Positions 1-64,000 of a stretch of 64,000 nucleotides of DNA are shown here, piece by piece (the first letter of the stretch is position 1; every line of letters starts with the position of its first letter). Source of the DNA: Beroe forskalii (Eukaryota > Ctenophora > Nuda > Beroida > Beroidae); NCBI GenBank assembly GCA_011033025.1, contig WFMF01000185.1:1-64000 (forward strand), in the 5' to 3' direction. Below the pieces are notes generated by a model. That model searched no databases. It had not been told where the DNA came from and worked only from the letters and a program-made list of their open reading frames with translations. A program made the translations under genes and the position numbers.

Positions 1-706
1 TGGACTGACGCGCAGTGAATGTGACTTGAATATAGCTATGCAATGAATAATGAAGTTAATTTACAATCAAAGAATTAAGTCATGATCAGCACAGAACTTC
101 TACTTGATGCTGGGATTACAGGAGGTAATCAATGTGTGAAGTGGGAACAATACATTTATACAATATTTCAAATCGAGGTATATAAGTCACGTATTATAGG
201 TGCAATGTATATTTAAAAACCTGTTACATTTTCAATAACTCACTAAAATTTCAAAACGGTAATCAATGAAATTTAACCTGCAATGTTACAAGTCTTGGCA
301 CAAGACCTGCATTAGACTGACATGATACCAGCATTAGACTGGCGCCTGGCAAAAGTGGCAAGCAATTGTGGGCATAATTTCATACCTCAAATAATTTCCG
401 TTTTTTCTGATTAAAATTCGTCATAATTTACATCACATAGCTTACCCTTAAAACTACTCAGCAACAATATAGGTTGTGAATGGAACTAATTAAATTATTA
501 GGTAGCATGTGCTTTAGTGAATTAAATTAGTTATCTTGAAAATGCAAGTGATTGAGGCATTCCGGCTTGAAGAAAACAACATGAAATGCAACAGCAGATA
601 TCAGAAGATAATCAGAAAACAAGGATTAGAAGAATGACGCAATCTTCAAATTTGCATAAAAATTGTCAAGCATTCCTTTATTAGCATTATTCAGCTTTAA
701 CTTTAC
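1..706. other. AT-rich intronic or intergenic sequence
   Basis: No exon, RNA gene or clear repeat was found here. The RGS22-like gene on the minus strand should continue leftward, because its sixth exon ends in a GT donor at 706. No convincing next acceptor with the right phase was seen before the window edge, so this is probably intron. Confidence 0.4.
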
Positions 707-3700
707 CCAGCCATGTAAACATCTGGTTTTAGGAACAGACCTTCCGCCAACCTAAGTGTTATGTGTCAGGAAAAGCTGCAGAGTACGTTGAACACAAAAT
801 ATATGTGAGCTGCTGACACCACAAGAAAACAAGAACAGTAATTACTGTGTTTTAGTATGCAGGCATTGGAATAACTCCTTGTAATCCTACTTTTACTCTT
901 TTATACCTGTCTGGATCGATTGAGTGGGGGGTGGCAGAGATGCCTGATTCAGGGCCTCCAGGCACCAAACTCCGGCTTGGAGAAGGAGGCATCTCAACCA
1001 GGGGGGAGGAGAGACCTTCAACACTGCTCATTTGAGAGGATCGATCGAAACCTGATATGTCCAGAACATGGCGCTCCTGAGAAAAGGGATATAATAGTCT
1101 CACGCACATTTAACATAGCTCCTCTGCGAATTACATCCCTTGATATCTAGCGTCTCTCACATACACTTTATAAGGATGCTAAATGAAAAACCCATCTATT
1201 ACATGAGCTCTATTTGATAAATCCGACACCGCATCAATGTTATATCTTCTCTACATCAACATTATATAAAATAGATCTTTGCTAATTCACATGCCAAGAT
1301 ATCATGCATCTTCTTTGTATCCTCATGTAATTTATAGCCCCAAGATGAATATTATTCACAGTCATCCCCAAACCACAGCTACATATAACAAACGTGTTAC
1401 AAATATGCATAACACGTTCGACTATTATATTACTTTAGCGAAAGCCATTCATAACATATCTAAATTTATCACGGCTCCACTCTTCGAGTGTCGCGTGATA
1501 AATTAGATATAAATATTTCGTAGCAAGCTACTCAATATTTATATCCTATTACATACTCATTTCATTCGTATGTAATAGAGATATGTTAATTCCTGGTCTT
1601 TCGCTAAAGTACATATAGAGTGAATGATGGGAAGACTAATAGATAATGATACATACAGCTGTACCACATTAAAAAGATGTTTGAGTCAAATAATATACAA
1701 TCAAATGCTTTCTGAACCTTTTGTTGTATAAATGTACTTTAGCGAAAGACCAGGAATTAACATATCTCTATTACATACGAATGAAATGAGTATGTAATAG
1801 GATATAAATATTGAGTAGCTTGCTACGAAATATTTATATCTAATTTATCACGCGACACTCGAAGAGTGGAGCCGTGATAAATTTAGATATGTTATGAATG
1901 GCTTTCGCTAAAGTAATATAATAGTCGAACGTGTTATGCATATTTGTAACACGTTTGTTATATGTAGCTGTGGTTTGGGGATGACTGTGAATAATATTCA
2001 TCTTGGGGCTATAAATTACATGAGGATACAAAGAAGACGCATGATATCTTGGCATGTGAATTAGCAAAGATCTATTTTATATAATGTTGATGTAGAGAAG
2101 ATATAACATTGATGCGGTGTCGGATTTATCAAATAGAGCTCATGTAATAGATGGGTTTTTCATTTAGCATCCTTATAAAGTGTATGTGAGAGACGCTAGA
2201 TATCAAGGGATGTAATTCGCAGAGGAGCTATGTTAAATGTGCGTGAGACTATTATAGTCAATTCACAAAACAAATTCCTGGCAACTTTCCCAGCATACCT
2301 TGACAGGAATTTCTTCCTCACTGGGCTCCTCATCTTCACTCTCTGTGAGCTCCTCTTCACTGTCATCCTTGTCTGGCACTGCTCCACTCACCCTCAGCAG
2401 CTGTCTGCAAAGCTTGTACTCCTCAAACAGACTCGTCCTGATCGAAGTAAAGTGATAGTTCTAACTTGCTACTGGAGTCAAAATTCACTGAAAGGTTTTT
2501 CAATGAGAAAAAGGGCAAACCATGATAATTCATTATATGCCAGATTTCCCAAAACTTACAAAAGTAGAGCTTCATAATATCATAACTTTTGTTGAGATTG
2601 GAGTTTCTAGATGAAATTTTGGAACATCACAGGTATGTACGATACAATTTTGCGCAAAAATTTGAAGTTTCCACCTCGAAAATGGCCTAGTTATCAAGGA
2701 AAGACATCATAACATCATTTTCTTTGCTTCAGGAGCTCAGACATGCACCGAAATTTGAGGTGATGTTGCTCAATGATCAAAAAAGTGGTAGCTCGGTAAT
2801 CTACCGATGCACACCCGGGGTACAACCTGGGTACACCTGGGGTTCACCTCGGGCACATGTCGGGCACAAGACACACCTGGAGCACATCTGGGCACAACCA
2901 CCAGGGGCAAACCTCCAGTTTGCTTAAAACTTTAAAAGGCCATTGAGATTATTATATGGGTCGTTCTGTAATGCAAAAAGTGACCTATGCAAGGTCACAA
3001 CTCACATTCCAAAATGCAGAGATAAGTAAATGATGTTTGTTTGCAAATTATTTACAGATAGTGTTTATAATCCATTATTGCGGCGCGTTTTTTCATGAAA
3101 ATTTCACAATTTTGGGCATTTTTAGACTTCAGAGCATTATGGAACTAAAGTTGACATTTATTTTTGAGCTTCAGATGCAGAAATATGGCCAAAAAACAGT
3201 TTTTTTTAGCTAAACGCTTCAAATTTTTGGTTCAAAAATATATCGTCCTTACCCAAGACATCTCAAACTTTCACAACAAAAGTTATGCAGCTCTACTTTT
3301 CTAAACTTTTTTGGGACACATGGTAGTTATGGTTATGAATGAAAATCAAAAATTCATTAATTGGCAATCGCTTTGAGGCTATAAGAGATCCAAAATATCA
3401 TGCAAAGTCAATAATCTAACAAAGCAACAAGATAAAGTAATGCGAATGAGTCATAAGATGCTGTTCATAAATCATTATGATGGCTTGCTCGTGTCCTGCA
3501 TAATCCAGTCCACAACAAACCATGCATTAACTACCTAATGAAGAGTGGTAGCCGGTGTTTAAGAAGCCAGGTGAGCAGCAAAACCTGAACATGTTTCTCT
3601 GGGACAGGAGCTTGGATTGTTATTCCGATGACAGGCACCTTACAATCTCGATACACTTCCAATAGACGCTCTGTCTTTCTCTCATAGAACAAAGGACGGG

Positions 3701-6700
3701 CAAATGCCTGCAGAATGTTTACAGTTTATTTGAGTGTGAAACCATAGTGGCAAATTGTGAGAGTTTCATGGTAAGTTTGAATTACAGTATACCTATTCAC
3801 ATCTACTAATGATGCCCTCAATTAATTACTCATATTCTAAGACAAGTCATATGAAGGTAAAGCAATGATCAGTACATATAGAGCTATTGGCATATGAGCA
3901 TAGTAAATTACCTCACATATGCTTTTTGAGCATGGGCAACCTGGTAAAATACTTGCACAATAAATTCTATTATTACCCTGCAGTGTAATTACTTTTCGAA
4001 TTTTTGAGCAATATTAATCATGTAATTCCACCGTACCCAGCAGTTGAATTACTGTCAAGTGTGTAATTACTATACCTCAACTGTTGAATTACTATTCAAG
4101 TGTTGAATTACTATTCCCAACTGTTGAATTACTACTGTTGAATTACTACAAATTTTCTGAAACGGCCATTCGCACGATTCTAACCTATTTTCTATCTATG
4201 TGAGGATGTAAATAGGATAATAATAAGCTCCCATGATATCTGTTATCGCACTTTTCATATAAAAACGATTCGATGTAATTTATTCTTAACCGCATGTATA
4301 CTGTGACACAAGATAAAATAGCGATCAGGAGCACAATATGTTCGGTACGATATATGTTATATTCTTAATGGTACATTCGGTAGCATAAGATAAAGTAAAT
4401 AAGGAGCACAATAGATAAAATACGATAATATATACGATATTATAGGGCAACACAAGATTAAAGATAAATTAGATAAAAGGACTGCTATCGTATATACCTG
4501 ATTGGCGCCACCTAGACGCGCGTGATAACCTGGGTTCCAATGTTTATTCAATATTTATCTAGTGTTAGAGATATAACGCAGACTTATGGCGCCATATATA
4601 TGGTGTATTGCTCCATTTTATCAATTTCATTTGCATTATTACTGTGCGCCGTCATTTCTATCTGTCAGTTTTCGTTTCTTCTATGGTTGTGGAGTGAATT
4701 GTTTTGTTTTTGATTGAGTACCTACTCAACTTTCATGATTCATGTTTTTCATGGCGATGAAAGATCATAACAAACTTTTTGTAAAGTACATACACTACGT
4801 CATACACCAACAGTATGCATCAATGCTGAGCGCTGGTTCTATCATATTTTGGTCTTTTGAGAGTTTGAGTATTCGCTGAATTGACCCTGATGATGATGTG
4901 ATGTTGACTTTTACAAATTCATCCCTTTTACAAATTCATCCCTACCTAGCTATTGTTCATAAAACATTGGGTTCGAATACGTAATACGTTCATCCGTATG
5001 TTTCTAAGTTTCAACCCGTATCCTTTGATTGCTGCATACATGGCAGGGCAATAATACAGTAAATACACACTTGGGTGTGTAAATAACCATCGTAATTGCA
5101 CTCGCAAGCTCGTGCAATTACTCCAATAAATGCACTCGCAAGCTCGTGCATTTATTGCATGAATTCCACTCGCAAGCTCGTGGAATTAATGTGGTAATTA
5201 CACACCCAAGTGTGTATTTACCGTATATAATACAGTGCCATACAGTTGCAATATAACCTCAAGACAATTGTAAACTGGCTGAGCCCTATCTGCTTATCCG
5301 CATTATTGCATATATAATAACCATGTAATTGTAAACATTATAATTCCTTTTAAGGTGATTCTGAAAGAATTGCCACTTATCATCAACCCTACTACCCTAC
5401 ATTCTTTTCAAACTTTAGTCTTACTATAATAATATTCTGCTTTGGTTCATACTAAGATAGCCTTAGCCTGTATGGTTCAAAAGAGCATAAGATGCTGTAG
5501 AGGGGCGATATTTATGAGTCATTAAAGTCTTATGAGTACCTACTTTTTGATAAATTCTGATCTCCCTCTATTTTGTGACAAAATAAGAAGCAGCTTTTAA
5601 TTCTTTATAAAAAAAACTTTATGATCATTCTACGTTCAAGGTCAGTAGTTCCTCAATTTTAAATTTAATAATAACAAGAAGTTTTCTTAAGAATTTTGAT
5701 ATTCATATTTACTTACTGGTAATGAAAGGAATGCATTGAAATAGTCACAGAAAACTGAATCACGTTTAAGTATCTTGGAGCATGTCTTGTAATTGATAGG
5801 CAGACCTGAAAAATTCAATAAGTTAAGAGGTTTAAGTTAATAAATGTGTGAGGTGATAAATCAGTAAGAAATAATTATTTCAGGATCCACAAAAAGCTGT
5901 TGATTCATGTCAACTATATTGAATGTTATGCAATGGTTGACAACAAGTTATCTAGACAAATTGAAATGTGAGCTGATTGGCAAGTTTGGATCAATTTCGA
6001 GAATTTGTATATGCGGCTGTTCATTAAACATAGTATATACCCCATCGTTGTGGACATTTTCTATTTGAGGGGATGCAGATTTTGGACAAAACCCCACCCA
6101 TAGTTTTATGAAAGTAATATTATACCTAAAATGGTGTTCCTGAATATTTTTAGGTGCCATATGGTCACCACTGCAGAATTTCAATCATGAGACCCTCCTG
6201 CTCAAAAGTATCCAATAGCAAGGCCCTTCAAAGATTTTTGGAGATAGGAACCTAATGAGGTAAAAGGGTCACAAGAGTTTATAATCTTGTCTAATCGATC
6301 CATCATGTCCAATGGACAACCAATGGGCATCCATTTAACATGATGTACTATGGGTAAAAATGTCAAGTGATGTTCAATGGATCCAATGGATCCATTGGAT
6401 ACATTTTTTATTTCAATGGACATGTTCAATGGACATGTTCAACAAATCCAATGGACACAATCACCAAACATGGTTTGGTATATGAACATAAGACTGGTAT
6501 TTTTGTTTTCCTAATATATTATATGTTTTGAAGTTATATCATCATCATAAATAGCATGCCCAATGGATCCAATGGACGAAATGGATCCAATGGACGAAAT
6601 GGATCCAATGGACGAAATGGATCCAATGGACGAAATGGATCCAATGGACGAAATGGATCCATTTGACACAATGTCCAATGGATCCATTGGAAATAATGTA

Positions 6701-7581
6701 AAATGGATCCAATAGAAATAATGTATCCAACGGACACAATGTGTAATGGGTCCAATGGACTTGTCCACTGGTGTTCAATGGACACAATGGATCCAATGGT
6801 GTTCAATGGACACAATGGGTCCATTGGACTCATTGGACACAATGGATCCATTAAACAAAAAAACAGTCTGATGTCCATCTACCAAACCATGTTTGGTGAT
6901 TTTGTCCATTAGATCCACTCCAATGGATCCATTGAAAATGTCCTGGACAGAACATCAAAAATGGATCCAATGGATCCATTGAACACCACTGGACATATTT
7001 TTGCCGATGGACATCATGTTCAATAGATGTCTATTAGATGTTCAATAGACATGTCCATTGGACATGATGTATCCAATGGATTCATTGGACAAGATTCATA
7101 ACTCTTGTGACTCTTTGACCTTTGAGATTTCGAGCAAATGTTTTTTCTGCAAACTGCCTTCTACTAAAAATTTGAAAACTAAGAAATGGTGAATGGTTAG
7201 TTCTCAGCATGGATTTTTATCAGCTTCTTAATCTACTTGCTTCATTAAAACTTTCCTGAAAAACTATATCTAACTTCTAAAAATCCAGAATTTTGATCAA
7301 ATAGTCCAAAAAACTTGAACCAAAACCATTATCAAATTTTTCCAGACAATTATTCATCACTTGTTATGACAAATCACTTGTCATGAATAGTAAATACCAA
7401 TCTGAATGTCATCAACAACTTATCAAAGTTATGATTCAAATCATAAAGAAAAATAGACATCTATTGGAATATAATTCTAATTGATATATGGAATAAGATC
7501 TGAATATTGATAAGCACATAGAAGCTTACCCCTCCAAATGTCCTTTAATTCTCTTCTTAGGATAGGATCAGTTTCACACAT
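707..7581 (-). CDS. RGS22-like protein, 5' part (six exons)
   Basis: Six minus-strand exons join without a frame break: 7581-7530 (start ATG, 17 codons plus one base), 5805-5717, 3707-3535, 2437-2299, 1076-907 and 751-707. All introns are GT-AG (donors gtaagc, gtaagt, gtagtt, gtatgc, gtataa, gtaaag). The product so far is about 222 residues and continues beyond the window edge. Residues 33-47 read DSVFCDYFNAFLSLP, the motif near the start of RGS22 and RGS-like (RGSL) proteins. About 60 residues on, KHRLPLFI is followed by SLFEEYKL, matching the RLPxF...FxEY region of the same family. Exon 4 ends in an acidic Ser/Glu tract and exon 5 is Pro/Ser-rich, so both are probably disordered. RGS22 is a large multi-RGS-domain protein of ciliated and testis cells in vertebrates; the RGS domains would lie in later exons not in this window. 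Exon structure is seen; the family name is inferred from motifs and is likely but not certain. No promoter was identified upstream of 7581. Confidence 0.72.
1090..2256. mobile_element. Foldback element with 525-bp inverted arms
   Basis: The left arm (about 1090-1615) is repeated almost perfectly as its reverse complement (about 1732-2256) around a spacer of about 116 bp. The ends read TATAATAGTCTCACG and its complement, consistent with insertion at TA. The same 75-codon open stretch appears in both arms on opposite strands and is a by-product, not a gene. Each arm contains three adjacent hairpins closed by an outer stem (see the cloverleaf entries). The element lies in intron 4 of the RGS22-like gene, 43 bp from exon 4. 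No transposase is encoded, so it is non-autonomous. Confidence 0.85.
1432..1610. repeat. Cloverleaf of three hairpins, left foldback arm
   Basis: An outer stem (ACTTTAGCGAAAG at 1432-1444 with its complement at 1598-1610, then TAACATATCT at 1452-1461 with 1579-1588) encloses three contiguous hairpins. Their stems are 1463-1472/1495-1504, 1506-1517/1534-1545 and 1546-1556/1568-1578. The mirror copy is at about 1737-1916. Pairing is seen directly; whether the structure forms in cells is inference. Confidence 0.8.
4040..4150. repeat. Short degenerate tandem repeat
   Basis: Several imperfect copies of a unit containing TGTTGAATTACT occur in the intron between exons 2 and 3 of the RGS22-like gene. 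It is a small local minisatellite with no evident function. Confidence 0.6.
5057..5223. mobile_element. Cloverleaf MITE-like element
   Basis: An outer 24-bp perfect stem (5059-5082 with 5198-5221) closes three hairpins: 5092-5121, 5125-5156 and 5162-5187. All three share the identical loop TCGCAAGCTC but have different stems, so stems diverge while pairing is kept. The ends read TA-CAGTAAATA and TTTACCG-TA, which resembles a Tc1/mariner-type terminus with TA duplication (inference). It lies in intron 2 of the RGS22-like gene and has no coding capacity. Confidence 0.82.
6258..7124. mobile_element. Inverted-repeat element carrying GGATCC minisatellite
   Basis: Imperfect terminal inverted repeats of about 37 bp (6258-6295 and 7086-7124, core GTCACAAGAGTT) flank an array of degenerate units such as AATGGATCCAATGGACGA. 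The most regular part is 6556-6660. A second nested inverted pair (about 6459-6495 and 6868-6905, containing CCAAACATGGTTTGG) suggests an insertion within an insertion. The array produces open stretches in several frames that are not genes. It lies in intron 1 of the RGS22-like gene. Confidence 0.72.
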
Positions 7582-8090
7582 ACCTAACACGAAACATTTA
7601 CCTGTGAATTAGTACATCCCTTCGAAAAGAATAGGTTAAACATCATGTGTTGGGGGAACTACTAGGCAGATAAAAAATTGAATCCCAATTCCCATGAAAT
7701 GATAATGGAGCAAGGACTAGTTTTCACATATACCTAGCACAAAACACATACCTAGCACAAAACACATACCAAACACAAAACATTTACCAGTGAATTAGAA
7801 ATTCCTTCAAGAAGAATTTTTCAAAAATCTCGGAAGAGAGTGAAATATTTAATATTATAAGTATTGGATCAGGATGCATGCCACTCTCATTAATTTCATT
7901 AATGTGCAATCTAAAAGGACACAAATAACCCAGATCCATCCACTTCTCTCTACTTCTCTTCACTGTTTTGCTTATAATTTCTTGAATCTTGATGCTTGGA
8001 GTACAAACAAAAACCAAAGAGCAAGTTTCAGTTTCATTCAGGCAGGTGGTCACTGCACTTGACGGTGCTATACCCTGGTACCAGGAGGTG

Positions 8091-8290
8091 ACTGCTGGGG
8101 GTCCTACCTCATAAAAAGCTCTCACAACTTAAACACCCCAAAAGCTGAGCTAGGTATTGGACTGAAGATGCCTGCACACCACTCATCTTTGTGTGACTCA
8201 CTTAGATCCTGCTTCTCTAACATTGCATTACCTAAAGGGATCATGTTGGTGTTCAAGTACGAGTTGGAGAAAAGTCTTGCAGATTGATGT
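8091..8290 (+). repeat. Dispersed repeat, copy 1
   Basis: About 200 bp closely match 42660-42860 in the same orientation. Shared words include CCTACCTCATAAAAAGCTCT, GATGCCTGCACACCACTCAT and GAGAAAAGTCTTGCAGA. It is an interspersed repeat of unknown class; no terminal repeats or tail were seen. Confidence 0.75.
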
Positions 8291-8774
8291 CTTGAAGAAA
8301 GATTTTTTTAATTCAAATAATAATATACAGATCGAGAAAGCACCAAATATTCATAATGAAGGGGGAAAAAATCTCCGAAGAGAGTAAAATATTATATAGC
8401 TTGAGGAAGCACCAAACATCCATGATGGATGGTGTATCACAATAACAGAATCAAATACTTAACTATAAATTAATAAAATCTGATATCAATCAATATTATC
8501 TGATTCAAGGTTTAATAGGGAAGGAGAGTGATGATAAAAAAGGTAAGGAAAATACTTAGATGCAATTCAATTATACTTAAATATATCTGAATTAAAAATC
8601 TATCAAATTATAAAAACACCCGATGTTAGAATCTATTATGATAGCCAATAAACCCATATTTTAATGTCAGTGTCAAAAAGTAGGGTGCAAACATCCAAAC
8701 AATGATATTATATGCCTTTGCAATAAAAAACACACAATTCAATAAAGTAGGACTAGCGTCCCCAATAAATTAGT

Positions 8775-8961
8775 AATCAGTTTTAGGTATAAGATTTAGA
8801 TCAAGTGTATCCATTTCTGAGGTTTTACCATTGGGCTTGCCTCTATAGCCCCGGAGAGAAATGACACATGTCTTGAGAAGGTCAAATCTTAGGCGCCTCC
8901 GCACAAAGGCAACAGTGTCACTGTATGATTGTCCACTCTTATTACTCAGTTTCACAGCCAA
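8775..8961 (-). pseudogene. Possible retroelement-like coding fragment
   Basis: A 63-codon stretch includes SYSDTVAFVRRRLRFDLLKT. This basic, leucine-rich style resembles C-terminal pieces of uncharacterised invertebrate retroelement proteins, but I cannot assign a family. No flanking coding sequence in the same frame was found. It may be a remnant or a chance reading frame. Confidence 0.25.
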
Positions 8962-9489
8962 TTCATAATGAATGGTGTATCACAATAACACTGATTAAGA
9001 AACAATTATAAACACAGTAGACTTGATCTTTTGATCTTGTCAGGACCAGATGGAACTTTATCTTCCCTACACTGAATAAAGACATTGAAGAACCTAATTT
9101 CTTTGATCAACTTGGAGCTTCTGAAACTAACACACTACATCTTGTGGTTGAGGGAGCGTGGGTGCCCGTCAAATGCATTCAACCCCACAACATGGTTGCA
9201 AGTCCATGTGCCACTTTCAGTACACCATATCATTTTTGGTGTCTCAACTGTCTCATGCTTTATTTTGATCTGCCTAGCTCTCTGATGAAGGCATTTCTTT
9301 TATGGATCCCGTCAAAGACTGTGGTTGGAGTTGTTGGAGACTGGAGAGTTCTGTGGCTTGACTACAAAGATGACTGTATTTGTTCTACAAAGAAGATTAT
9401 TTTAACCTTGCAAGCAAATGTGAAGTCGCTTAGAATGGAGTCCCATTGTTTCTCTGGCTCATTTTCGTCTTTTCAGAGTTGCAGCTTTC

Positions 9490-10300
9490 CCTAACCAGGC
9501 GTTTAGCGCTTGCCGCGGCGCGCACTGCCGCACTCCGTGCCCGTAACTATTGAGGCACCCCTCCATGGCCCAACATTGATTGACCTGCTTCACTGTTTCA
9601 GCTGACAGTCCAGGTTGAGAAGCACGGTTTTCACGTAATTGATCTGTCACGAGGTTTGTCAACTGATAAGCGCGTGATCAGGCAGTATTCATAAATATCC
9701 CCGGTTTTGGTGAGCAGGTTTGTTGAAATTGCACTGTTTTCACATCGCTTGTGGGGTATCGAATGTCAGTGATGCTCCTCACGTGATATGCATGTGATCA
9801 TACAGCATATCTGTAAATTCACTGCTTCTCCAGACAGTGCATTGAAAGATTCCCGGTTTTCACATCGCACTAGCAGTATCAGTTGCAGTCACGTGCTGCA
9901 CGTGACATACATGTGAACTGGTAAAGGATGCTGTTGAGCCGACAGCCCATACATATTTTCCCGGTTTTCACATCGCTGCTCCCATGTAAATTGTAATCTA
10001 ATCAGTAGACAGTTCGTTACACTCTTCACTGTTTTCACAGTGTAAGTGTAGAGGAATGTGTGTAAATTAGATTTACGGCTAAGAAATGCGCTTGAGGATT
10101 CATGGAGTAGTGCTGAGTGTGTTGTGCGACATGAAATAAAAAATATACACAATATCATGTACAATGTACATGTATACATGCAAATCTTGTCCTTCCATGA
10201 AAACGTCGGCCTTCGGCCTCGGTGGTATTTTGCATTGTCTGATCAGTTTGACACTATTTTACTCATCACGTTGACACCAGTTCTCTGATCAATTTACTGA
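9490..10300. repeat. End block, left orientation
   Basis: This block is the reverse complement of blocks at about 12665-13380, 19060-19740 and 26960-27770. It contains repeated motifs of the form CGATGTGAAAACCG or its complement, spaced roughly every 100-150 bp, and E-box-like CACGTG sites including AGTCACGTGCTGCACGTGAC. Repeated subterminal motifs of this kind are usual in transposon ends. Confidence 0.75.
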
Positions 10301-11950
10301 CTCAGGCACCAGGAGAGCAAGGAGCCCGACTTATAACCTCAGACATTTCACATCACGGCGCTTTATCTCTTACCATAGCCCTTACCTTGCCCAAACCCTT
10401 GACTCCATGACTTACCCTAACCATAAACCTAACCCCAACCCTAACCGTTGTCTACCTATAGTTGGCCCGTATGCACAAATTAAGGAAATATCATGAGGTA
10501 GTGTCGTAGGTGAAACAAATTTGAGGTGAAATGTCCATTCCCTAATTTAATAATTACTCAGACACCAGTAACCAGTTCATTGATCAATCCGACACAAAAT
10601 TACTGATCATTCAGAAATATAAGTTCTCTTATCGATCAAATGTTAATTTTCTAATCACTCACTCACTCAGACACCAGTGCATTGATCAATCTGACGCCAA
10701 TTCATTCATACTGATGTGATGTCTGATCAATAATACAATAGAAAGCAGTACAATGATCGATTTGACTCTTAGATTGCGATGGACTGATCGTTTTGCCGCT
10801 AATATGTTAATATACTGATGACTCAGGCAACAGCTCACTGATCTATCTGCCGCTTATTTACGGATTATTTTGACACCACTTCACTCAATCACTGATCAAT
10901 CTGATGCTAATTTACTGATCACTAGACACCCGTTCTCTGATCAATCTCACGCGAAGCTACTCACTACTGATCATTTAGACACCTGTTCACAGATCAATCT
11001 GAAATTTACTGTTACTTTGACTCCTGTTAACTAATCAAGTGACGCTTTAATCTACTATCAATGTGAAAACCAGTTCACTGATTTTGGCACGAATTTAACG
11101 AACACTGAGGCACCAATTAGCCAATTCACTAACCAATCTGATGCTAATTCAGTAATTTACTGATCACTTTGACACCAGTTGACTGATCGATCCACGCTGA
11201 TTTATAGATCACTGAGACACCAATTCACTATTATCAATCTTACTCTGATTTACGATTTAGTTGTCACTTAGACAAGACTCAGGCATTCGGCTGTTGTCAG
11301 TTCAATGAACTGAGTTGAGGCTGGAGCCTCGCGCCTATCTTCATCGATGAAGATAGGCGCGAGGCTCCAGCCTCAACTCAGTTCTTTGGACTGACAACAG
11401 CCGAATGCTTGAGTCTTGTCAGTTGTCACTTAGACATTTAGACAATTAGAAACCAGTTCTCCATGATCAATCTGATGGTAATTTACTGATCACTTCGACA
11501 GCCGATAACTGATCAATAGAATGAATAATGTTCTTTATTCTCTTAGCTCAGCGAAGTGAAACGAACGATAACTGATCAATCTGACGCTAATTTATGGATA
11601 ACTAACCAATCTGACACCGATTTACTTATCACTTACAACTCAAGAGATTGAAGTTTATTAAACGAAATAACTCATACGAGAGGATTGTAATCAGAAGCTT
11701 TCGAAAATCTTGTGATTATCGTCGTCAGCTTAGACATTTAGGTATTTAGACAATCAGACACCAGTTCTCTGATCAATCTGATGTTAATTTACTGATCACT
11801 TTGACAGTCGATTACGGATCAATCCGACGCTATTTTACTGATCATTTTGAAACCAATTCACTGATCAATCTACGCTAATTCACTCTGACACCAGTTTACT
11901 GATCAATATACCTTCATTTACTCCACTCTAAAACCAGTTCACTAATCTGC
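10300..11950. repeat. TGATCA-rich degenerate tandem array
   Basis: Irregular units such as CTGATCAATCTGACGC, TTTACTGATCAC and TTTGACACCAGTTC alternate for about 1.6 kb. The palindrome TGATCA recurs dozens of times. The array is present again at about 17340-18350 and, reversed, at 23160-24240 and 26620-26950. It has no coding potential. Confidence 0.75.
11271..11420. repeat. 150-bp near-perfect palindrome
   Basis: Two 75-bp arms meet at the centre TCATCGATGA (11341-11350), with a few mismatches near the middle of each arm. Copies are at about 17700-17840, with a damaged centre, and about 23665-23815. Such a sequence can extrude as a cruciform and is prone to deletion. Confidence 0.85.
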
Positions 11951-12240
11951 ATTAGGGATCCAGAACTCCTATCTAAGGATGTACTACTAAAACTCTATAA
12001 TGGCAATGGACCTGCAAGAGAAAGTCTCCAGAACGCCCAAAGCCCCAGAGGGAGGCCTCCATGACAACATGGGGACTAAATAATCAACTAATTAAGTAAT
12101 TAGTTAAATAACGACCCTGACGGCGTGACACCAGGATTTGAACTCTCGACTGTCTGCATGCCGGGACAGCTGCTCTACCTATTGAGCTGTCTCCCTTTTC
12201 TCTCCCTGAGATAGCTCAGTGGGTGGAGCAGCTGTCACCA
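11950..12240 (-). mobile_element. tRNA-derived SINE with opposed tRNA heads
   Basis: On the minus strand from 12194, the sequence has a tRNA-like A box (AGCTCAATAGGTAGAGC) and B box (AGTTCAAATCCTGG), followed by a body running to about 11950. Immediately upstream, on the plus strand at 12200-12238, is a second tRNA-like 5' half (GATAGCTCAGTGGGTGGAGC). The cloverleaf is too imperfect for a functional tRNA. A shorter copy is at about 18365-18650. Confidence 0.7.
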
Positions 12241-12659
12241 CGTGATTGACCATTCCGACATGGGACAGTTCAATGATTCTCTGACAAAAGTTCACTGATC
12301 AGTGATAGCTCTGGCAAAAGTTCACAGATCACCTGAAACCTCAAACAGGGAGGTCCCGAGCTGGGGTTTCTGTCTGGAAACTCGCCTGTTGATCCGTCCC
12401 CCGTTTAGTAGTAGCAGTGGTAGAGTCACTAATCAGTAATCACTAAAGACCCAATGTAGGTACGTACCTTAGTACCTATTTATTTAGTTACTTACTTTAA
12501 ACTATTCAATGTGACTTTTTATCATATTATCATTTAAGTAGACAATTATGAAGCCTGGATATCAAGATATCAGCATCTATCAGTCGATACAGTTACTTAG
12601 TTGACAGTCATTACTCCATCAAATAAATATTATCTTTTTTTTGAACATGTTTATACTTT

Positions 12660-13380
12660 GGCTACTTTACAGTGTATATTTTTTATTTCATATCGCACAA
12701 CACACTCATCACTCATTTCTTAGCCGTAAATCTAATTTACACACATTCCTCTACACTTACACTGTGAAAACAGTGAAGAGTGTAACGAACTGTCTACTGA
12801 TTAGATTACAATTTACATGGGAGCAGCGATGTGAAAACCGGGAAAATATGTATGGGCTGTCGGCTCAACAGCATCCTTTACCAGTTCACATGTATGTCAC
12901 GTGCAGCACGTGACTGCAACTGATACTGCTAGTGCGATGTGAAAACCGAGAATCTTTCAATGCACTGTCTGGAGAAGCAGTGAATTTACAGATATACTGT
13001 ATGATCACATGTATATCACGTGAGGAGCATCACTGACATTCGATACCCCACAAGCGATGTGAAAACAGTGCAATTTCAACAAACCTGCTCACCAAAGCCG
13101 GGAATATTCAAAGTGCTGCCTGATCACGCGTATATCAGGTGACAAACCCCGTGCAAACCTCGTGACAGATCAATTCTGTGAAAACCGTGATTCTCAATCG
13201 GGACTGCTTGTTGAAACAGTGCAGAAATGTGATTTTTTCTTCAATGTTGGGCCATGGCGGGGTGCCTCTATTGCTAAGCACGTATACCCCTGTTATCGTC
13301 GCGCGGCGCGCCGGCGCGTACGCACACCTATGCGGGGCTTAGGAAGTCTGCGACTAGTCATACATTGTACGACAAGTTGA
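12660..13380. repeat. End block, right orientation (internal copy)
   Basis: Reverse complement of 9490-10150, followed by a GC-rich stretch (CGCGCGGCGCGCCGGCGCG at about 13300-13318) that also resembles 49290-49380 in opposite orientation. It ends near GCTTAGGAAGTC. This suggests that the sequence from 9490 to 13380 was once a separate 3.9-kb element. Confidence 0.7.
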
Positions 13381-13894
13381 TATCAACGCAAATAATATTG
13401 CGATACAGTCCTTGGCTTATTATATTTGTGGAGAGTTGGTCGGTCATTGAGCTTTTTTCAGCTTCTTACTCTGGTTTTAGACCTGCTTGGCCATGCTTCT
13501 ACCTGTTGCTTGACTTGAGTTTGGACATATTAATAGTGCATATTATTCTGTTCCATTGACTTTTTGGGCAATTTAGTGATTTGTAGTTTGATGGTTAGCC
13601 TTATGTGTATGTGTGCTGATCAGTCAAAAGCAAGTTTTTAACATTGGAAAAAATATTCACTATCTTGAAAATTGAATAAATGGACACCTGGGTTAAAAGG
13701 TGTGTTTTTAGTGGAAGCTAATGTTTTGATATAATGAAAGGAAATGTGATGGTTTAATACCATAAATTATTCTATTTCTTTTTCTATATCATTTTGAGTG
13801 CTGCAATAACTTCAAATATTCAATCAGAGTTTTAAATCTTAAAATCATTAAGGATCATTCACATATCATGCAATCAATTTTGACCATTATCAAC

Positions 13895-14203
13895 ACCCTC
13901 CCTCATTAGGCTGAACAGCCTAATGTAATATTTGATAAACTGAAAATGTCGAATAGGAATCATAAAACATTACTCATACTGCAAGACATCCCTAGACAGA
14001 GCTTCACCTACCGTGGAGCACTGGCATGGAATACTGTGGCTAAGTCTATTATGAAGGGCAAGAAAATCGATGATATATCGATTGAAACCCTCAAGACATC
14101 TCTGAAAAAATCCATCTACAAATTACAAAGTGAAAATGATCCTAATGAATGGACTCATTTAAACACAGTATTCAATAACATAGCTCTAGCAAAAGATGAA
14201 TAA
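13895..14203 (+). pseudogene. Non-LTR retrotransposon C-terminal fragment
   Basis: The reading frame at 13946-14203 includes RQSFTYRGALAWNTV followed by a basic region, ETLKTSLKKSIY. This is the tail found after the reverse transcriptase domain in CR1/Jockey-type LINEs (typically a YRGAxxWN motif). No upstream reverse transcriptase is attached, so it is a 5'-truncated relic. The copy at about 20235-20540 has several single-base losses that break the frame. Confidence 0.7.
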
Positions 14204-15793
14204 TTTAAATCAAATACTTTTTGACCCCTATGCAGACTTCTCTAATGGAATTTTTTCTTTCCTTGGCTTGGTAGCTCTGATAAACTTGAAAACAATAACA
14301 AAACTTTTCTATTTGAAGAGTTTATTAGGCTACGACCAATTGTGTGAAAACATCACTGTAACAAGGATCTGACTCAGTAAGGTTACTGTAGATCAGCTAG
14401 GTCGGTTGAGGATATAGGTAGGTATCTAATGCCACATGTATTAGGCAGTCACAACGACTGCAGTGTGAGTGTGCTGTGTGATACTTTTTATAATACTTCA
14501 ATGATTTATTACATCTTTTTATTTTATACTATAATATATGTATATTATGCTTTTTCCTTTACAACTAATAAAACAACCACAACAAACATTAAAGCATATA
14601 GAAATAGGTATTTCACTATGCACTTTGAAAGATGTGTGTAATGTTTCTTTTTTGTTAAGCTTGTGTGTGTGAGCAAAAAATCTGCAAAAGTTGATGTTTT
14701 TGAAAAATTGTAATATAATTTTTGAAAATCGAAAAAAATGGATCCTATTGAAGAATCCAAGCATTGCTAAATTTTTCCTTGCAATACATAAGTAACGAAT
14801 CAAAAGGCCCCTACAACCTAACCAGATGAATGGTGGGTGCAGAAGGCAAGAAATTGCTCGTAACTCTCCATACACAACATCATGGCTAGCAAAGATTGTA
14901 ATTTTAACGTTATTCCTGTGTCTTAGACCTTACCACTTTAACCCAAATATTTCACTTTGAAAATTTTAAATAAGCAGAAAAACTTAACTTGAACTTAACA
15001 ACTTGAACTTAACAACACCACCAATTACAATCAAATTTGAGAATGTTGTGTCACACTTTGTGGAGTTCCTGAAGAAGAGATATTTTATCTCGAAACTGAC
15101 AGTTGAATAGCGGTGCAAAGTGTATGGGTTCGATTTCATATTTGAGAATTTTTGTGTTTCACTGAAATGATCAATCACTTCAAACAAGCAGAAAAACTCA
15201 TCACACTAATTGAAAATATTGTTATTTAATTTGAAGTTGAATGGAATGCATGTTTTTATTTATATAAAAATGTATTTATTATATCTAGTCTATTGAACAA
15301 TTCACTGTTGTTATAACCAAGCAATATCGACAATATCATTGCTAAAAACAGTATTGGCTTGATTAAGAATTGTAAGTTATTACTCAGAATAAAGGATTTG
15401 ATATAAGCTCAATGTATTAAAACAACGACCCCAAAAAGTGCCTCGTTGCCTAATTGTCTATCTAAGTATTTAAAGTGAATTCCCATACTCAATCAGTTCC
15501 ATGCAAACAATTGATCTCAGTTAAGCATGTGCTAAACTAAATTTCAAGTTTCAAAATGACAAGGAATATAATTTTTAGAACAGCTTCACAGAGAACAATT
15601 TTCAGCATTACCACTCAAATCCTTTACCACCTGAGTTTTTTGGAATCATCTTTATCTCTGACAATTAATATTTATATTTATTTTGTTTGTGTAAAATAAA
15701 TTTTCTTGTTTTCCTCAATTTTCTTGTTTTCCTCAATCAAATGGAATCAAGGTACAACCCCACTTCTTGAGGAAAATATTATGTTATCAATAA

Positions 15794-15955
15794 GGGATCG
15801 TTCACATATTACATAATCAATTTTTGGCCGATTTCAACCCCCCCTCCTCCTCGTAATCAAGTTTACAGTAGCTGTATATGTCACAATAACATGTAACGTA
15901 ATCATTTGGGAACCCCCTCCCCCTCTTGGTGATTACGTAATATGTGAACGATCCC
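15794..15955. mobile_element. MITE, GGGATCGTTCAC family, copy 1
   Basis: Terminal inverted repeats of about 27 bp begin GGGATCGTTCACATATTACG and surround a C-rich centre; there is no coding sequence. Flanks are TAA and TAG. Related copies are at 22079-22223, 30233-30400 and 33771-33930. Confidence 0.85.
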
Positions 15956-16039
15956 TAGGGTGCGCCCTTTTTTCAAAGTTTTTTGGGCACAATTCTTCAC
16001 TGATAGATCTCGATGAGCTGATCACGAATATATCAAGTT

Positions 16040-16290
16040 TTTTGAAATTAGACAACGCCTTCCTTGTCCGCAGGGGCTTTTTGTGTTTCGTGACGTCATG
16101 TCACGTGTTTGCCCTAACCAGCGCCCTGGTTTCGCGCACGGAGTGCGCGGCGCGGCAAGCCGCGACACCCCTGGTTAGGGGAAGTCACGTGTCATGTCAC
16201 GTGACCCGTCTGCTAGTACTTTGTGCGCTGGTTGCTTCCGCGCGCGCAATTGTTATACTGTGCGCGTTCGCGGATCTGTCAGTCTGATGG
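16040..16290. other. GC-rich, CACGTG-containing island
   Basis: CpG-rich DNA contrasts with the AT-rich surroundings and carries CACGTG sites and complementary stretches (CTAACCAGCGCC and CCCCTGGTTAGGGG). An 81-codon open stretch here matches no family I recognise and is broken in the copy at 22346-22546, so it is not called a gene. Confidence 0.5.
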
Positions 16291-16555
16291 CAGAGTAATT
16301 GCAGGCATTGCTTAAGCTTATGTTAGTGGTGCTATAGGTCCAATATGTCAACTTTTAAAGCTTATAGTAATACTGAAGACGTTCAGAAGAAACGCATGAA
16401 TTTATAATCGAGTTTGTTTCTTTGTTCAATACTGTAATACTGTTCAATACTGTAATAGGCTGATTCAGCTTAGCGGATTAGTTATTATGACTCAAAGATG
16501 GCATCATCAAGTATACGAGAGAGCAAAAGAATCAAAAAAAGAATCAAAATCATAC

Positions 16556-16800
16556 TCCAGCGGATCCGCTTTATTAAGCAGATCCGCTTAGCTGTTATCC
16601 CGCGCTTAGCTTAGCGGATCCGCTTAGGATGGAACTAAAGTCATGGCAATTTTCTGAATTTTATAATCGAAATGATTTTCAAAAACGATAAAGCTATCCG
16701 CTGAGTCAAGCGGATCCGCTAAGCACTAGCAGATTCAATCATATTATTTAGTATCTAAGCGGATCCGCTTAGCTTGAGAGTTAGCGGATCCGCTTGAGAT
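16556..16800. repeat. Cluster of AGCGGATCCGCT palindromes
   Basis: The 12-14 bp palindrome AAGCGGATCCGCTT or close variants occurs about six times in 245 bp, separated by unrelated AT-rich sequence. The cluster is repeated at 22808-23050. Dyad symmetry and irregular spacing suggest protein-binding sites, but no protein can be named. Confidence 0.7.
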
Positions 16801-17339
16801 GTAACTGTGTCATGGCAGAAAACGGTAAAGTGACACTTGACCAACATAACATCCCCGACACCGCCCCTACTTCAGTACTGTGAATCTATAGACTTAGAGT
16901 TTTAGAGCGGAGAAATGATATATTGATAAACTGGCACCAGAGTGAATTCTGCCTATATTGACTCATGACTGGTTTCAAAACCTGATTGAGTAAATAGCCG
17001 TTGATTGACATTGATGTCAGTGATCGCAATTAACATCAGATTGATCAGAGAATCGGTGTCAATTGTTAAATAGCCCAATGCGCTGACGACGAATGATCAT
17101 GATGAGTTTTCGACATACCCTTCCTTTCAGCGATGTTAATTTGACAACCAATCTTTCAGACACCAGTGCATTGATCAATCGGCGTCAAATTTGATTATCC
17201 ACCAGCGTCGATTGACGTTATCAGCCTGCTTCACTTCGCTAGATAAGGCAATGTTAGTCATTATTCATTCTGTTAGCCGGTTGCCTATGATTCTCAGATC
17301 ATGGATACTGTTTCTAATTAAACGTTCGTTACCATGCAC

Positions 17340-20300
17340 CAATCAGATCAGCATCTGATGCTAATTTCTGATCACTAGACACCCGTTGATGATCAATTCA
17401 CGCAAATCTTCATCGATCATGAAGACGCGAAGATCAATCTGAAATTTCTGTTACTTTGACTCCTGTTAACTAATCAAGTGACGCTTTAATCTAGTTATCA
17501 ATCGAAAACCAGTTCATTGATTTTGACGAATTTGGACCACTGACGGCAATTAGCTGGATTCACTCAACCAATCTGATGCTAATTCAGTAATTTACTGATC
17601 ACTTTGACACCAGTTGACTGATCGATCCACGCTGATTTATAGATCACTGAGACACCAATTCACTATCAATCTTACTTGATTTACGATTTAGTTGTCACTT
17701 AGACAAGACTCAGGCATTCGGCTGTTGTCAGTTCACGAGTTGCTGAGCCTCGCGCCTATCTTCATCGATGAAGAGCGCGAGGCTCCAGCCTCAACTCAGT
17801 TCTTTGGACTGACAACAGCGAATGCTTGAGTCTTGTCAGTTGTCACTTAGACATTTAGATTAGAAACCAGTTCTCCATGATCAATCTGATGGTAATTTAC
17901 TGATCACTTCGACAGCCGATAACTGATCAATAGAATGAATAATGTTCTTTATTCTCTTAGCTCAGCGAAGTGAAACGAACGATAACTGATCAATCTGACG
18001 CTAATTTATGGATAACTAACCAATCTGACACCGATTTACTTATCACTTACAACTCAAGAGATTGAAGTTTATTAAACGAAATAACTCATACGAGAGGATT
18101 GTAATCAGAAGCTTTCGAAAATCTTGTGATTATCGTCAGCTTAGACATTTAGGTATTTAGACAATCAGACACCAGTTCTCTGATCAATCTGATGTTAATT
18201 TACTGATCACTTTGACAGTCGATTACGGATCAATCTGACGCTATTTTACTGATCATTTTGAAACCACTGATCAATCTACGCTAATTCACTCTGACACCAG
18301 TTTACTGATCAATATACCTTCATTTACTCACTCTAAAACCAGTTCACTAATCTGCATTAGGGATCCAGAACTCCTATCTAAGGATGTACTACTAAAACTC
18401 TATAATGGCAATGGACCTGCAAGAGAAAGTCTCCAGAACGCCCAAAGCCCCAGAGGGAGGCCTCCATGACAACGTGGGGACTAAATAATCAACTAATTAA
18501 GTAATTAGTTAAATAACGACCCTGACGGCGTGACACCAGGATTTGAACTCGACTGTCTGCATGCCGGGACAGCTGCTCTACCTATTGAGCTGTCTCCTTT
18601 TCTCTCTCCCTGAGATAGCTCAGTGGGTGGAGCAGCTGTCACCACGTGATTGACCATTCCGACATGGGACAGTTCAATGATTCTCTGACAAAAGTTCACT
18701 GATCAGTGATAGCTCTGGCAAAGTTCAAAGATCACCTGAAACCTCAAACAGGGAGGTCCGAGCTGGGGTTTCTGTCTGGAAACTCGCCTGTTGATCCGTC
18801 CTTTGCTTTAGTAGTAGCAGTGGTAGAGTCACTGATCAGTGATCACTAAAGACCCAATGTAGGTACGTACCTTAGTACCTATTTATTTAGTTACTTACTT
18901 TAAACTATTCAATGTGACTTTTTATCATATATCAGATATCAGCATCTATCAGTCGATACAGTTACTTAGTTGACAGTCATTACTCCATCAAATAAATATT
19001 ATCTTATTTTTTTTGAACATGTATATACTTTGGCTACTTTACAGTGTATATCTTTTATTTCATATCGCACAACACACTCAGCACTACTCCATGAATCGTC
19101 AAGCGCATTTCTTAGCCGTAAATCTAATTTACACACATTCCTCTACACTTACACTGTGAAAACAGTGAAGAGTGTAACGAACTGTCTACTGATTAGATTA
19201 CAATTTACATGGGAGCAGCGATGTGAAAACCGGGAAATATGTATGGGCTGTCGGCTCAACAGCATCCTTTACCAGTTTCATGTATGTCACGTGCAGCACG
19301 TGACTGCAACTGATACTGCTAGTGCGATGTGAAAACCGGGAATCTTTCAATGCACTGTCTGGAGAAGCAGTGAATTTACAGATATGCTGTATGATCACAT
19401 GTATATCACGTGAGGAGCATCACTGACATTCGATACCCCACAAGCGATGTGAAAACAGTGCAATTTCAACAAACCTGCTCACCAAAGCCGGGAATATTCA
19501 AACTGCTGCCTGATCACGCGCATATCAGGTGACAAACCCCGTGCAAACTCGTGACAGATCAATTCTGTGAAACCGTGATTCTCAATCGGGACTGCTTGTT
19601 GAAACAGTGCAGAAATGTGATTTTTCTTCACATGGCGGTGCCTATTGCTACACGGATACCCCTGTTATCACATGGCTGCATTTACACCTATAAGGGCTTA
19701 GGAAGTTCAAGTAATTAGTCATACATTGTACGACAAGTTGATATCAACGAAATAATATTGCGATACAGTCCTTGCTTATTATATTTGTGGAGAGTTGGTC
19801 GTCATTGAGCTTTTTTTCAGCTTACCTGGTTTAGACTCTGGCCATGCTTCTACCTGTTGCTTGACTTGAGTTTGGGACATATTAATAGTGCATATTATTC
19901 TGTCCATTGACTTTTGGGCAATTTAGTGATTTGTAGTTTGATGGTTAGCCTTATGTGGTGTGTGCTGATCAGTCAAAAGCAAGTTTTTAACATTGGAAAA
20001 TATTCACTATCTTGAAAATTGAATAAATGGACACTCAAGTTAAAAGGTGTTTTTAGTGGAAGCTAATGTTTTGATATAATGAAAGGAAATGATGGTTTAA
20101 TACCATAAATTATTCTATTTCTTTTCTATATCATTTTGAGTGCTGCAATAACTTCAAATATTCAATCAGAGTTTTAAATCTAAAAATCATTAAGGATCAT
20201 TCACATATCATGCAATCAATTTTTGGACATCAACATTCTCCTCATTAGGCTGAACAGCCTAATGTAATATTTGATAAACTGAAAATGTCGAATAGGAATC

Positions 20301-23160
20301 ATAAAACATTACTCATACTGCAAGACATCCCTAGACAGAGCTTCACCTACCGTGGAGCACTGGCATGGAATACTGTGGCTAAGTCTATTATGAAGGGCAA
20401 GAAAATCGATGATATATCGATTGAAACCTCAAGACATCTCTGAAAAATCCATCTACAAATTACAAAGTGAAATGATCCTAATGAATGGACTCATTTAAAC
20501 ACAGTATTCAATAACATAGCTCTAGCAAAAGATGAATAATTTAAATCAAATACTTTTTGACCCCTATGCAGACTTCTCTAATGGAATTTTTCTTTCCTTG
20601 GCTTGGTAGCTCTGATAAACTTGAAAACAATAACAAAACTTTTCTATTTGAAGAGTTTATTAGGCTACACCAATTGTGTGAAAACATCACTGTAACAAGG
20701 ATCTGATCAGTAAGGTTACTGTAGATCAGCTAGGTCGGTTGAGAGGATATAGGTATCTAATGCCATGTATTAGGCAGTCACAACGACTGCAGTGTGAGTG
20801 TGCTGTGTGATACTTTTATAATACTTCAATGATTTATTACATCTTTTATTTTATACTATAATATATGTATATTATGCTTTTTCCTTTACAACTAATAAAA
20901 CAACCACAACAAACATTAAAGCATATAGAAATAGGTATTTCACTATGCACTTTGAAAGATGTGTGTAATGTTTTTTGTTAAGCTTGTGTGTGTAAAAAAT
21001 CTGCAAAGTTGATGTTTTGAAAATTGTAATATAATTTTGAAAATCGAAAAATGGATCCTATTGAAGAATCCAAGCATTGCTAAATTTTTCCTTGCAATAC
21101 ATAAGTAACGAATCAAAAGGCCCCTACAACCTAACCAGATGAATGGTAAGAAATTGCTCGTAACTCTCCATACACAACATCATGGCTAGCAAAGATTGTA
21201 ATTTTAACGTTATTCCTGTGTCTTAGACCTTACCACTTTAACCCAAATATTTCACTTTGAAAATTTTAAATAAGCAGAAAAATCACTTAATTGAAAACTT
21301 ATTTAATTTGAAGTTAACAACACCACCAATTACAATCAATGAGAATATAGTCACACTTTGTGGAGTTCTATTGAAGAAGAGATATTTTATCTCGAAACTG
21401 ACAGTTGAATAGCATTGCAAAAATTGTATTTCTGATTAGATTTGAGAATTTTTGTGTTTAACTGAAATGACTAATCTTTTAAACAAGCAGAAAAACTCAT
21501 CACACTAATTGAAAATATTGTTATTTAATTTGAAGTTGAATGGAATGCATGTTTTTATTTATATAAAATGTATTTATTATATCTAGTCTATTGAACAATT
21601 CATGTTGTTATAACCAAGCAATATCGACAATATCATTGCTAAAACAGTATTGGCTTGATTAAGAATTGTGTTATTACTCAGAATAAAGGATTTGATATAA
21701 GCTCAATGTATTAAAACAACGACCCCAAAAGTGCCTCGTTGCCTAATTGTCTATCTAAGTATTTAGTGAATTCCAAATCAATCAGTTCCATGCAAACAAT
21801 TGAGCTCAGTTAAGCATGTGCTAAACTAAATTTCAAGTTTCAAAATGACAAGAATATAATTTTAGAACAGCTTCACAGAGAACAATTTTCAGCATTACCA
21901 CTCAAATCCTTTACCACCTGAGTTTTTTGGAATCATCTTTATCTCTGACAATTAATATTTATATTTATTTTGTTTGTAAAATAAATTTTCTTGTTTTCCT
22001 CAATTTTCTTGTTTTCCTCAATCAAATGGAATCAAGGTACAACCCTACTTCTTGAGGAAAATATTATGTTATCAATAAGGATCGTTCACATATTACATAA
22101 TCAATTTTGGCCGATTTCAACCTCCTCCTCCTGTAATCAAGTTTACAGTAGTTGTATTTGTAACACATGTAACGTAATCATTTAACCCTCCTCTTGGTGA
22201 TTACGTAATATGTGAACGATCCCTAGGGTGCGCCCTTTTTCAAAGTTTTTTGGGCACAATTCACTGATAGATCTCGATGAGCTGATCACGAATATATCAA
22301 GTTTTTGAAATTAGACAACGCCTTCCTTGTCCGCAGGGGCTTTTTGTGTTTCGTGACGTCATGTCACGTGTTTGCCCTAACCAGCGTTGGTTTCACGGAG
22401 CGGCGCGGCAAGCCGCGACACCCCTGGTTAGGGAAGTCACGTCATGTCACGTGACCCGTCTGCTAGTACTTTGTGCGCTGGTTGCTTCCGCGCGCGCAAT
22501 TGTTATACTGCGCGTTCGCGGATCTGTCAGTCTGATGGCAGAGTAATTGCAGGCATTGCTTAAGCTTATGTTAGTGGTGCTATAGGTCCAATATGTCAAC
22601 TTTTAAAGCTTATAGTAATACTGAAGACGTTCAGAAGAAACGCATGAATTTATAATCGAGTTTGTTTCTTTGTTCAATACTGTAATACTGTTCAATACTG
22701 TAATAGGCTGATTCAGCTTAGCGGATTAAGTTATTATGACTCAAAGATGGCATCATCAAGTATACGAGAGAGCAAAAGAATCAAAAAAAGAATCAAAATC
22801 ATATTACCTCAGCGGATCCGCTTTATTAAGCAGATCCGCTTAGCTAAGTTATCCCGCGCTTAGCTTAGCGGATCCGCTTAGGATGGAACTGTGTCATGGC
22901 AATTTTTCTGAATTTTATAATCGAAATGATTTTCAAAAAACGGTAAGCTATCCGCTGAGTCAAGCGGATCCGCTAAGCACTAGCAGATTCAATCATATTA
23001 TTTAGTATCTAAGCGGATCCGCTTAGCTTAGAGTTAGCGGATCCATGTAGATGTAACTGTGTCATGGCAAGAAACGGTAAAGTGACACTTGACCCATAAC
23101 ATCCCCGACACCACGCCCCTACTTCAGTACTGTGAATCTATAGACTTAGAGATTTAGAGT
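17340..23160. repeat. Second copy of segment 10900-16880
   Basis: Order and orientation are the same as in the first copy, but there are many small deletions, often at homopolymers or repeated words. For example, the LINE fragment, the palindrome centre and the GC-rich stretch are all shortened. The preceding 16880-17340 resembles a garbled reverse complement of the array. The pattern suggests an assembly duplication made from lower-quality reads, though a real decayed duplicate is possible. Confidence 0.75.
22079..22223. mobile_element. MITE, GGGATCGTTCAC family, copy 2
   Basis: Counterpart of 15794-15955 within the duplicated segment. It is about 17 bp shorter through scattered losses, mostly in the C-rich centre. 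It is not an independent insertion. Confidence 0.8.
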
Positions 23161-24239
23161 GGAGTAAATGAAGGTATATTGATCAGTAAACTGGTGTCAG
23201 AGTGAATTAGCGTAGATTGATCAGTGAATTGGTTTCAAAATGATCAGTAAAATAGCGTCGGATTGATCCGTAATCGACTGTCAAAGTGATCAGTAAATTA
23301 ACATCAGATTGATCAGAGAACTGGTGTCTGATTGTCTAAATACCTAAATGTCTAAGCTGACGACGATAATCACAAGATTTTCGAAAGCTTCTGATTACAA
23401 TCCTCTCGTATGAGTTATTTCGTTTAATAAACTTCAATCTCTTGAGTTGTAAGTGATAAGTAAATCGGTGTCAGATTGGTTAGTTATCCATAAATTAGCG
23501 TCAGATTGATCAGTTATCGTTCGTTTCACTTCGCTGAGCTAAGAGAATAAAGAACATTATTCATTCTATTGATCAGTTATCGGCTGTCGAAGTGATCAGT
23601 AAATTACCATCAGATTGATCATGGAGAACTGGTTTCTAATTGTCTAAATGTCTAGTGACAACTGACAAGACTCAAGCATTCGGCTGTTGTCAGTCCAAAG
23701 AACTGAGTTGAGGCTGGGAGCCTATCTTCATCGATGAAGATAGGCGCGAGGCTCCAGCCTCAACTCAGTTCATTGAACTGACAACAGCCGAATGCCTGAG
23801 TCTTGTCTAAGTGACAACTAAATCGTAAATCAGAGTAAGATTGATAATAGTGAATTGGTGTCTCAGTGATCTATAAATCAGCGTGGATCGATCAGTCAAC
23901 TGGTGTCAAAGTGATCAGTAAATTACTGAATTAGCATCAGATTGGTTAGTGAATTGGCTAATTGGTGCCTCAGTGTTCGTTAAATTCGTGCCAAAATCAG
24001 TGAACTGGTTTTCACATTGATAAGTAGATTAAAGCGTCACTTGATTAGTTAACAGGAGTCAAAGTAACAGTAAATTTCAGATTGATCTGTGAACAGGTGT
24101 CTAAATGATCAGTAGTGAGTAGCTTCGCGTGAGATTGATCAGAGAACGGGTGTCTAGTGATCAGTAAATTAGCATCAGATTGATCAGTGATTGAGTGAAG
24201 TGGTGTCAAAATAATCCGTAAATAAGCGGCAGATAGATC

Positions 24240-26612
24240 CATGCCACGAAAAAACTTAATCCTGGCCATCCTAGATACATGCAAAATCCTTTTCAAAATA
24301 TGCAGTTTTGAGATATTTCGAACTCTCAAGACAAAAATGCATAAAATTACTTGAACTCAATCTTTATTTTAGAAACGAATGTGCATTTTTAAAAATAAAA
24401 TTGTGCATTTTTTGTATTTATCGACTTTCCATATCAAGGGATTCTTGTCACTAGCTGTGAAAATGAAAGTGCATGTTTTAAGCACTGAAATGAAAATTAT
24501 GCATGTTTCAATTATGCATGTTTCAAATCTCATTTGTATTAAAAAATAGTAATTGTATTCATAGAAATTGTACGTTGAATAAAATTACGATTTTATATAT
24601 ATAGCTTCATCCCCCCCCTAAGAAAAGGGGGGGGGGGATGAGTTTTAGTCAGATAAGGTAGGTGGGGGGTTGCCCTAATTTAAACGATTCTGGGGGACTT
24701 GGACTGGAGGGGGGAGCGAAAAAATTAAGGGGGATTGGGATCTGGCAGAAGAATTTCAAAATTTGAGATGAAAATCTTGGCTTCCGTGAGAAATATTTTT
24801 TCTCCGACCTCTCTGGCTTCTGGGGGCTGCGCCCCAGACCCCCTGCTCTTTTGTACGACTGCCAAATAACTACAATACTTCAATTCCTGCCATTTTCAAG
24901 CAAAGTCAACCTTTAATGTGTTTCTATGTTTTAATGTTGTGTTGACAATATCCTGAGACTTGCTTTCATGCAATGATTCCCTTACAAGTGTCACTTCAGC
25001 CTCTATTATATTCAAGGGTTAGATTTACATTAAATTGAACTTCATTACCATTTCAGTCATCAGCAATATTATATGTTAAAACTCAAAATTGACTAAATTT
25101 CTTGTCTGTCAGCCACATATCATAGTTTACATACTTTCATCTTGTCATAAAGTGTTTAGTTTCGATTGATTCTATTGTAAACATTTCAATGGACATATCT
25201 TAGAAAGTTGTCTAAGTTTTTGGTGGGGGGTTGGTCGAATTTTTGAAATCAGGGGGCGGGTGGCCAAAAGGGGGGGGATTGAGGATTTTGAAAATTCAGG
25301 GGGGAGGTTTTGTCAAGGGGGAGTTAAAAAATTCAGGGGGGGATTGGACCCAGGATGAAGCTATGTGCATAATATTAAATTGCCCCCAGATCCCAATCTA
25401 CTGGATTTAATCTTCATCTCTGAAATTTTAACTACATTAAATTTGCTAAGGTACCTTGATCTTAAATTACGCTGAAATAAAGAAATAAGAGTTATATAAT
25501 CCTATTGAGGTGACAATTTTATTTATTAGAAAACGATCTCTGACTGGGGCTGCCGCCCCAGACCCCTACTCTCACATGTTATCAATCGACTCAACTTACA
25601 GGACAGAATTAAGAGTTGAAATCCTATTAAGGACAATTTTATTCATAGAAAACGTCTGACTTCTAGGGGCTGTCGCCCCCAGACCCTACTTCACATGTTA
25701 TCAGTCGACTCAATTTATAGGACAAAAGAGTTAAAATCCTATTGAGGCGACAATTTTATTTATGGAAAACATCTGACTGGGGCTGCCGCCCCAGACCCTG
25801 CTTCTCATGTTATCAATCGACTCAACTTACAGGACAGAATAAAGAGTTAAAAATCCTATTGAGGCGACAATTTTATTCATAGAAAACGTCTGACTTTTAG
25901 GGGCTGTCGCCCCCCAGACCCCTACTTCACATGTTATCAATCGACTCAACTTACAGGACAGAATTAAGAGTTAAAATCTATTGAGGCGACAATTTTATTC
26001 ATAGAAAACGTCTGACTTTTCTGGGGGCCTGTCGCCCCCAGACCCTGCTGCACATGTTATCAATCGACTCAACTTACAGGACAGAATTAAGAGTTAAAAT
26101 CCTATTGAGGCGACAATTTTATTCATAGAAAACGTCTGACTGCAGGGGGCTGTCGCCCCCCTACCCCTACACATGTTATCAATCGACTCAACTTACAGGA
26201 CAGAATTAGAGTTAAAATCCTATTGAGGTGACAATTTAATTCATAGAAAACGTCTGGCTTATGGGGCTGTCGCCCCCAGACCCCTAACTTCGCATGTTAT
26301 CAATCGACTCAACTTACAGGACAGAATTAAGAGTTAAAATCCTATTGAGACGGCAAATTTATTTATAGGAAACGTCTGGCTTCTGGGAGCTGCCGCCCCC
26401 AGACCCCTGCTCCACTTGTTAGAAATCAACTCAACGTGCAGGAGCTTTTAGGATGCTGCTGAGAGGAAATTTTGAAATTGATTTCGTGCACCTGTGAATT
26501 TTTGTTGTATAATTTTTGTTGTATATGAAATCAAAATTTGCCTGCGCAAAAATATGCAGCTTTGTGATTTCAAACTCAGGATACATGCAAAAAAATATTT
26601 TTTCGAGGTATG
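24240..26612. mobile_element. 2.4-kb non-autonomous DNA transposon, copy 1
   Basis: The ends read CATGCCACGAAAAAA and, reverse-complemented, CATACCTCGAAAAAA. A perfect 8-bp target duplication GATAGATC flanks it (24232-24239 and 26613-26620). The empty site can be read in the paralogous array near 10840. The interior has long G and C runs near both ends and an array of about 120-bp units; there is no transposase. An 8-bp duplication fits hAT-like elements, but the terminal bases are not diagnostic. Confidence 0.88.
25490..26430. repeat. About 120-bp tandem repeat inside the transposon
   Basis: About eight units of 112-124 bp each contain a G/C hairpin of the type GGGGCTGTCGCCCC, then ATGTTATCAATCGACTC and AATCCTATTGAGGCG. 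The opposite-strand array in the second copy is at about 38640-39590. The hairpin core is kept while its flanks vary. Confidence 0.85.
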
Positions 26613-26959
26613 GATAGATCAGTGAGCTGTTGCCTGAGTCATCAGTATATTAACATATTAGCGGCAAAACGATCAGTCCATCGCAATCTAAGAGTCAAAT
26701 CGATCATTGTACTGCTTTCTTTTGTATTATTGATGAGACATCACATCAGTATGAATGAATTGGCGTCAGATTGATCAATGCACTGGTGTCTGAGTGAGTG
26801 AGTGATAAGAAAATTAACATTTGATCGATAAGAGAACTTATATTTCTGAATGATCAGTAATTTTGTGTCGGATTGATCAATGAACTGGTTACTGGTGTCT
26901 GAGTAATTATTAAATTAGGGAATGGACATTTCACCTCAAATTTGTTTCACCTACGACAC

Positions 26960-27770
26960 TACCTCATGATATTTCCTTAATTTGTGCATACGGGCCAACT
27001 ATAGGTAGACAACGGTTACGGTTGGGGTTAGGTTTATGGTTAGGGTAAGTCATGGAGTCAAGGGTTTGGGCAAGGTAAGGGCTATGGAGCTATGGTAAGA
27101 GATAAAGTGCCGTGATGTGAAATGTCTGAGGTTATAAGTCGGGCTCCTTGCTCTCCTGGTGCCTGAGTCAGTAAATTGATCAGAGAACTGGTGTCAACGT
27201 GATGAGTAAAATAGTGTCAAACTGATCAGACAATGCAAAATACCACCGAGGCCGAAGGCCGACGTTTTCATGGAAGGACAAGATTTGCATGTATACATGT
27301 ACATTGTACATGATATTGTGTATATTTTTATTTCATGTCGCACAACACACTCAGCACTACTCCATGAATCCTCAAGCGCATTTCTTAGCCGTAAATCTAA
27401 TTTACACATTCCTCTACACTTACACTGTGAAAAACAGTGAAGAGTGTAAACGAACTGTCTACTGATTAGATTACAATTTACATGGGGAGCAGCGATGAAA
27501 ACCGGGAAAATATGTATGGGCTGTCGGCTCAACAGCATCCTTTACCAGTTCACATGAATGTCATGCAGCACGTGACTGCAACTGATACTGCTAGTGCGAT
27601 GTGAAAACCGGGAATCTTGCAATGCACTGTCTGGAAGCAGTGAATTTACAGATATGCTGTATGATCACATGCATATCACGTGAGGACATCACTGACATTC
27701 GATACCCCACAAGCGATGTGACAGTGAAACAGGTCAATCAATGTTGGGCCATGGAGGGGTGCCTTAATAG
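26960..27770. repeat. End block, right outer copy
   Basis: Reverse complement of 9560-10300, including the CGATGTGAAAACCG motifs and the CACGTGACTG site. It closes the large complex at its right side; beyond about 27780 the sequence is unrelated. Confidence 0.75.
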
Positions 27771-27780
27771 GGAGCGATAT

Positions 27781-28435
27781 TGAGTAAAATTAGAGTAGTA
27801 TTAAAAATTCCATTGCCCTTTTGACTACATTTGCATTTTACTGATGAGCACTTATCACACATAGCAGTCTAACCGAAATTGAGAAGTCGATAGTAACTTC
27901 TCATAGGTAAAGAGTAACTACAGCTGGGAGATAAAAATTATCCGTCCGACTTATAAAAGTTTTCACCTCATACCAATTAATGGAATCGATTGACTCGATG
28001 ACTTGATTGACTTGTGAGTCATTAAATTTTCGTTTAATTTGCCATAATTATCATACTATCATAAGAAAACAAATTCTGAGCAATGAACATTGAACGCCTA
28101 TATCAAACACATTCATAATTACAACAGAGAATTGTTCATAACGTCAATTAACGATCACGTTTACACCACGTAACGCCCAGGGCTTATCATACTTTTCACT
28201 GCTCACAATGTGGCGTGGTGCATAAATATAATTAGCTATAAATTCATATAAATCAAAAGTCAGCGGGGAAAGCATGATAAATCGCGAATAGCTCGGGCGT
28301 TACTACCCAGCATAAACTAGGTCGGGACACCACAATGTATTTACCTAATTTCCTATCAAATACCTTGAATAATGAAGCATCAATCACATCAGTGCTTACA
28401 AAATAATAAGTTAATAAACTACAGGTTGGATTTCA
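27781..28435. other. Intergenic sequence 3' of the ferredoxin gene
   Basis: AT-rich with no exon seen. Loose inverted words at about 28168-28305 (TAACGCCC with GGGCGTTA, and TTATCAT with ATGATAA) suggest another degenerate hairpin element. The ferredoxin polyadenylation signal was not pinned down. Confidence 0.35.
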
Positions 28436-28993
28436 TCACCGGACGTCACTGAAGGAGTCAGGAACAGTGAACCTAGCCCCCTCTAAATCTCTAGAAATGT
28501 CTATCTGGCAAGCTAGTCTAGATGTGTCTGTCAGACCCAACGCACTGTCCAGAGTATCCAATTCTTCTTCCTCAGCCTCGGGCAACAGGTCAAATGTGGG
28601 GGCATCAGCTATCACATGACATGTTGAACACTCACACATTCCTGTAATGTAGCGGATCAGCTGGAACAGTTGTGATAGAGCTTGATAAGCATATTTTGAA
28701 ATTGACATGATTAAAAGTACTCACCGCCCAGCTTCACTTCACCTCGCACCCTTAATCATTTAAATGTCTCCTGCTGCGCTGTCGACATTTAGGTCTTATA
28801 CAATTGCCTGCTCTCGCAGGGAATCATATTTTCTGCGAGATCGTCTTACGCCTTTAAAGTACATAAAGATTGAAGTATCATTGATAAGAAACTACTAAGG
28901 TACCTCCACAGACTCCAGGCAGGTTTATTTTGCTGTCTTTAGCAGTCTCCAGAAGAGTGTCTCCCCGTATTGCTTTAACACTCCTTTCAACAC
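28436..28993 (-). CDS. [2Fe-2S] ferredoxin, last two exons
   Basis: Exon 28993-28904 (90 bp) has an acceptor ending CCAG and a donor GGAG|GTACCT. After a 262-bp intron, exon 28641-28436 follows the acceptor TTACAG and ends at a TGA stop. The junction splits one glycine codon and creates GVCGGMCECSTCHV, giving the cluster-binding spacing C-x5-C-x2-C. The fourth cysteine is in SRLACQI near the end. The fold matches adrenodoxin/putidaredoxin-type ferredoxins, which pass single electrons to cytochromes P450 or to Fe-S cluster assembly, in mitochondria in animals. The VCGGMC segment is closer to putidaredoxin-like proteins, whereas the end (FTVPDSFSDVR) is like adrenodoxin. The 5' exon or exons with the start codon and any mitochondrial presequence were not found upstream; the first visible exon begins in phase 1. 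Confidence 0.85.
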
Positions 28994-29639
28994 CTGGACA
29001 GAAGCCAGAGCTAGCGAAACGTTAACAAATAACAACACTGTAAACTTGAAAGTTTAAATCAACTTAAAACGCAGTTTCCAACTCCTTATTTTGCATTCAG
29101 CAAGTTTTTGAAGTCTGGGTACAGAAACCTGTCACACAAGTTAAAATCAGGTCTAAGGACTCTGTTTGATCATAGTCCCACAGTGCACATGTAACTCTAT
29201 ATTCACATAGTCTTTGGGCTTTTTGTTTTTTAATACTTAAATACTATATTATGTTTAATAATAACATCGACATACAGCAGCAAACTTAACCAACTTTTGT
29301 AGAATCAAAAGTGTCAACTGTGACGCCGCTTACTGGAAATGAGATAAGGCCTATCTTCTTCAAAATTTTCACGTAGTTCACAAAAAAGTTCTCCCATCTT
29401 ATACGGTTCGTCGGAAATAGGGCAGTGAAATTATTTATGGAAAATACTAAGTATTATTTAACTCACAGCCCGTTCGCCGAGTTTGAAATCCAGATTACGG
29501 AGCGGCCTCGTACTTTTTTCGGATCGTTAAATAATAATGTTACTACTCACGGATATCGGTGTGGATTTCCCATATTCCACTTTCGCTTCGCCTCGAGGAA
29601 TATTCACCAATCCACAACCTCAATAGTGTGTAACATCAT

Positions 29640-29815
29640 ATTATTCACCATGTGGTGGGGTTATTCTGGTTGAATAAAAACGTGTTATTTAGAGTTTTTT
29701 GTCGTATTATTCCACCTTTTTAGTATTATTCACACTTTTTACCATGTTATTCCACTCTTACACCGTGTTATTTGCCATTTTTATGGTGTTATTCAACACT
29801 TTTCCCAAATTATTG
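29640..29815. repeat. Degenerate tandem repeat of TATTATTCAC type
   Basis: Six to seven imperfect units of about 25 bp contain variants of GTGTTATTCACC and CTTTTTACC. Farther on (29816-29940), GACAGAACGTCCTTTTCGCTG-like sequence occurs twice, about 100 bp apart. The next hairpin element follows directly. Confidence 0.6.
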
Positions 29816-29996
29816 ATACGACAGAACGTCCTTTTCTGCTGGGAGAGCTGGCACACTGCTAATTTGCCTGATCAGTAGATAATTGCTCTCCACCAAAAAA
29901 AGTGATACAACGGAACGTCCTTTCGCTGTGAACTGTACAGAATGCTAAAAATCTCAGCCTTTTAAAGGCTCAAAGCTTTGTACGTTTGTACACTTG

Positions 29997-30178
29997 GTGA
30001 ATAATGTTACACAACTCATAAGTATGAAGTAATAGCTTATTTTCAACTCGGGCTACGCCCTCGTTGAAAACAAATATTATTCAACTCAGCCTTCGGCTTC
30101 GGTGAATAAAAATTCTTCGCTCGTGGCATAAATCATGTTACTTCACACTTATTCGTTGAGTAACTATATTATACACCT
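29997..30178. mobile_element. Cloverleaf-type palindromic element, imperfect
   Basis: An imperfect outer stem (29997-30034 with 30136-30178) encloses two clear hairpins: 30040-30070 (TTTTCAAC...GTTGAAAA, loop with GGGC-TAC-GCCC) and about 30077-30109 (TTATTCA...TGAATAA, loop with AGCC-TTC-GGCT). The expected third hairpin is degraded. Loop design matches the elements at 5.1 and 43.2 kb. Confidence 0.65.
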
Positions 30179-30232
30179 TGTGACACTCGTTCCTCTCATG
30201 AATAAGTATAAACCCTGGACAGTTACGTCTTA

Positions 30233-30400
30233 GGGATCGTTCACATATTACGTAATCAATTTTTGGCCGATTTCAACCCCCCCTCCCCCTCGTAATCAAG
30301 TTTACAGTAGTTGTATTTGTTACAATAACATGTAACGTAATCATTCGGGAACCCCGGCCCCTCCCCCCTCTAGGTGATTACGTAATATGTGAACGATCCC
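30233..30400. mobile_element. MITE, GGGATCGTTCAC family, copy 3
   Basis: Complete, with matched 27-bp ends and a 3-bp target duplication TTA (30230-30232 and 30401-30403). A TTA duplication and ends starting GGG suggest the PIF/Harbinger group; this is inference. Confidence 0.85.
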
Positions 30401-30403
30401 TTA

Positions 30404-31165
30404 TTGAAACCGACTCTTCTAGACCTAAAACTTTACGACGAATTGTTATAGATAGGTCCCGACTGACTATTTCTTTCCCGCAGGGGTTACCGCCCTGGCC
30501 AGGTCGGGAATTAGATTATTATAACTACATACCCACCTTTCTCAATAAAAACTATGTTAACATTCAACACTGAAGAAGTGTGAAGCAGCTGCATCCTTCG
30601 ACAAGCCAGCGTGATGCGGTGTGAGATAAACTTCATTCCGACATTCATTCTTTCATTGGTTGAGCTGGTGAAAAGTGAATTGAATTGATGGGTGAATTGT
30701 AATGAAAAAGCAAAGGGTAGATTCGAAAGGGGAGAAGATGATCCAGCCAGATTTTTAGATTATCTGAACAGCTTATATCCTAGTATTAAATTTACATAGC
30801 ATTATAGCAAGAAGAAGTTGATTTGAGTAAATTCTGATATTCTTATGTTGCAAACTCGTTTAGTGAAACAAGGGGTTATTATCAAAATGTATTCAATGAT
30901 CGACATCTTCTTCAGTTCTGAAATCAATTTAAGAATAGTGAATTAAAATATAATGAAATCTAAAAATACAATCCAAAATATAATAGTCATGAAATATTGG
31001 TAAATCTACGTATGAAATGGTGCAAATAATACGATAATTATTACTCCATTGATCTTACCAAGAGATTATTAAGCGACCCCCCTGGGACTTTTCACAGAAG
31101 GGGGCGGGGGGTCTGTATCCCCGCCACTCCGCCAGTTCTCACACCACAACTCATCCCCACTCACC
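30404..31165. other. Intergenic sequence
   Basis: AT-rich without recognisable genes. A C/G-rich patch near 31075-31140 precedes the gag-like remnant. No RNA gene or clear repeat was seen. Confidence 0.35.
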
Positions 31166-31675
31166 TAGGTCTTGCCAACGACAAAGTTGACGGCGTCATA
31201 TCCATGGGATGGGCAAGCCAACTGCCATGACAGCTGGTTGGAGAGGTTTGAAGAGTATTTTGTTATGGAGGATATTGCTGATGATAGGAAGTGTGTAGCC
31301 ACTTTGTTATCATACATTGGGGAGAAAGGATATGAAATCATCAAGAGTTTAACATCCCCTTCAAAAGTTCAAAACCCAACTCAAAGCCTTTCAAAACTTT
31401 GAAGACGACTCTTTCAGATCACATATTTTGTCCTAAGCACATTGTGATGGTAGACCAGGTTGCTCAAGGGAGACGTTCAGTCACGAACTATCTTTCTGAA
31501 CCTCGTTAGGCAGCTGAGCATTGCATTTTATGACCAAGCATTGTGTGACCGTTCTATCCGTGGATTATGCTATTATGGGAAGAATCCATCCGGAAGGTTT
31601 TGTTATCTTATGAGAAGGACTAAAAAACAAGCTGAATGAGGCATTCATAACAAGGCTCCAGCTAGAGAGCAGGCA
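31166..31675 (+). pseudogene. Ty3/Gypsy-like gag remnant
   Basis: Residues of the frame at 31172-31402 include SWLERFEEYFVMEDI and KCVATLLSYIGEKGYEIIKS, typical of capsid regions of invertebrate Ty3/Gypsy elements. The homology continues in shifted frames to about 31670 with segments such as SVTNYLSE and IRGLCYYGKNP. At least three frameshifts or stops break it. No protease, reverse transcriptase or long terminal repeats were seen nearby. Confidence 0.65.
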
Positions 31676-32388
31676 GCGCCAGATTTAAGGCTATTGGTGA
31701 ATCTTTGGAGTCTGCAGTGGGAGCGAATGTACCTCATTGTTCAAGAAAGGGGGACCAGCATAGAAGTCAGGTAAACCTTGGGACAGGAAGAAACCATCGT
31801 CATCTTCTGGACCTACATGCAGGTTTTGTAAGTTGAAAATCACTACATATACTATATCTTTAATTTGATTACACTTTGGAATGATAATTAAGTTATAAAT
31901 ACGTATACTTTGGCCATGAAGTGGAGCTAATAAAAATCCAGGTCTTTTGTTAATGTTAGCATTTTCAGTAAATTTACCAAACTGAACTTTGTGAGGGTCT
32001 AACTTTAGCTTTGAAGCACTTAGAACTTTAGAACAAAAAGAAAACACGCATGATATATTTGAGTTCTTCCTTATCAATATTGAAATAGAACAAATCCGCC
32101 ACTCCATTATCTAATGCTTCAAAATTCTGGTCAAAGGTATTGAACTGAAAAAATCCAAAATGTGCTGTGACTTATATATAAAGAAACATGTCCATATGCC
32201 ATTCTCTCAAAAAGCTCATGCATGTGAATATATGTACCATATCCTCCTCATGGGCTGAATTTCCACTTGAATTCCCACTTGGGCTGGCACCCTCGAGGAA
32301 TATATTCTCATATTGCCCTAGAGCTGCGGGGATATGTATATATCAAGCTGTATCAAATCATACATATTGAGTAGGTATCGACAACACT

Positions 32389-33594
32389 TCACCTCTTCCT
32401 CCACTTATACCGAGCACGAGAGTTCTTCTTGCCTGCTTTCTTGTACTCCACTCTGTAAGACTTCTTGTAGACTGGAGCTAGAGTGTCTCTCAGACTGGGT
32501 TCATACTGCTGCAGACAATCAGCCACTGACATAGCTATGCAGTGAGCAAGTTTATTCTGCCCTGCCTCCTCCTCCTGATCTATTCGCACATCAATGTCAA
32601 ACACTCCCAGGGTTTGTGTTAAGCGTAGAGGAGATATGATTGTCATGCGGCTTAGGATGCTTAGGAAGAAGTCTAGATATGACTCTCCGTTTATGGAAAT
32701 TTTCCCTGACCCTGGGACCATGGTTGTTTCAACACTGTTAAATAAGTACACTCTGCTTACTTTTGCCCGGAAGACGGCTTCAGTGTCTTGGTTTTGATTT
32801 GTCTTACTGTGTTCAAGTGATACTTTCTCTCCATCAACATCTATAATCATGTTCCTCACTACTGGATAATAAGTCTTGATTAAATCAGGCCTATCTTGAA
32901 TGGTCTCATTCAGTTTTAGAAACTGCAGATTTAACACAGTGTCAGCATCTTTATCTTGTGTACTTTTCGGAACAAATGGATATATTTGAAATGCTTGCAA
33001 AGCTTCTGATGAACTGTCTTCATCTACTTCCTTATCAACAGATCGAGGAAGGGAAATGTCCTCATTAGAATCGATATTGGATTCCAGACCAGGGGCAGTC
33101 TCAGCATGCTTCATGGCATGTAAGTTTATGCCATGCATAAGTCTGATTTTTTCTCGAATTTTCTTACTTTTAAATGAGGTTCCTGATACTGCTTTGTCAG
33201 AACTATACTGAGCTATGATATCTAGGATACTCCTCACAGGGAGCTGTTCCGGAATTTTTGGCTTTAAATGCTCTTTCTCAATATCTGATGGTAATAAATA
33301 CAGTAAACTCAGTTTGAATTCGTCATCTGAGAAAAACTTGGGATCCATCCCCATTAACTTAGCCACATTGGACTTGGTTTTCTGAATTTTAAAGTTATAC
33401 TCAGACCGATATTTCGTACTCTTTTCGTATGCTTCCATATTGTCCCTGATTTCATCCACAATTGAGCTGGGGCATTCTCTCCATTTCAAAAAATCTCGGC
33501 CTCTTCTAAGTGGCCAACTTACAGTTACTGAAGTTCTCAAGCATAGATTGGAAAATACTTCAGAATAAGGAATGTTTCTGAGAACGGACATCAA
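32389..33594 (-). CDS. MRPS9: Mitochondrial small ribosomal subunit protein uS9m
   Basis: The 401-residue reading frame has no intron, close to the usual animal length of about 400. It is a protein of the small subunit of the mitochondrial ribosome; the conserved uS9 domain sits near the decoding site with its basic tail reaching tRNA. The N-terminus (residues 1-35) is rich in Arg, Ser and Leu with few acidic residues, as expected for a mitochondrial presequence. The uS9 core covers about residues 270-401, including GSGKISINGESYLDFF and the basic end KKNSRARYKWRKR. The first of two adjacent methionines is taken as the start, with a stop before it. The middle region is animal-specific. DDX47 lies about 2.4 kb upstream on the same strand. 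The lack of introns is unusual next to the multi-exon genes of this window, but the frame is intact. Confidence 0.92.
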   Translation of the reverse strand: MMSVLRNIPYSEVFSNLCLRTSVTVSWPLRRGRDFLKWRECPSSIVDEIRDNMEAYEKSTKYRSEYNFKIQKTKSNVAKLMGMDPKFFSDDEFKLSLLYLLPSDIEKEHLKPKIPEQLPVRSILDIIAQYSSDKAVSGTSFKSKKIREKIRLMHGINLHAMKHAETAPGLESNIDSNEDISLPRSVDKEVDEDSSSEALQAFQIYPFVPKSTQDKDADTVLNLQFLKLNETIQDRPDLIKTYYPVVRNMIIDVDGEKVSLEHSKTNQNQDTEAVFRAKVSRVYLFNSVETTMVPGSGKISINGESYLDFFLSILSRMTIISPLRLTQTLGVFDIDVRIDQEEEAGQNKLAHCIAMSVADCLQQYEPSLRDTLAPVYKKSYRVEYKKAGKKNSRARYKWRKR

Positions 33595-33770
33595 ACATGA
33601 ACCTGTGAGAAGTTATGTTAATAAACTGAAAATGGAATAAAATACTAAAATACAGTAGCAATCAATTCGTTTGAATACTTGAATAGTTTGAATTAATGGT
33701 AATATTTTGCTAACTATTTGAAAGAATGAAACAACTCACTCGACTACCTCTTATCCTTTTTTCATAATAA

Positions 33771-33930
33771 GGGATCGTTCACATATTACGTAATCAATTT
33801 TTGGCCGATTTCAAACCCCCCCCCTCGTAATCAAGTTTACAGTAGTTGTATTTGTTACAATAACATGTAACGTAATCATTCGGAAACCCCCTCCCCCCTC
33901 TTGGTGATTACGTAATATGTGAACGATCCC
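33771..33930. mobile_element. MITE, GGGATCGTTCAC family, copy 4
   Basis: Matching 27-bp inverted ends lie about 175 bp upstream of the MRPS9 start. The flanks TAA and CAG do not match, so the target duplication has decayed or the insertion was rearranged. Confidence 0.85.
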
Positions 33931-34034
33931 CAGCCAGGAAAAAGGACCCAAATAAAACTGAACCTAGAAAATTATACTAAAATAAAATACTAAAATAGAA
34001 ATAGAATACTTGAATAATATTAGTACTACGAGAA

Positions 34035-34255
34035 ATTCCTTTGGGTCTTATCTTCTACCCACCAAACTATAAGTACCTTTCTGAACCACGACTTCTACCC
34101 ATTAAAAATTAGGTATGTTTCGGAACCACAACGCATCCCACTATCTAGATAACTTTCTGAACCAGCACTTCAACCCATCTTACTAACCAGAGTACCAGTA
34201 TAGGTACGTTTTTGAACCAACACTTCTACTCCTCTACCCATCCCACTACCTAATC
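34035..34255. repeat. Degenerate about 45-bp tandem repeat
   Basis: Four to five units carry variants of CTTTCTGAACCACGACTTCT and ACCCATCCCACTACC. It lies between MRPS9 and the TTAA-flanked element and has no coding potential. Confidence 0.6.
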
Positions 34256-34500
34256 TTTGTTTGACTAATTAATAATACAATGATAAATTTAATCATTGTG
34301 ACTAAAAACTGAAAACTTACTAAGTTACAATGGATATTCATACATTACATCCATGCCATAACGTGATTGAAATTCAAGACACATTTGGGATGGCTCTGGC
34401 GTGACAAGGTAGAAACAAATACTGCAAGCATAGCAGCATGGTGGTCAAAGAAATTACCCATAACCTGTTATGTCAATTATCAACTCCTGAAATGCATTAA

Positions 34501-35934
34501 AGGTGTTTGGACCCTAAAATGATGGTCATTTTTCACGATAAATTTTAAGGGACTTATAGGGGTCTGCAAACATAGTTTTCTCTGTTAATGATGAATATAA
34601 ACTGTTGTTAAGATTTCCCGACCAACAAAACAGAAATATTTAAGGTCTGACAATGTTTTTCATTTCATTGAAATTACCCCACTTTTTCAGCATGAACCCT
34701 AAAATGAAGGTTCAAATAATCAAAATTATTTAATTTCTATTTGACTTCTGTTTTCAATATTTTGTGAAACATCCAAGAAAACATTGTTGTTCCACAGCTG
34801 TTATGGATTATAAGCAATTTTCTTTATTTTTTATTCTGTTCCTAAAATATAGGTCAAAGGACCCTAAAATGTGGGTCACTTTTGATCAACAATTTTGAAA
34901 AAAAAATGATACCCTCATTGAAAAAGAAATAGCAGGGATATAATATTTAGGTTCTAATAATGGCATTAGGCTCATTGAAATGTTTTCAAACAAATTCTGG
35001 TTGTAATTTTCGTGTACATGGATTACGTCACTACGATTCAGAAATGGAACACAAAATAATGCCTGTTTTTATTGCAGGAGTTACATAAGAAAATAATCAT
35101 AGCATAGTTTTGTGTCAATTCATCATAAATTACAGAGACTGAAAAAATTTTGCTGCCTAAATTTCAAATATTTTGACTATTTTTCGTACAATTTTTATAA
35201 TTTTTTGGGAAAAATGCATATTTCATGCATTTCATGCATCCTTTCATGTCAAATTTGTGACGTGATGCATTGTTTCATTTTAAATTTACACATTTACATG
35301 CCAAGAACATTGCTGTAATATTTTCAAGTTGATTTCATTGCCAAAAAATGACCAACATTTTAGGGTGCAAGTTCTCATATGTACCATCATTTTAGGGATC
35401 CTCAAAATTTTCAAAATTTACATAAATAAATTTCTTCCCAAGCTTATACAGTTTCAAATTCTCATCTATGAACTGAGATAAGTAGCTGACATGGATTAAG
35501 TTTTCTCTGCAGGTGATTTAACTCATTTATTATGTTACCTTCATTTTAGGGTGCATCATACCACTATTTTAGGGACCTATAACCAAAATTTAACTTTTTT
35601 CAGAAGTAATGCATCAAGTATCAGTGAAAAACATTTTTGACATTCACTTAGATAATACAAAACTTCTTGAACCTACCTTGCAGACTTATCTCCAAAAAAT
35701 AATACACCACTGGGAAAATAAGTTTTCAGGAGCTAAATTTGAAGAAACATTTTCTTCTATAAATTAGTTAAATGTCACAATTGAGCGATTTTTTTTCGAG
35801 GAAATCATCACAGAATCCTAAAGCACCTGCTGAACTGGAAAGAGGAACAAATTTGTTAAAAATAGATCATTGGTTGATTCCTATTTGGCAACCTACATTT
35901 TAGGGGGCGCCATCATTTTAGGGTCCAAACACCT
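34501..35934. mobile_element. TTAA-flanked non-autonomous DNA transposon
   Basis: The 1434-bp element starts AGGTGTTTGGACCCTAAAAT and ends with its complement. TTAA duplications sit at 34497-34500 and 35935-35938. TTAA targets are typical of piggyBac-type transposases, which this copy does not encode. The word ACCCTAAAATG or its complement recurs inside at least eight times. The element ends only 61 bp from the DDX47 stop codon, so it may now supply part of that transcript's 3' end. Confidence 0.88.
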
Positions 35935-35995
35935 TTAAGAAACAGTTATTAATGCTGACATACACACTGATATTCCCTGGTCAAAATATTGATTT

Positions 35996-37351
35996 TCAGA
36001 CTTTATGGCTCTTCTTTTTCTGCTTGCCAGAGGGCAATGGTTTCCTCTTTTTTGCTCTGTAGTTAATATTCTTGTTATTTTCTTCACCATCAGGAGTGTC
36101 TCTAAATTTACCCTTTTTGGTCTGCATATCTTTGAGTTCTGTTTGGGCAATGTGCTTTGATTCATTGATTCTCTGTTGTAAGACCATTGCTTCCTCATCA
36201 ACAACAGGAAATTTTGGGAGCTTTTTCCCAATCAAGAACTCAATCCTCTGATACAATTCAACATCATACTGTGTAACAAATGTAACTGCTTTACCTGACC
36301 TACCAGCACGGGCTGTTCTACCAACTCTGTGAATGTAATCCTTGGAATGAGTAGGAATATCGTAATTTAAGACAACATCTACATGAGGTATGTCCAGACC
36401 TCTACTGGCAACATCAGTTGACACTAAAATGGAAGAATCATTTGATTTGAATTTATTAAGAGAACCCAACCTTTTGTTTTGACTCATTTGCCCATGAAGA
36501 GGAATGGCATTTAGTCCGAGATTCCTGAGTATTATTGAGATTCTGGTGGTGTTTGCACATGTGCTACAGAAAATCATGAATGAATTGCCTGTAAGCTCAT
36601 TCAAAATATGAACTAGGTAACATTCTTTAAACTTTTGAGGAATGAAGATGTAATATTGCTGAAGTTTTTCAACTGTTGAATACTTGTTGGTTATTTCAAC
36701 TTTCACGGGATTTTGCAGAGATGCACGCTGAAGCTTTTGGACTTTCTTTGTCATTGTGGCAGAAAATAGATAAGTGTTGCGTTCTTTTGGAATAATGCTC
36801 AATATCTTATCTACCTCATCTTCAAAATCCATGTTTAGTATCCTATCAGCTTCATCCATGACAAGATATTTCATTGAACGCAAGTTAAAGCCTTTAGTAT
36901 TCTCCAAATGATCCACTAATCTACCTGGTGTGGCAATTACAATGTGAGGCTTCTTTGCAAGCATTATTGATTGAGTCATCATGTCAATCCCACCAATAAT
37001 AACGGCACATTTCACTCCAATTCCAGATCCTAGAGCTTCAAATTGCTCTGATATTTGATAGGCCAATTCTCTGGTGGGTGTTAGAACAAGAGCAAAGAGG
37101 CCCTGTGGTGAATCCAATAAAGATTGCAGTATAGGAAGTGCAAATGCACCAGTTTTACCACTACCAGTTTCAGCAAGGCCAATAACATCTTTACCCTTTA
37201 ATGCCACAGGAATAGCTTCAATCTGGATTTTGCTTGGTTTAGACCAGCCCAATTGTTTGCAGGAAGAACATAGCTCATCCACAACTCCAAGCTCCTCAAA
37301 ACTTAGTGGAGTGATTTCTTCAGATTCTTTGCTTTCAGCCATTTGAGTCAC
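35996..37351 (-). CDS. DDX47: DEAD-box RNA helicase DDX47 (Rrp3 type)
   Basis: The 451-residue intronless frame matches the usual 450-470 length. DDX47/Rrp3 is a nucleolar ATP-dependent RNA helicase needed for 18S rRNA processing. All motifs are present: Q motif (about 18-46), AETGSGKT (60-67), PTREL (92-96), TPGR (141-144), DEAD (166-169), SAT (198-200), [10 protein letters not shown] (311-320) and [11 protein letters not shown] (341-351). The C-terminus ends in a lysine-rich tail, likely for nucleolar targeting. [19 protein letters not shown] and the fit of the first residues support the chosen ATG at 37351. A transposon with TTAA flanks lies just downstream. Other DEAD-box paralogues are less likely because the match to DDX47 runs through the whole protein. 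Confidence 0.94.
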
Positions 37352-37636
37352 CTCAAATTTGATTGTATAAAAGTATCATAATTCATAAAAAATACATGAT
37401 ACCCATTAAATCGTCGAATATCAGATGATTAGATACTTAAATATAAACCTAGGAATCCTATTCCTTTATCATAAAATGTTTCGAAAAATGCTAGGTATTA
37501 TGAAAATAGAAGCACACCATATAATTTCCTCAAAATTTTATAATAATAATTAAATTATTAGTATTATTGATATCAAGAGATTACAACTGCAACAAGAGGC
37601 ATATATATCACTATTGTATAAGTATAATTAGATACC

Positions 37637-37945
37637 TCCCGTGGCTCAAACTCCAGTGTGATAATTATCGATATATCACTCCTTTATAGGACTACTGAAC
37701 AGTGGCGGAATAATAGAGCAGAATATCGTCAAATAAATTGTTGATTTTATGAAGGAGCACTCGATAATCTATAAAAACGTTGAATTCAGACGAGGGTCGT
37801 CAGACCCGAGTGGTAGGGAGTACTGTTTTGTCGGGTAATAATACACTAACAAACTTGGATCGTGTGATATCGAAAATTGTCAAACTCGGCTGACGCCTCG
37901 TGTGATAATTTTCGATATAACACTCCCATTCGTTTGTTAATCGTA
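37637..37945. repeat. Dispersed palindromic repeat, copy 1
   Basis: It begins CCTCCCGTGGCTCAAACTCC and shares the words GTGATAATTATCGATATATC and TGAAGGAGCACTC with 61420-61560, and GACGAGGGTCGTCAGACCCG with about 57165-57185 and 57497. The distal part (37848-37938) has an outer stem AACAAAC/GTTTGTT around one hairpin with stem ATATCGAAAATT and a loop AACTCGGCTGACGCCTCGTG, like the cloverleaf family. Confidence 0.7.
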
Positions 37946-38350
37946 CATTAGATACACTTGATTTTGATCCCTTTTTGCGGATTGAAATCACTCTCAGGGT
38001 TTTCATTTGCTCAGGAAAAACACCTTGCTGGAAAGATTTGTTAATGATCATAGCAAGTATGCCTGCAAATTTATGTTAATTATTCACGATTTTCAATGCA
38101 TCAATTTTCAAATCTCTGGTAGCCTTGTTCTTGAAGCCGTTCATTGTTTAATTTATATCAGCAGCACTAACAAACTCAAGATACATAGAATCATTGACAG
38201 AACCCTTGAGAAATTGTGGTCAATTTAGTGCTGTATCATTCATGTTGCTTTTTAGATCAGATGCTATGTTAGAAAAGTAGTCATTGAAAGAGTTGGTCAT
38301 GGTCTTTGGACTATTGTACAGCATCATAAGTAGTTTAGACCGTATAGATT
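37946..38350 (-). pseudogene. LINE reverse transcriptase N-terminal fragment
   Basis: Reading on the minus strand gives NSFNDYFSNIASDL, then several stops, then MIINKSFQQGVFPEQMKTLR with VISIRKKG. These are standard steps of the start of a CR1/Jockey-type reverse transcriptase domain. Stops and a missing catalytic region show it is dead. Its upstream side is cut by the 2.4-kb transposon inserted at 38455, and its downstream side by a palindromic repeat. Confidence 0.72.
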
Positions 38351-38454
38351 ATAATATGCAAAATTTCAATGATAATTTGGTTCTCATGGAAAAAGTTGGT
38401 TGTTTGGTCCAATTCGTGGCCACAAACATGGCTGTTGATTGTCGAACAATGCTC

Positions 38455-40853
38455 CATACCTCGAAAAAATATTTTTTTGCATGTATCCTGAGTTTGAAAT
38501 CACAAAGCTGCATATTTTTGCGCAGGCAAATTTTGATTTCATATACAACAAAAATTATACAACAAAAATTCACAGGTGCACGAAATCAATTTCAAAATTT
38601 CCTCTCAGCAGCATCCTAAAAGCTCCCTGCACGTTGAGTTGATTTCTAACAAGTGGAGCAGGGGTCTGGGGGCGGCAGCTCCCAGAAGCCAGACGTTTCC
38701 TATAAATAAATTTGCCGTCTCAATAGGATTTTAACTCTTAATTCTGTCCTGTAAGTTGAGTCGATTGATAACATGCGAAGCAGGGGTCTGGGGGCGACAG
38801 CCCCCATAAGCCAGACGTTTTCTATGAATTAAATTGTCACCTCAATAGGATTTTAACTCTTAATTCTGTCCTGTAAGTTGAGTCGATTGATAACATGTGA
38901 AGCAGGGGTCTGGGGGCGACAGCCCCCAGAAGCCAGACGTTTTCTATGAATAAAATTGTCGCCTCAATAGGATTTTAACTCTTAATTCTGTCCTGTAAGT
39001 TGAGTCGATTGATAACATGTGCAGCAGGGGTCTGGGGGCGACAGCCCCCAGAAGCCAGACGTTTTCTATGAATAAAATTGTCGCCTCAATAGGATTTTAA
39101 CTCTTAATTCTGTCCTGTAAGTTGAGTCGATTGATAACATGTGAAGCAGGGGTCTGGGGGCGACAGCCCCTAAAGTCAGACGTTTTCTATGAATAAAATT
39201 GTCGCCTCAATAGGATTTTAACTCTTTATTCTGTCCTGTAAGTTGAGTCGATTGATAACATGAGAAGCAGGGGTCTGGGGGCGGCAGCCCTCAGAAGCCA
39301 GACGTTTTCCATAAATAAAATTGTCGCCTCAATAGGATTTTAACTCTTTTTGTCCTATAAATTGAGTCGACTGATAACATGTGAAGCAGGGGTCTGGGGG
39401 CGACAGCCCCTAGAAGTCAGACGTTTTCTATGAATAAAATTGTCGCCTTAATAGGATTTCAACTCTTAATTCTGTCCTGTAAGTTGAGTCGATTGATAAC
39501 ATGTGAAGCAGGGGTCTGGGGGCGGCAGCCCCAGAAGCCAGACGTTTTCTAATAAATAAAATTGTCACCTCAATAGGATTATATAACTCTTATTTCTTTA
39601 TTTCAGCGTAATTTAAGATCAAGGTACCTTAGCAAATTTAATGTAGTTAAAATTTCTACAGAGATGAAGATTAAATCCAGTAGATTGGGATCTGGGGGCA
39701 ATTTAATATTATGCACATAGCTTCATCCTGGGTCCAATCCCCCCCTGAATTTTTTAACTCCCCCTTGACAAAACCTCCCCCCTGAATTTTCAAAATCCTC
39801 AATCCCCCCCCTTTTGGCCACCCGCCCCCTGATTTCAAAAATTCGACCAACCCCCCACCAAAAACTTAGACAACTTTCTAAGATATGTCCATTGAAATGT
39901 TTACAATAGAATCAATCGAAACTAAACACTTTATGACAAGATGAAAGTATGTAAACTATGATATGTGGCTGACAGACAAGAAATTTAGTCAATTTTGAGT
40001 TTTAACATATAATATTGCTGATGACTGAAATGGTAATGAAGTTCAATTTTAATGTAAATTAATCCTTGAATATAATAGAGGCTATGAAGTGACACTTGTA
40101 AGGGAATCATTGCATGAAAGCAAGTCTCAGGGATATTGTCAACACAACATTAAAACATAGAAACACATTAAAGTTAAGTTGACTTTACTTGAAAATGGCA
40201 GGGAATTGAAGTATTGTAGTTATTTGGCAGTCGTACAAAAGATATCGGGGGTCTGGGGCGCAGCCCCAGAAGCCAGAGGGTCGGAGAAAAAAATTTTCTC
40301 GCGGAAATAGGATTTTCATCTCAAATTTTGAAATTCTTCTGCCAGATCCCAATCCCCCCCCTTAATTTTTTCACCCCCTCCAGTCCAAGTCCCCCCAGAA
40401 TCGTTTAAATTAGGGCAACCCCCCACCTACCTTATCTGACCCAAAATCTTCATCCCCCCCCCCTTTTCTTAGGGGGGGGATGAAGCTATGTTATGCATAA
40501 AATCGTAATTTTATTCAACGTACAATTTCTATGAATACAATTACTATTTTTTAATACAAATGAGATTTGAAACATGCATAATTGAAACATGCATAATTTT
40601 CATTTCAGTGCTTAAAACATGCACTTTCATTTTCACAGCTAGTGACAAGAATCCCTTGATATGGAAAGTCGATAAATACAAAAAATGCACAATTTTATTT
40701 TTAAAAATGCACATTCGTTTCTAAAATAAAGATTGAGTTCAAGTAATTTTATGCATTTTTGTCTTGAGAGTTCGAAATATCTCAAAACTGCATATTTTGA
40801 AAAGGATTTTGCATGTATCTAGGATGGCCAGGATTAAGTTTTTTCGTGGCATG
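38455..40853. mobile_element. 2.4-kb non-autonomous DNA transposon, copy 2
   Basis: Reverse-oriented relative of 24240-26612 with the same ends. A perfect 8-bp target duplication CAATGCTC flanks it (38447-38454 and 40854-40861). It keeps the about 120-bp array (38640-39590) and the C/G homopolymer tracts near 39740-39860 and 40340-40490. High similarity between two independently inserted copies suggests recent activity driven by a transposase elsewhere. Confidence 0.9.
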
Positions 40854-41029
40854 CAATGCTCTCTCGCTTGCCAGGGTTCTGTCACTGGGGTCCTATAAGC
40901 CTATAATCTGAATCTAGCTTCCACCCACCTCTCAGCCTCCATGGAGGCTAATGGAGGCTTATTTTGGGCAAGTTATGTTAAATTGCAATTATGATAATCT
41001 AAAATGTACCAAAAAGTAGAAATATAACA

Positions 41030-42625
41030 TCACCTTTTCCCCTTTTTTGCTAACCACTGCTCATATGTTAATAAAGCTAAATCCAATTGATCATTAAGAT
41101 GCTTCAAGCATTTTCCATCTTTTGATGGCAATCGATTTATTGTATCTTGAAGTGCAACATTCTTGCATTTTAGTATGCTTTCTGCCATTCTGGTCACCTT
41201 CTCTTCTAATAAAGCATTGGTAACAGGAAAACACATCCAGAAATGGCAAAGAATTTGCGAGGAGTTCAGATAACACAGCCTTATTTCTTCCATAGTTGAA
41301 GAGCCAGGTTTTGGAATGCTATTTGAGCTATTTGTTCTGCTATGATCTGCTATATTCATCAGTGTTTCATAAGCTTTATTAGGTGATATGCATTCATACA
41401 ATTTATGCATGGAAAAGCTTTTAAGTTCACTTTTTGTTTTTTGTAGTGCTTGTATTGTTGCATCTCTTGACTTCATGTAAGTAATTGATTCTCTCTCATC
41501 CTGTTGTGATCTTGATAGATGAAGGGGCAAGTGATTAAGTTTATCAAAATTGACAAGGTCATTTTGGGAAGTCATGGCTTTCAGCTGCTCTTTTTTCACA
41601 ATATCAACAGTTTTACTACAATTCAAATCAGTTTTTTTGAAGTTCTGGCAGATCATAAATCCATGATGGTTATATTTTCTAACCAGTGGCTTTACACCGG
41701 GTTCATCATTAGAGTGCTGCATCATACCATATCCTTCATGATTTAAAAAGTTATTTGGATCTGATATGTCCAATAATGGATCACGATCATCCATTAGTAA
41801 TTTCTGAAGTGATGTTTCCTCATCCTCTTGGGCTAATTCAAGAAAGACATCATTTTTCTGACAATTATTGCTTGACTTATTTTTATGAAAATACTGTGAT
41901 TGAAAGAAAGATGTCCAGAACCCTTTTTCAGTGATTTTGCTAGGCACTAATTCTTGATATCTCCTCTTAATCATTGGGTATGTATGGAAAATACTCTGAA
42001 TGATATCTGGAGTAAGGTTATATTGAATGGCATTACATCCATCTACTTCTGGCCTAGCTTCTGATAGAAATGCAGATGAAATGCCAACAGGCTGCAATTG
42101 ATTTTGCTCAGCTAATAACATTGTCTCAGCCCGAGGAATGGCCCAAAAGTCTTCTGCTGATATGATACCACCACTGACAAGGGTTTTATACATAACAAAC
42201 ATTTCTTCAGAGCTCTGTAAAATCTTTTGTTTCATTTCCAATTCTCTACTTATTTGTTTTTTAGAGGGCTCCTCCTTTGCATTATTCTTCTTGTTTTTAT
42301 TGAGCAACTGTACCAGTATCTCCTTCACTTTCTCACGCTCTGCCTTCTGGAGTTCCACAACAGGGTTATCGAAATGAAAAGTAACTGCTGTATCATCATG
42401 CAAAACCAGTTGGAGCCTTATCTTTGAGGCTGAATCAGGGCTTATTCGCTGGGCTTTTATTTGAGAATATTCATATTGAACAGTAGGAATTGCAGAATTA
42501 TTTATGTGGGTCCAAATAACTCTTTTGATAGTGATAAAAAGCATTCCTGACTCTTTTTTGTATTTAACATTATTTATCTCCAGTAAAACATTCTCTCCAC
42601 AGTTCAACCATGGTAACATCCTCAA
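41030..42625 (-). CDS. GTF2H1: TFIIH core subunit p62
   Basis: The 531-residue intronless frame is close to the 548 residues of the human protein. p62 is a structural subunit of the TFIIH core, which opens DNA in RNA polymerase II initiation and nucleotide excision repair. The N-terminal PH domain (about 1-108) includes ISPDSASKIRLQLVLHDD and binds partners such as TFIIE and XPC in other species. Two BSD domains follow: about 130-165 (SAEDFWA) and about 205-250 (EKGFWTSFFQSQYFHK). PVGISSAFLSEARPEVDGCN between them is strongly conserved in the family. The helical C-terminus anchors other subunits. MRMLPWL may hold the true start at Met1 or Met3. Absence of introns is odd for an animal copy, but the intact frame and full length argue against a dead retrocopy. 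Confidence 0.94.
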   Translation of the reverse strand: MRMLPWLNCGENVLLEINNVKYKKESGMLFITIKRVIWTHINNSAIPTVQYEYSQIKAQRISPDSASKIRLQLVLHDDTAVTFHFDNPVVELQKAEREKVKEILVQLLNKNKKNNAKEEPSKKQISRELEMKQKILQSSEEMFVMYKTLVSGGIISAEDFWAIPRAETMLLAEQNQLQPVGISSAFLSEARPEVDGCNAIQYNLTPDIIQSIFHTYPMIKRRYQELVPSKITEKGFWTSFFQSQYFHKNKSSNNCQKNDVFLELAQEDEETSLQKLLMDDRDPLLDISDPNNFLNHEGYGMMQHSNDEPGVKPLVRKYNHHGFMICQNFKKTDLNCSKTVDIVKKEQLKAMTSQNDLVNFDKLNHLPLHLSRSQQDERESITYMKSRDATIQALQKTKSELKSFSMHKLYECISPNKAYETLMNIADHSRTNSSNSIPKPGSSTMEEIRLCYLNSSQILCHFWMCFPVTNALLEEKVTRMAESILKCKNVALQDTINRLPSKDGKCLKHLNDQLDLALLTYEQWLAKKGKR

Positions 42626-43160
42626 ATGAATTTTTGTTACATAATTAAAAATCTGCTTAGCTAAGCCTACCTCATAAAAAGCTCTTGCAATTTAAACACC
42701 CCAAAACCTGAGGTAGGTATTGTATTGAGGAAGATGCCTGCACACCACTCATCTTGGTGTGACTGACTTAGTATAGATCCTACTGCTCTCTACATTGCAT
42801 TAGGGTTCATGCTGGTGTTCGAGTATGGAGTTCGAGAAAAGTCTTGCAGAAAGATTTCTTTATGATTTGAACACTGAATATCGATTTTATGATCCAAGGA
42901 TAAGATTGGAGAGGGAAGAGACTAAACTGTGAATCATCAGCATTTACCTTGCAGATGCAAAGTCCCCCTTGTTAACTGCAATGAGGTTTTCCATTAGAGT
43001 GGACTCTGCTTTGAAATCACAATTGTTATATGATCAAAGGAATTTGTGTTTGAATCATGGTGTAATGTGCTACAAAATGTAAATTATTTGTTTTATTAAT
43101 TATTTGTTTTATTTTAAAAGCGGATTTACCCATGCTGAATAAACTTACTCCTTAATATAG
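42626..43160. other. Intergenic sequence upstream of GTF2H1
   Basis: Holds the presumed GTF2H1 promoter and, at 42660-42860, the second copy of the dispersed repeat seen at 8091-8290. The rest is AT-rich with no visible gene. Confidence 0.5.
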
Positions 43161-43161
43161 G

Positions 43162-43323
43162 ATAATCAAACACCCTTAGGATACGTTTATATGAATTATC
43201 ACACGAGCGAAGCGAGTGTGATAATTGGAATTATTGCAAAAGCTGAAGGCAAGTGCAATAATTCCAATTATCACTCGAGCCGAAGGCTAGTGTGATAATT
43301 GATATAAACGTATCCTTAGGGTG
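43162..43323. mobile_element. Cloverleaf element, three contiguous hairpins
   Basis: An outer stem (CCTTAGGATACGTTTATAT at 43174-43192 with its complement at 43302-43320) closes three hairpins that abut without spacers: 43194-43226, 43227-43265 and 43266-43300. Loops share a GAAG core (GAGCGAAGCGA, GCTGAAGGC, GCCGAAGGC). Beyond the outer stem the inverted pairing continues (AATCAAACAC on the left), but its right partner GTGTTTGATT is displaced to 44311 by the inserted retroposon. Confidence 0.85.
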
Positions 43324-44300
43324 GGGTCCCTGTGAGCATATGCGCAGCATATATTCTTTATGGGTGGTCTTGTCTCTGGCACTTCTTGTGTCACGAGGCA
43401 GCTAGCGAAGTCCTGTTCCACCCTCCAGCAGCTTCGGTCTGCTAGGTGCACCCCGGGTAACGCTAAGGTTCAGGCAACACTGAGCTGACTCTCATCCAGT
43501 TCAGTGTCCATCTCACCCCACCTCTCTGTCCCCCCCCTGTTTTCACCCTCCTCATCTTACTTCACACCACGCCCCCTTTCCTTGGCTCACTTCTTCCTTC
43601 CCTTGTAACCCCCCTTCTTCCCCAGTTCCCTTGGATCCCTTTTCTTGCTTGCTACTTTCCTCCTCTTCCCCCCTTCAGGCATCTCCCAGAGACTGGTGAT
43701 CTGACACGCAGATTAACACAAGGTATACTATGAGTCACAACTCCACTTTGATCGCAAACAGATGCAAACGAACACACCCAGATCGCACCAAAGTACACCA
43801 CATCTTGTCAAATTCCTTATATAATCAAAAGTCTCAACAACCATCCCTTTCAGGAAACCTTTCAGCAACTCTTCAGGACTACCCTCTCAGGCATAGCATG
43901 AACATGCATCTCTGGCAAGTAAGGTAATTTCATTGCTGTGTGCAGGCGATCCCTGTACGGCTGTGTGTAGGCACTAGCCAATGGAGGACCTGTGCTGGCA
44001 CTTTTAAATTGAGCACATTGTTGCAGCAGTTGGAGCAATAGAGACCCCACATCCTACGTCGTTTCACGAGACAGGGCCGAATGCAGTCATCACAATCATA
44101 TCTCTGCACTAGAGCTATGCTAATGCAGAGACGTACTCACTGGAGTACTAAATATGATTACTGCTCGCATACCACCAAGGAACCATGTCGGCCAATGTTT
44201 CCGGAAGGGTATGGTCATATATGTCCTCCAATCCTGTGTGTTGGGGGCACTACGGGGGCTTTAGTAAGCCTTCCGTCAACTATCTATCTATCTATCTATC
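43324..44300 (+). mobile_element. Retroposon with (CTAT)n tail and 13-bp target duplication
   Basis: The insert ends in five to six CTAT repeats and is flanked by TATCCTTAGGGTG (43311-43323 and 44301-44313). A variable-length duplication and microsatellite tail are signatures of non-LTR retrotransposition. Its start, GGGTCCCTGTGAGCATATGC, recurs near 60362, so the family is dispersed. The interior is C-rich (43500-43690) and has no recognisable reverse transcriptase; it may be a SINE-like or internally deleted element. Confidence 0.8.
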
Positions 44301-44313
44301 TATCCTTAGGGTG

Positions 44314-45270
44314 TTTGATTAATCTATTATTTAACGTGAGAACAGGCGGATATTTACACTGGTTTTCCAATAAGAAAGCAAATTTAGAAGCCTTTAGATA
44401 TAAAAATCCTTCAAACTACAGGGCCTGAAATTGAATCTTGAAAATATCAAGCTTCGAAGTGGAAGGGAATCTTACATTAGATGGTAAAGAGTGGCTATGT
44501 ATATTTGAATTTGCCTCAGAAAGTATGAATAAAAACGCAAGTCTGGAGTATTCATAAACTTTGGTCACATCTTTTGATTCAGAAAGGTACTATAAAGTGA
44601 TTGACAATTGAAATGTACAACAACAAAATAGAAAGGACATTTCCGTGTAAGTGTGCAATGCCGTAACGGATGCATGCATCGGCAAATTGCGTTCGGTGGC
44701 ATTTGTTTAAAATGTAAAGATGTAAGAAGGGAAACATGATTCAAGCAAGCAAAATTTCACCAACGTGTACAACAAGTATACAAAACACCAAAACAAGAAA
44801 CCTTTACGCCAAAGCAAGAGAATAAATGTGTATATGCTCATGTATCGTTATTTATACAAGTAGTGAGGGTAAGTGGTCCTTGTGGCACATGCATGCGCGG
44901 CTCATATAATGACTACTGAGTATACATACTCATTAAATCAAAACAAGATAACATGATAATGTATACACTGATTTATTGTAATGGAGTGAGAGCAAGTGGT
45001 CTTCAAGTTTTACTGGCACATGCATGCGCAGCTGAATAACCAAGTGACAACCAGGGATTTGGAGGACATATTATATATGCATGACCTGTATTGAATAATT
45101 TTCAATGAATTGATATCTCACTGCTCATGGCTGGAACAATACCAAAGGTGCAGCTGTCTGAAGAGAGAAGCTTGCAGTATGCAACTATGTAGGTCTTGCA
45201 CATAAAATAGGTGATTCAACAGTATATATTTGCTATTTGAAACCAGGAATTATGTCATTTTCACTTTCTC
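44314..45270. other. Intergenic sequence with a short direct duplication
   Basis: AT-rich. A segment with GTGAGGGTAAGTGGTC and GGCACATGCATGCGCGGCT at about 44863-44905 is repeated in diverged form at about 44985-45035. No gene was seen. Confidence 0.4.
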
Positions 45271-45273
45271 AGT

Positions 45274-45510
45274 TAGGTGCCCATAACGTTCGTCAGTCAA
45301 TGGAATGGAATTGGTCGATTGATCAACTTCATTTGATTGACTGATGTGTTTTAAATAGAAAATCTTTGAGATGGTAGGAAAACAACTTAATATTGCTCTT
45401 TTAAACACGATTCAAGTCATTAGGGACCAGTAAAACACATCAGTCGATCAAATAAAGTTGATCAATCGACCAATTCCATTTGATCGACCGACGAATGTTA
45501 CAGGCGCCAT
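45274..45510. mobile_element. Small foldback element
   Basis: Arms of about 75 bp (45274-45350 and 45425-45510) pair imperfectly and share GGAATTGGTCGATTGATCAA and GACTGATGTGTTTTA. The spacer of about 75 bp is unremarkable. It is a MITE or foldback remnant just upstream of the LINE. Confidence 0.75.
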
Positions 45511-45589
45511 AAATTCAATGAACTCATGTTATAGATAACACAAGTAGAAAGTAACCTTACTTGATTAAATAGACAAAGTTGTTACATTA

Positions 45590-47560
45590 GTAGTTGTTCC
45601 ATTAGTAGTCCTAAGCACAAAGCGTAATCGACTGAACAATCCTTGGATAACAAATGGTCTGATTAAATCAATAAATCGCAAGAACTTCCTATATGAGAAA
45701 TGGAAACGAAGTAAGAATAAGAAAAACAAGTATGGTAATCAAGAAATGTATGAAAGGTACAAGAAGTACAGAAAACACCTGACTAGTCTCATAAAAGAAG
45801 CAAAAAATAAATTCTATTCTGATAAGTTTGACCTCTGTAAAGGAAACAGTAAAAAACTTGGGATTTGATAAATGAGTTAAGAGGTAAATGTAGAAATAAG
45901 TCTAAATCTTTTTTTCATTATAAATGGTGACCTTATCAAAGAAAGACGTGTTATAGCTAACGAATTTAATAAATATTTCACATCAGTTGCCTCAATTCTT
46001 AATGAAAAAGCCTCAGTTAGAATGCATAATGATATTCCTATAGACCCTCTACCTGATTTTGCAAAATTCATGGGCAAAAAGAATTAGTGACTCTATGTTC
46101 CTTGAACCTTGTTCTGAAGAAGAATTGATCAAAATTATAAGCAACCTTGAAAGTAACAAAGCCAGTGATATTCCTCCAAGAGTTCTTAAGAACTGTTCTA
46201 GAATCTTAGCACCATACCTGAGTAAATATTTTAACTGCTTTATTGATTCAGGAATCTTTCCTGACTGTCTTAAAATTGGCAGGTAACTCCAATCTTTAAG
46301 AAAAGGTAATCCACAATTACTTCAAAACTATAGACCAGTTTCAACCTTGCCATGTTTTGGAAAATTGTTTGAAAAGGTTATATACACACGTTTATACAAC
46401 TTTTGTGTTTCAAAGAATATATTGTATGAAAATCAATATGGTTTCAGAAGCTACCACTCAACATCTAATGCAATAAACTATTCTGTTGATAAAATTATAT
46501 GTAATGTAGAAAATAAAAAAATCATGTCTTAGGAATATTTATTGACCTAAGTAAAGCATTTGATACAATTAGTCATGATAAGCTAATGTACAAACTTGAG
46601 CATTATGGTATCCGAGGTAAACCAAATGATCTATTAAAGAGTTATATATCGAATAGGCAACAGCTAACTCAATTCAATGGGCATAAGTCAAGTTTGGGCA
46701 CTGTTCGGTTTGGGGTACCACAGGGCTCTGTCTTGGGACCACTCCTTTTCCTCATATATATCAATGACATAACAAACAGTTCGAAACTTGGCCATTTTGT
46801 AATGTTTGCTGATGACACAAATATATTTGTTTCTGGTAGCACTGAAAATGAAGCATATAATAAAGCAAACAGCTTGCTAAGATCACTTAATTGCTATATG
46901 CTTAGCAATCAACTGCACATAAACAATGACAAATGTGTTTACATGCATTTCAGGCCCCAGCTAAATAATTCAGAAAGATTGAACTGTGCACGTGCTCGGA
47001 TTGTAGGTAGTGAACGTCAAATCTTCCTGAATGAGCATATTAAAATTAGAAAAGTTAATGCAGCAAGATTCCTTGGGATTATAATTGATGACAATCTACG
47101 ATGGGATATGCATCTGGAGCATCTTGAACAAAAACTTAACAGTGCCATAATAACAATCAAGAGAATTAAGAAGTTTATACCCAAGGAACATTACATCAAA
47201 CTTTACCACAGCTTATTTGCATCTCACCTTTCTTATGGTATTTCATGTTGGGGATCCTCTTGCAAAGCAAAGCTTGAAAAAATATTCTGTATCCAAAAAC
47301 GGTGCATTCGTCTTCTTTTTGGCAAAGAGCTTAATTTTGACCATGCAGAATTTTACAAGACATGTGCCCGAGTCAGATCCATTGATGAGCATGTGGCTCC
47401 CAAAATTTTGAACTTGAACATACCAAACCACTGTTTAATGAGCACAAACTTTTGACTGTCCATAATTTGAATAAGATGTTTTTATTGAATGAGCTTTACA
47501 AAATTCAAAATTTCGATATCCTATCCCATTGTCTAATTTTTCTTCACAAAAACACCTGAC
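45590..47560 (+). pseudogene. CR1/Jockey-type LINE, frameshifted and 5'-truncated
   Basis: Homology starts in the linker after the endonuclease (PWITNGLIKSINRKN near 45640), runs through the reverse transcriptase in several frames, and ends with LLTVHNLNKMFLLNELYK near 47455-47510. The longest intact piece (46586-47455, 289 residues) carries GVPQGSVLGPLLFLIYIND (43-61) and the catalytic FADD (74-77). Frameshifts or stops occur near 45860, 46050, 46285, 46530 and 47455. No endonuclease domain or first open reading frame was seen, so this is a truncated dead copy in the intergenic space. Confidence 0.88.
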
Positions 47561-48940
47561 TCAGCTAGAATGGGTAGGAAGAACAGCTATATCCTACCCC
47601 ATTATCATCTCAATATTTCAAAGCCAATTTCTATTCTAGCATTTCTGTCTGGAACCAAATTAATTATTGCTATTTCTCTAACCTGTATAAATAATTGTGT
47701 GACCACTGATAATACATTTCTAAGTGACTTCTCTCTGTCCCATTCAGGAGCAAAGAGGAAATTCAAACATTTTCTGTTGAACATGCAACAGCTTGGACAC
47801 CATTTATTATGGGAAAAACAAAATAGTATGCTATTATGTCCAAACCTCTAGCCATTGAAGGCTACCAATTATTCCAATTATTCCAATTTACTTCATATCT
47901 TACCAATTTAATCCCCAGCTACCTACAATGCAGTTATTTATAATCAATGACTGATAATTTGTTTTATTTTTATGTTTAAATTATGCAGTTATTTATAATT
48001 ACATAATTATTACATAATTATTTAGGTACAATGCAGTTATTTATAGTCAATGGCTGATAATTTGTTTTATTTTGTTACTTATTTTGTTATTTATGTTACT
48101 TAAATATGAAACTTGGGTGAATCTGTTGTTATTAATCAATTCTCATATTGTTACATTTTCTATTATATGACTTATAATCCACAATTTGGTTGGACCAATG
48201 GTGATTCTCAAGTCTATGACAGGTATTTCCTTCAGCAGCAACCCAACTTAATTTCTGACTGTAACTGAAAATTTCTATGGAAGGAGTTCTATCCTGTTGA
48301 TTCACCCCAGTTTGCATTATGGGTTATTTATTTATTTCTTTATTTACAGTTTATTTTATTGTATTTGTATATATTGGAAAATTTTAAATGTGTTTTTAGA
48401 AAATTTCCATAGTTATAGTAACTATGCTACCAAAGTATTCCTTTGCTAGTTTTTAACCTTAATTATTTTCAGCACATTATTTTATATTTTATTTTGTTTG
48501 ATTTGCTACATCATATGAATTAGCTAGTAGCTAGTAGTACTGTAGTAGTCTTAGTAATAGTTTTAAAAATAAATCATTCTATTGGTTTTAATAAATTCAT
48601 GCCAACGCATGGTCAAGTCTGCTGTAAAATATAAATAACATTGTTTCATTAAAAAAAATAACATTGTTTCATTATTCGTCAAATCTAGGAAAAATTCGGC
48701 ACTAGTTACAAATACATAAAAATCCAAATGTTTGATCTTAAATCACAACAGATAAATCTACGTTTTCTAAAGTGGCAAAATAATAGCAAAGGAACACATC
48801 GAAAATTAGTATCCATTAGTTTCCACTAGTATACATGGTAACCAGCTGGATACTGGGTGGATACTGCGTGGATACTAAATTTCAGATTTTAGTATCCCGA
48901 TTTTGAGACATTATCTCAAAACTGAGAAAAAATTATCCCA
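47561..48940. other. AT-rich intergenic sequence
   Basis: Contains A/T-rich low-complexity sequence and a local repeat of TGCAGTTATTTATAATCAAT (about 47930-48050). It may include the LINE 3' untranslated region. No exon was recognised. Confidence 0.4.
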
Positions 48941-48949
48941 GTGTTTTGA

Positions 48950-49725
48950 TCAATTCCTTTGCCAGGCGTTGCCTGGCCCCGGCCCCTGCGCGCGAAGCGC
49001 GCGCGCCCGACTCGCAGACTGCAGAGTCGGGGGACAGACAACGTCTGGCAAAAAAACGTTGTGTGCGCGGCGGAGGGTAGGGTAACATCCTACAATTTTG
49101 AAATTAGGCAATAAGCTTCACCTAACCAGGTGCTTACGCGCGCGCGGCCTACGGTGGCGCACACGTTCCTAAGACCCAGACACAGCAGAACATCAGCTGT
49201 TTAGTTGTTTAATGTTTAGAATTAAAAAAGGTTAACGAAAGTAATAATTATAATAAATGCAAGTTAATTACCGCTATTCCTAAGCCTGTTCCTAAGCCCG
49301 CATAGGTGTGCGTACGCGCGCGCTTCTGAGGAAGCGCGCCGCGCAACGCAGACAGGGATATACGTTGTACGTGTTTAGCAACTAAGCCTGCTTAGGTGTG
49401 TGTTCAAGCGCCGCGCGCTTCCCTACGGGGAAGTATATACGTGTTTAGTAAGTGTAAACTAAGAAAATTGAAGAATAGTAAATACTTATTTAATAATTGC
49501 CAGGCGTTGCCTGGCCCCCTTGCGCGCGCCCCGACTCGCAGACAATTAAATAAGACTAAAACTTCCAAAAAATAAAGTAGCAAGGAAAAATTAGTAAAGT
49601 TTGATTGAAAAAATAATTTAAAAACTTTTTAATACCTCGTGTTTGATGTGATTGATCATTTTAATTCACCAACGGAACTTGGTTACGCGCACGAGTGGCG
49701 GCGCGGCAAGCGCTAAAACCAGGCC
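48950..49725. repeat. GC-rich palindromic patches
   Basis: Short CpG-rich palindromes stand out in AT-rich DNA: GCCAGGCGTTGCCTGGCCCC at 48960 and 49499, CGCGCGAAGCGCGCGCG near 48990 and CGAAGCGCG-like motifs to 49430. The stretch 49290-49380 resembles 13270-13355 in opposite orientation, linking it to the end of the large complex. These patches probably are fragments of several element ends. Confidence 0.55.
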
Positions 49726-49739
49726 CTATTTCTGAACAA

Positions 49740-50860
49740 TATTATCGTTTGACCGCACAGTTTGGTCCTCGACCAAAATCTCGATTTTTGGTCCGAGGAC
49801 CAAAAATTTTTGGGGCCTAACTCAAAATTTCGATCAATAACATAAGCGAAATTAAGTTTCAAAGCGATTCTGAAAATTTGCAAAAATATTAAAAATGGCG
49901 GAGGAGAAGAAAAATGTAAAGTCGATTTTCAAACCGCAAACCGAGAAAATGGCGATTTTGTGTTTTTTAGAGGTTTTTTGGACCTCAAATGGCCATTTTA
50001 GTAGTAATCAAACTTATACTTGCAGAGAATACATAAACCAATGCTATCTATCGAATAAAGTTGGTTTCATTCAAAAATATTGATATTTGGGCAAGTTATG
50101 GGCCAAAATAAGCTTGTTGATGCGTATGCCCATATATGGGCATAGCGCGTTTTTCGGCCATAACTCATTTTTTGAGATATCGACTTCAAATTTTTATGGT
50201 AACTCAGGGGACCATTATCTATCGATTGCACACCTCAGATCTCGTCCAAGTCGCTTTTGAAAAAAATGTGCCCATTTTAGGCCCATATTTGGGCATGGCA
50301 CCACGGCGGCGCCAGTGGGTCTGGGGGTACCAAACCCGGCCAAAAAGTTGGCCCACGTGGTTTACCTTTTGGGTCAACCATTATCTCAGAAACGTGTTTT
50401 CCAAAAAATTTGGGTTGAACCCCCCCCCCTTAAAGATGAGTAGATATATGGATCCATGCCTGGGAATTAAAACATATCTTTCCTCGAACCAAAGGGTTCT
50501 CGAAATTTCTAACCCTGTTTTTTTAAGCTTTTTGGCCTTAGGATGCCTTTTTGTAAACAGTAAGGTGCTCGGAGAGGAAGTTCCAGGCGGTAAAGCCTCG
50601 AAGGGAAGGTGTGAAATGAAAATTAAGCATTGATATCGATTCAGACAAGGAATCAGAAATTACAAATTTTTTTTGGTTATTTTGCCAAATTTTTGGCACA
50701 CCCAAAAAAAAGGAAGCTTTGCCAAAGTTTGCCTTACCCACCCCCACCCTTGCAGCACTGAGTCCAAGTTTTAAAGTTAATTACGAAGAAGTTTATCAAA
50801 TTTGATAATAGATATATAATATTATATATTATTGAGTTTCCTCAAAATTTCACTGATAAC
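49740..50860. other. Intron or intergenic sequence with TTTTGGGC-rich words
   Basis: A 165-codon open stretch at 50136-50633 has no recognisable motif and lies in repeat-like sequence with CCCATATTTGGGCAT words. No exon is called. If the coiled-coil gene continues, this could be its next intron. Confidence 0.35.
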
Positions 50861-50864
50861 CCAC

Positions 50865-53800
50865 CTCATGCAACTCCTCCTTATTTGCCGCATCGTGTTG
50901 GGACTCCAGCTGAGACTCCTGCAGTTTTGAGAGAACATCTTGGGTCTTGGTCAGCTCCTCCTGTAAAGACGTGCGTCAGTAACAGGTTATTACTTTTTAT
51001 TACTCATAACAACATGCAACAAGTTATTGCTCAATCAGGTCTACATTTTATTAGTTCATTGCTAAATCAGGCATACACTTTATACAGATTATTGCTCAAT
51101 ACGGCATACAGGCATAAAGTGTATGCTTTTGGACCTTGAACAATAACTTGTGGACCTGATTGAGCAATAACCTGTAGACCTGATCTAGCAATAACCTGTT
51201 GACCGTATTGAGCAATAACCTGTAGACCGTATTGAGCACAACCTGTAGACCGTATTGAGCAATAATTGAACAATAACCTGATTGAGCAATAACCTGATTG
51301 AGCACAACCTGTAGACCTGATTGAGCAATAACCTGATTTGAGCACAACCCTGGACCGTATTGAGCAATAACCTGATTGAGCACCGATTGAGCAACCTGAT
51401 TGAGCAACAACCTGATTGAGCAATATTGACCTAACCTGATTGAGCAATAACCTGATTGAGCAATAACTCAATAACTTGCATACCTTATTGAGCAATAACC
51501 TGATTGAGCAATAACCTGATTGAGCAATAACCTGATTGAGCAATAACCTGTAGACCTGATCTAGCAATAACCTGTAGACCGTATTGAGCAATAACCTGTA
51601 GACCGTATTGAGGTTCAATAACCTGATTGGAGCAATAACTCAATAACTTGTGGACCTTATTGAGCAATGACCTGATTGAGCAATAACCTGATTGAGCAAG
51701 TTGAGCAACAACTCAATAACCTGCATACCTTATTGAGCACAACCTGGGGTTTTTTATTGAGCGATAACCTGATTGAGCAATAACTCAATAACCTGCATAC
51801 CTTAGTGAGCAATAACCTGTGGACCTGATTGAGCAATAACCTGATTGAGCAATAACTCAATAACCTGCATACCTTATTGAGCAATAACCTGATTGAGCAA
51901 TAACCTGTAGACCGTATTGAGCAATAACCTGTAGACCGTATTGAGCAATAACCTGATTGAACAATAACTACCGAGCAATAACCTGATTGAGCAATAACCT
52001 GTAGACCTGATTGAGCAATAACCTGTAGACCGTATTGAGCAATAACCTGATTGAGCAATAACCTGTAGACCGTGAGCAACAACCTGATTGAGCAATAACC
52101 CCCGAGCAATTGAGCAACAACCTGATTGAACAATAACCTGTAGAGACTGATTGAGACAATTACCTCTGATCACGTTGGCAATAACCTACAGGTATTGCTA
52201 AATCAGGTCTACAGGTTATTGATAAATCAGGGGGGACTGTAGCCCAAAAACCAAAAAAAAGCCCAAGATCCTAAAATTAGGGTAAGGCAAGTTGGTTTTT
52301 TTGTTGTTTTAAATTTTTGATTTTTTGGGGTTTTTTGTTGTTTTTTGGGTTGGATTTTTAAAACTTTTTGGACATATCACACCAATGTGTTATTTGAGTT
52401 ACTTACATGTTCTTATTGATACTCAATGGTTTCCAATCATTACAGATGGCTTAAATCACTATTTTAAGGACTTTATTGGCATTTTAAGAGCCCTAGGCGC
52501 TTTTTGGATAAGGTACAACAGAAAATCATAGATATCCCTATATTACATCCCCCCACAGATATCCATCAACACATCCCCCTCATTATATCCCCATTACACA
52601 ATTATACCTCCAGACATACATCCCCGACATTGCAATATTACATCCCCCGACATTATATCCCCGACACCTGACCCCGTAATTAGTAAATGGCTTGAACACG
52701 TCTTCCCTGATGACACGGAACATCTTGGGACGTTCTGCTGCGTCTGGAGTGTCCTGATTCCACGGGTGGTGGTAGGATAGCAAGGATTTGAAGGAGTGAT
52801 GAGAGGACTACAGAGCGTTGGTGGTGCGGGCAGATCCAGCCGAAGCTCTATTACGGACGTTCCACATGTGGAGAGTGAAGATCGGGGGAGTCATCGCGCT
52901 CCAGCAGGAAGTCCGAGCTCCAGTGAGCTCATCTGCCAGGAAGATGATGGAGAGGGAAGGAAGCCGCAACATCCGCAACAGGAAGGCAAGAGCCGCCAGC
53001 TTTTCACTCGGTGCACTTAACAATAGATGTCCGGTACTCGTTACTGATAGGGTTCATGGTGCTTGACACTACGTTATCAGCTCAGTCGATAGTGCGACAC
53101 CTGAACCCCCATTCAACTGTCGCACTTGAACACCTTGGTTAAGCCGGGGATCAGCTCGTTTGATTTATATTTATTCATCAGGCATGTAATGGTTTGACCC
53201 CTGCTTTCCTCTACTGATTTACAGTACACTGTAGTAGGGGGTGTTATGTCGGGGGATGTAATGTCGGGGATATAATGTCGGGGCTATAATGTCGGGGATG
53301 TAATGTCGGGGATATAATGTCGGGGATGTAATGTCGGGGGGTAATGTCGGGGTATAATGTCGGGGATGTAATGTCGGGGTATAATGTCAGGGGGTGTTAT
53401 GTCATAATGGGGGGGTGTTATGTCGGGGATGTAATGTCGGGGATATAATGTCGGGGGATGTAATGTCGGGGGATGTAATGTCGGGGATGTAATGTCGGGG
53501 ATATAATGTCGGGGGATGTAATGTCGGGGGTATAATGTCGGGGGATGTAATGTCGGGGATGTAATGTCGGGGATGTAATGTCGGGGGTATAATGTCGGGG
53601 ATGTAATGTCGGGGGTGTAATGTCGGGGGTATAATGTCGGGGATGTAATGTCGGGGGATGTAATGTCGGGGATGTAATGTCGGGGGATGTAATGTCGGGG
53701 GTAAGGATGTAATGTCGGGGATGTAATGTCGGGGGTATAATGTCGGGGATGTAATGTCGGGGGTATAATGTCGGGGCTATAATGTCGGGGATGTAATGTC

Positions 53801-56800
53801 GGGGGATGTAATGTCGGGGGGTATAATGTCGGGGGATGTAATGTCGGGGATATAATGTCGGGGGATGTAATGTCGGGGGATGTAATGTCGGGGGATGTAA
53901 TGTCGAATATAATGTCGGGGGATGTAATGTCGGCCTGGGTGTAATGTCGGGGGATGTAATGTCGGGGATGTAATGTCGGGGGTGTAATGTCGGGGGATGT
54001 AATGTCGGGGATGTAATGTCGGGGATGTAATGTCGGGGGATGTAATGTCGGGGGATGTAATGTCGGGGGTATAATGTCGGGGGATGTAATGTCGGGGGAT
54101 ATAATGTCGGGGGATGTAATGTCGGGGGATGTAATGTCGGGGATGTAATGTCGGGGGGATGTAATGTCGGGGATATAATGTCGGGGCTATAATGTCGGGG
54201 GATGTAATGTCGGGGATGTAATGTCGGGGGTGTAATGTCGGGGGATGTAATGTCGGGGTGTAATGTCGGGGGATGTAATGTCGGGGATATAATGTCGGGG
54301 CTATAATGTCGGGGGTATAATGTCGGGGGATGTAATGTCGGGGGATGTAATGTCGGGGATGTAATGTCGGGGATGTAATGTCGGGGGTATAATGTCGGGG
54401 CTATAATGTCGGGGATGTAATGTCGGGGATGTAATGTCGGGGGATGTAATGTCGGGGATGTAATGTCGGGGATGTAATGTCGGGGATGTAATGTCGGGGA
54501 TGTAATGTCGGGGTTGTAATGTCGGGGGGTATATAATGTCGGGGGATGTAATGTCGGGGGTGTAATGTCGGGGATATAATGTCGGGGCTATAATGTCGGG
54601 GGTATAATGTCGGGGGATGTAATGTCGGGGATGTAATGTCGGGGGTTGGGGGGTATAATGTCGGGGATGTAATGTCGGGGGATGTAATGTCGGGGGATGT
54701 AATGTCGGGGGATGTAATGTCGGGGGATGTAATGTCGGGGATGTAATGTCGGGGGGATGTAATGTCGGGGGATGTAATGTCGGGGGATGTAATGTCGGGG
54801 GATGTAATGTCAGGGGATGTAATGTCGGGGGATGTAATGTCGGGGGATGTAATGTCGGGGATGTAATGTCGGGGGTGTAATGTCGGGGGATGTAATGTCG
54901 GGGGTGTTATGTCGGGGGATGTAATGTCGGGGGGGTAATGTCGGGGGATGTAATGTCGGGGATATAATGTCGGGGCTATAATGTCGGGGGATGTAATGTC
55001 GGGGCTATAATGTCGGGGGATGTAATGTCGGGGGATGTAATGTCGGGGGGATGTAATGTCGGGGGGTGTAATGTCGGGGGGTGTTATGTCGGGGGATGTA
55101 ATGTCGGGGGATGTAATGTCGGGGATGTAATGTCGGGGGATGTAATGTCGGGGGTATAATGTCGGGGGATGTAATGTCGGGGATGTAATGTCGGGGGGTA
55201 TAATGTCGGGGGGTGTAATGTCGGGGGGTGTTATGTCGGGGGGTGTTATGTCGGGGGGTGTTATGTCGGGGGATGTAATGTCGGGGCTATGATGTCGGGG
55301 ATGTAGTGTCGGGGATATAATGTCGGGGCTATAATGTCGGGGATGTAATGTCGGGGGTATAATGTCGGGGGATGTAATGTCGGGGATGTAATGTCGGGGG
55401 TATAATGTCGTTGGATGTAATGTCGGGGGATGTAATGTCGGGGGATGTTATGTCGGGTGAGGTAATGTCGGGGATGAAATGTCGGGAGATGTAATGTCGG
55501 GGGATGTAATGTCGGGGGGTATGATTTTATAGTGTCGGGGAATATAATGTCGGGGGATGTAATGTCGGGGGATGTAATGTCGGGGATGTGATGTCAGGGG
55601 GATGTAATGTCGGAGGATGTAATGTCGGGGATGTAATGTCGGGGGATGTAATGTAGGGGGTGTTATGTCGGGGGGTGTAATGTCGGGGGATGTACTGTCG
55701 GGGATGTTATGTCGGGGGATGTAATGTCGGGGGATGTCATGTCGGGGGTGTTATGTCGGGGAATATAATGTCGGGGATGTGATGTCAGGGGGATGTAATG
55801 TCGGAGGATGTAATGTCGGGGGATGTAATGTCGGAGGATGTAATGTCGGGGATATAATGTCGGGGGATGTGATGTCAGGGGGATATAATGTCGGGGGATG
55901 TAATGTCGGGGGGTATAATGTCGGGGGATGTAATGTCGGGGATGTAATGTCGGGGGATGTAATGTCGGGGGATGTAATGTCGGGGGATGTAATGTAGGGG
56001 GATGTAATGTCGGGGGATGTAATGTCTGGGGATGTAATGTAGGGGGATGTAATGTCGGGGGGTCAAGTGTACCTTTACCAAAAAATAAAACCCTACCCCA
56101 AGATCCGAAAATTAGGGTAGGGCTCGGTTTTTTTAGGGCTACAATTCCCCCATCAGGTCTACAAGTTATTGCTCAATTAGGTCCACAAGTAATTGCTCGA
56201 TAAGGTCCACAGGTAATTGAGTTATTGCTCAATCAAGTCTACAGTCACTGCTGAAGTAACAATATGGTGCATATGGTGACATATTATGCACGTTATTGCT
56301 CAATCAGGTCTACAGGTTATCAGCTTTTGTAAAGTGCCTGTTTTCAGTTTTCTAAGCACAAACAAATGGTATCGAAAGCACAGGAAAGATATTTAATTGA
56401 GAATTTGGATTATATGGCTCCTTCAAAGCTTTGCTCAGGATTCAGGTTTGACAAGGAAGACGTTTTGAAAGTTTGGATAATGTTTAGACTTGAAAAACTG
56501 TGGATAAGAAACTATGGATTTATACTTTTATACAACAGAAACTAATAGTCAATAGAACAGGTTGATACCTGATATTTCCTAACTTCAGCAAGAGAAGCGT
56601 CTCTTTCCTTTATCAGACTGTCTAGCTCCTAAAAGAGAATTAACTTATATAGCTTCTTTCTACTCTTCTATATTTATTGAAAGTTTGGTGAATACTAGGA
56701 ATTATCCGAAGTTCAGAAAGGAGAACAGTTTTAAAGTAAAGGCAACCACAGTCCTAAATTCCTATAAAGATGGATCTACCAACAAATAAACCCTACCACA

Positions 56801-56919
56801 GTATCGGCGGCTTCTTGCTGAGAACACTGGAGCTGTTCTTCTGTTTTGGAGAGCTGCTCCTTGTATTGCTTAGCGTCAGCAATAGCATCATCCCTTTCCT
56901 TGATGGCAACGTCAAGTTT
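50865..56919 (-). CDS. Coiled-coil protein, three internal exons
   Basis: Three minus-strand exons are seen: 56919-56797 (41 codons), 56628-56569 (20 codons) and 50960-50865 (32 codons). Each has AG acceptor and GT donor (donors gtaggg, gtatca, gtgggt) and all introns are phase 0, so they join in frame. The product is almost entirely charged heptad sequence, for example LDVAIKERDDAIADAKQYKE, LDSLIKERDASLAEV and EELTKTQDVLSKLQE. The motif LDxxIKERDxxxA occurs in exons 1 and 2, and a KT-containing stretch follows it in both cases, so the protein is built of repeats of about 40-50 residues. Long coiled coils act as tethers or scaffolds (golgins, kinetochore or cilia proteins); nothing here decides which. 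Further exons must exist on both sides but were not found. The 5.6-kb second intron holds two minisatellites and a MULE-like element. Confidence 0.72.
51010..52225. repeat. Minisatellite of ATTGAGCAATAACCTG units
   Basis: Units of about 16 bp (ATTGAGCAATAACCTG), some with an added TAGACCGT or TAGACCTG, run mostly in one orientation from about 51130. Short inverted stretches lie at 51018-51110 and 52195-52225. The array resumes at 56152-56320, having been split by the inserted element at 52231. It lies in an intron of the coiled-coil gene and its open frames are not coding. Confidence 0.88.
52640..53023 (-). pseudogene. MULE-type transposase C-terminal remnant
   Basis: On the minus strand the frame reads TLHMWNVRNRASAGSARTTN, then AL, a stop codon, and after two serines HHSFKSLLSYHHP. 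This resembles the WNV...RTNNxxEGxHxxF block near the end of MULE transposases linked to FLYWCH zinc fingers in animals. An in-frame stop and loss of the expected EG show that it is inactive. No catalytic core was seen. Confidence 0.5.
53228..56070. repeat. Long minisatellite of GGGGATGTAATGTC units
   Basis: About 2.84 kb of 14-17 bp units of type GGGGGATGTAATGTC, mixed with GGGGATATAATGTC and GGGGCTATAATGTC variants; the length implies roughly 180 units. A short inverted stretch of the same unit lies at 52540-52680. The regular G runs might allow G-quadruplexes. Open frames within it are artefacts. Confidence 0.92.
56321..56568. other. Intron sequence next to the second coiled-coil exon
   Basis: Non-repetitive AT-rich sequence with no further exon seen. 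The donor of exon 56628-56569 begins this intron. Confidence 0.45.
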
Positions 56920-57109
56920 CTGAAATTATGGTCAATATAAGATTATAGATAGTTCATGGCTTTGCAGGGCAATAATCATTACCCCTTCCAAGCTTGTTTT
57001 AGAGTTTTAGACACCATGTAAGTTTGATTATACCCCTTCCAAGCTTGTCTTAGCGACCGTGTAAGTTTGGTTATATGGTCTTCATTGAATGACAGTGCAA
57101 AAAAGGTTA

Positions 57110-57700
57110 AAATGATATTTGATTTTATAAAGGAGCACTCAAAATCTACTTAAGCGTTGAATCCGGACGAGGGTCGTCAGACCCGAGTGGGAAGAAATGC
57201 TGTTGTTTGGACGGAGAATAGTAGGCCCAAACTATTTCCGGTCGGGGTATAATCCGGTTCCATGATCTCAGCTGTGACCGTATACCTTCGATAATGAACT
57301 CGGCACGCCTCGTGCATTATCTAACTTACACAGTCTCGGCTGTCGCCCCGACCATGTAAGTTGCGGTATACGGTCACCACTTCGACATGTAACCGCTTAT
57401 TATACGGCTCCCACTGAATTACAGTGCAAAAAAGCTTTAAATGAAACTTGATTTCATAAAGGAGCACTCAAAAATCAACTTTTAAGCGTTGAATCCGGAC
57501 GAGGGTCGTCGGTTACAGCTGTTTCCGGTTGGAGTATAATCCGGTTCCATGATCTCAGCTGTGACCGTATACCTTCGATAATGAACTCCACATGCCTTGT
57601 CCATTATCCAACTTACAAAGTCTTGGCTGTCGTCTCGACCATGTGAGTTGCGGTATACGGTCACCACTTCGACATATAACAGCTTATTATCTTACTGTTT
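57110..57700. repeat. Tandem pair of hairpin-cluster elements
   Basis: Two copies (about 57110-57410 and 57420-57700) each contain an outer stem GACCGTATACC/GGTATACGGTC around two hairpins. In copy 1 these are 57290-57321 (loop ACTCGGCACGCCTCG) and 57323-57362 (AACTTAC/GTAAGTT). A further outer stem (57247-57259 with 57391-57405) surrounds them. The second copy has changed loops but kept stems. Leading sequence AAGGAGCACTCAAAA is shared with 37745 and 61540. Confidence 0.75.
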
Positions 57701-57714
57701 TTTTCACGTCACGC

Positions 57715-57958
57715 CCCATGGCAACGCGCGCGCAATGGGGGAAATTGCACGTGCAGATTAACTGCGCGCGCGTGATCATTTCGGGTTAATGCTGTTTTGG
57801 GTACGTTGTTCTGTAACTTTTGATTTGATTGGAGTTTTTTGATGCGGTAAAAAGCATTCAATCAATTTGAGTTGTGGGTTTGAAATAATTTGCGAACGAG
57901 GTGCTGCGTAGCAGCGCCGAGTGAGCTGTGTATTTGCAGGCCCAACGGGCCTGCTAGT
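57715..57958 (+). mobile_element. Possible Helitron 3' end
   Basis: The hairpin CAGGCCC-AAC-GGGCCTG (57939-57955) is followed directly by a CTAG-T sequence, the layout of a Helitron terminus (hairpin, then CTRR, insertion before T). CpG-rich DNA precedes it (57720-57775). No Rep/helicase or matching 5' end was seen, so it is at most a non-autonomous copy. Confidence 0.4.
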
Positions 57959-57959
57959 A

Positions 57960-58700
57960 TCTTTATAATATTATGTCTTAACTGAAATATCGGATAATTG
58001 TTTATGAGCCTTATAATGAAATGAATAATTTTCTTTATTCTCTTCTTGGCTCAGCAGAGTGAAACGAACTTTTTCTGAAATTCAATTAATTTCGTCGAAA
58101 CTTCAACGTCATCAGGAAATCTCAAATTGGATTGTACTAGCAGACCCCGTGGCCTCCGGCCACCGTTCACAATTTTTTTCGCGTCAGCAATTCGTATAGT
58201 ACAATGCAGTACCTCAGTACTGTAGTTCTTATCAGTGATGAGGTCACATTTTATTCGGGTGTGCCTACTCCTCTATGTGATGTATAAGTGTCTATATGTC
58301 AGGTGGTGTCAAACGTCACTGGTACTGTGGAACAGTCTAACGTCTATATTTCTGATGGTGTCAAACTCTGGTATAATAACTCCAATCTTGTAGACATTAT
58401 GAAACGTTGCCTTAATAAGAATAGCTTAGTTTTTCAAAAATATGCAATTTTAGATAAAAGTACAATTTTAGATCAATTTGTTTAGGTATTGGCACGTGAG
58501 GTTCTTCACATTCTGTACTGGTTAGTTATGCAGCTTGTTGCCGACCTCGAATAACTTGCTGTATGGTTAGCCTGAGACTGAATGTGGGGCTGGACAGGCA
58601 GATGTCTGCAACCTCCCTTTTATTTCAACGTTCAAATTCAGGTTTTAATAGCTTTATATTAAAGATAGTCCACACGATTATAGCAATCTCCATTTTAGAA
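57960..58700. other. Intergenic sequence
   Basis: AT-rich. A stretch at about 58018-58070 (TTTCTTTATTCTCTT and GAGTGAAACGAAC) resembles 11517-11570 in the large complex. No gene was recognised. Confidence 0.4.
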
Positions 58701-58717
58701 AAGGGCGGGAAATCTTC

Positions 58718-59850
58718 AACAAAAAATGGTACCATTCCAGAAGAGGGCCAAAAATGGTACCATTTCAGAAAAGGTTCGAAAATCCGCAACAAAAATGGTA
58801 CCATTCCAGAAGAGGGCCAAAAATGGTACCATTTCAGAAAAGGTTCGAAAATCCGCAACAAAAATGGTACCATTCCAGAAGAGGGCCAAAAATGGTACCA
58901 TTTCAGAAAAGGTTCGAAAATCCGCAACAAAAATGGTACCATTTCAGAAGAGGGCCAAAAAATGGTACCATTTCAGAAAAGGTTCAAAATCCAAAAAAAA
59001 TGGTACCATTCGAAGGGCCAAAATGGTACCATTTCAGAAAAGGTTCGAAAATCCGCAACAAAAATGGTACCATTTCAGAAGAGGGCCAAAAATGGTACCA
59101 TTTCAGAAAAGGTTCGAAAATCCGCAACAAAAATGGTACCATTTCAGAAGAGGGCCAAAAATGGTACCATTTCAGAAAAGGTTCGAAAATCCGCAACAAA
59201 AATGGTACCATTCCAGAAGAGGGCCAAAAATGGTACCATTTCAGAAAAGGTTCGAAAATCCGCAACAAAAATGGTACCATTTCAGAAGAGGGCCAAAAAT
59301 GGTACCATTTCAGAAAAGGTTCGAAAATCCGCAACAAAAATGGTACCATTTCAGAAAAGTGCCAACAAAAATGGTAACATTTCAGAAAAGGGTTGAAATT
59401 CGTCAACAAAAAATGGTACCATTTCAGAAAAGGGTCGAAAATCATCAATCGAAAATGGTACCATTTCAAAGAAGGGCCAAAAATCGTCAACAAAAAATGG
59501 TAGGTACCAATTTAGAAAAGGGTTAAAAATCTCCAACAAAAAATGGTACCATTTCAGAAAAGTGCCAAAAATCTTCAACAAAAATGTTACAATTTCAGAA
59601 AAAGGTTGAAAATCGTCAACAAAAGTGGTACCACTTCGGAAATGGGTCGGAAATCATCAATGAAAAATGGTACAATTTCAAAAAAAGGCCAAAAATCGTC
59701 AACAAAAATGGTACCATTTTAGAAAAGGGCGGGAAATCTTCAACAAAAAATGGTACCATTTCAGAAAAGGGTCGAAACTCGAAAATCATCAACGAAATAT
59801 GGTACCATTCCGTAAAAAAAGCCAAAAATCGTGCAAAAATCAATCATTAA
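58718..59850. repeat. 69-bp tandem repeat with GGTACC sites
   Basis: The main unit of 69 bp is a 28-bp plus a 41-bp half, each starting around ATGGTACCATT. About eight regular units are followed by diverged half-units from 59340. Since 69 is a multiple of three and the unit lacks stops in several frames, long open stretches appear on both strands; they have no real protein character. Confidence 0.92.
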
Positions 59851-59875
59851 ACAGCAAAATTCAACTAAATTAAGC

Positions 59876-59957
59876 CCCCATAAACCCCCATAAACCCCAA
59901 AAATTAAACCCCCATTTGCCATATTTCGATATCCACCGGGGGTTTATGGGGGTTGCC
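59876..59957. repeat. C-rich hairpin
   Basis: CCCCCATAAACCCCC-type sequence near 59880 pairs with GGGGGTTTATGGGGG near 59937. It separates the 69-bp array from the 143-bp repeat. Confidence 0.75.
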
Positions 59958-59963
59958 CCCCCC

Positions 59964-60360
59964 AATTTCTACAAAACGTCTGCGTGTATTCACGCGCTGA
60001 AATATAGCAACCAGATCTAATTTTACGTGCATTAGTCGTATTTGAACTCATTTCAATGTAACCAAGTCGAAAATCCCGTGTAAATATCAATTTCCTCAAA
60101 TCGCCTAATTTCAACAAAACGTCTGCGTGTACTCACGCGCTGAAATATAGCAACCAGATCTAATTTTAAGTGCATTAGTCGTATTTGAACTCATTTCAAT
60201 GTAACCAAGTCGAAAATCCCGTGTAAATATCAATTTCCTCAAATCGCCTAATTTCAACAAAACGTCCGTGTGTACTCACGCGCTTAAATATAGCAACCAG
60301 ATCTAATTTCACGTGCATTAGTCGTATTTAAACTCATTTCAACGTAATCAAGTCGAATAT
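59964..60360. repeat. 143-bp tandem repeat, 2.7 copies
   Basis: Copies start at 59964, 60107 and 60250 with AATTTCTACAAAACGTCTGC or a close variant. Each contains ACTCACGCGCTGAAATATAG and ACCAAGTCGAAAATCCCGTG. The third copy is cut off where GGGGTCCCTGTGAGCATATG, the start of the 43.3-kb retroposon family, begins. Confidence 0.88.
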
Positions 60361-61415
60361 GGGGTCCCTGTGAGCATATGCGCAGCACTTAATCTCAGTT
60401 AACCTCCCTGACTGCGGCTTTGTTAACAGGGAAGGGGCTGAGACGGGTCCGCAGTACACAATCTACTGTCGGAATTACTGGTATGACAACAAGCCGGCCT
60501 AGGTGAAGCATTTCTAGGATTGACTCGGTCAGAGCGGCTTTGAATTCATAAACTACAGCACAGCATTTAAAAGAAGTTGCGTAATAGAAAGCATTCGCAT
60601 AGAACTGATCATAATCTGCACGTGCACAAATATCTGTTTCCATAGCAACGGTACCATTATGCGCATCTTAGCCTTCGTTTCTCTTGATATTTTCTTGGCA
60701 AGCTCAAATTTAAACTGTGCGCCCGCACAAACAGACATTATTCACGTGCTCTTACGAAATTATATATTAGATACCTACCCAATCAAGCGTGCCGATGATC
60801 GGAATGTTCATTCCACTATAATACCAGAATACAATTGACGTTTGACACCACTCGAAAATAAGACATCTAGACATCACATAGATGACTGGGAACACCCACA
60901 CAGTACTACAATGTAGGTACTGTACAAATGGCTGAAGTGAAAAAATGGTGAACAGTGGCCGGATGCCACGGGGTTTGCTAGTACAGATCAATTTATAAAG
61001 CGGTCATGTTATTCCAAGCAAAATATAGGGTCCTGGCTAACCCTCTGATGTTAAATAAATTTTACATTGAACAAGTAAAAGTTGAAGAGGTGTGCATTAT
61101 ACCTTTTTGTAAGTGCTTGGCATAGTATCAGGAAAGGAGGAGGACTGAGACTCTAAGGCTGCAGATGAATAAACTGAACTAATCTAACACTTTAGAAAAC
61201 AATTATTAATTATTAATCAAGAAAAAAATTAAAGGTTGACAACGATGTGGGCAAGTAATTTTTATGAAGTGAATGTGCATGTTGCCGTGATGAGACGTGA
61301 AAAAAACTTAATTATGAAGAAGTGACTTGGATAATTAATTATCATCAAAACAGAGCATAGAATTCAGATAACTTGTAAAAACAATAGAACAGTTGCAAGG
61401 GTGAAAAGTATCATT
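60361..61415. other. Intergenic sequence with a retroposon-like start
   Basis: The first 27 bp match the start of the retroposon at 43324, but the interior differs. GGGGTTTGCTAGTAC at about 60969-60983 could be another Helitron-like end. A 59-codon frame at 60659-60838 with a hydrophobic N-terminus is noted but not called. Confidence 0.4.
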
Positions 61416-61419
61416 AATA

Positions 61420-61560
61420 TCCTCCCGTGGCTCAAACTCCAGTGTGATAATTATCGATATATCACTATTCATAGAATTACTGTAAAGTGGCGGAATAATG
61501 CAGCAGATTATCGTCAAATAAATTGTTGATTTTATGAAAGTATGAAGGAGCACTTGAAAA
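61420..61560. repeat. Dispersed palindromic repeat, copy 2
   Basis: Closely matches 37637-37765, including CCTCCCGTGGCTCAAACTCC, GTGATAATTATCGATATATC and CAAATAAATTGTTGATTTTA. It lacks the distal hairpin of the first copy. Confidence 0.75.
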
Positions 61561-61699
61561 TCTATAACAAGAACTGCGCCTGCCGGTACATTTATTGTGC
61601 TTGTTGTTCCCGTATGCAGGCACTTAATTTGTTGTTCCTAAGGGCTGGTAATAAACACGCTTTCATTTGATCATTGACCATTGTCCGTCTTGCTTACTG

Positions 61700-64000
61700 A
61701 CGGGATGAGTTGATCTTTAAAACCCCAAAAAATTTTTATAAATTTTTCCTTTTCTAAATCCCTATAAATTTTGGTTAAAAATTGCAAGCCTCTTTTCTTT
61801 TTCTCTTTTTAACCCTTGGGGGCCTTTTTCGCAAAGGGATTTGTGTGATACAATCAACGTGTTTTGATATTCCAACCAACTAAAATTTTTCCCGGGGAAA
61901 TTTTTTTTTTGATTTAATGATCCTTTTAACGAAAAAAAAAAAGAAGGACCCAATGGGTTAAAACCCGGATTATCGTAAGTTATGAGCAAAAGAACAAATT
62001 TTTCTTTTTTTTTCCTCAAAATTGCAAAAGGTCAATCATAAATTGATCGAATAAATTGCTCTTTGTAATTTGTCTCCTGCTTAAAAAAAAGGAATTAAAT
62101 AAAAATTAAATTAATTTGTTTGTTTTTCCATTTTGGCGGGCCCCATTTCCCTAAAATTTTTGGGGTTGTCCTTTTTGGCTTTTTAATGAAAAATAAAGAC
62201 AAGTAAGGGGCTTTTTGATTTCCTTTTTTTAATTCCAATAATTTTGTTACGAAAACCCTTTTTAAAAGACTATTTTTTTATATCTGAACATGGGTGTGAA
62301 AATAAAATTTAATCAAATTTTGATTTTTAATTCGATAGCATAGGGGAAAATTATATCCAAAAAAAATCTCAAAAAGAGGGGAAAACCATTTTTTCCCCTT
62401 TTTTGGGCGTAAAAAATGATGGAACAATATCTAAAACCTTCTTTTGAGGAAAGATTTATAAAGACCCTCTAACTGACTTAAATTGCCCGTTTTTTTAGGG
62501 AAAGAACAGGGTTTTTTAAGGGGTTTTCTATCTCCCCACCCCCAGATAACCCCAAAATTTGGCCATTTTCGGGGCCCAAAATTGGGCTTTTGGGGCCCGC
62601 TTATGGGGGAAAAACATCAAGACCTTTAAGTGGGGTAAATGTCGGGTTTTGGGGGCAAATTTGGGGAAGCTCTTCTTTTTTCCCGAATTCCCTTTTTGGC
62701 CCATTTGGCTGCCCATGAAAAATTTGGGGGAACATAATTCATGGAACCTTAAAACCGGAGATGATCGGTTTATGAGGTGACATGGTTTTCCGGGCCTATC
62801 TCTTTTTCCCCGAAAAACCCCCCAATTTGGCCAATTTGGCTGTCCATGGGGCCTTTTGGGATTTTGCCTGAGATGGAGAACATCAGAACCGAAAACCATA
62901 ACTCGACCAAAATCCCCTTTTAGGGTGGGCAGGGTTTTTAAAGCCCCTACCCTAAACCCCTATTCCAAACCCCAATTTTCCTTTTTTCCATGAGCCCCAA
63001 TTTTGGGCATTTGGATAATTTAATGAGTTTGGGGGCCAAAAACCCTTGCTAAATTAAATTAAGTTTTGGGGGGTAAAGCTTTTTTAAAGGCTCTATTTCC
63101 CACTCTTTCTCAAAATGGCCATTCGATTACAACTTCTATTACAACTCTTTCTATTTTCCCTATATTCGGGAAAAAAATTAACATAAACGGGGTTTTGACT
63201 AGAACGTTTTTTTTGGGATTTCCTTTCTTTTTCAAAGTTGGTTAAAGGGTCAAAGGATAATCACATTAAAGGGACCCGGGAAAACTCTGCAATAAACCCC
63301 AAAAAATTCTTTTTTTTATTCAGGGCCTTTCTTTTCGGTAAAAAAAAAATATACTTCAGGAAAGTAAATGTGAGGGTAAATTTTATAACCCCCCCAATTA
63401 TATTTTTAAGACCCCTTGACGTTTTCTTTTGCCTATAATGCATGCCTGTTTTGGTTTTTAAAGGTTTTGGGGGCCCCCCCATAGGCTCGGGCCCCCCGGA
63501 AAAATCTTTGGGTTTCCCGGCCCCCTCAGGAAGTACCCCAAAAACCCAAAAAGGGGTTATTGGGCACTTGAATAATATAGCTAAAAGGTATTTTTTTAAT
63601 ATAAAAAGGGGGGGAAAACAAAACCCCCTTAAAATTGGATGTTAGAAAGTAAGGGGATTGAACTGGCAAAACAAAGTCGTCTTTCTATTTTTGGAAAAAC
63701 CCCCCTTTGAATCTATGAAAAGGGAAAATGTTGAAGGGGATCTAAAAATTGGGTTGCACGTGTTAAAACTAAAAAATTCTTAGGGTCATGGTCTTGGGCT
63801 ACCAAAACCCACAGTGCAGGGGGAACTTTCCCCAATATCTTCAAAAAAACGAAACTTGAACTATCGGGAAAAATTTTTGAATATCTCCCCAAACCAATTT
63901 TTTTTGATGATAAAGCTATTTCATCACATTGGTCCCTTCCCCCAAAATTGAAATTAATAAGGGCATAATTAAAAATTTAAAGGAAGAGTTTTGAAAAAAA
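61700..64000. other. Low-quality, homopolymer-inflated sequence
   Basis: From about 61700 onward nearly every short run appears extended (AAAA, CCCC, GGGG, TTTT), unlike the rest of the window. This looks like unpolished single-read sequence at a contig end. Open stretches here are unreliable and no gene is called. Confidence 0.75.

Follow-up and report, generated by a model that had tools for sequence, protein, structure and literature searches.

Helitron models hold that the sense strand moves, and there is, to our knowledge, no settled account of end recognition by Helitron2-type transposons. Palindromic MITEs and fold-back elements have long self-complementary ends and TA flanks, and the two ends of a MITE are inverted repeats of each other. 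According to the available part of its description, Helitron2 has short asymmetric inverted repeats, of which the 5' one forms a 5' hairpin and the 3' one lies directly upstream of a 3' hairpin, about 20-30 bp from the end; insertion takes place after TTTT (PMC3627910). The Fusarium Helitron2 element FoHeli1 starts with TCAGCC-GAA-GGCTGAC, and the accessible text places FoHeli insertion between TNAT and A, the figure legend giving T (PMC5148889). In HINE and DINE-1 elements the repeats are subterminal and the 3' palindrome is small (PMC4067079, PMC7492417). Throughout the available portions of these reports, the hairpins of Helitron2-type elements are described as short palindromes (PMC3627910, PMC5148889, PMC4067079, PMC7492417). 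Titles and abstract openings in the open-licence literature yielded nothing on Helitron cloverleaf ends or on GCGAAGC transposon hairpins.

The locus described here lies in a stretch of 64,000 nucleotides from the ctenophore Beroe forskalii (contig WFMF01000185.1, positions 1 to 64,000), referred to below as the window. A first-pass annotation of its letters described a family of free-standing DNA cloverleaves, perhaps an extreme type of MITE. Its view that several loci follow one common plan is supported, the layout being found in families A to E, as is the transposable nature of the elements. The cloverleaves of A, C, D and E are not free-standing but terminate longer repeated elements, whose true ends are not inverted repeats of each other as those of a MITE would be. 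The explanation that we favour, and regard as probable, is that the cloverleaves are the 3'-terminal foldbacks of several non-autonomous Helitron2/Helentron (HINE)-like families inserted at TA. At least five Helitron2-like families terminate in a large DNA foldback with a GA/GA tip on one strand, and the copies seen contain no long reading frame. They are most likely a new structural variant of HINE-type rolling-circle elements, and the one-strand tip and the directional target would be new to specialists. The proteins encoded in the window point to a eukaryote. A search with its TFIIH p62 gave 12 hits, of which eight have 50-82% identity and one 31%, and the other three, from a sea urchin and two fishes, have 32-33%. 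Genome-wide searches covered the 216-Mb genome (1134 contigs). For the cloverleaves of A, C, D and E the best 40 candidates were scored per query, and because only these were scored the high identities obtained are selected ones.

The family A element and its terminal cloverleaf

The window copy of family A is organised as follows.

3968-5227, plus strand: family A element, window copy, 1260 bp, with no long reading frame; 12 full copies were aligned, the window included
3968-3981, plus strand: 5' asymmetric inverted repeat, TATTATTACCCTGC, with its inverted copy at 5043-5056 (one change in the window copy)
5043-5056, plus strand: 3' asymmetric inverted repeat, GCAGGGCAATAATA in the window and GCAGGGTAATAATA in the majority of copies, adjoining the cloverleaf on its upstream side
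5057-5223, plus strand: terminal cloverleaf, an outer stem and three hairpins, from the DNA fold and the genome copies
5092-5187, minus strand: three hairpin tips, GA-GCTTGC-GA antisense, in hairpins 5092-5121, 5124-5157 and 5162-5187
5224-5227, plus strand: TATA at the 3' junction, with unique flank beyond

Family A elements are non-coding and mostly 1.2-1.5 kb long, and the cloverleaf at 5057-5223 is their 3' terminus. As a query against the genome it returns 322 first-look candidates; the best 40, which were scored, all match over the full length, and besides the window copy 39 of these best 40 do so at 99%. The seven cloverleaves read by letter all differ from the window at one identical base. 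Exact matches genome-wide number 173 for a 31-nt core of the cloverleaf and 161 for the first 26 nt of the 5' end, with none for the control in either case.

The two ends belong to one unit. Among 38 sampled copies, the sequence to the left of the cloverleaf is common to most and begins with TATTATTACCCTGC, and the right side differs. A recognisable form of the inverted repeat stands directly before the cloverleaf in 36 of the 38, which is not what a cloverleaf moving alone between TA flanks, as a MITE, would leave; the remaining two are truncated copies whose left side is unrelated. When 100 listed cloverleaves are compared with 84 listed 5' ends (up to C414), an exact 5' end lies upstream on the same strand for 70 of the 100 among the matches listed, at a distance of 1.2-1.55 kb in 53 of those 70. 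Stretches picked by the exact 26-nt 5' end contain a cloverleaf or its remnant within 2.6 kb in 18 of 20 cases. By coordinates, four of the 100 listed cloverleaves stand in a head-to-tail arrangement, with the 5' end of the next element less than about 80 nt after the cloverleaf.

In family A both ends are conserved and the middle diverges. Across the 12 full copies, mean identity is 97.7% in alignment columns 1-150 and 96.2% in columns 150-300, falls to 80-92% in columns 300-1710, and is 97-99.7% in the cloverleaf. Given the conservation of both ends, the shared left side and the element's own repeat upstream, the cloverleaf belongs to the element as its end, and the foldback travels with it. 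Longer or diverged copies (L059, L063, L069, L072 and L077) were considered as autonomous versions of A and rejected, since the stretches read contain no reading frame above 138 aa.

The termini of A do not carry the hallmarks of Helitron1 (5' TC, 3' CTRR, insertion between A and T); they read TATTATTACC at the 5' end and ACCGTA at the 3' end. The origin of CRESS viruses is marked by the nonanucleotide NANTATTAC. The starts of A and B happen to fit it, but those of C, D and E do not, and the resemblance was set aside.

Related families and the shape of their ends

Families B to F occupy the window as follows.

1088-1624, plus strand: family C element, 5' TATAATAGTC, with the 3' inverted copy GACTATTATA just before the cloverleaf at 1432-1610
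1723-2256, minus strand: second, inverted family C element (the mirror); the arms match perfectly over 528 nt, and at 99.6% in another comparison
29452-30185, plus strand: family E element with a decayed three-hairpin 3' end at 29997-30178
37635-37945, plus strand: family B element (about 330 bp in L087) with a single terminal hairpin at 37848-37938 and the 3' inverted repeat GGGTAATAATA
43153-43323, minus strand: terminal cloverleaf of a family D element lying on the minus strand
44301-45029, minus strand: part of the family D body, split from the cloverleaf by an insertion of about 980 bp
57087-57405, plus strand: family F, first of two tandem copies, with a body related to B and a two-hairpin structure
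57416-57690, plus strand: family F, second tandem copy of the first, more decayed

Families B, C, D and E share the plan of A, with a 5' end, an inverted copy of it just inside the terminal foldback, and then unique flank. Between the two ends the inverted repeat agrees exactly over 14 nt in A, 11 nt in B, 10 nt in C and 11 nt in D, and at 9 of 11 nt in E. Family B starts with TATTATTACCCTC. The start of D, ATTATATAACGATCGTTATATAAT, read in two copies, is a perfect 10-bp 5' hairpin, and D carries CGTTATATAATA just before its cloverleaf. A 5' hairpin that uses the 5' repeat is strong in D and weak in A, and none is present within the first 30 nt of B, C or E. The folded end is nearly invariant among copies in A, C and D: the best 40 of 176 candidates for the C cloverleaf include 23 copies, the window among them, without a difference over 184 bp, and the best 40 of 189 candidates for the D cloverleaf are at 96% to the window copy.

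Each of six sites was folded as single-stranded DNA and compared with 200 shuffles. At none of them does any of the 200 shuffles fold as well as the native sequence, with z between -5.5 and -15, and the palindromic multi-hairpin structures proposed in the annotation are real. The intervals 5045-5230 (-54.7 kcal/mol, z -13.0) and 1425-1625 (z -12.0) form three adjacent hairpins enclosed by an outer stem; the others are 37835-37945 (z -7.4), 29985-30185 (z -8.8), 57235-57415 (z -5.5) and 43155-43335 on the minus strand (z -14.9). In this last site, for which three hairpins had been drawn at 43162-43323, the strong fold holds, but the best fold of the window copy is nested rather than three clean hairpins because its first and third hairpins have decayed. 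Other details also change. The hairpin length of 30-45 is right in nucleotides and not in base pairs, each hairpin consisting of a 10-12 bp stem plus the tip. The mirror noticed at 1737-1916 is indeed present, as part of the second arm of the 528-nt inverted duplication. The structure at 29997-30178, taken for a two- or one-hairpin version, is a decayed three-hairpin element, and two relatives of this family E end (L089 and L090) keep the third hairpin.

These families resemble Helitron2 in their asymmetric inverted repeats, the 3' copy of which adjoins the terminal hairpin, and family D does so also in a clear 5' hairpin formed by its 5' repeat; they differ in inserting at TA instead of after TTTT, as far as the available description of Helitron2 goes (PMC3627910). 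The 3'-terminal hairpin structure, present in A to E, is far larger than in Helitron2 or Helentron-HINE elements. Repeat-to-end distances in the accessible Helitron2/Helentron reports are about 20-60 bp, versus about 100-200 bp here with a compound foldback. This distance, the restriction of a strong 5' hairpin to D, and a third D copy (L086) with a different 5' start all count against the Helitron2 reading. FoHeli elements are alike in their asymmetric inverted repeats, insertion between T and A, joined ends in a subgroup and GAA-loop hairpins; their hairpins are single and short, and the available part of their description contains no multi-hairpin 3' end (PMC5148889). With HINE/DINE-1 and the oyster Cg_HINE, our elements share a non-coding body, subterminal inverted repeats and a 3' palindrome, and they may share the lack of target modification given in the passages available (PMC4067079, PMC7492417). 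The 3' palindrome is 5-10 bp in mite HINEs (PMC4067079), and the accessible accounts of HINEs further differ in giving TT or T-rich targets and common internal tandem-repeat arrays (PMC4067079, PMC7492417). Palindromic MITEs and fold-back elements are similar in self-complementary ends and TA flanks, and unlike in that the ends here are not inverted repeats of each other.

Hairpin tips, strand polarity and changing stems

The GC-rich loops, whose common style had been remarked upon, share one motif. The stem carries a 2x2 internal loop, which is TC/TC when the sense strand is read and GA/GA when the antisense strand is, and beyond it comes a short inner stem of variable sequence. A strict form of this rule, with TC/TC on the sense strand only, is passed by 13 of the 15 hairpins of families A to F; the two that fail show by eye GA/GA with an offset bulge (C1) and GG/GA (F2). 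The inner tip is GCTTGC in A (antisense), GGC-GTCA-GCC in B, GTAGC-TT-GCTAC and AT-GAA-AT in C, GCC-GAA-GGC and GC-GAA-GC in D, GGGC-GTA-GCCC, AGCC-GAA-GGCT and GC-GAA-GC in E, and GGCGTGCC in F. The tips of A and C2 have TT loops instead of GNA. C(GNA)G loops are known for unusual stability in DNA, as are tandem G.A pairs.

In the tips, the GA/GA loops are a feature of one strand. When both strands of the window are scanned with every 2x2 loop type admitted, 12 GA/GA rows result. They correspond to nine distinct hairpins, each of which has the motif on its element's antisense strand; the duplicated C copy supplies two of them, which leaves seven independent ones. The 12 TC/TC rows are the same hairpins viewed on the opposite strand, and every other loop type accounts for two rows at most. 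The polarity of family E was predicted from its tips and then met in the genome search, with the body on the left and unique flank on the right. Across the genome, one tip pattern has 1166 matches and its reversed control none. Elsewhere, the scan of the genome's Rep loci found no such GA/GA tip, the exact D3 hairpin is absent from a prokaryotic contig collection, and three tip-pattern matches in viral contigs include no such hairpin by the tip rule.

The shared one-strand motif suggests that the moving enzyme reads a folded single strand, and the antisense strand is the likely one, since that is where the tips are well formed. For A, C, D, E and F the antisense strand has a slightly more favourable predicted folding energy; that it is not so in B is a point against the antisense reading. 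The Helitron2 reading faces a related difficulty, because the good tips are antisense whereas Helitron models move the sense strand. FoHeli1 provides one comparison: AGCCGAAGGCTGA, 13 nt of its 5' hairpin as given in the available text, is identical in the antisense tip of E2, although much of the identity follows from self-complementarity. Judging from that text, the inverted copy near the 3' end of FoHeli1 should place GAA on the antisense strand there too (PMC5148889). The 13-nt match hints that a cloverleaf code, if there is one, may extend to Fusarium Helitron2; it would then serve as a structural signal for Helitron2-type Rep enzymes in general.

In the mechanism that we propose, an element would run from a 5' asymmetric inverted repeat through a non-coding body and the 3' repeat copy to the terminal structure. 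An HUH (Rep/helicase) enzyme supplied by autonomous relatives would act when the end is single-stranded, nicking next to TA with TWANNNN as the 5' flank. The folded end, with its GA/GA-plus-GNA tips, may serve as the binding and stop/start signal, in which case selection would keep the folded shape while the letters of the stems drift. Three tips in place of one would probably have arisen by duplication of a hairpin module. More tentatively, it is possible that these families represent a single-strand transposon lineage whose 3' DNA cloverleaf is read on one strand, with stem, tandem G.A and GNA mini-hairpin forming a recognition code kept across families. A folded end with a strand-specific tip gives the signal by which the enzyme may recognise its element a definite DNA structure that can be tested, and the tip and foldback plan offers a way to find such elements with little dependence on sequence.

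Stems differ between modules with pairing kept, although stepwise compensation is not shown by the data. In the 13 modules that pass the strict rule (those of D and E taken from L086 and L090 because the window copies have decayed), 92% of stem cells are paired versus 56% after shuffling, a contrast much of which is expected because each hairpin is a palindrome. Extra pair types number 13, where shuffling gives 5.5 on average and 12 at most, and each of the 8 positions has double changes (shuffled mean 4.6, maximum 8). The early observation of changed stems with kept pairing consequently holds between hairpins and families, but not among the copies within family A. An alignment of 20 A ends (the window and, drawn from 58 loci, 19 distinct sequences whose ends could be recognised) has 96.7% of cells paired versus 96.6% after shuffling. 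A single double change appears in 1198 cells, a number equalled in 85 of 500 shuffles and bracketed by the 0 to 3 obtained with slid structures. A copies decay one base at a time, and covariation within one family as proof of structural selection is rejected for A, where there is none beyond shuffles; a lack of covariation among copies is what the annotation itself had set as counting against its family.

The foldbacks could instead be kept by copying, through template switching or self-primed extension from the mini-hairpin, with no selection acting on their structure. A stable tip that primes its own extension would yield new stems of arbitrary sequence, in keeping with whole stems that differ between modules and with the lack of compensatory change among A copies. 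The correction of a palindrome should also erase the GA/GA mismatches, however, and these persist across families on the same strand. We judge this account rather unlikely as the reason the shape is kept; it is compatible with the Helitron2-like explanation.

Insertion target and candidate enzymes

Family A insertions are directional. In the 5' flanks, T occupies position -7 and A or T position -6 in 28 of 28 cases, and A position -5 in 22 of 28; T at -7 is found at 31% of the window's 4840 TA sites. In the 3' flanks, position +2 is A or T in all 35, position +3 is A in 33 of the 35 and position +4 is T in 28. (These are unique flanks, 28 of 30 on the 5' side and 35 of 36 on the 3' side, the remainder being self-junctions that were dropped.) The resulting preference, TWANNNN-TA-TWAT, is one-sided rather than symmetric around TA and constitutes a directional target rule for family A. 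We note that the right half of the consensus resembles the element's own 5' start.

Filled and empty sites can be compared for family A at two places. One is an insertion in a 21-bp satellite (L061), and the other an insertion in a copy of family B at a locus represented by both L066 and L017, set against window 37950-37691 and L025. Filled sites have TA at each end and both empty sites a single TA, an arrangement in which insertion between T and A without duplication is indistinguishable from duplication of TA. In L066/L017 and in L038, A has inserted into family B at the TA that separates the repeat of B from its hairpin.

TA on both sides of the ends is a point against the Helitron2 reading, in that it can be taken as the 2-bp duplication of a cut-and-paste transposon. 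The elements would then be DDE, Tc1/mariner-like MITEs with TA duplication, one end of which gained a palindromic insert; TA at both ends of intact A copies and the single TA at the two empty sites agree with this. It is nonetheless an improbable account. The true ends of A, TTATTACCC and TACGGTAAATAC, are not inverted repeats of each other, the inverted copy lying about 170 bp inside the element, and a like asymmetry is seen in B, C, D and E. Nor do the one-sided target preference and the occurrence of head-to-tail joins fit a cut-and-paste MITE.

The Helitron2-like reading calls attention to possible autonomous partners. The Helitron Rep domain has 20 matches in the genome, two of which overlap one locus. 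Within 1.5 kb of these matches, similarity to A is only of chance length (at most 21 nt, best E 0.002), C, D and E show none at E 0.01, and B is represented by a separate insertion in L087. The 3' stretches read at three Rep loci (L087, L095 and L091) contain no matching element end. Locus C847 (L087) was rejected as the partner of B, its B hairpin lying about 2.4 kb past the end of the helicase frame as part of that separate insertion, which is complete at about 330 bp; L095, adjacent to a second copy of the C847 Rep locus, shares only the coding part, and L091 has no usable end. As no RepHel copy with the ends of A to E was found around the 20 Rep matches or in the three 3' stretches, the Helitron2 assignment rests on layout, target and tip and not on an enzyme.

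This result, together with the one-strand tip motif and the directional target, would also suit another single-strand lineage, a non-RepHel HUH type (Replitron-like or IS200/IS605-like, for example) with a structured end read on one strand. The genome has no match to Y1_Tnp (PF01797), a domain that does give matches in five of 14 control genomes, and the layout agrees closely with that of Helitron2; we find this alternative hard to favour and place it among the improbable ones. Viral_Rep (PF02407) likewise has no match in the genome, which says little because no control gave one either. That the hairpins are independent insertions side by side by chance, or structural RNA genes, is scarcely credible: nothing beyond the palindromes themselves speaks for it, whole cloverleaves recur nearly unchanged in the best 40 places each of A, C and D, and Rfam gives no match in the window at the gathering score. 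Apart from these elements, the window also encodes TFIIH p62, a DEAD-box helicase, a ribosomal S9 domain protein and a reverse transcriptase.

Inverted pairing of family C elements

Two family C elements face one another in the window:
1088-2256, family C pair with the 3′ ends facing across a gap of 111 bp

Their mutual identity is 99.6-100%, and they have in common variants that the other copies read, L079, L080, and L082 (stretches elsewhere in the same genome), do not carry. On the strength of this identity and these private variants, the pair looks like a local inverted duplication. Inverted family C copies are also clustered within L080 and L081, two of the stretches read elsewhere.

Insertions into families B and D

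The TA between the 3′ repeat of family B and its terminal hairpin has been the insertion site of family A at least twice:
37838-37850, the corresponding site in the window's own family B copy (the family A insertions are in L066/L017 and L038, further stretches of this genome)

An additional partial relative of family B lies at 61413-61570 (82% over 159 nt).

The family D body is parted from its cloverleaf by another insertion:
43311-44313, insertion of ~980 bp within the family D copy

It is flanked by a 13-nt duplication, TATCCTTAGGGTG, and ends in CTAT repeats, which leave the first letters of the duplication ambiguous. Judged from sequence, the duplication and the repeat end are such as a retroposon might leave.

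Other palindromes, hairpins, and tandem arrays

11271-11420, near-perfect palindrome, 75 nt, arms touching

Inverted repeats at 23664-23807 are similar to this palindrome. The GA/GA motif, the 2x2 internal loop of the element hairpins, is missing from the palindrome's tip. At the Rep-containing locus L087, the helicase reading frame terminates inside a small hairpin (ATGAGCC-CTAAC-GGCTCAT, L087 positions 2214-2232), which may be near the 3′ end of that Rep-containing element itself.

The window also includes tandem arrays:
53237-56061, G-rich array of 2.8 kb, 15/29-bp unit GGGGATGTAATGTCG
25481-26443, 122-bp-unit array, ~8 copies
38626-39597, 122-bp-unit array, ~8 copies

GC skew reaches 0.72 within the G-rich array. 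By consensus, the other two have one common 122-bp unit in opposite orientations.
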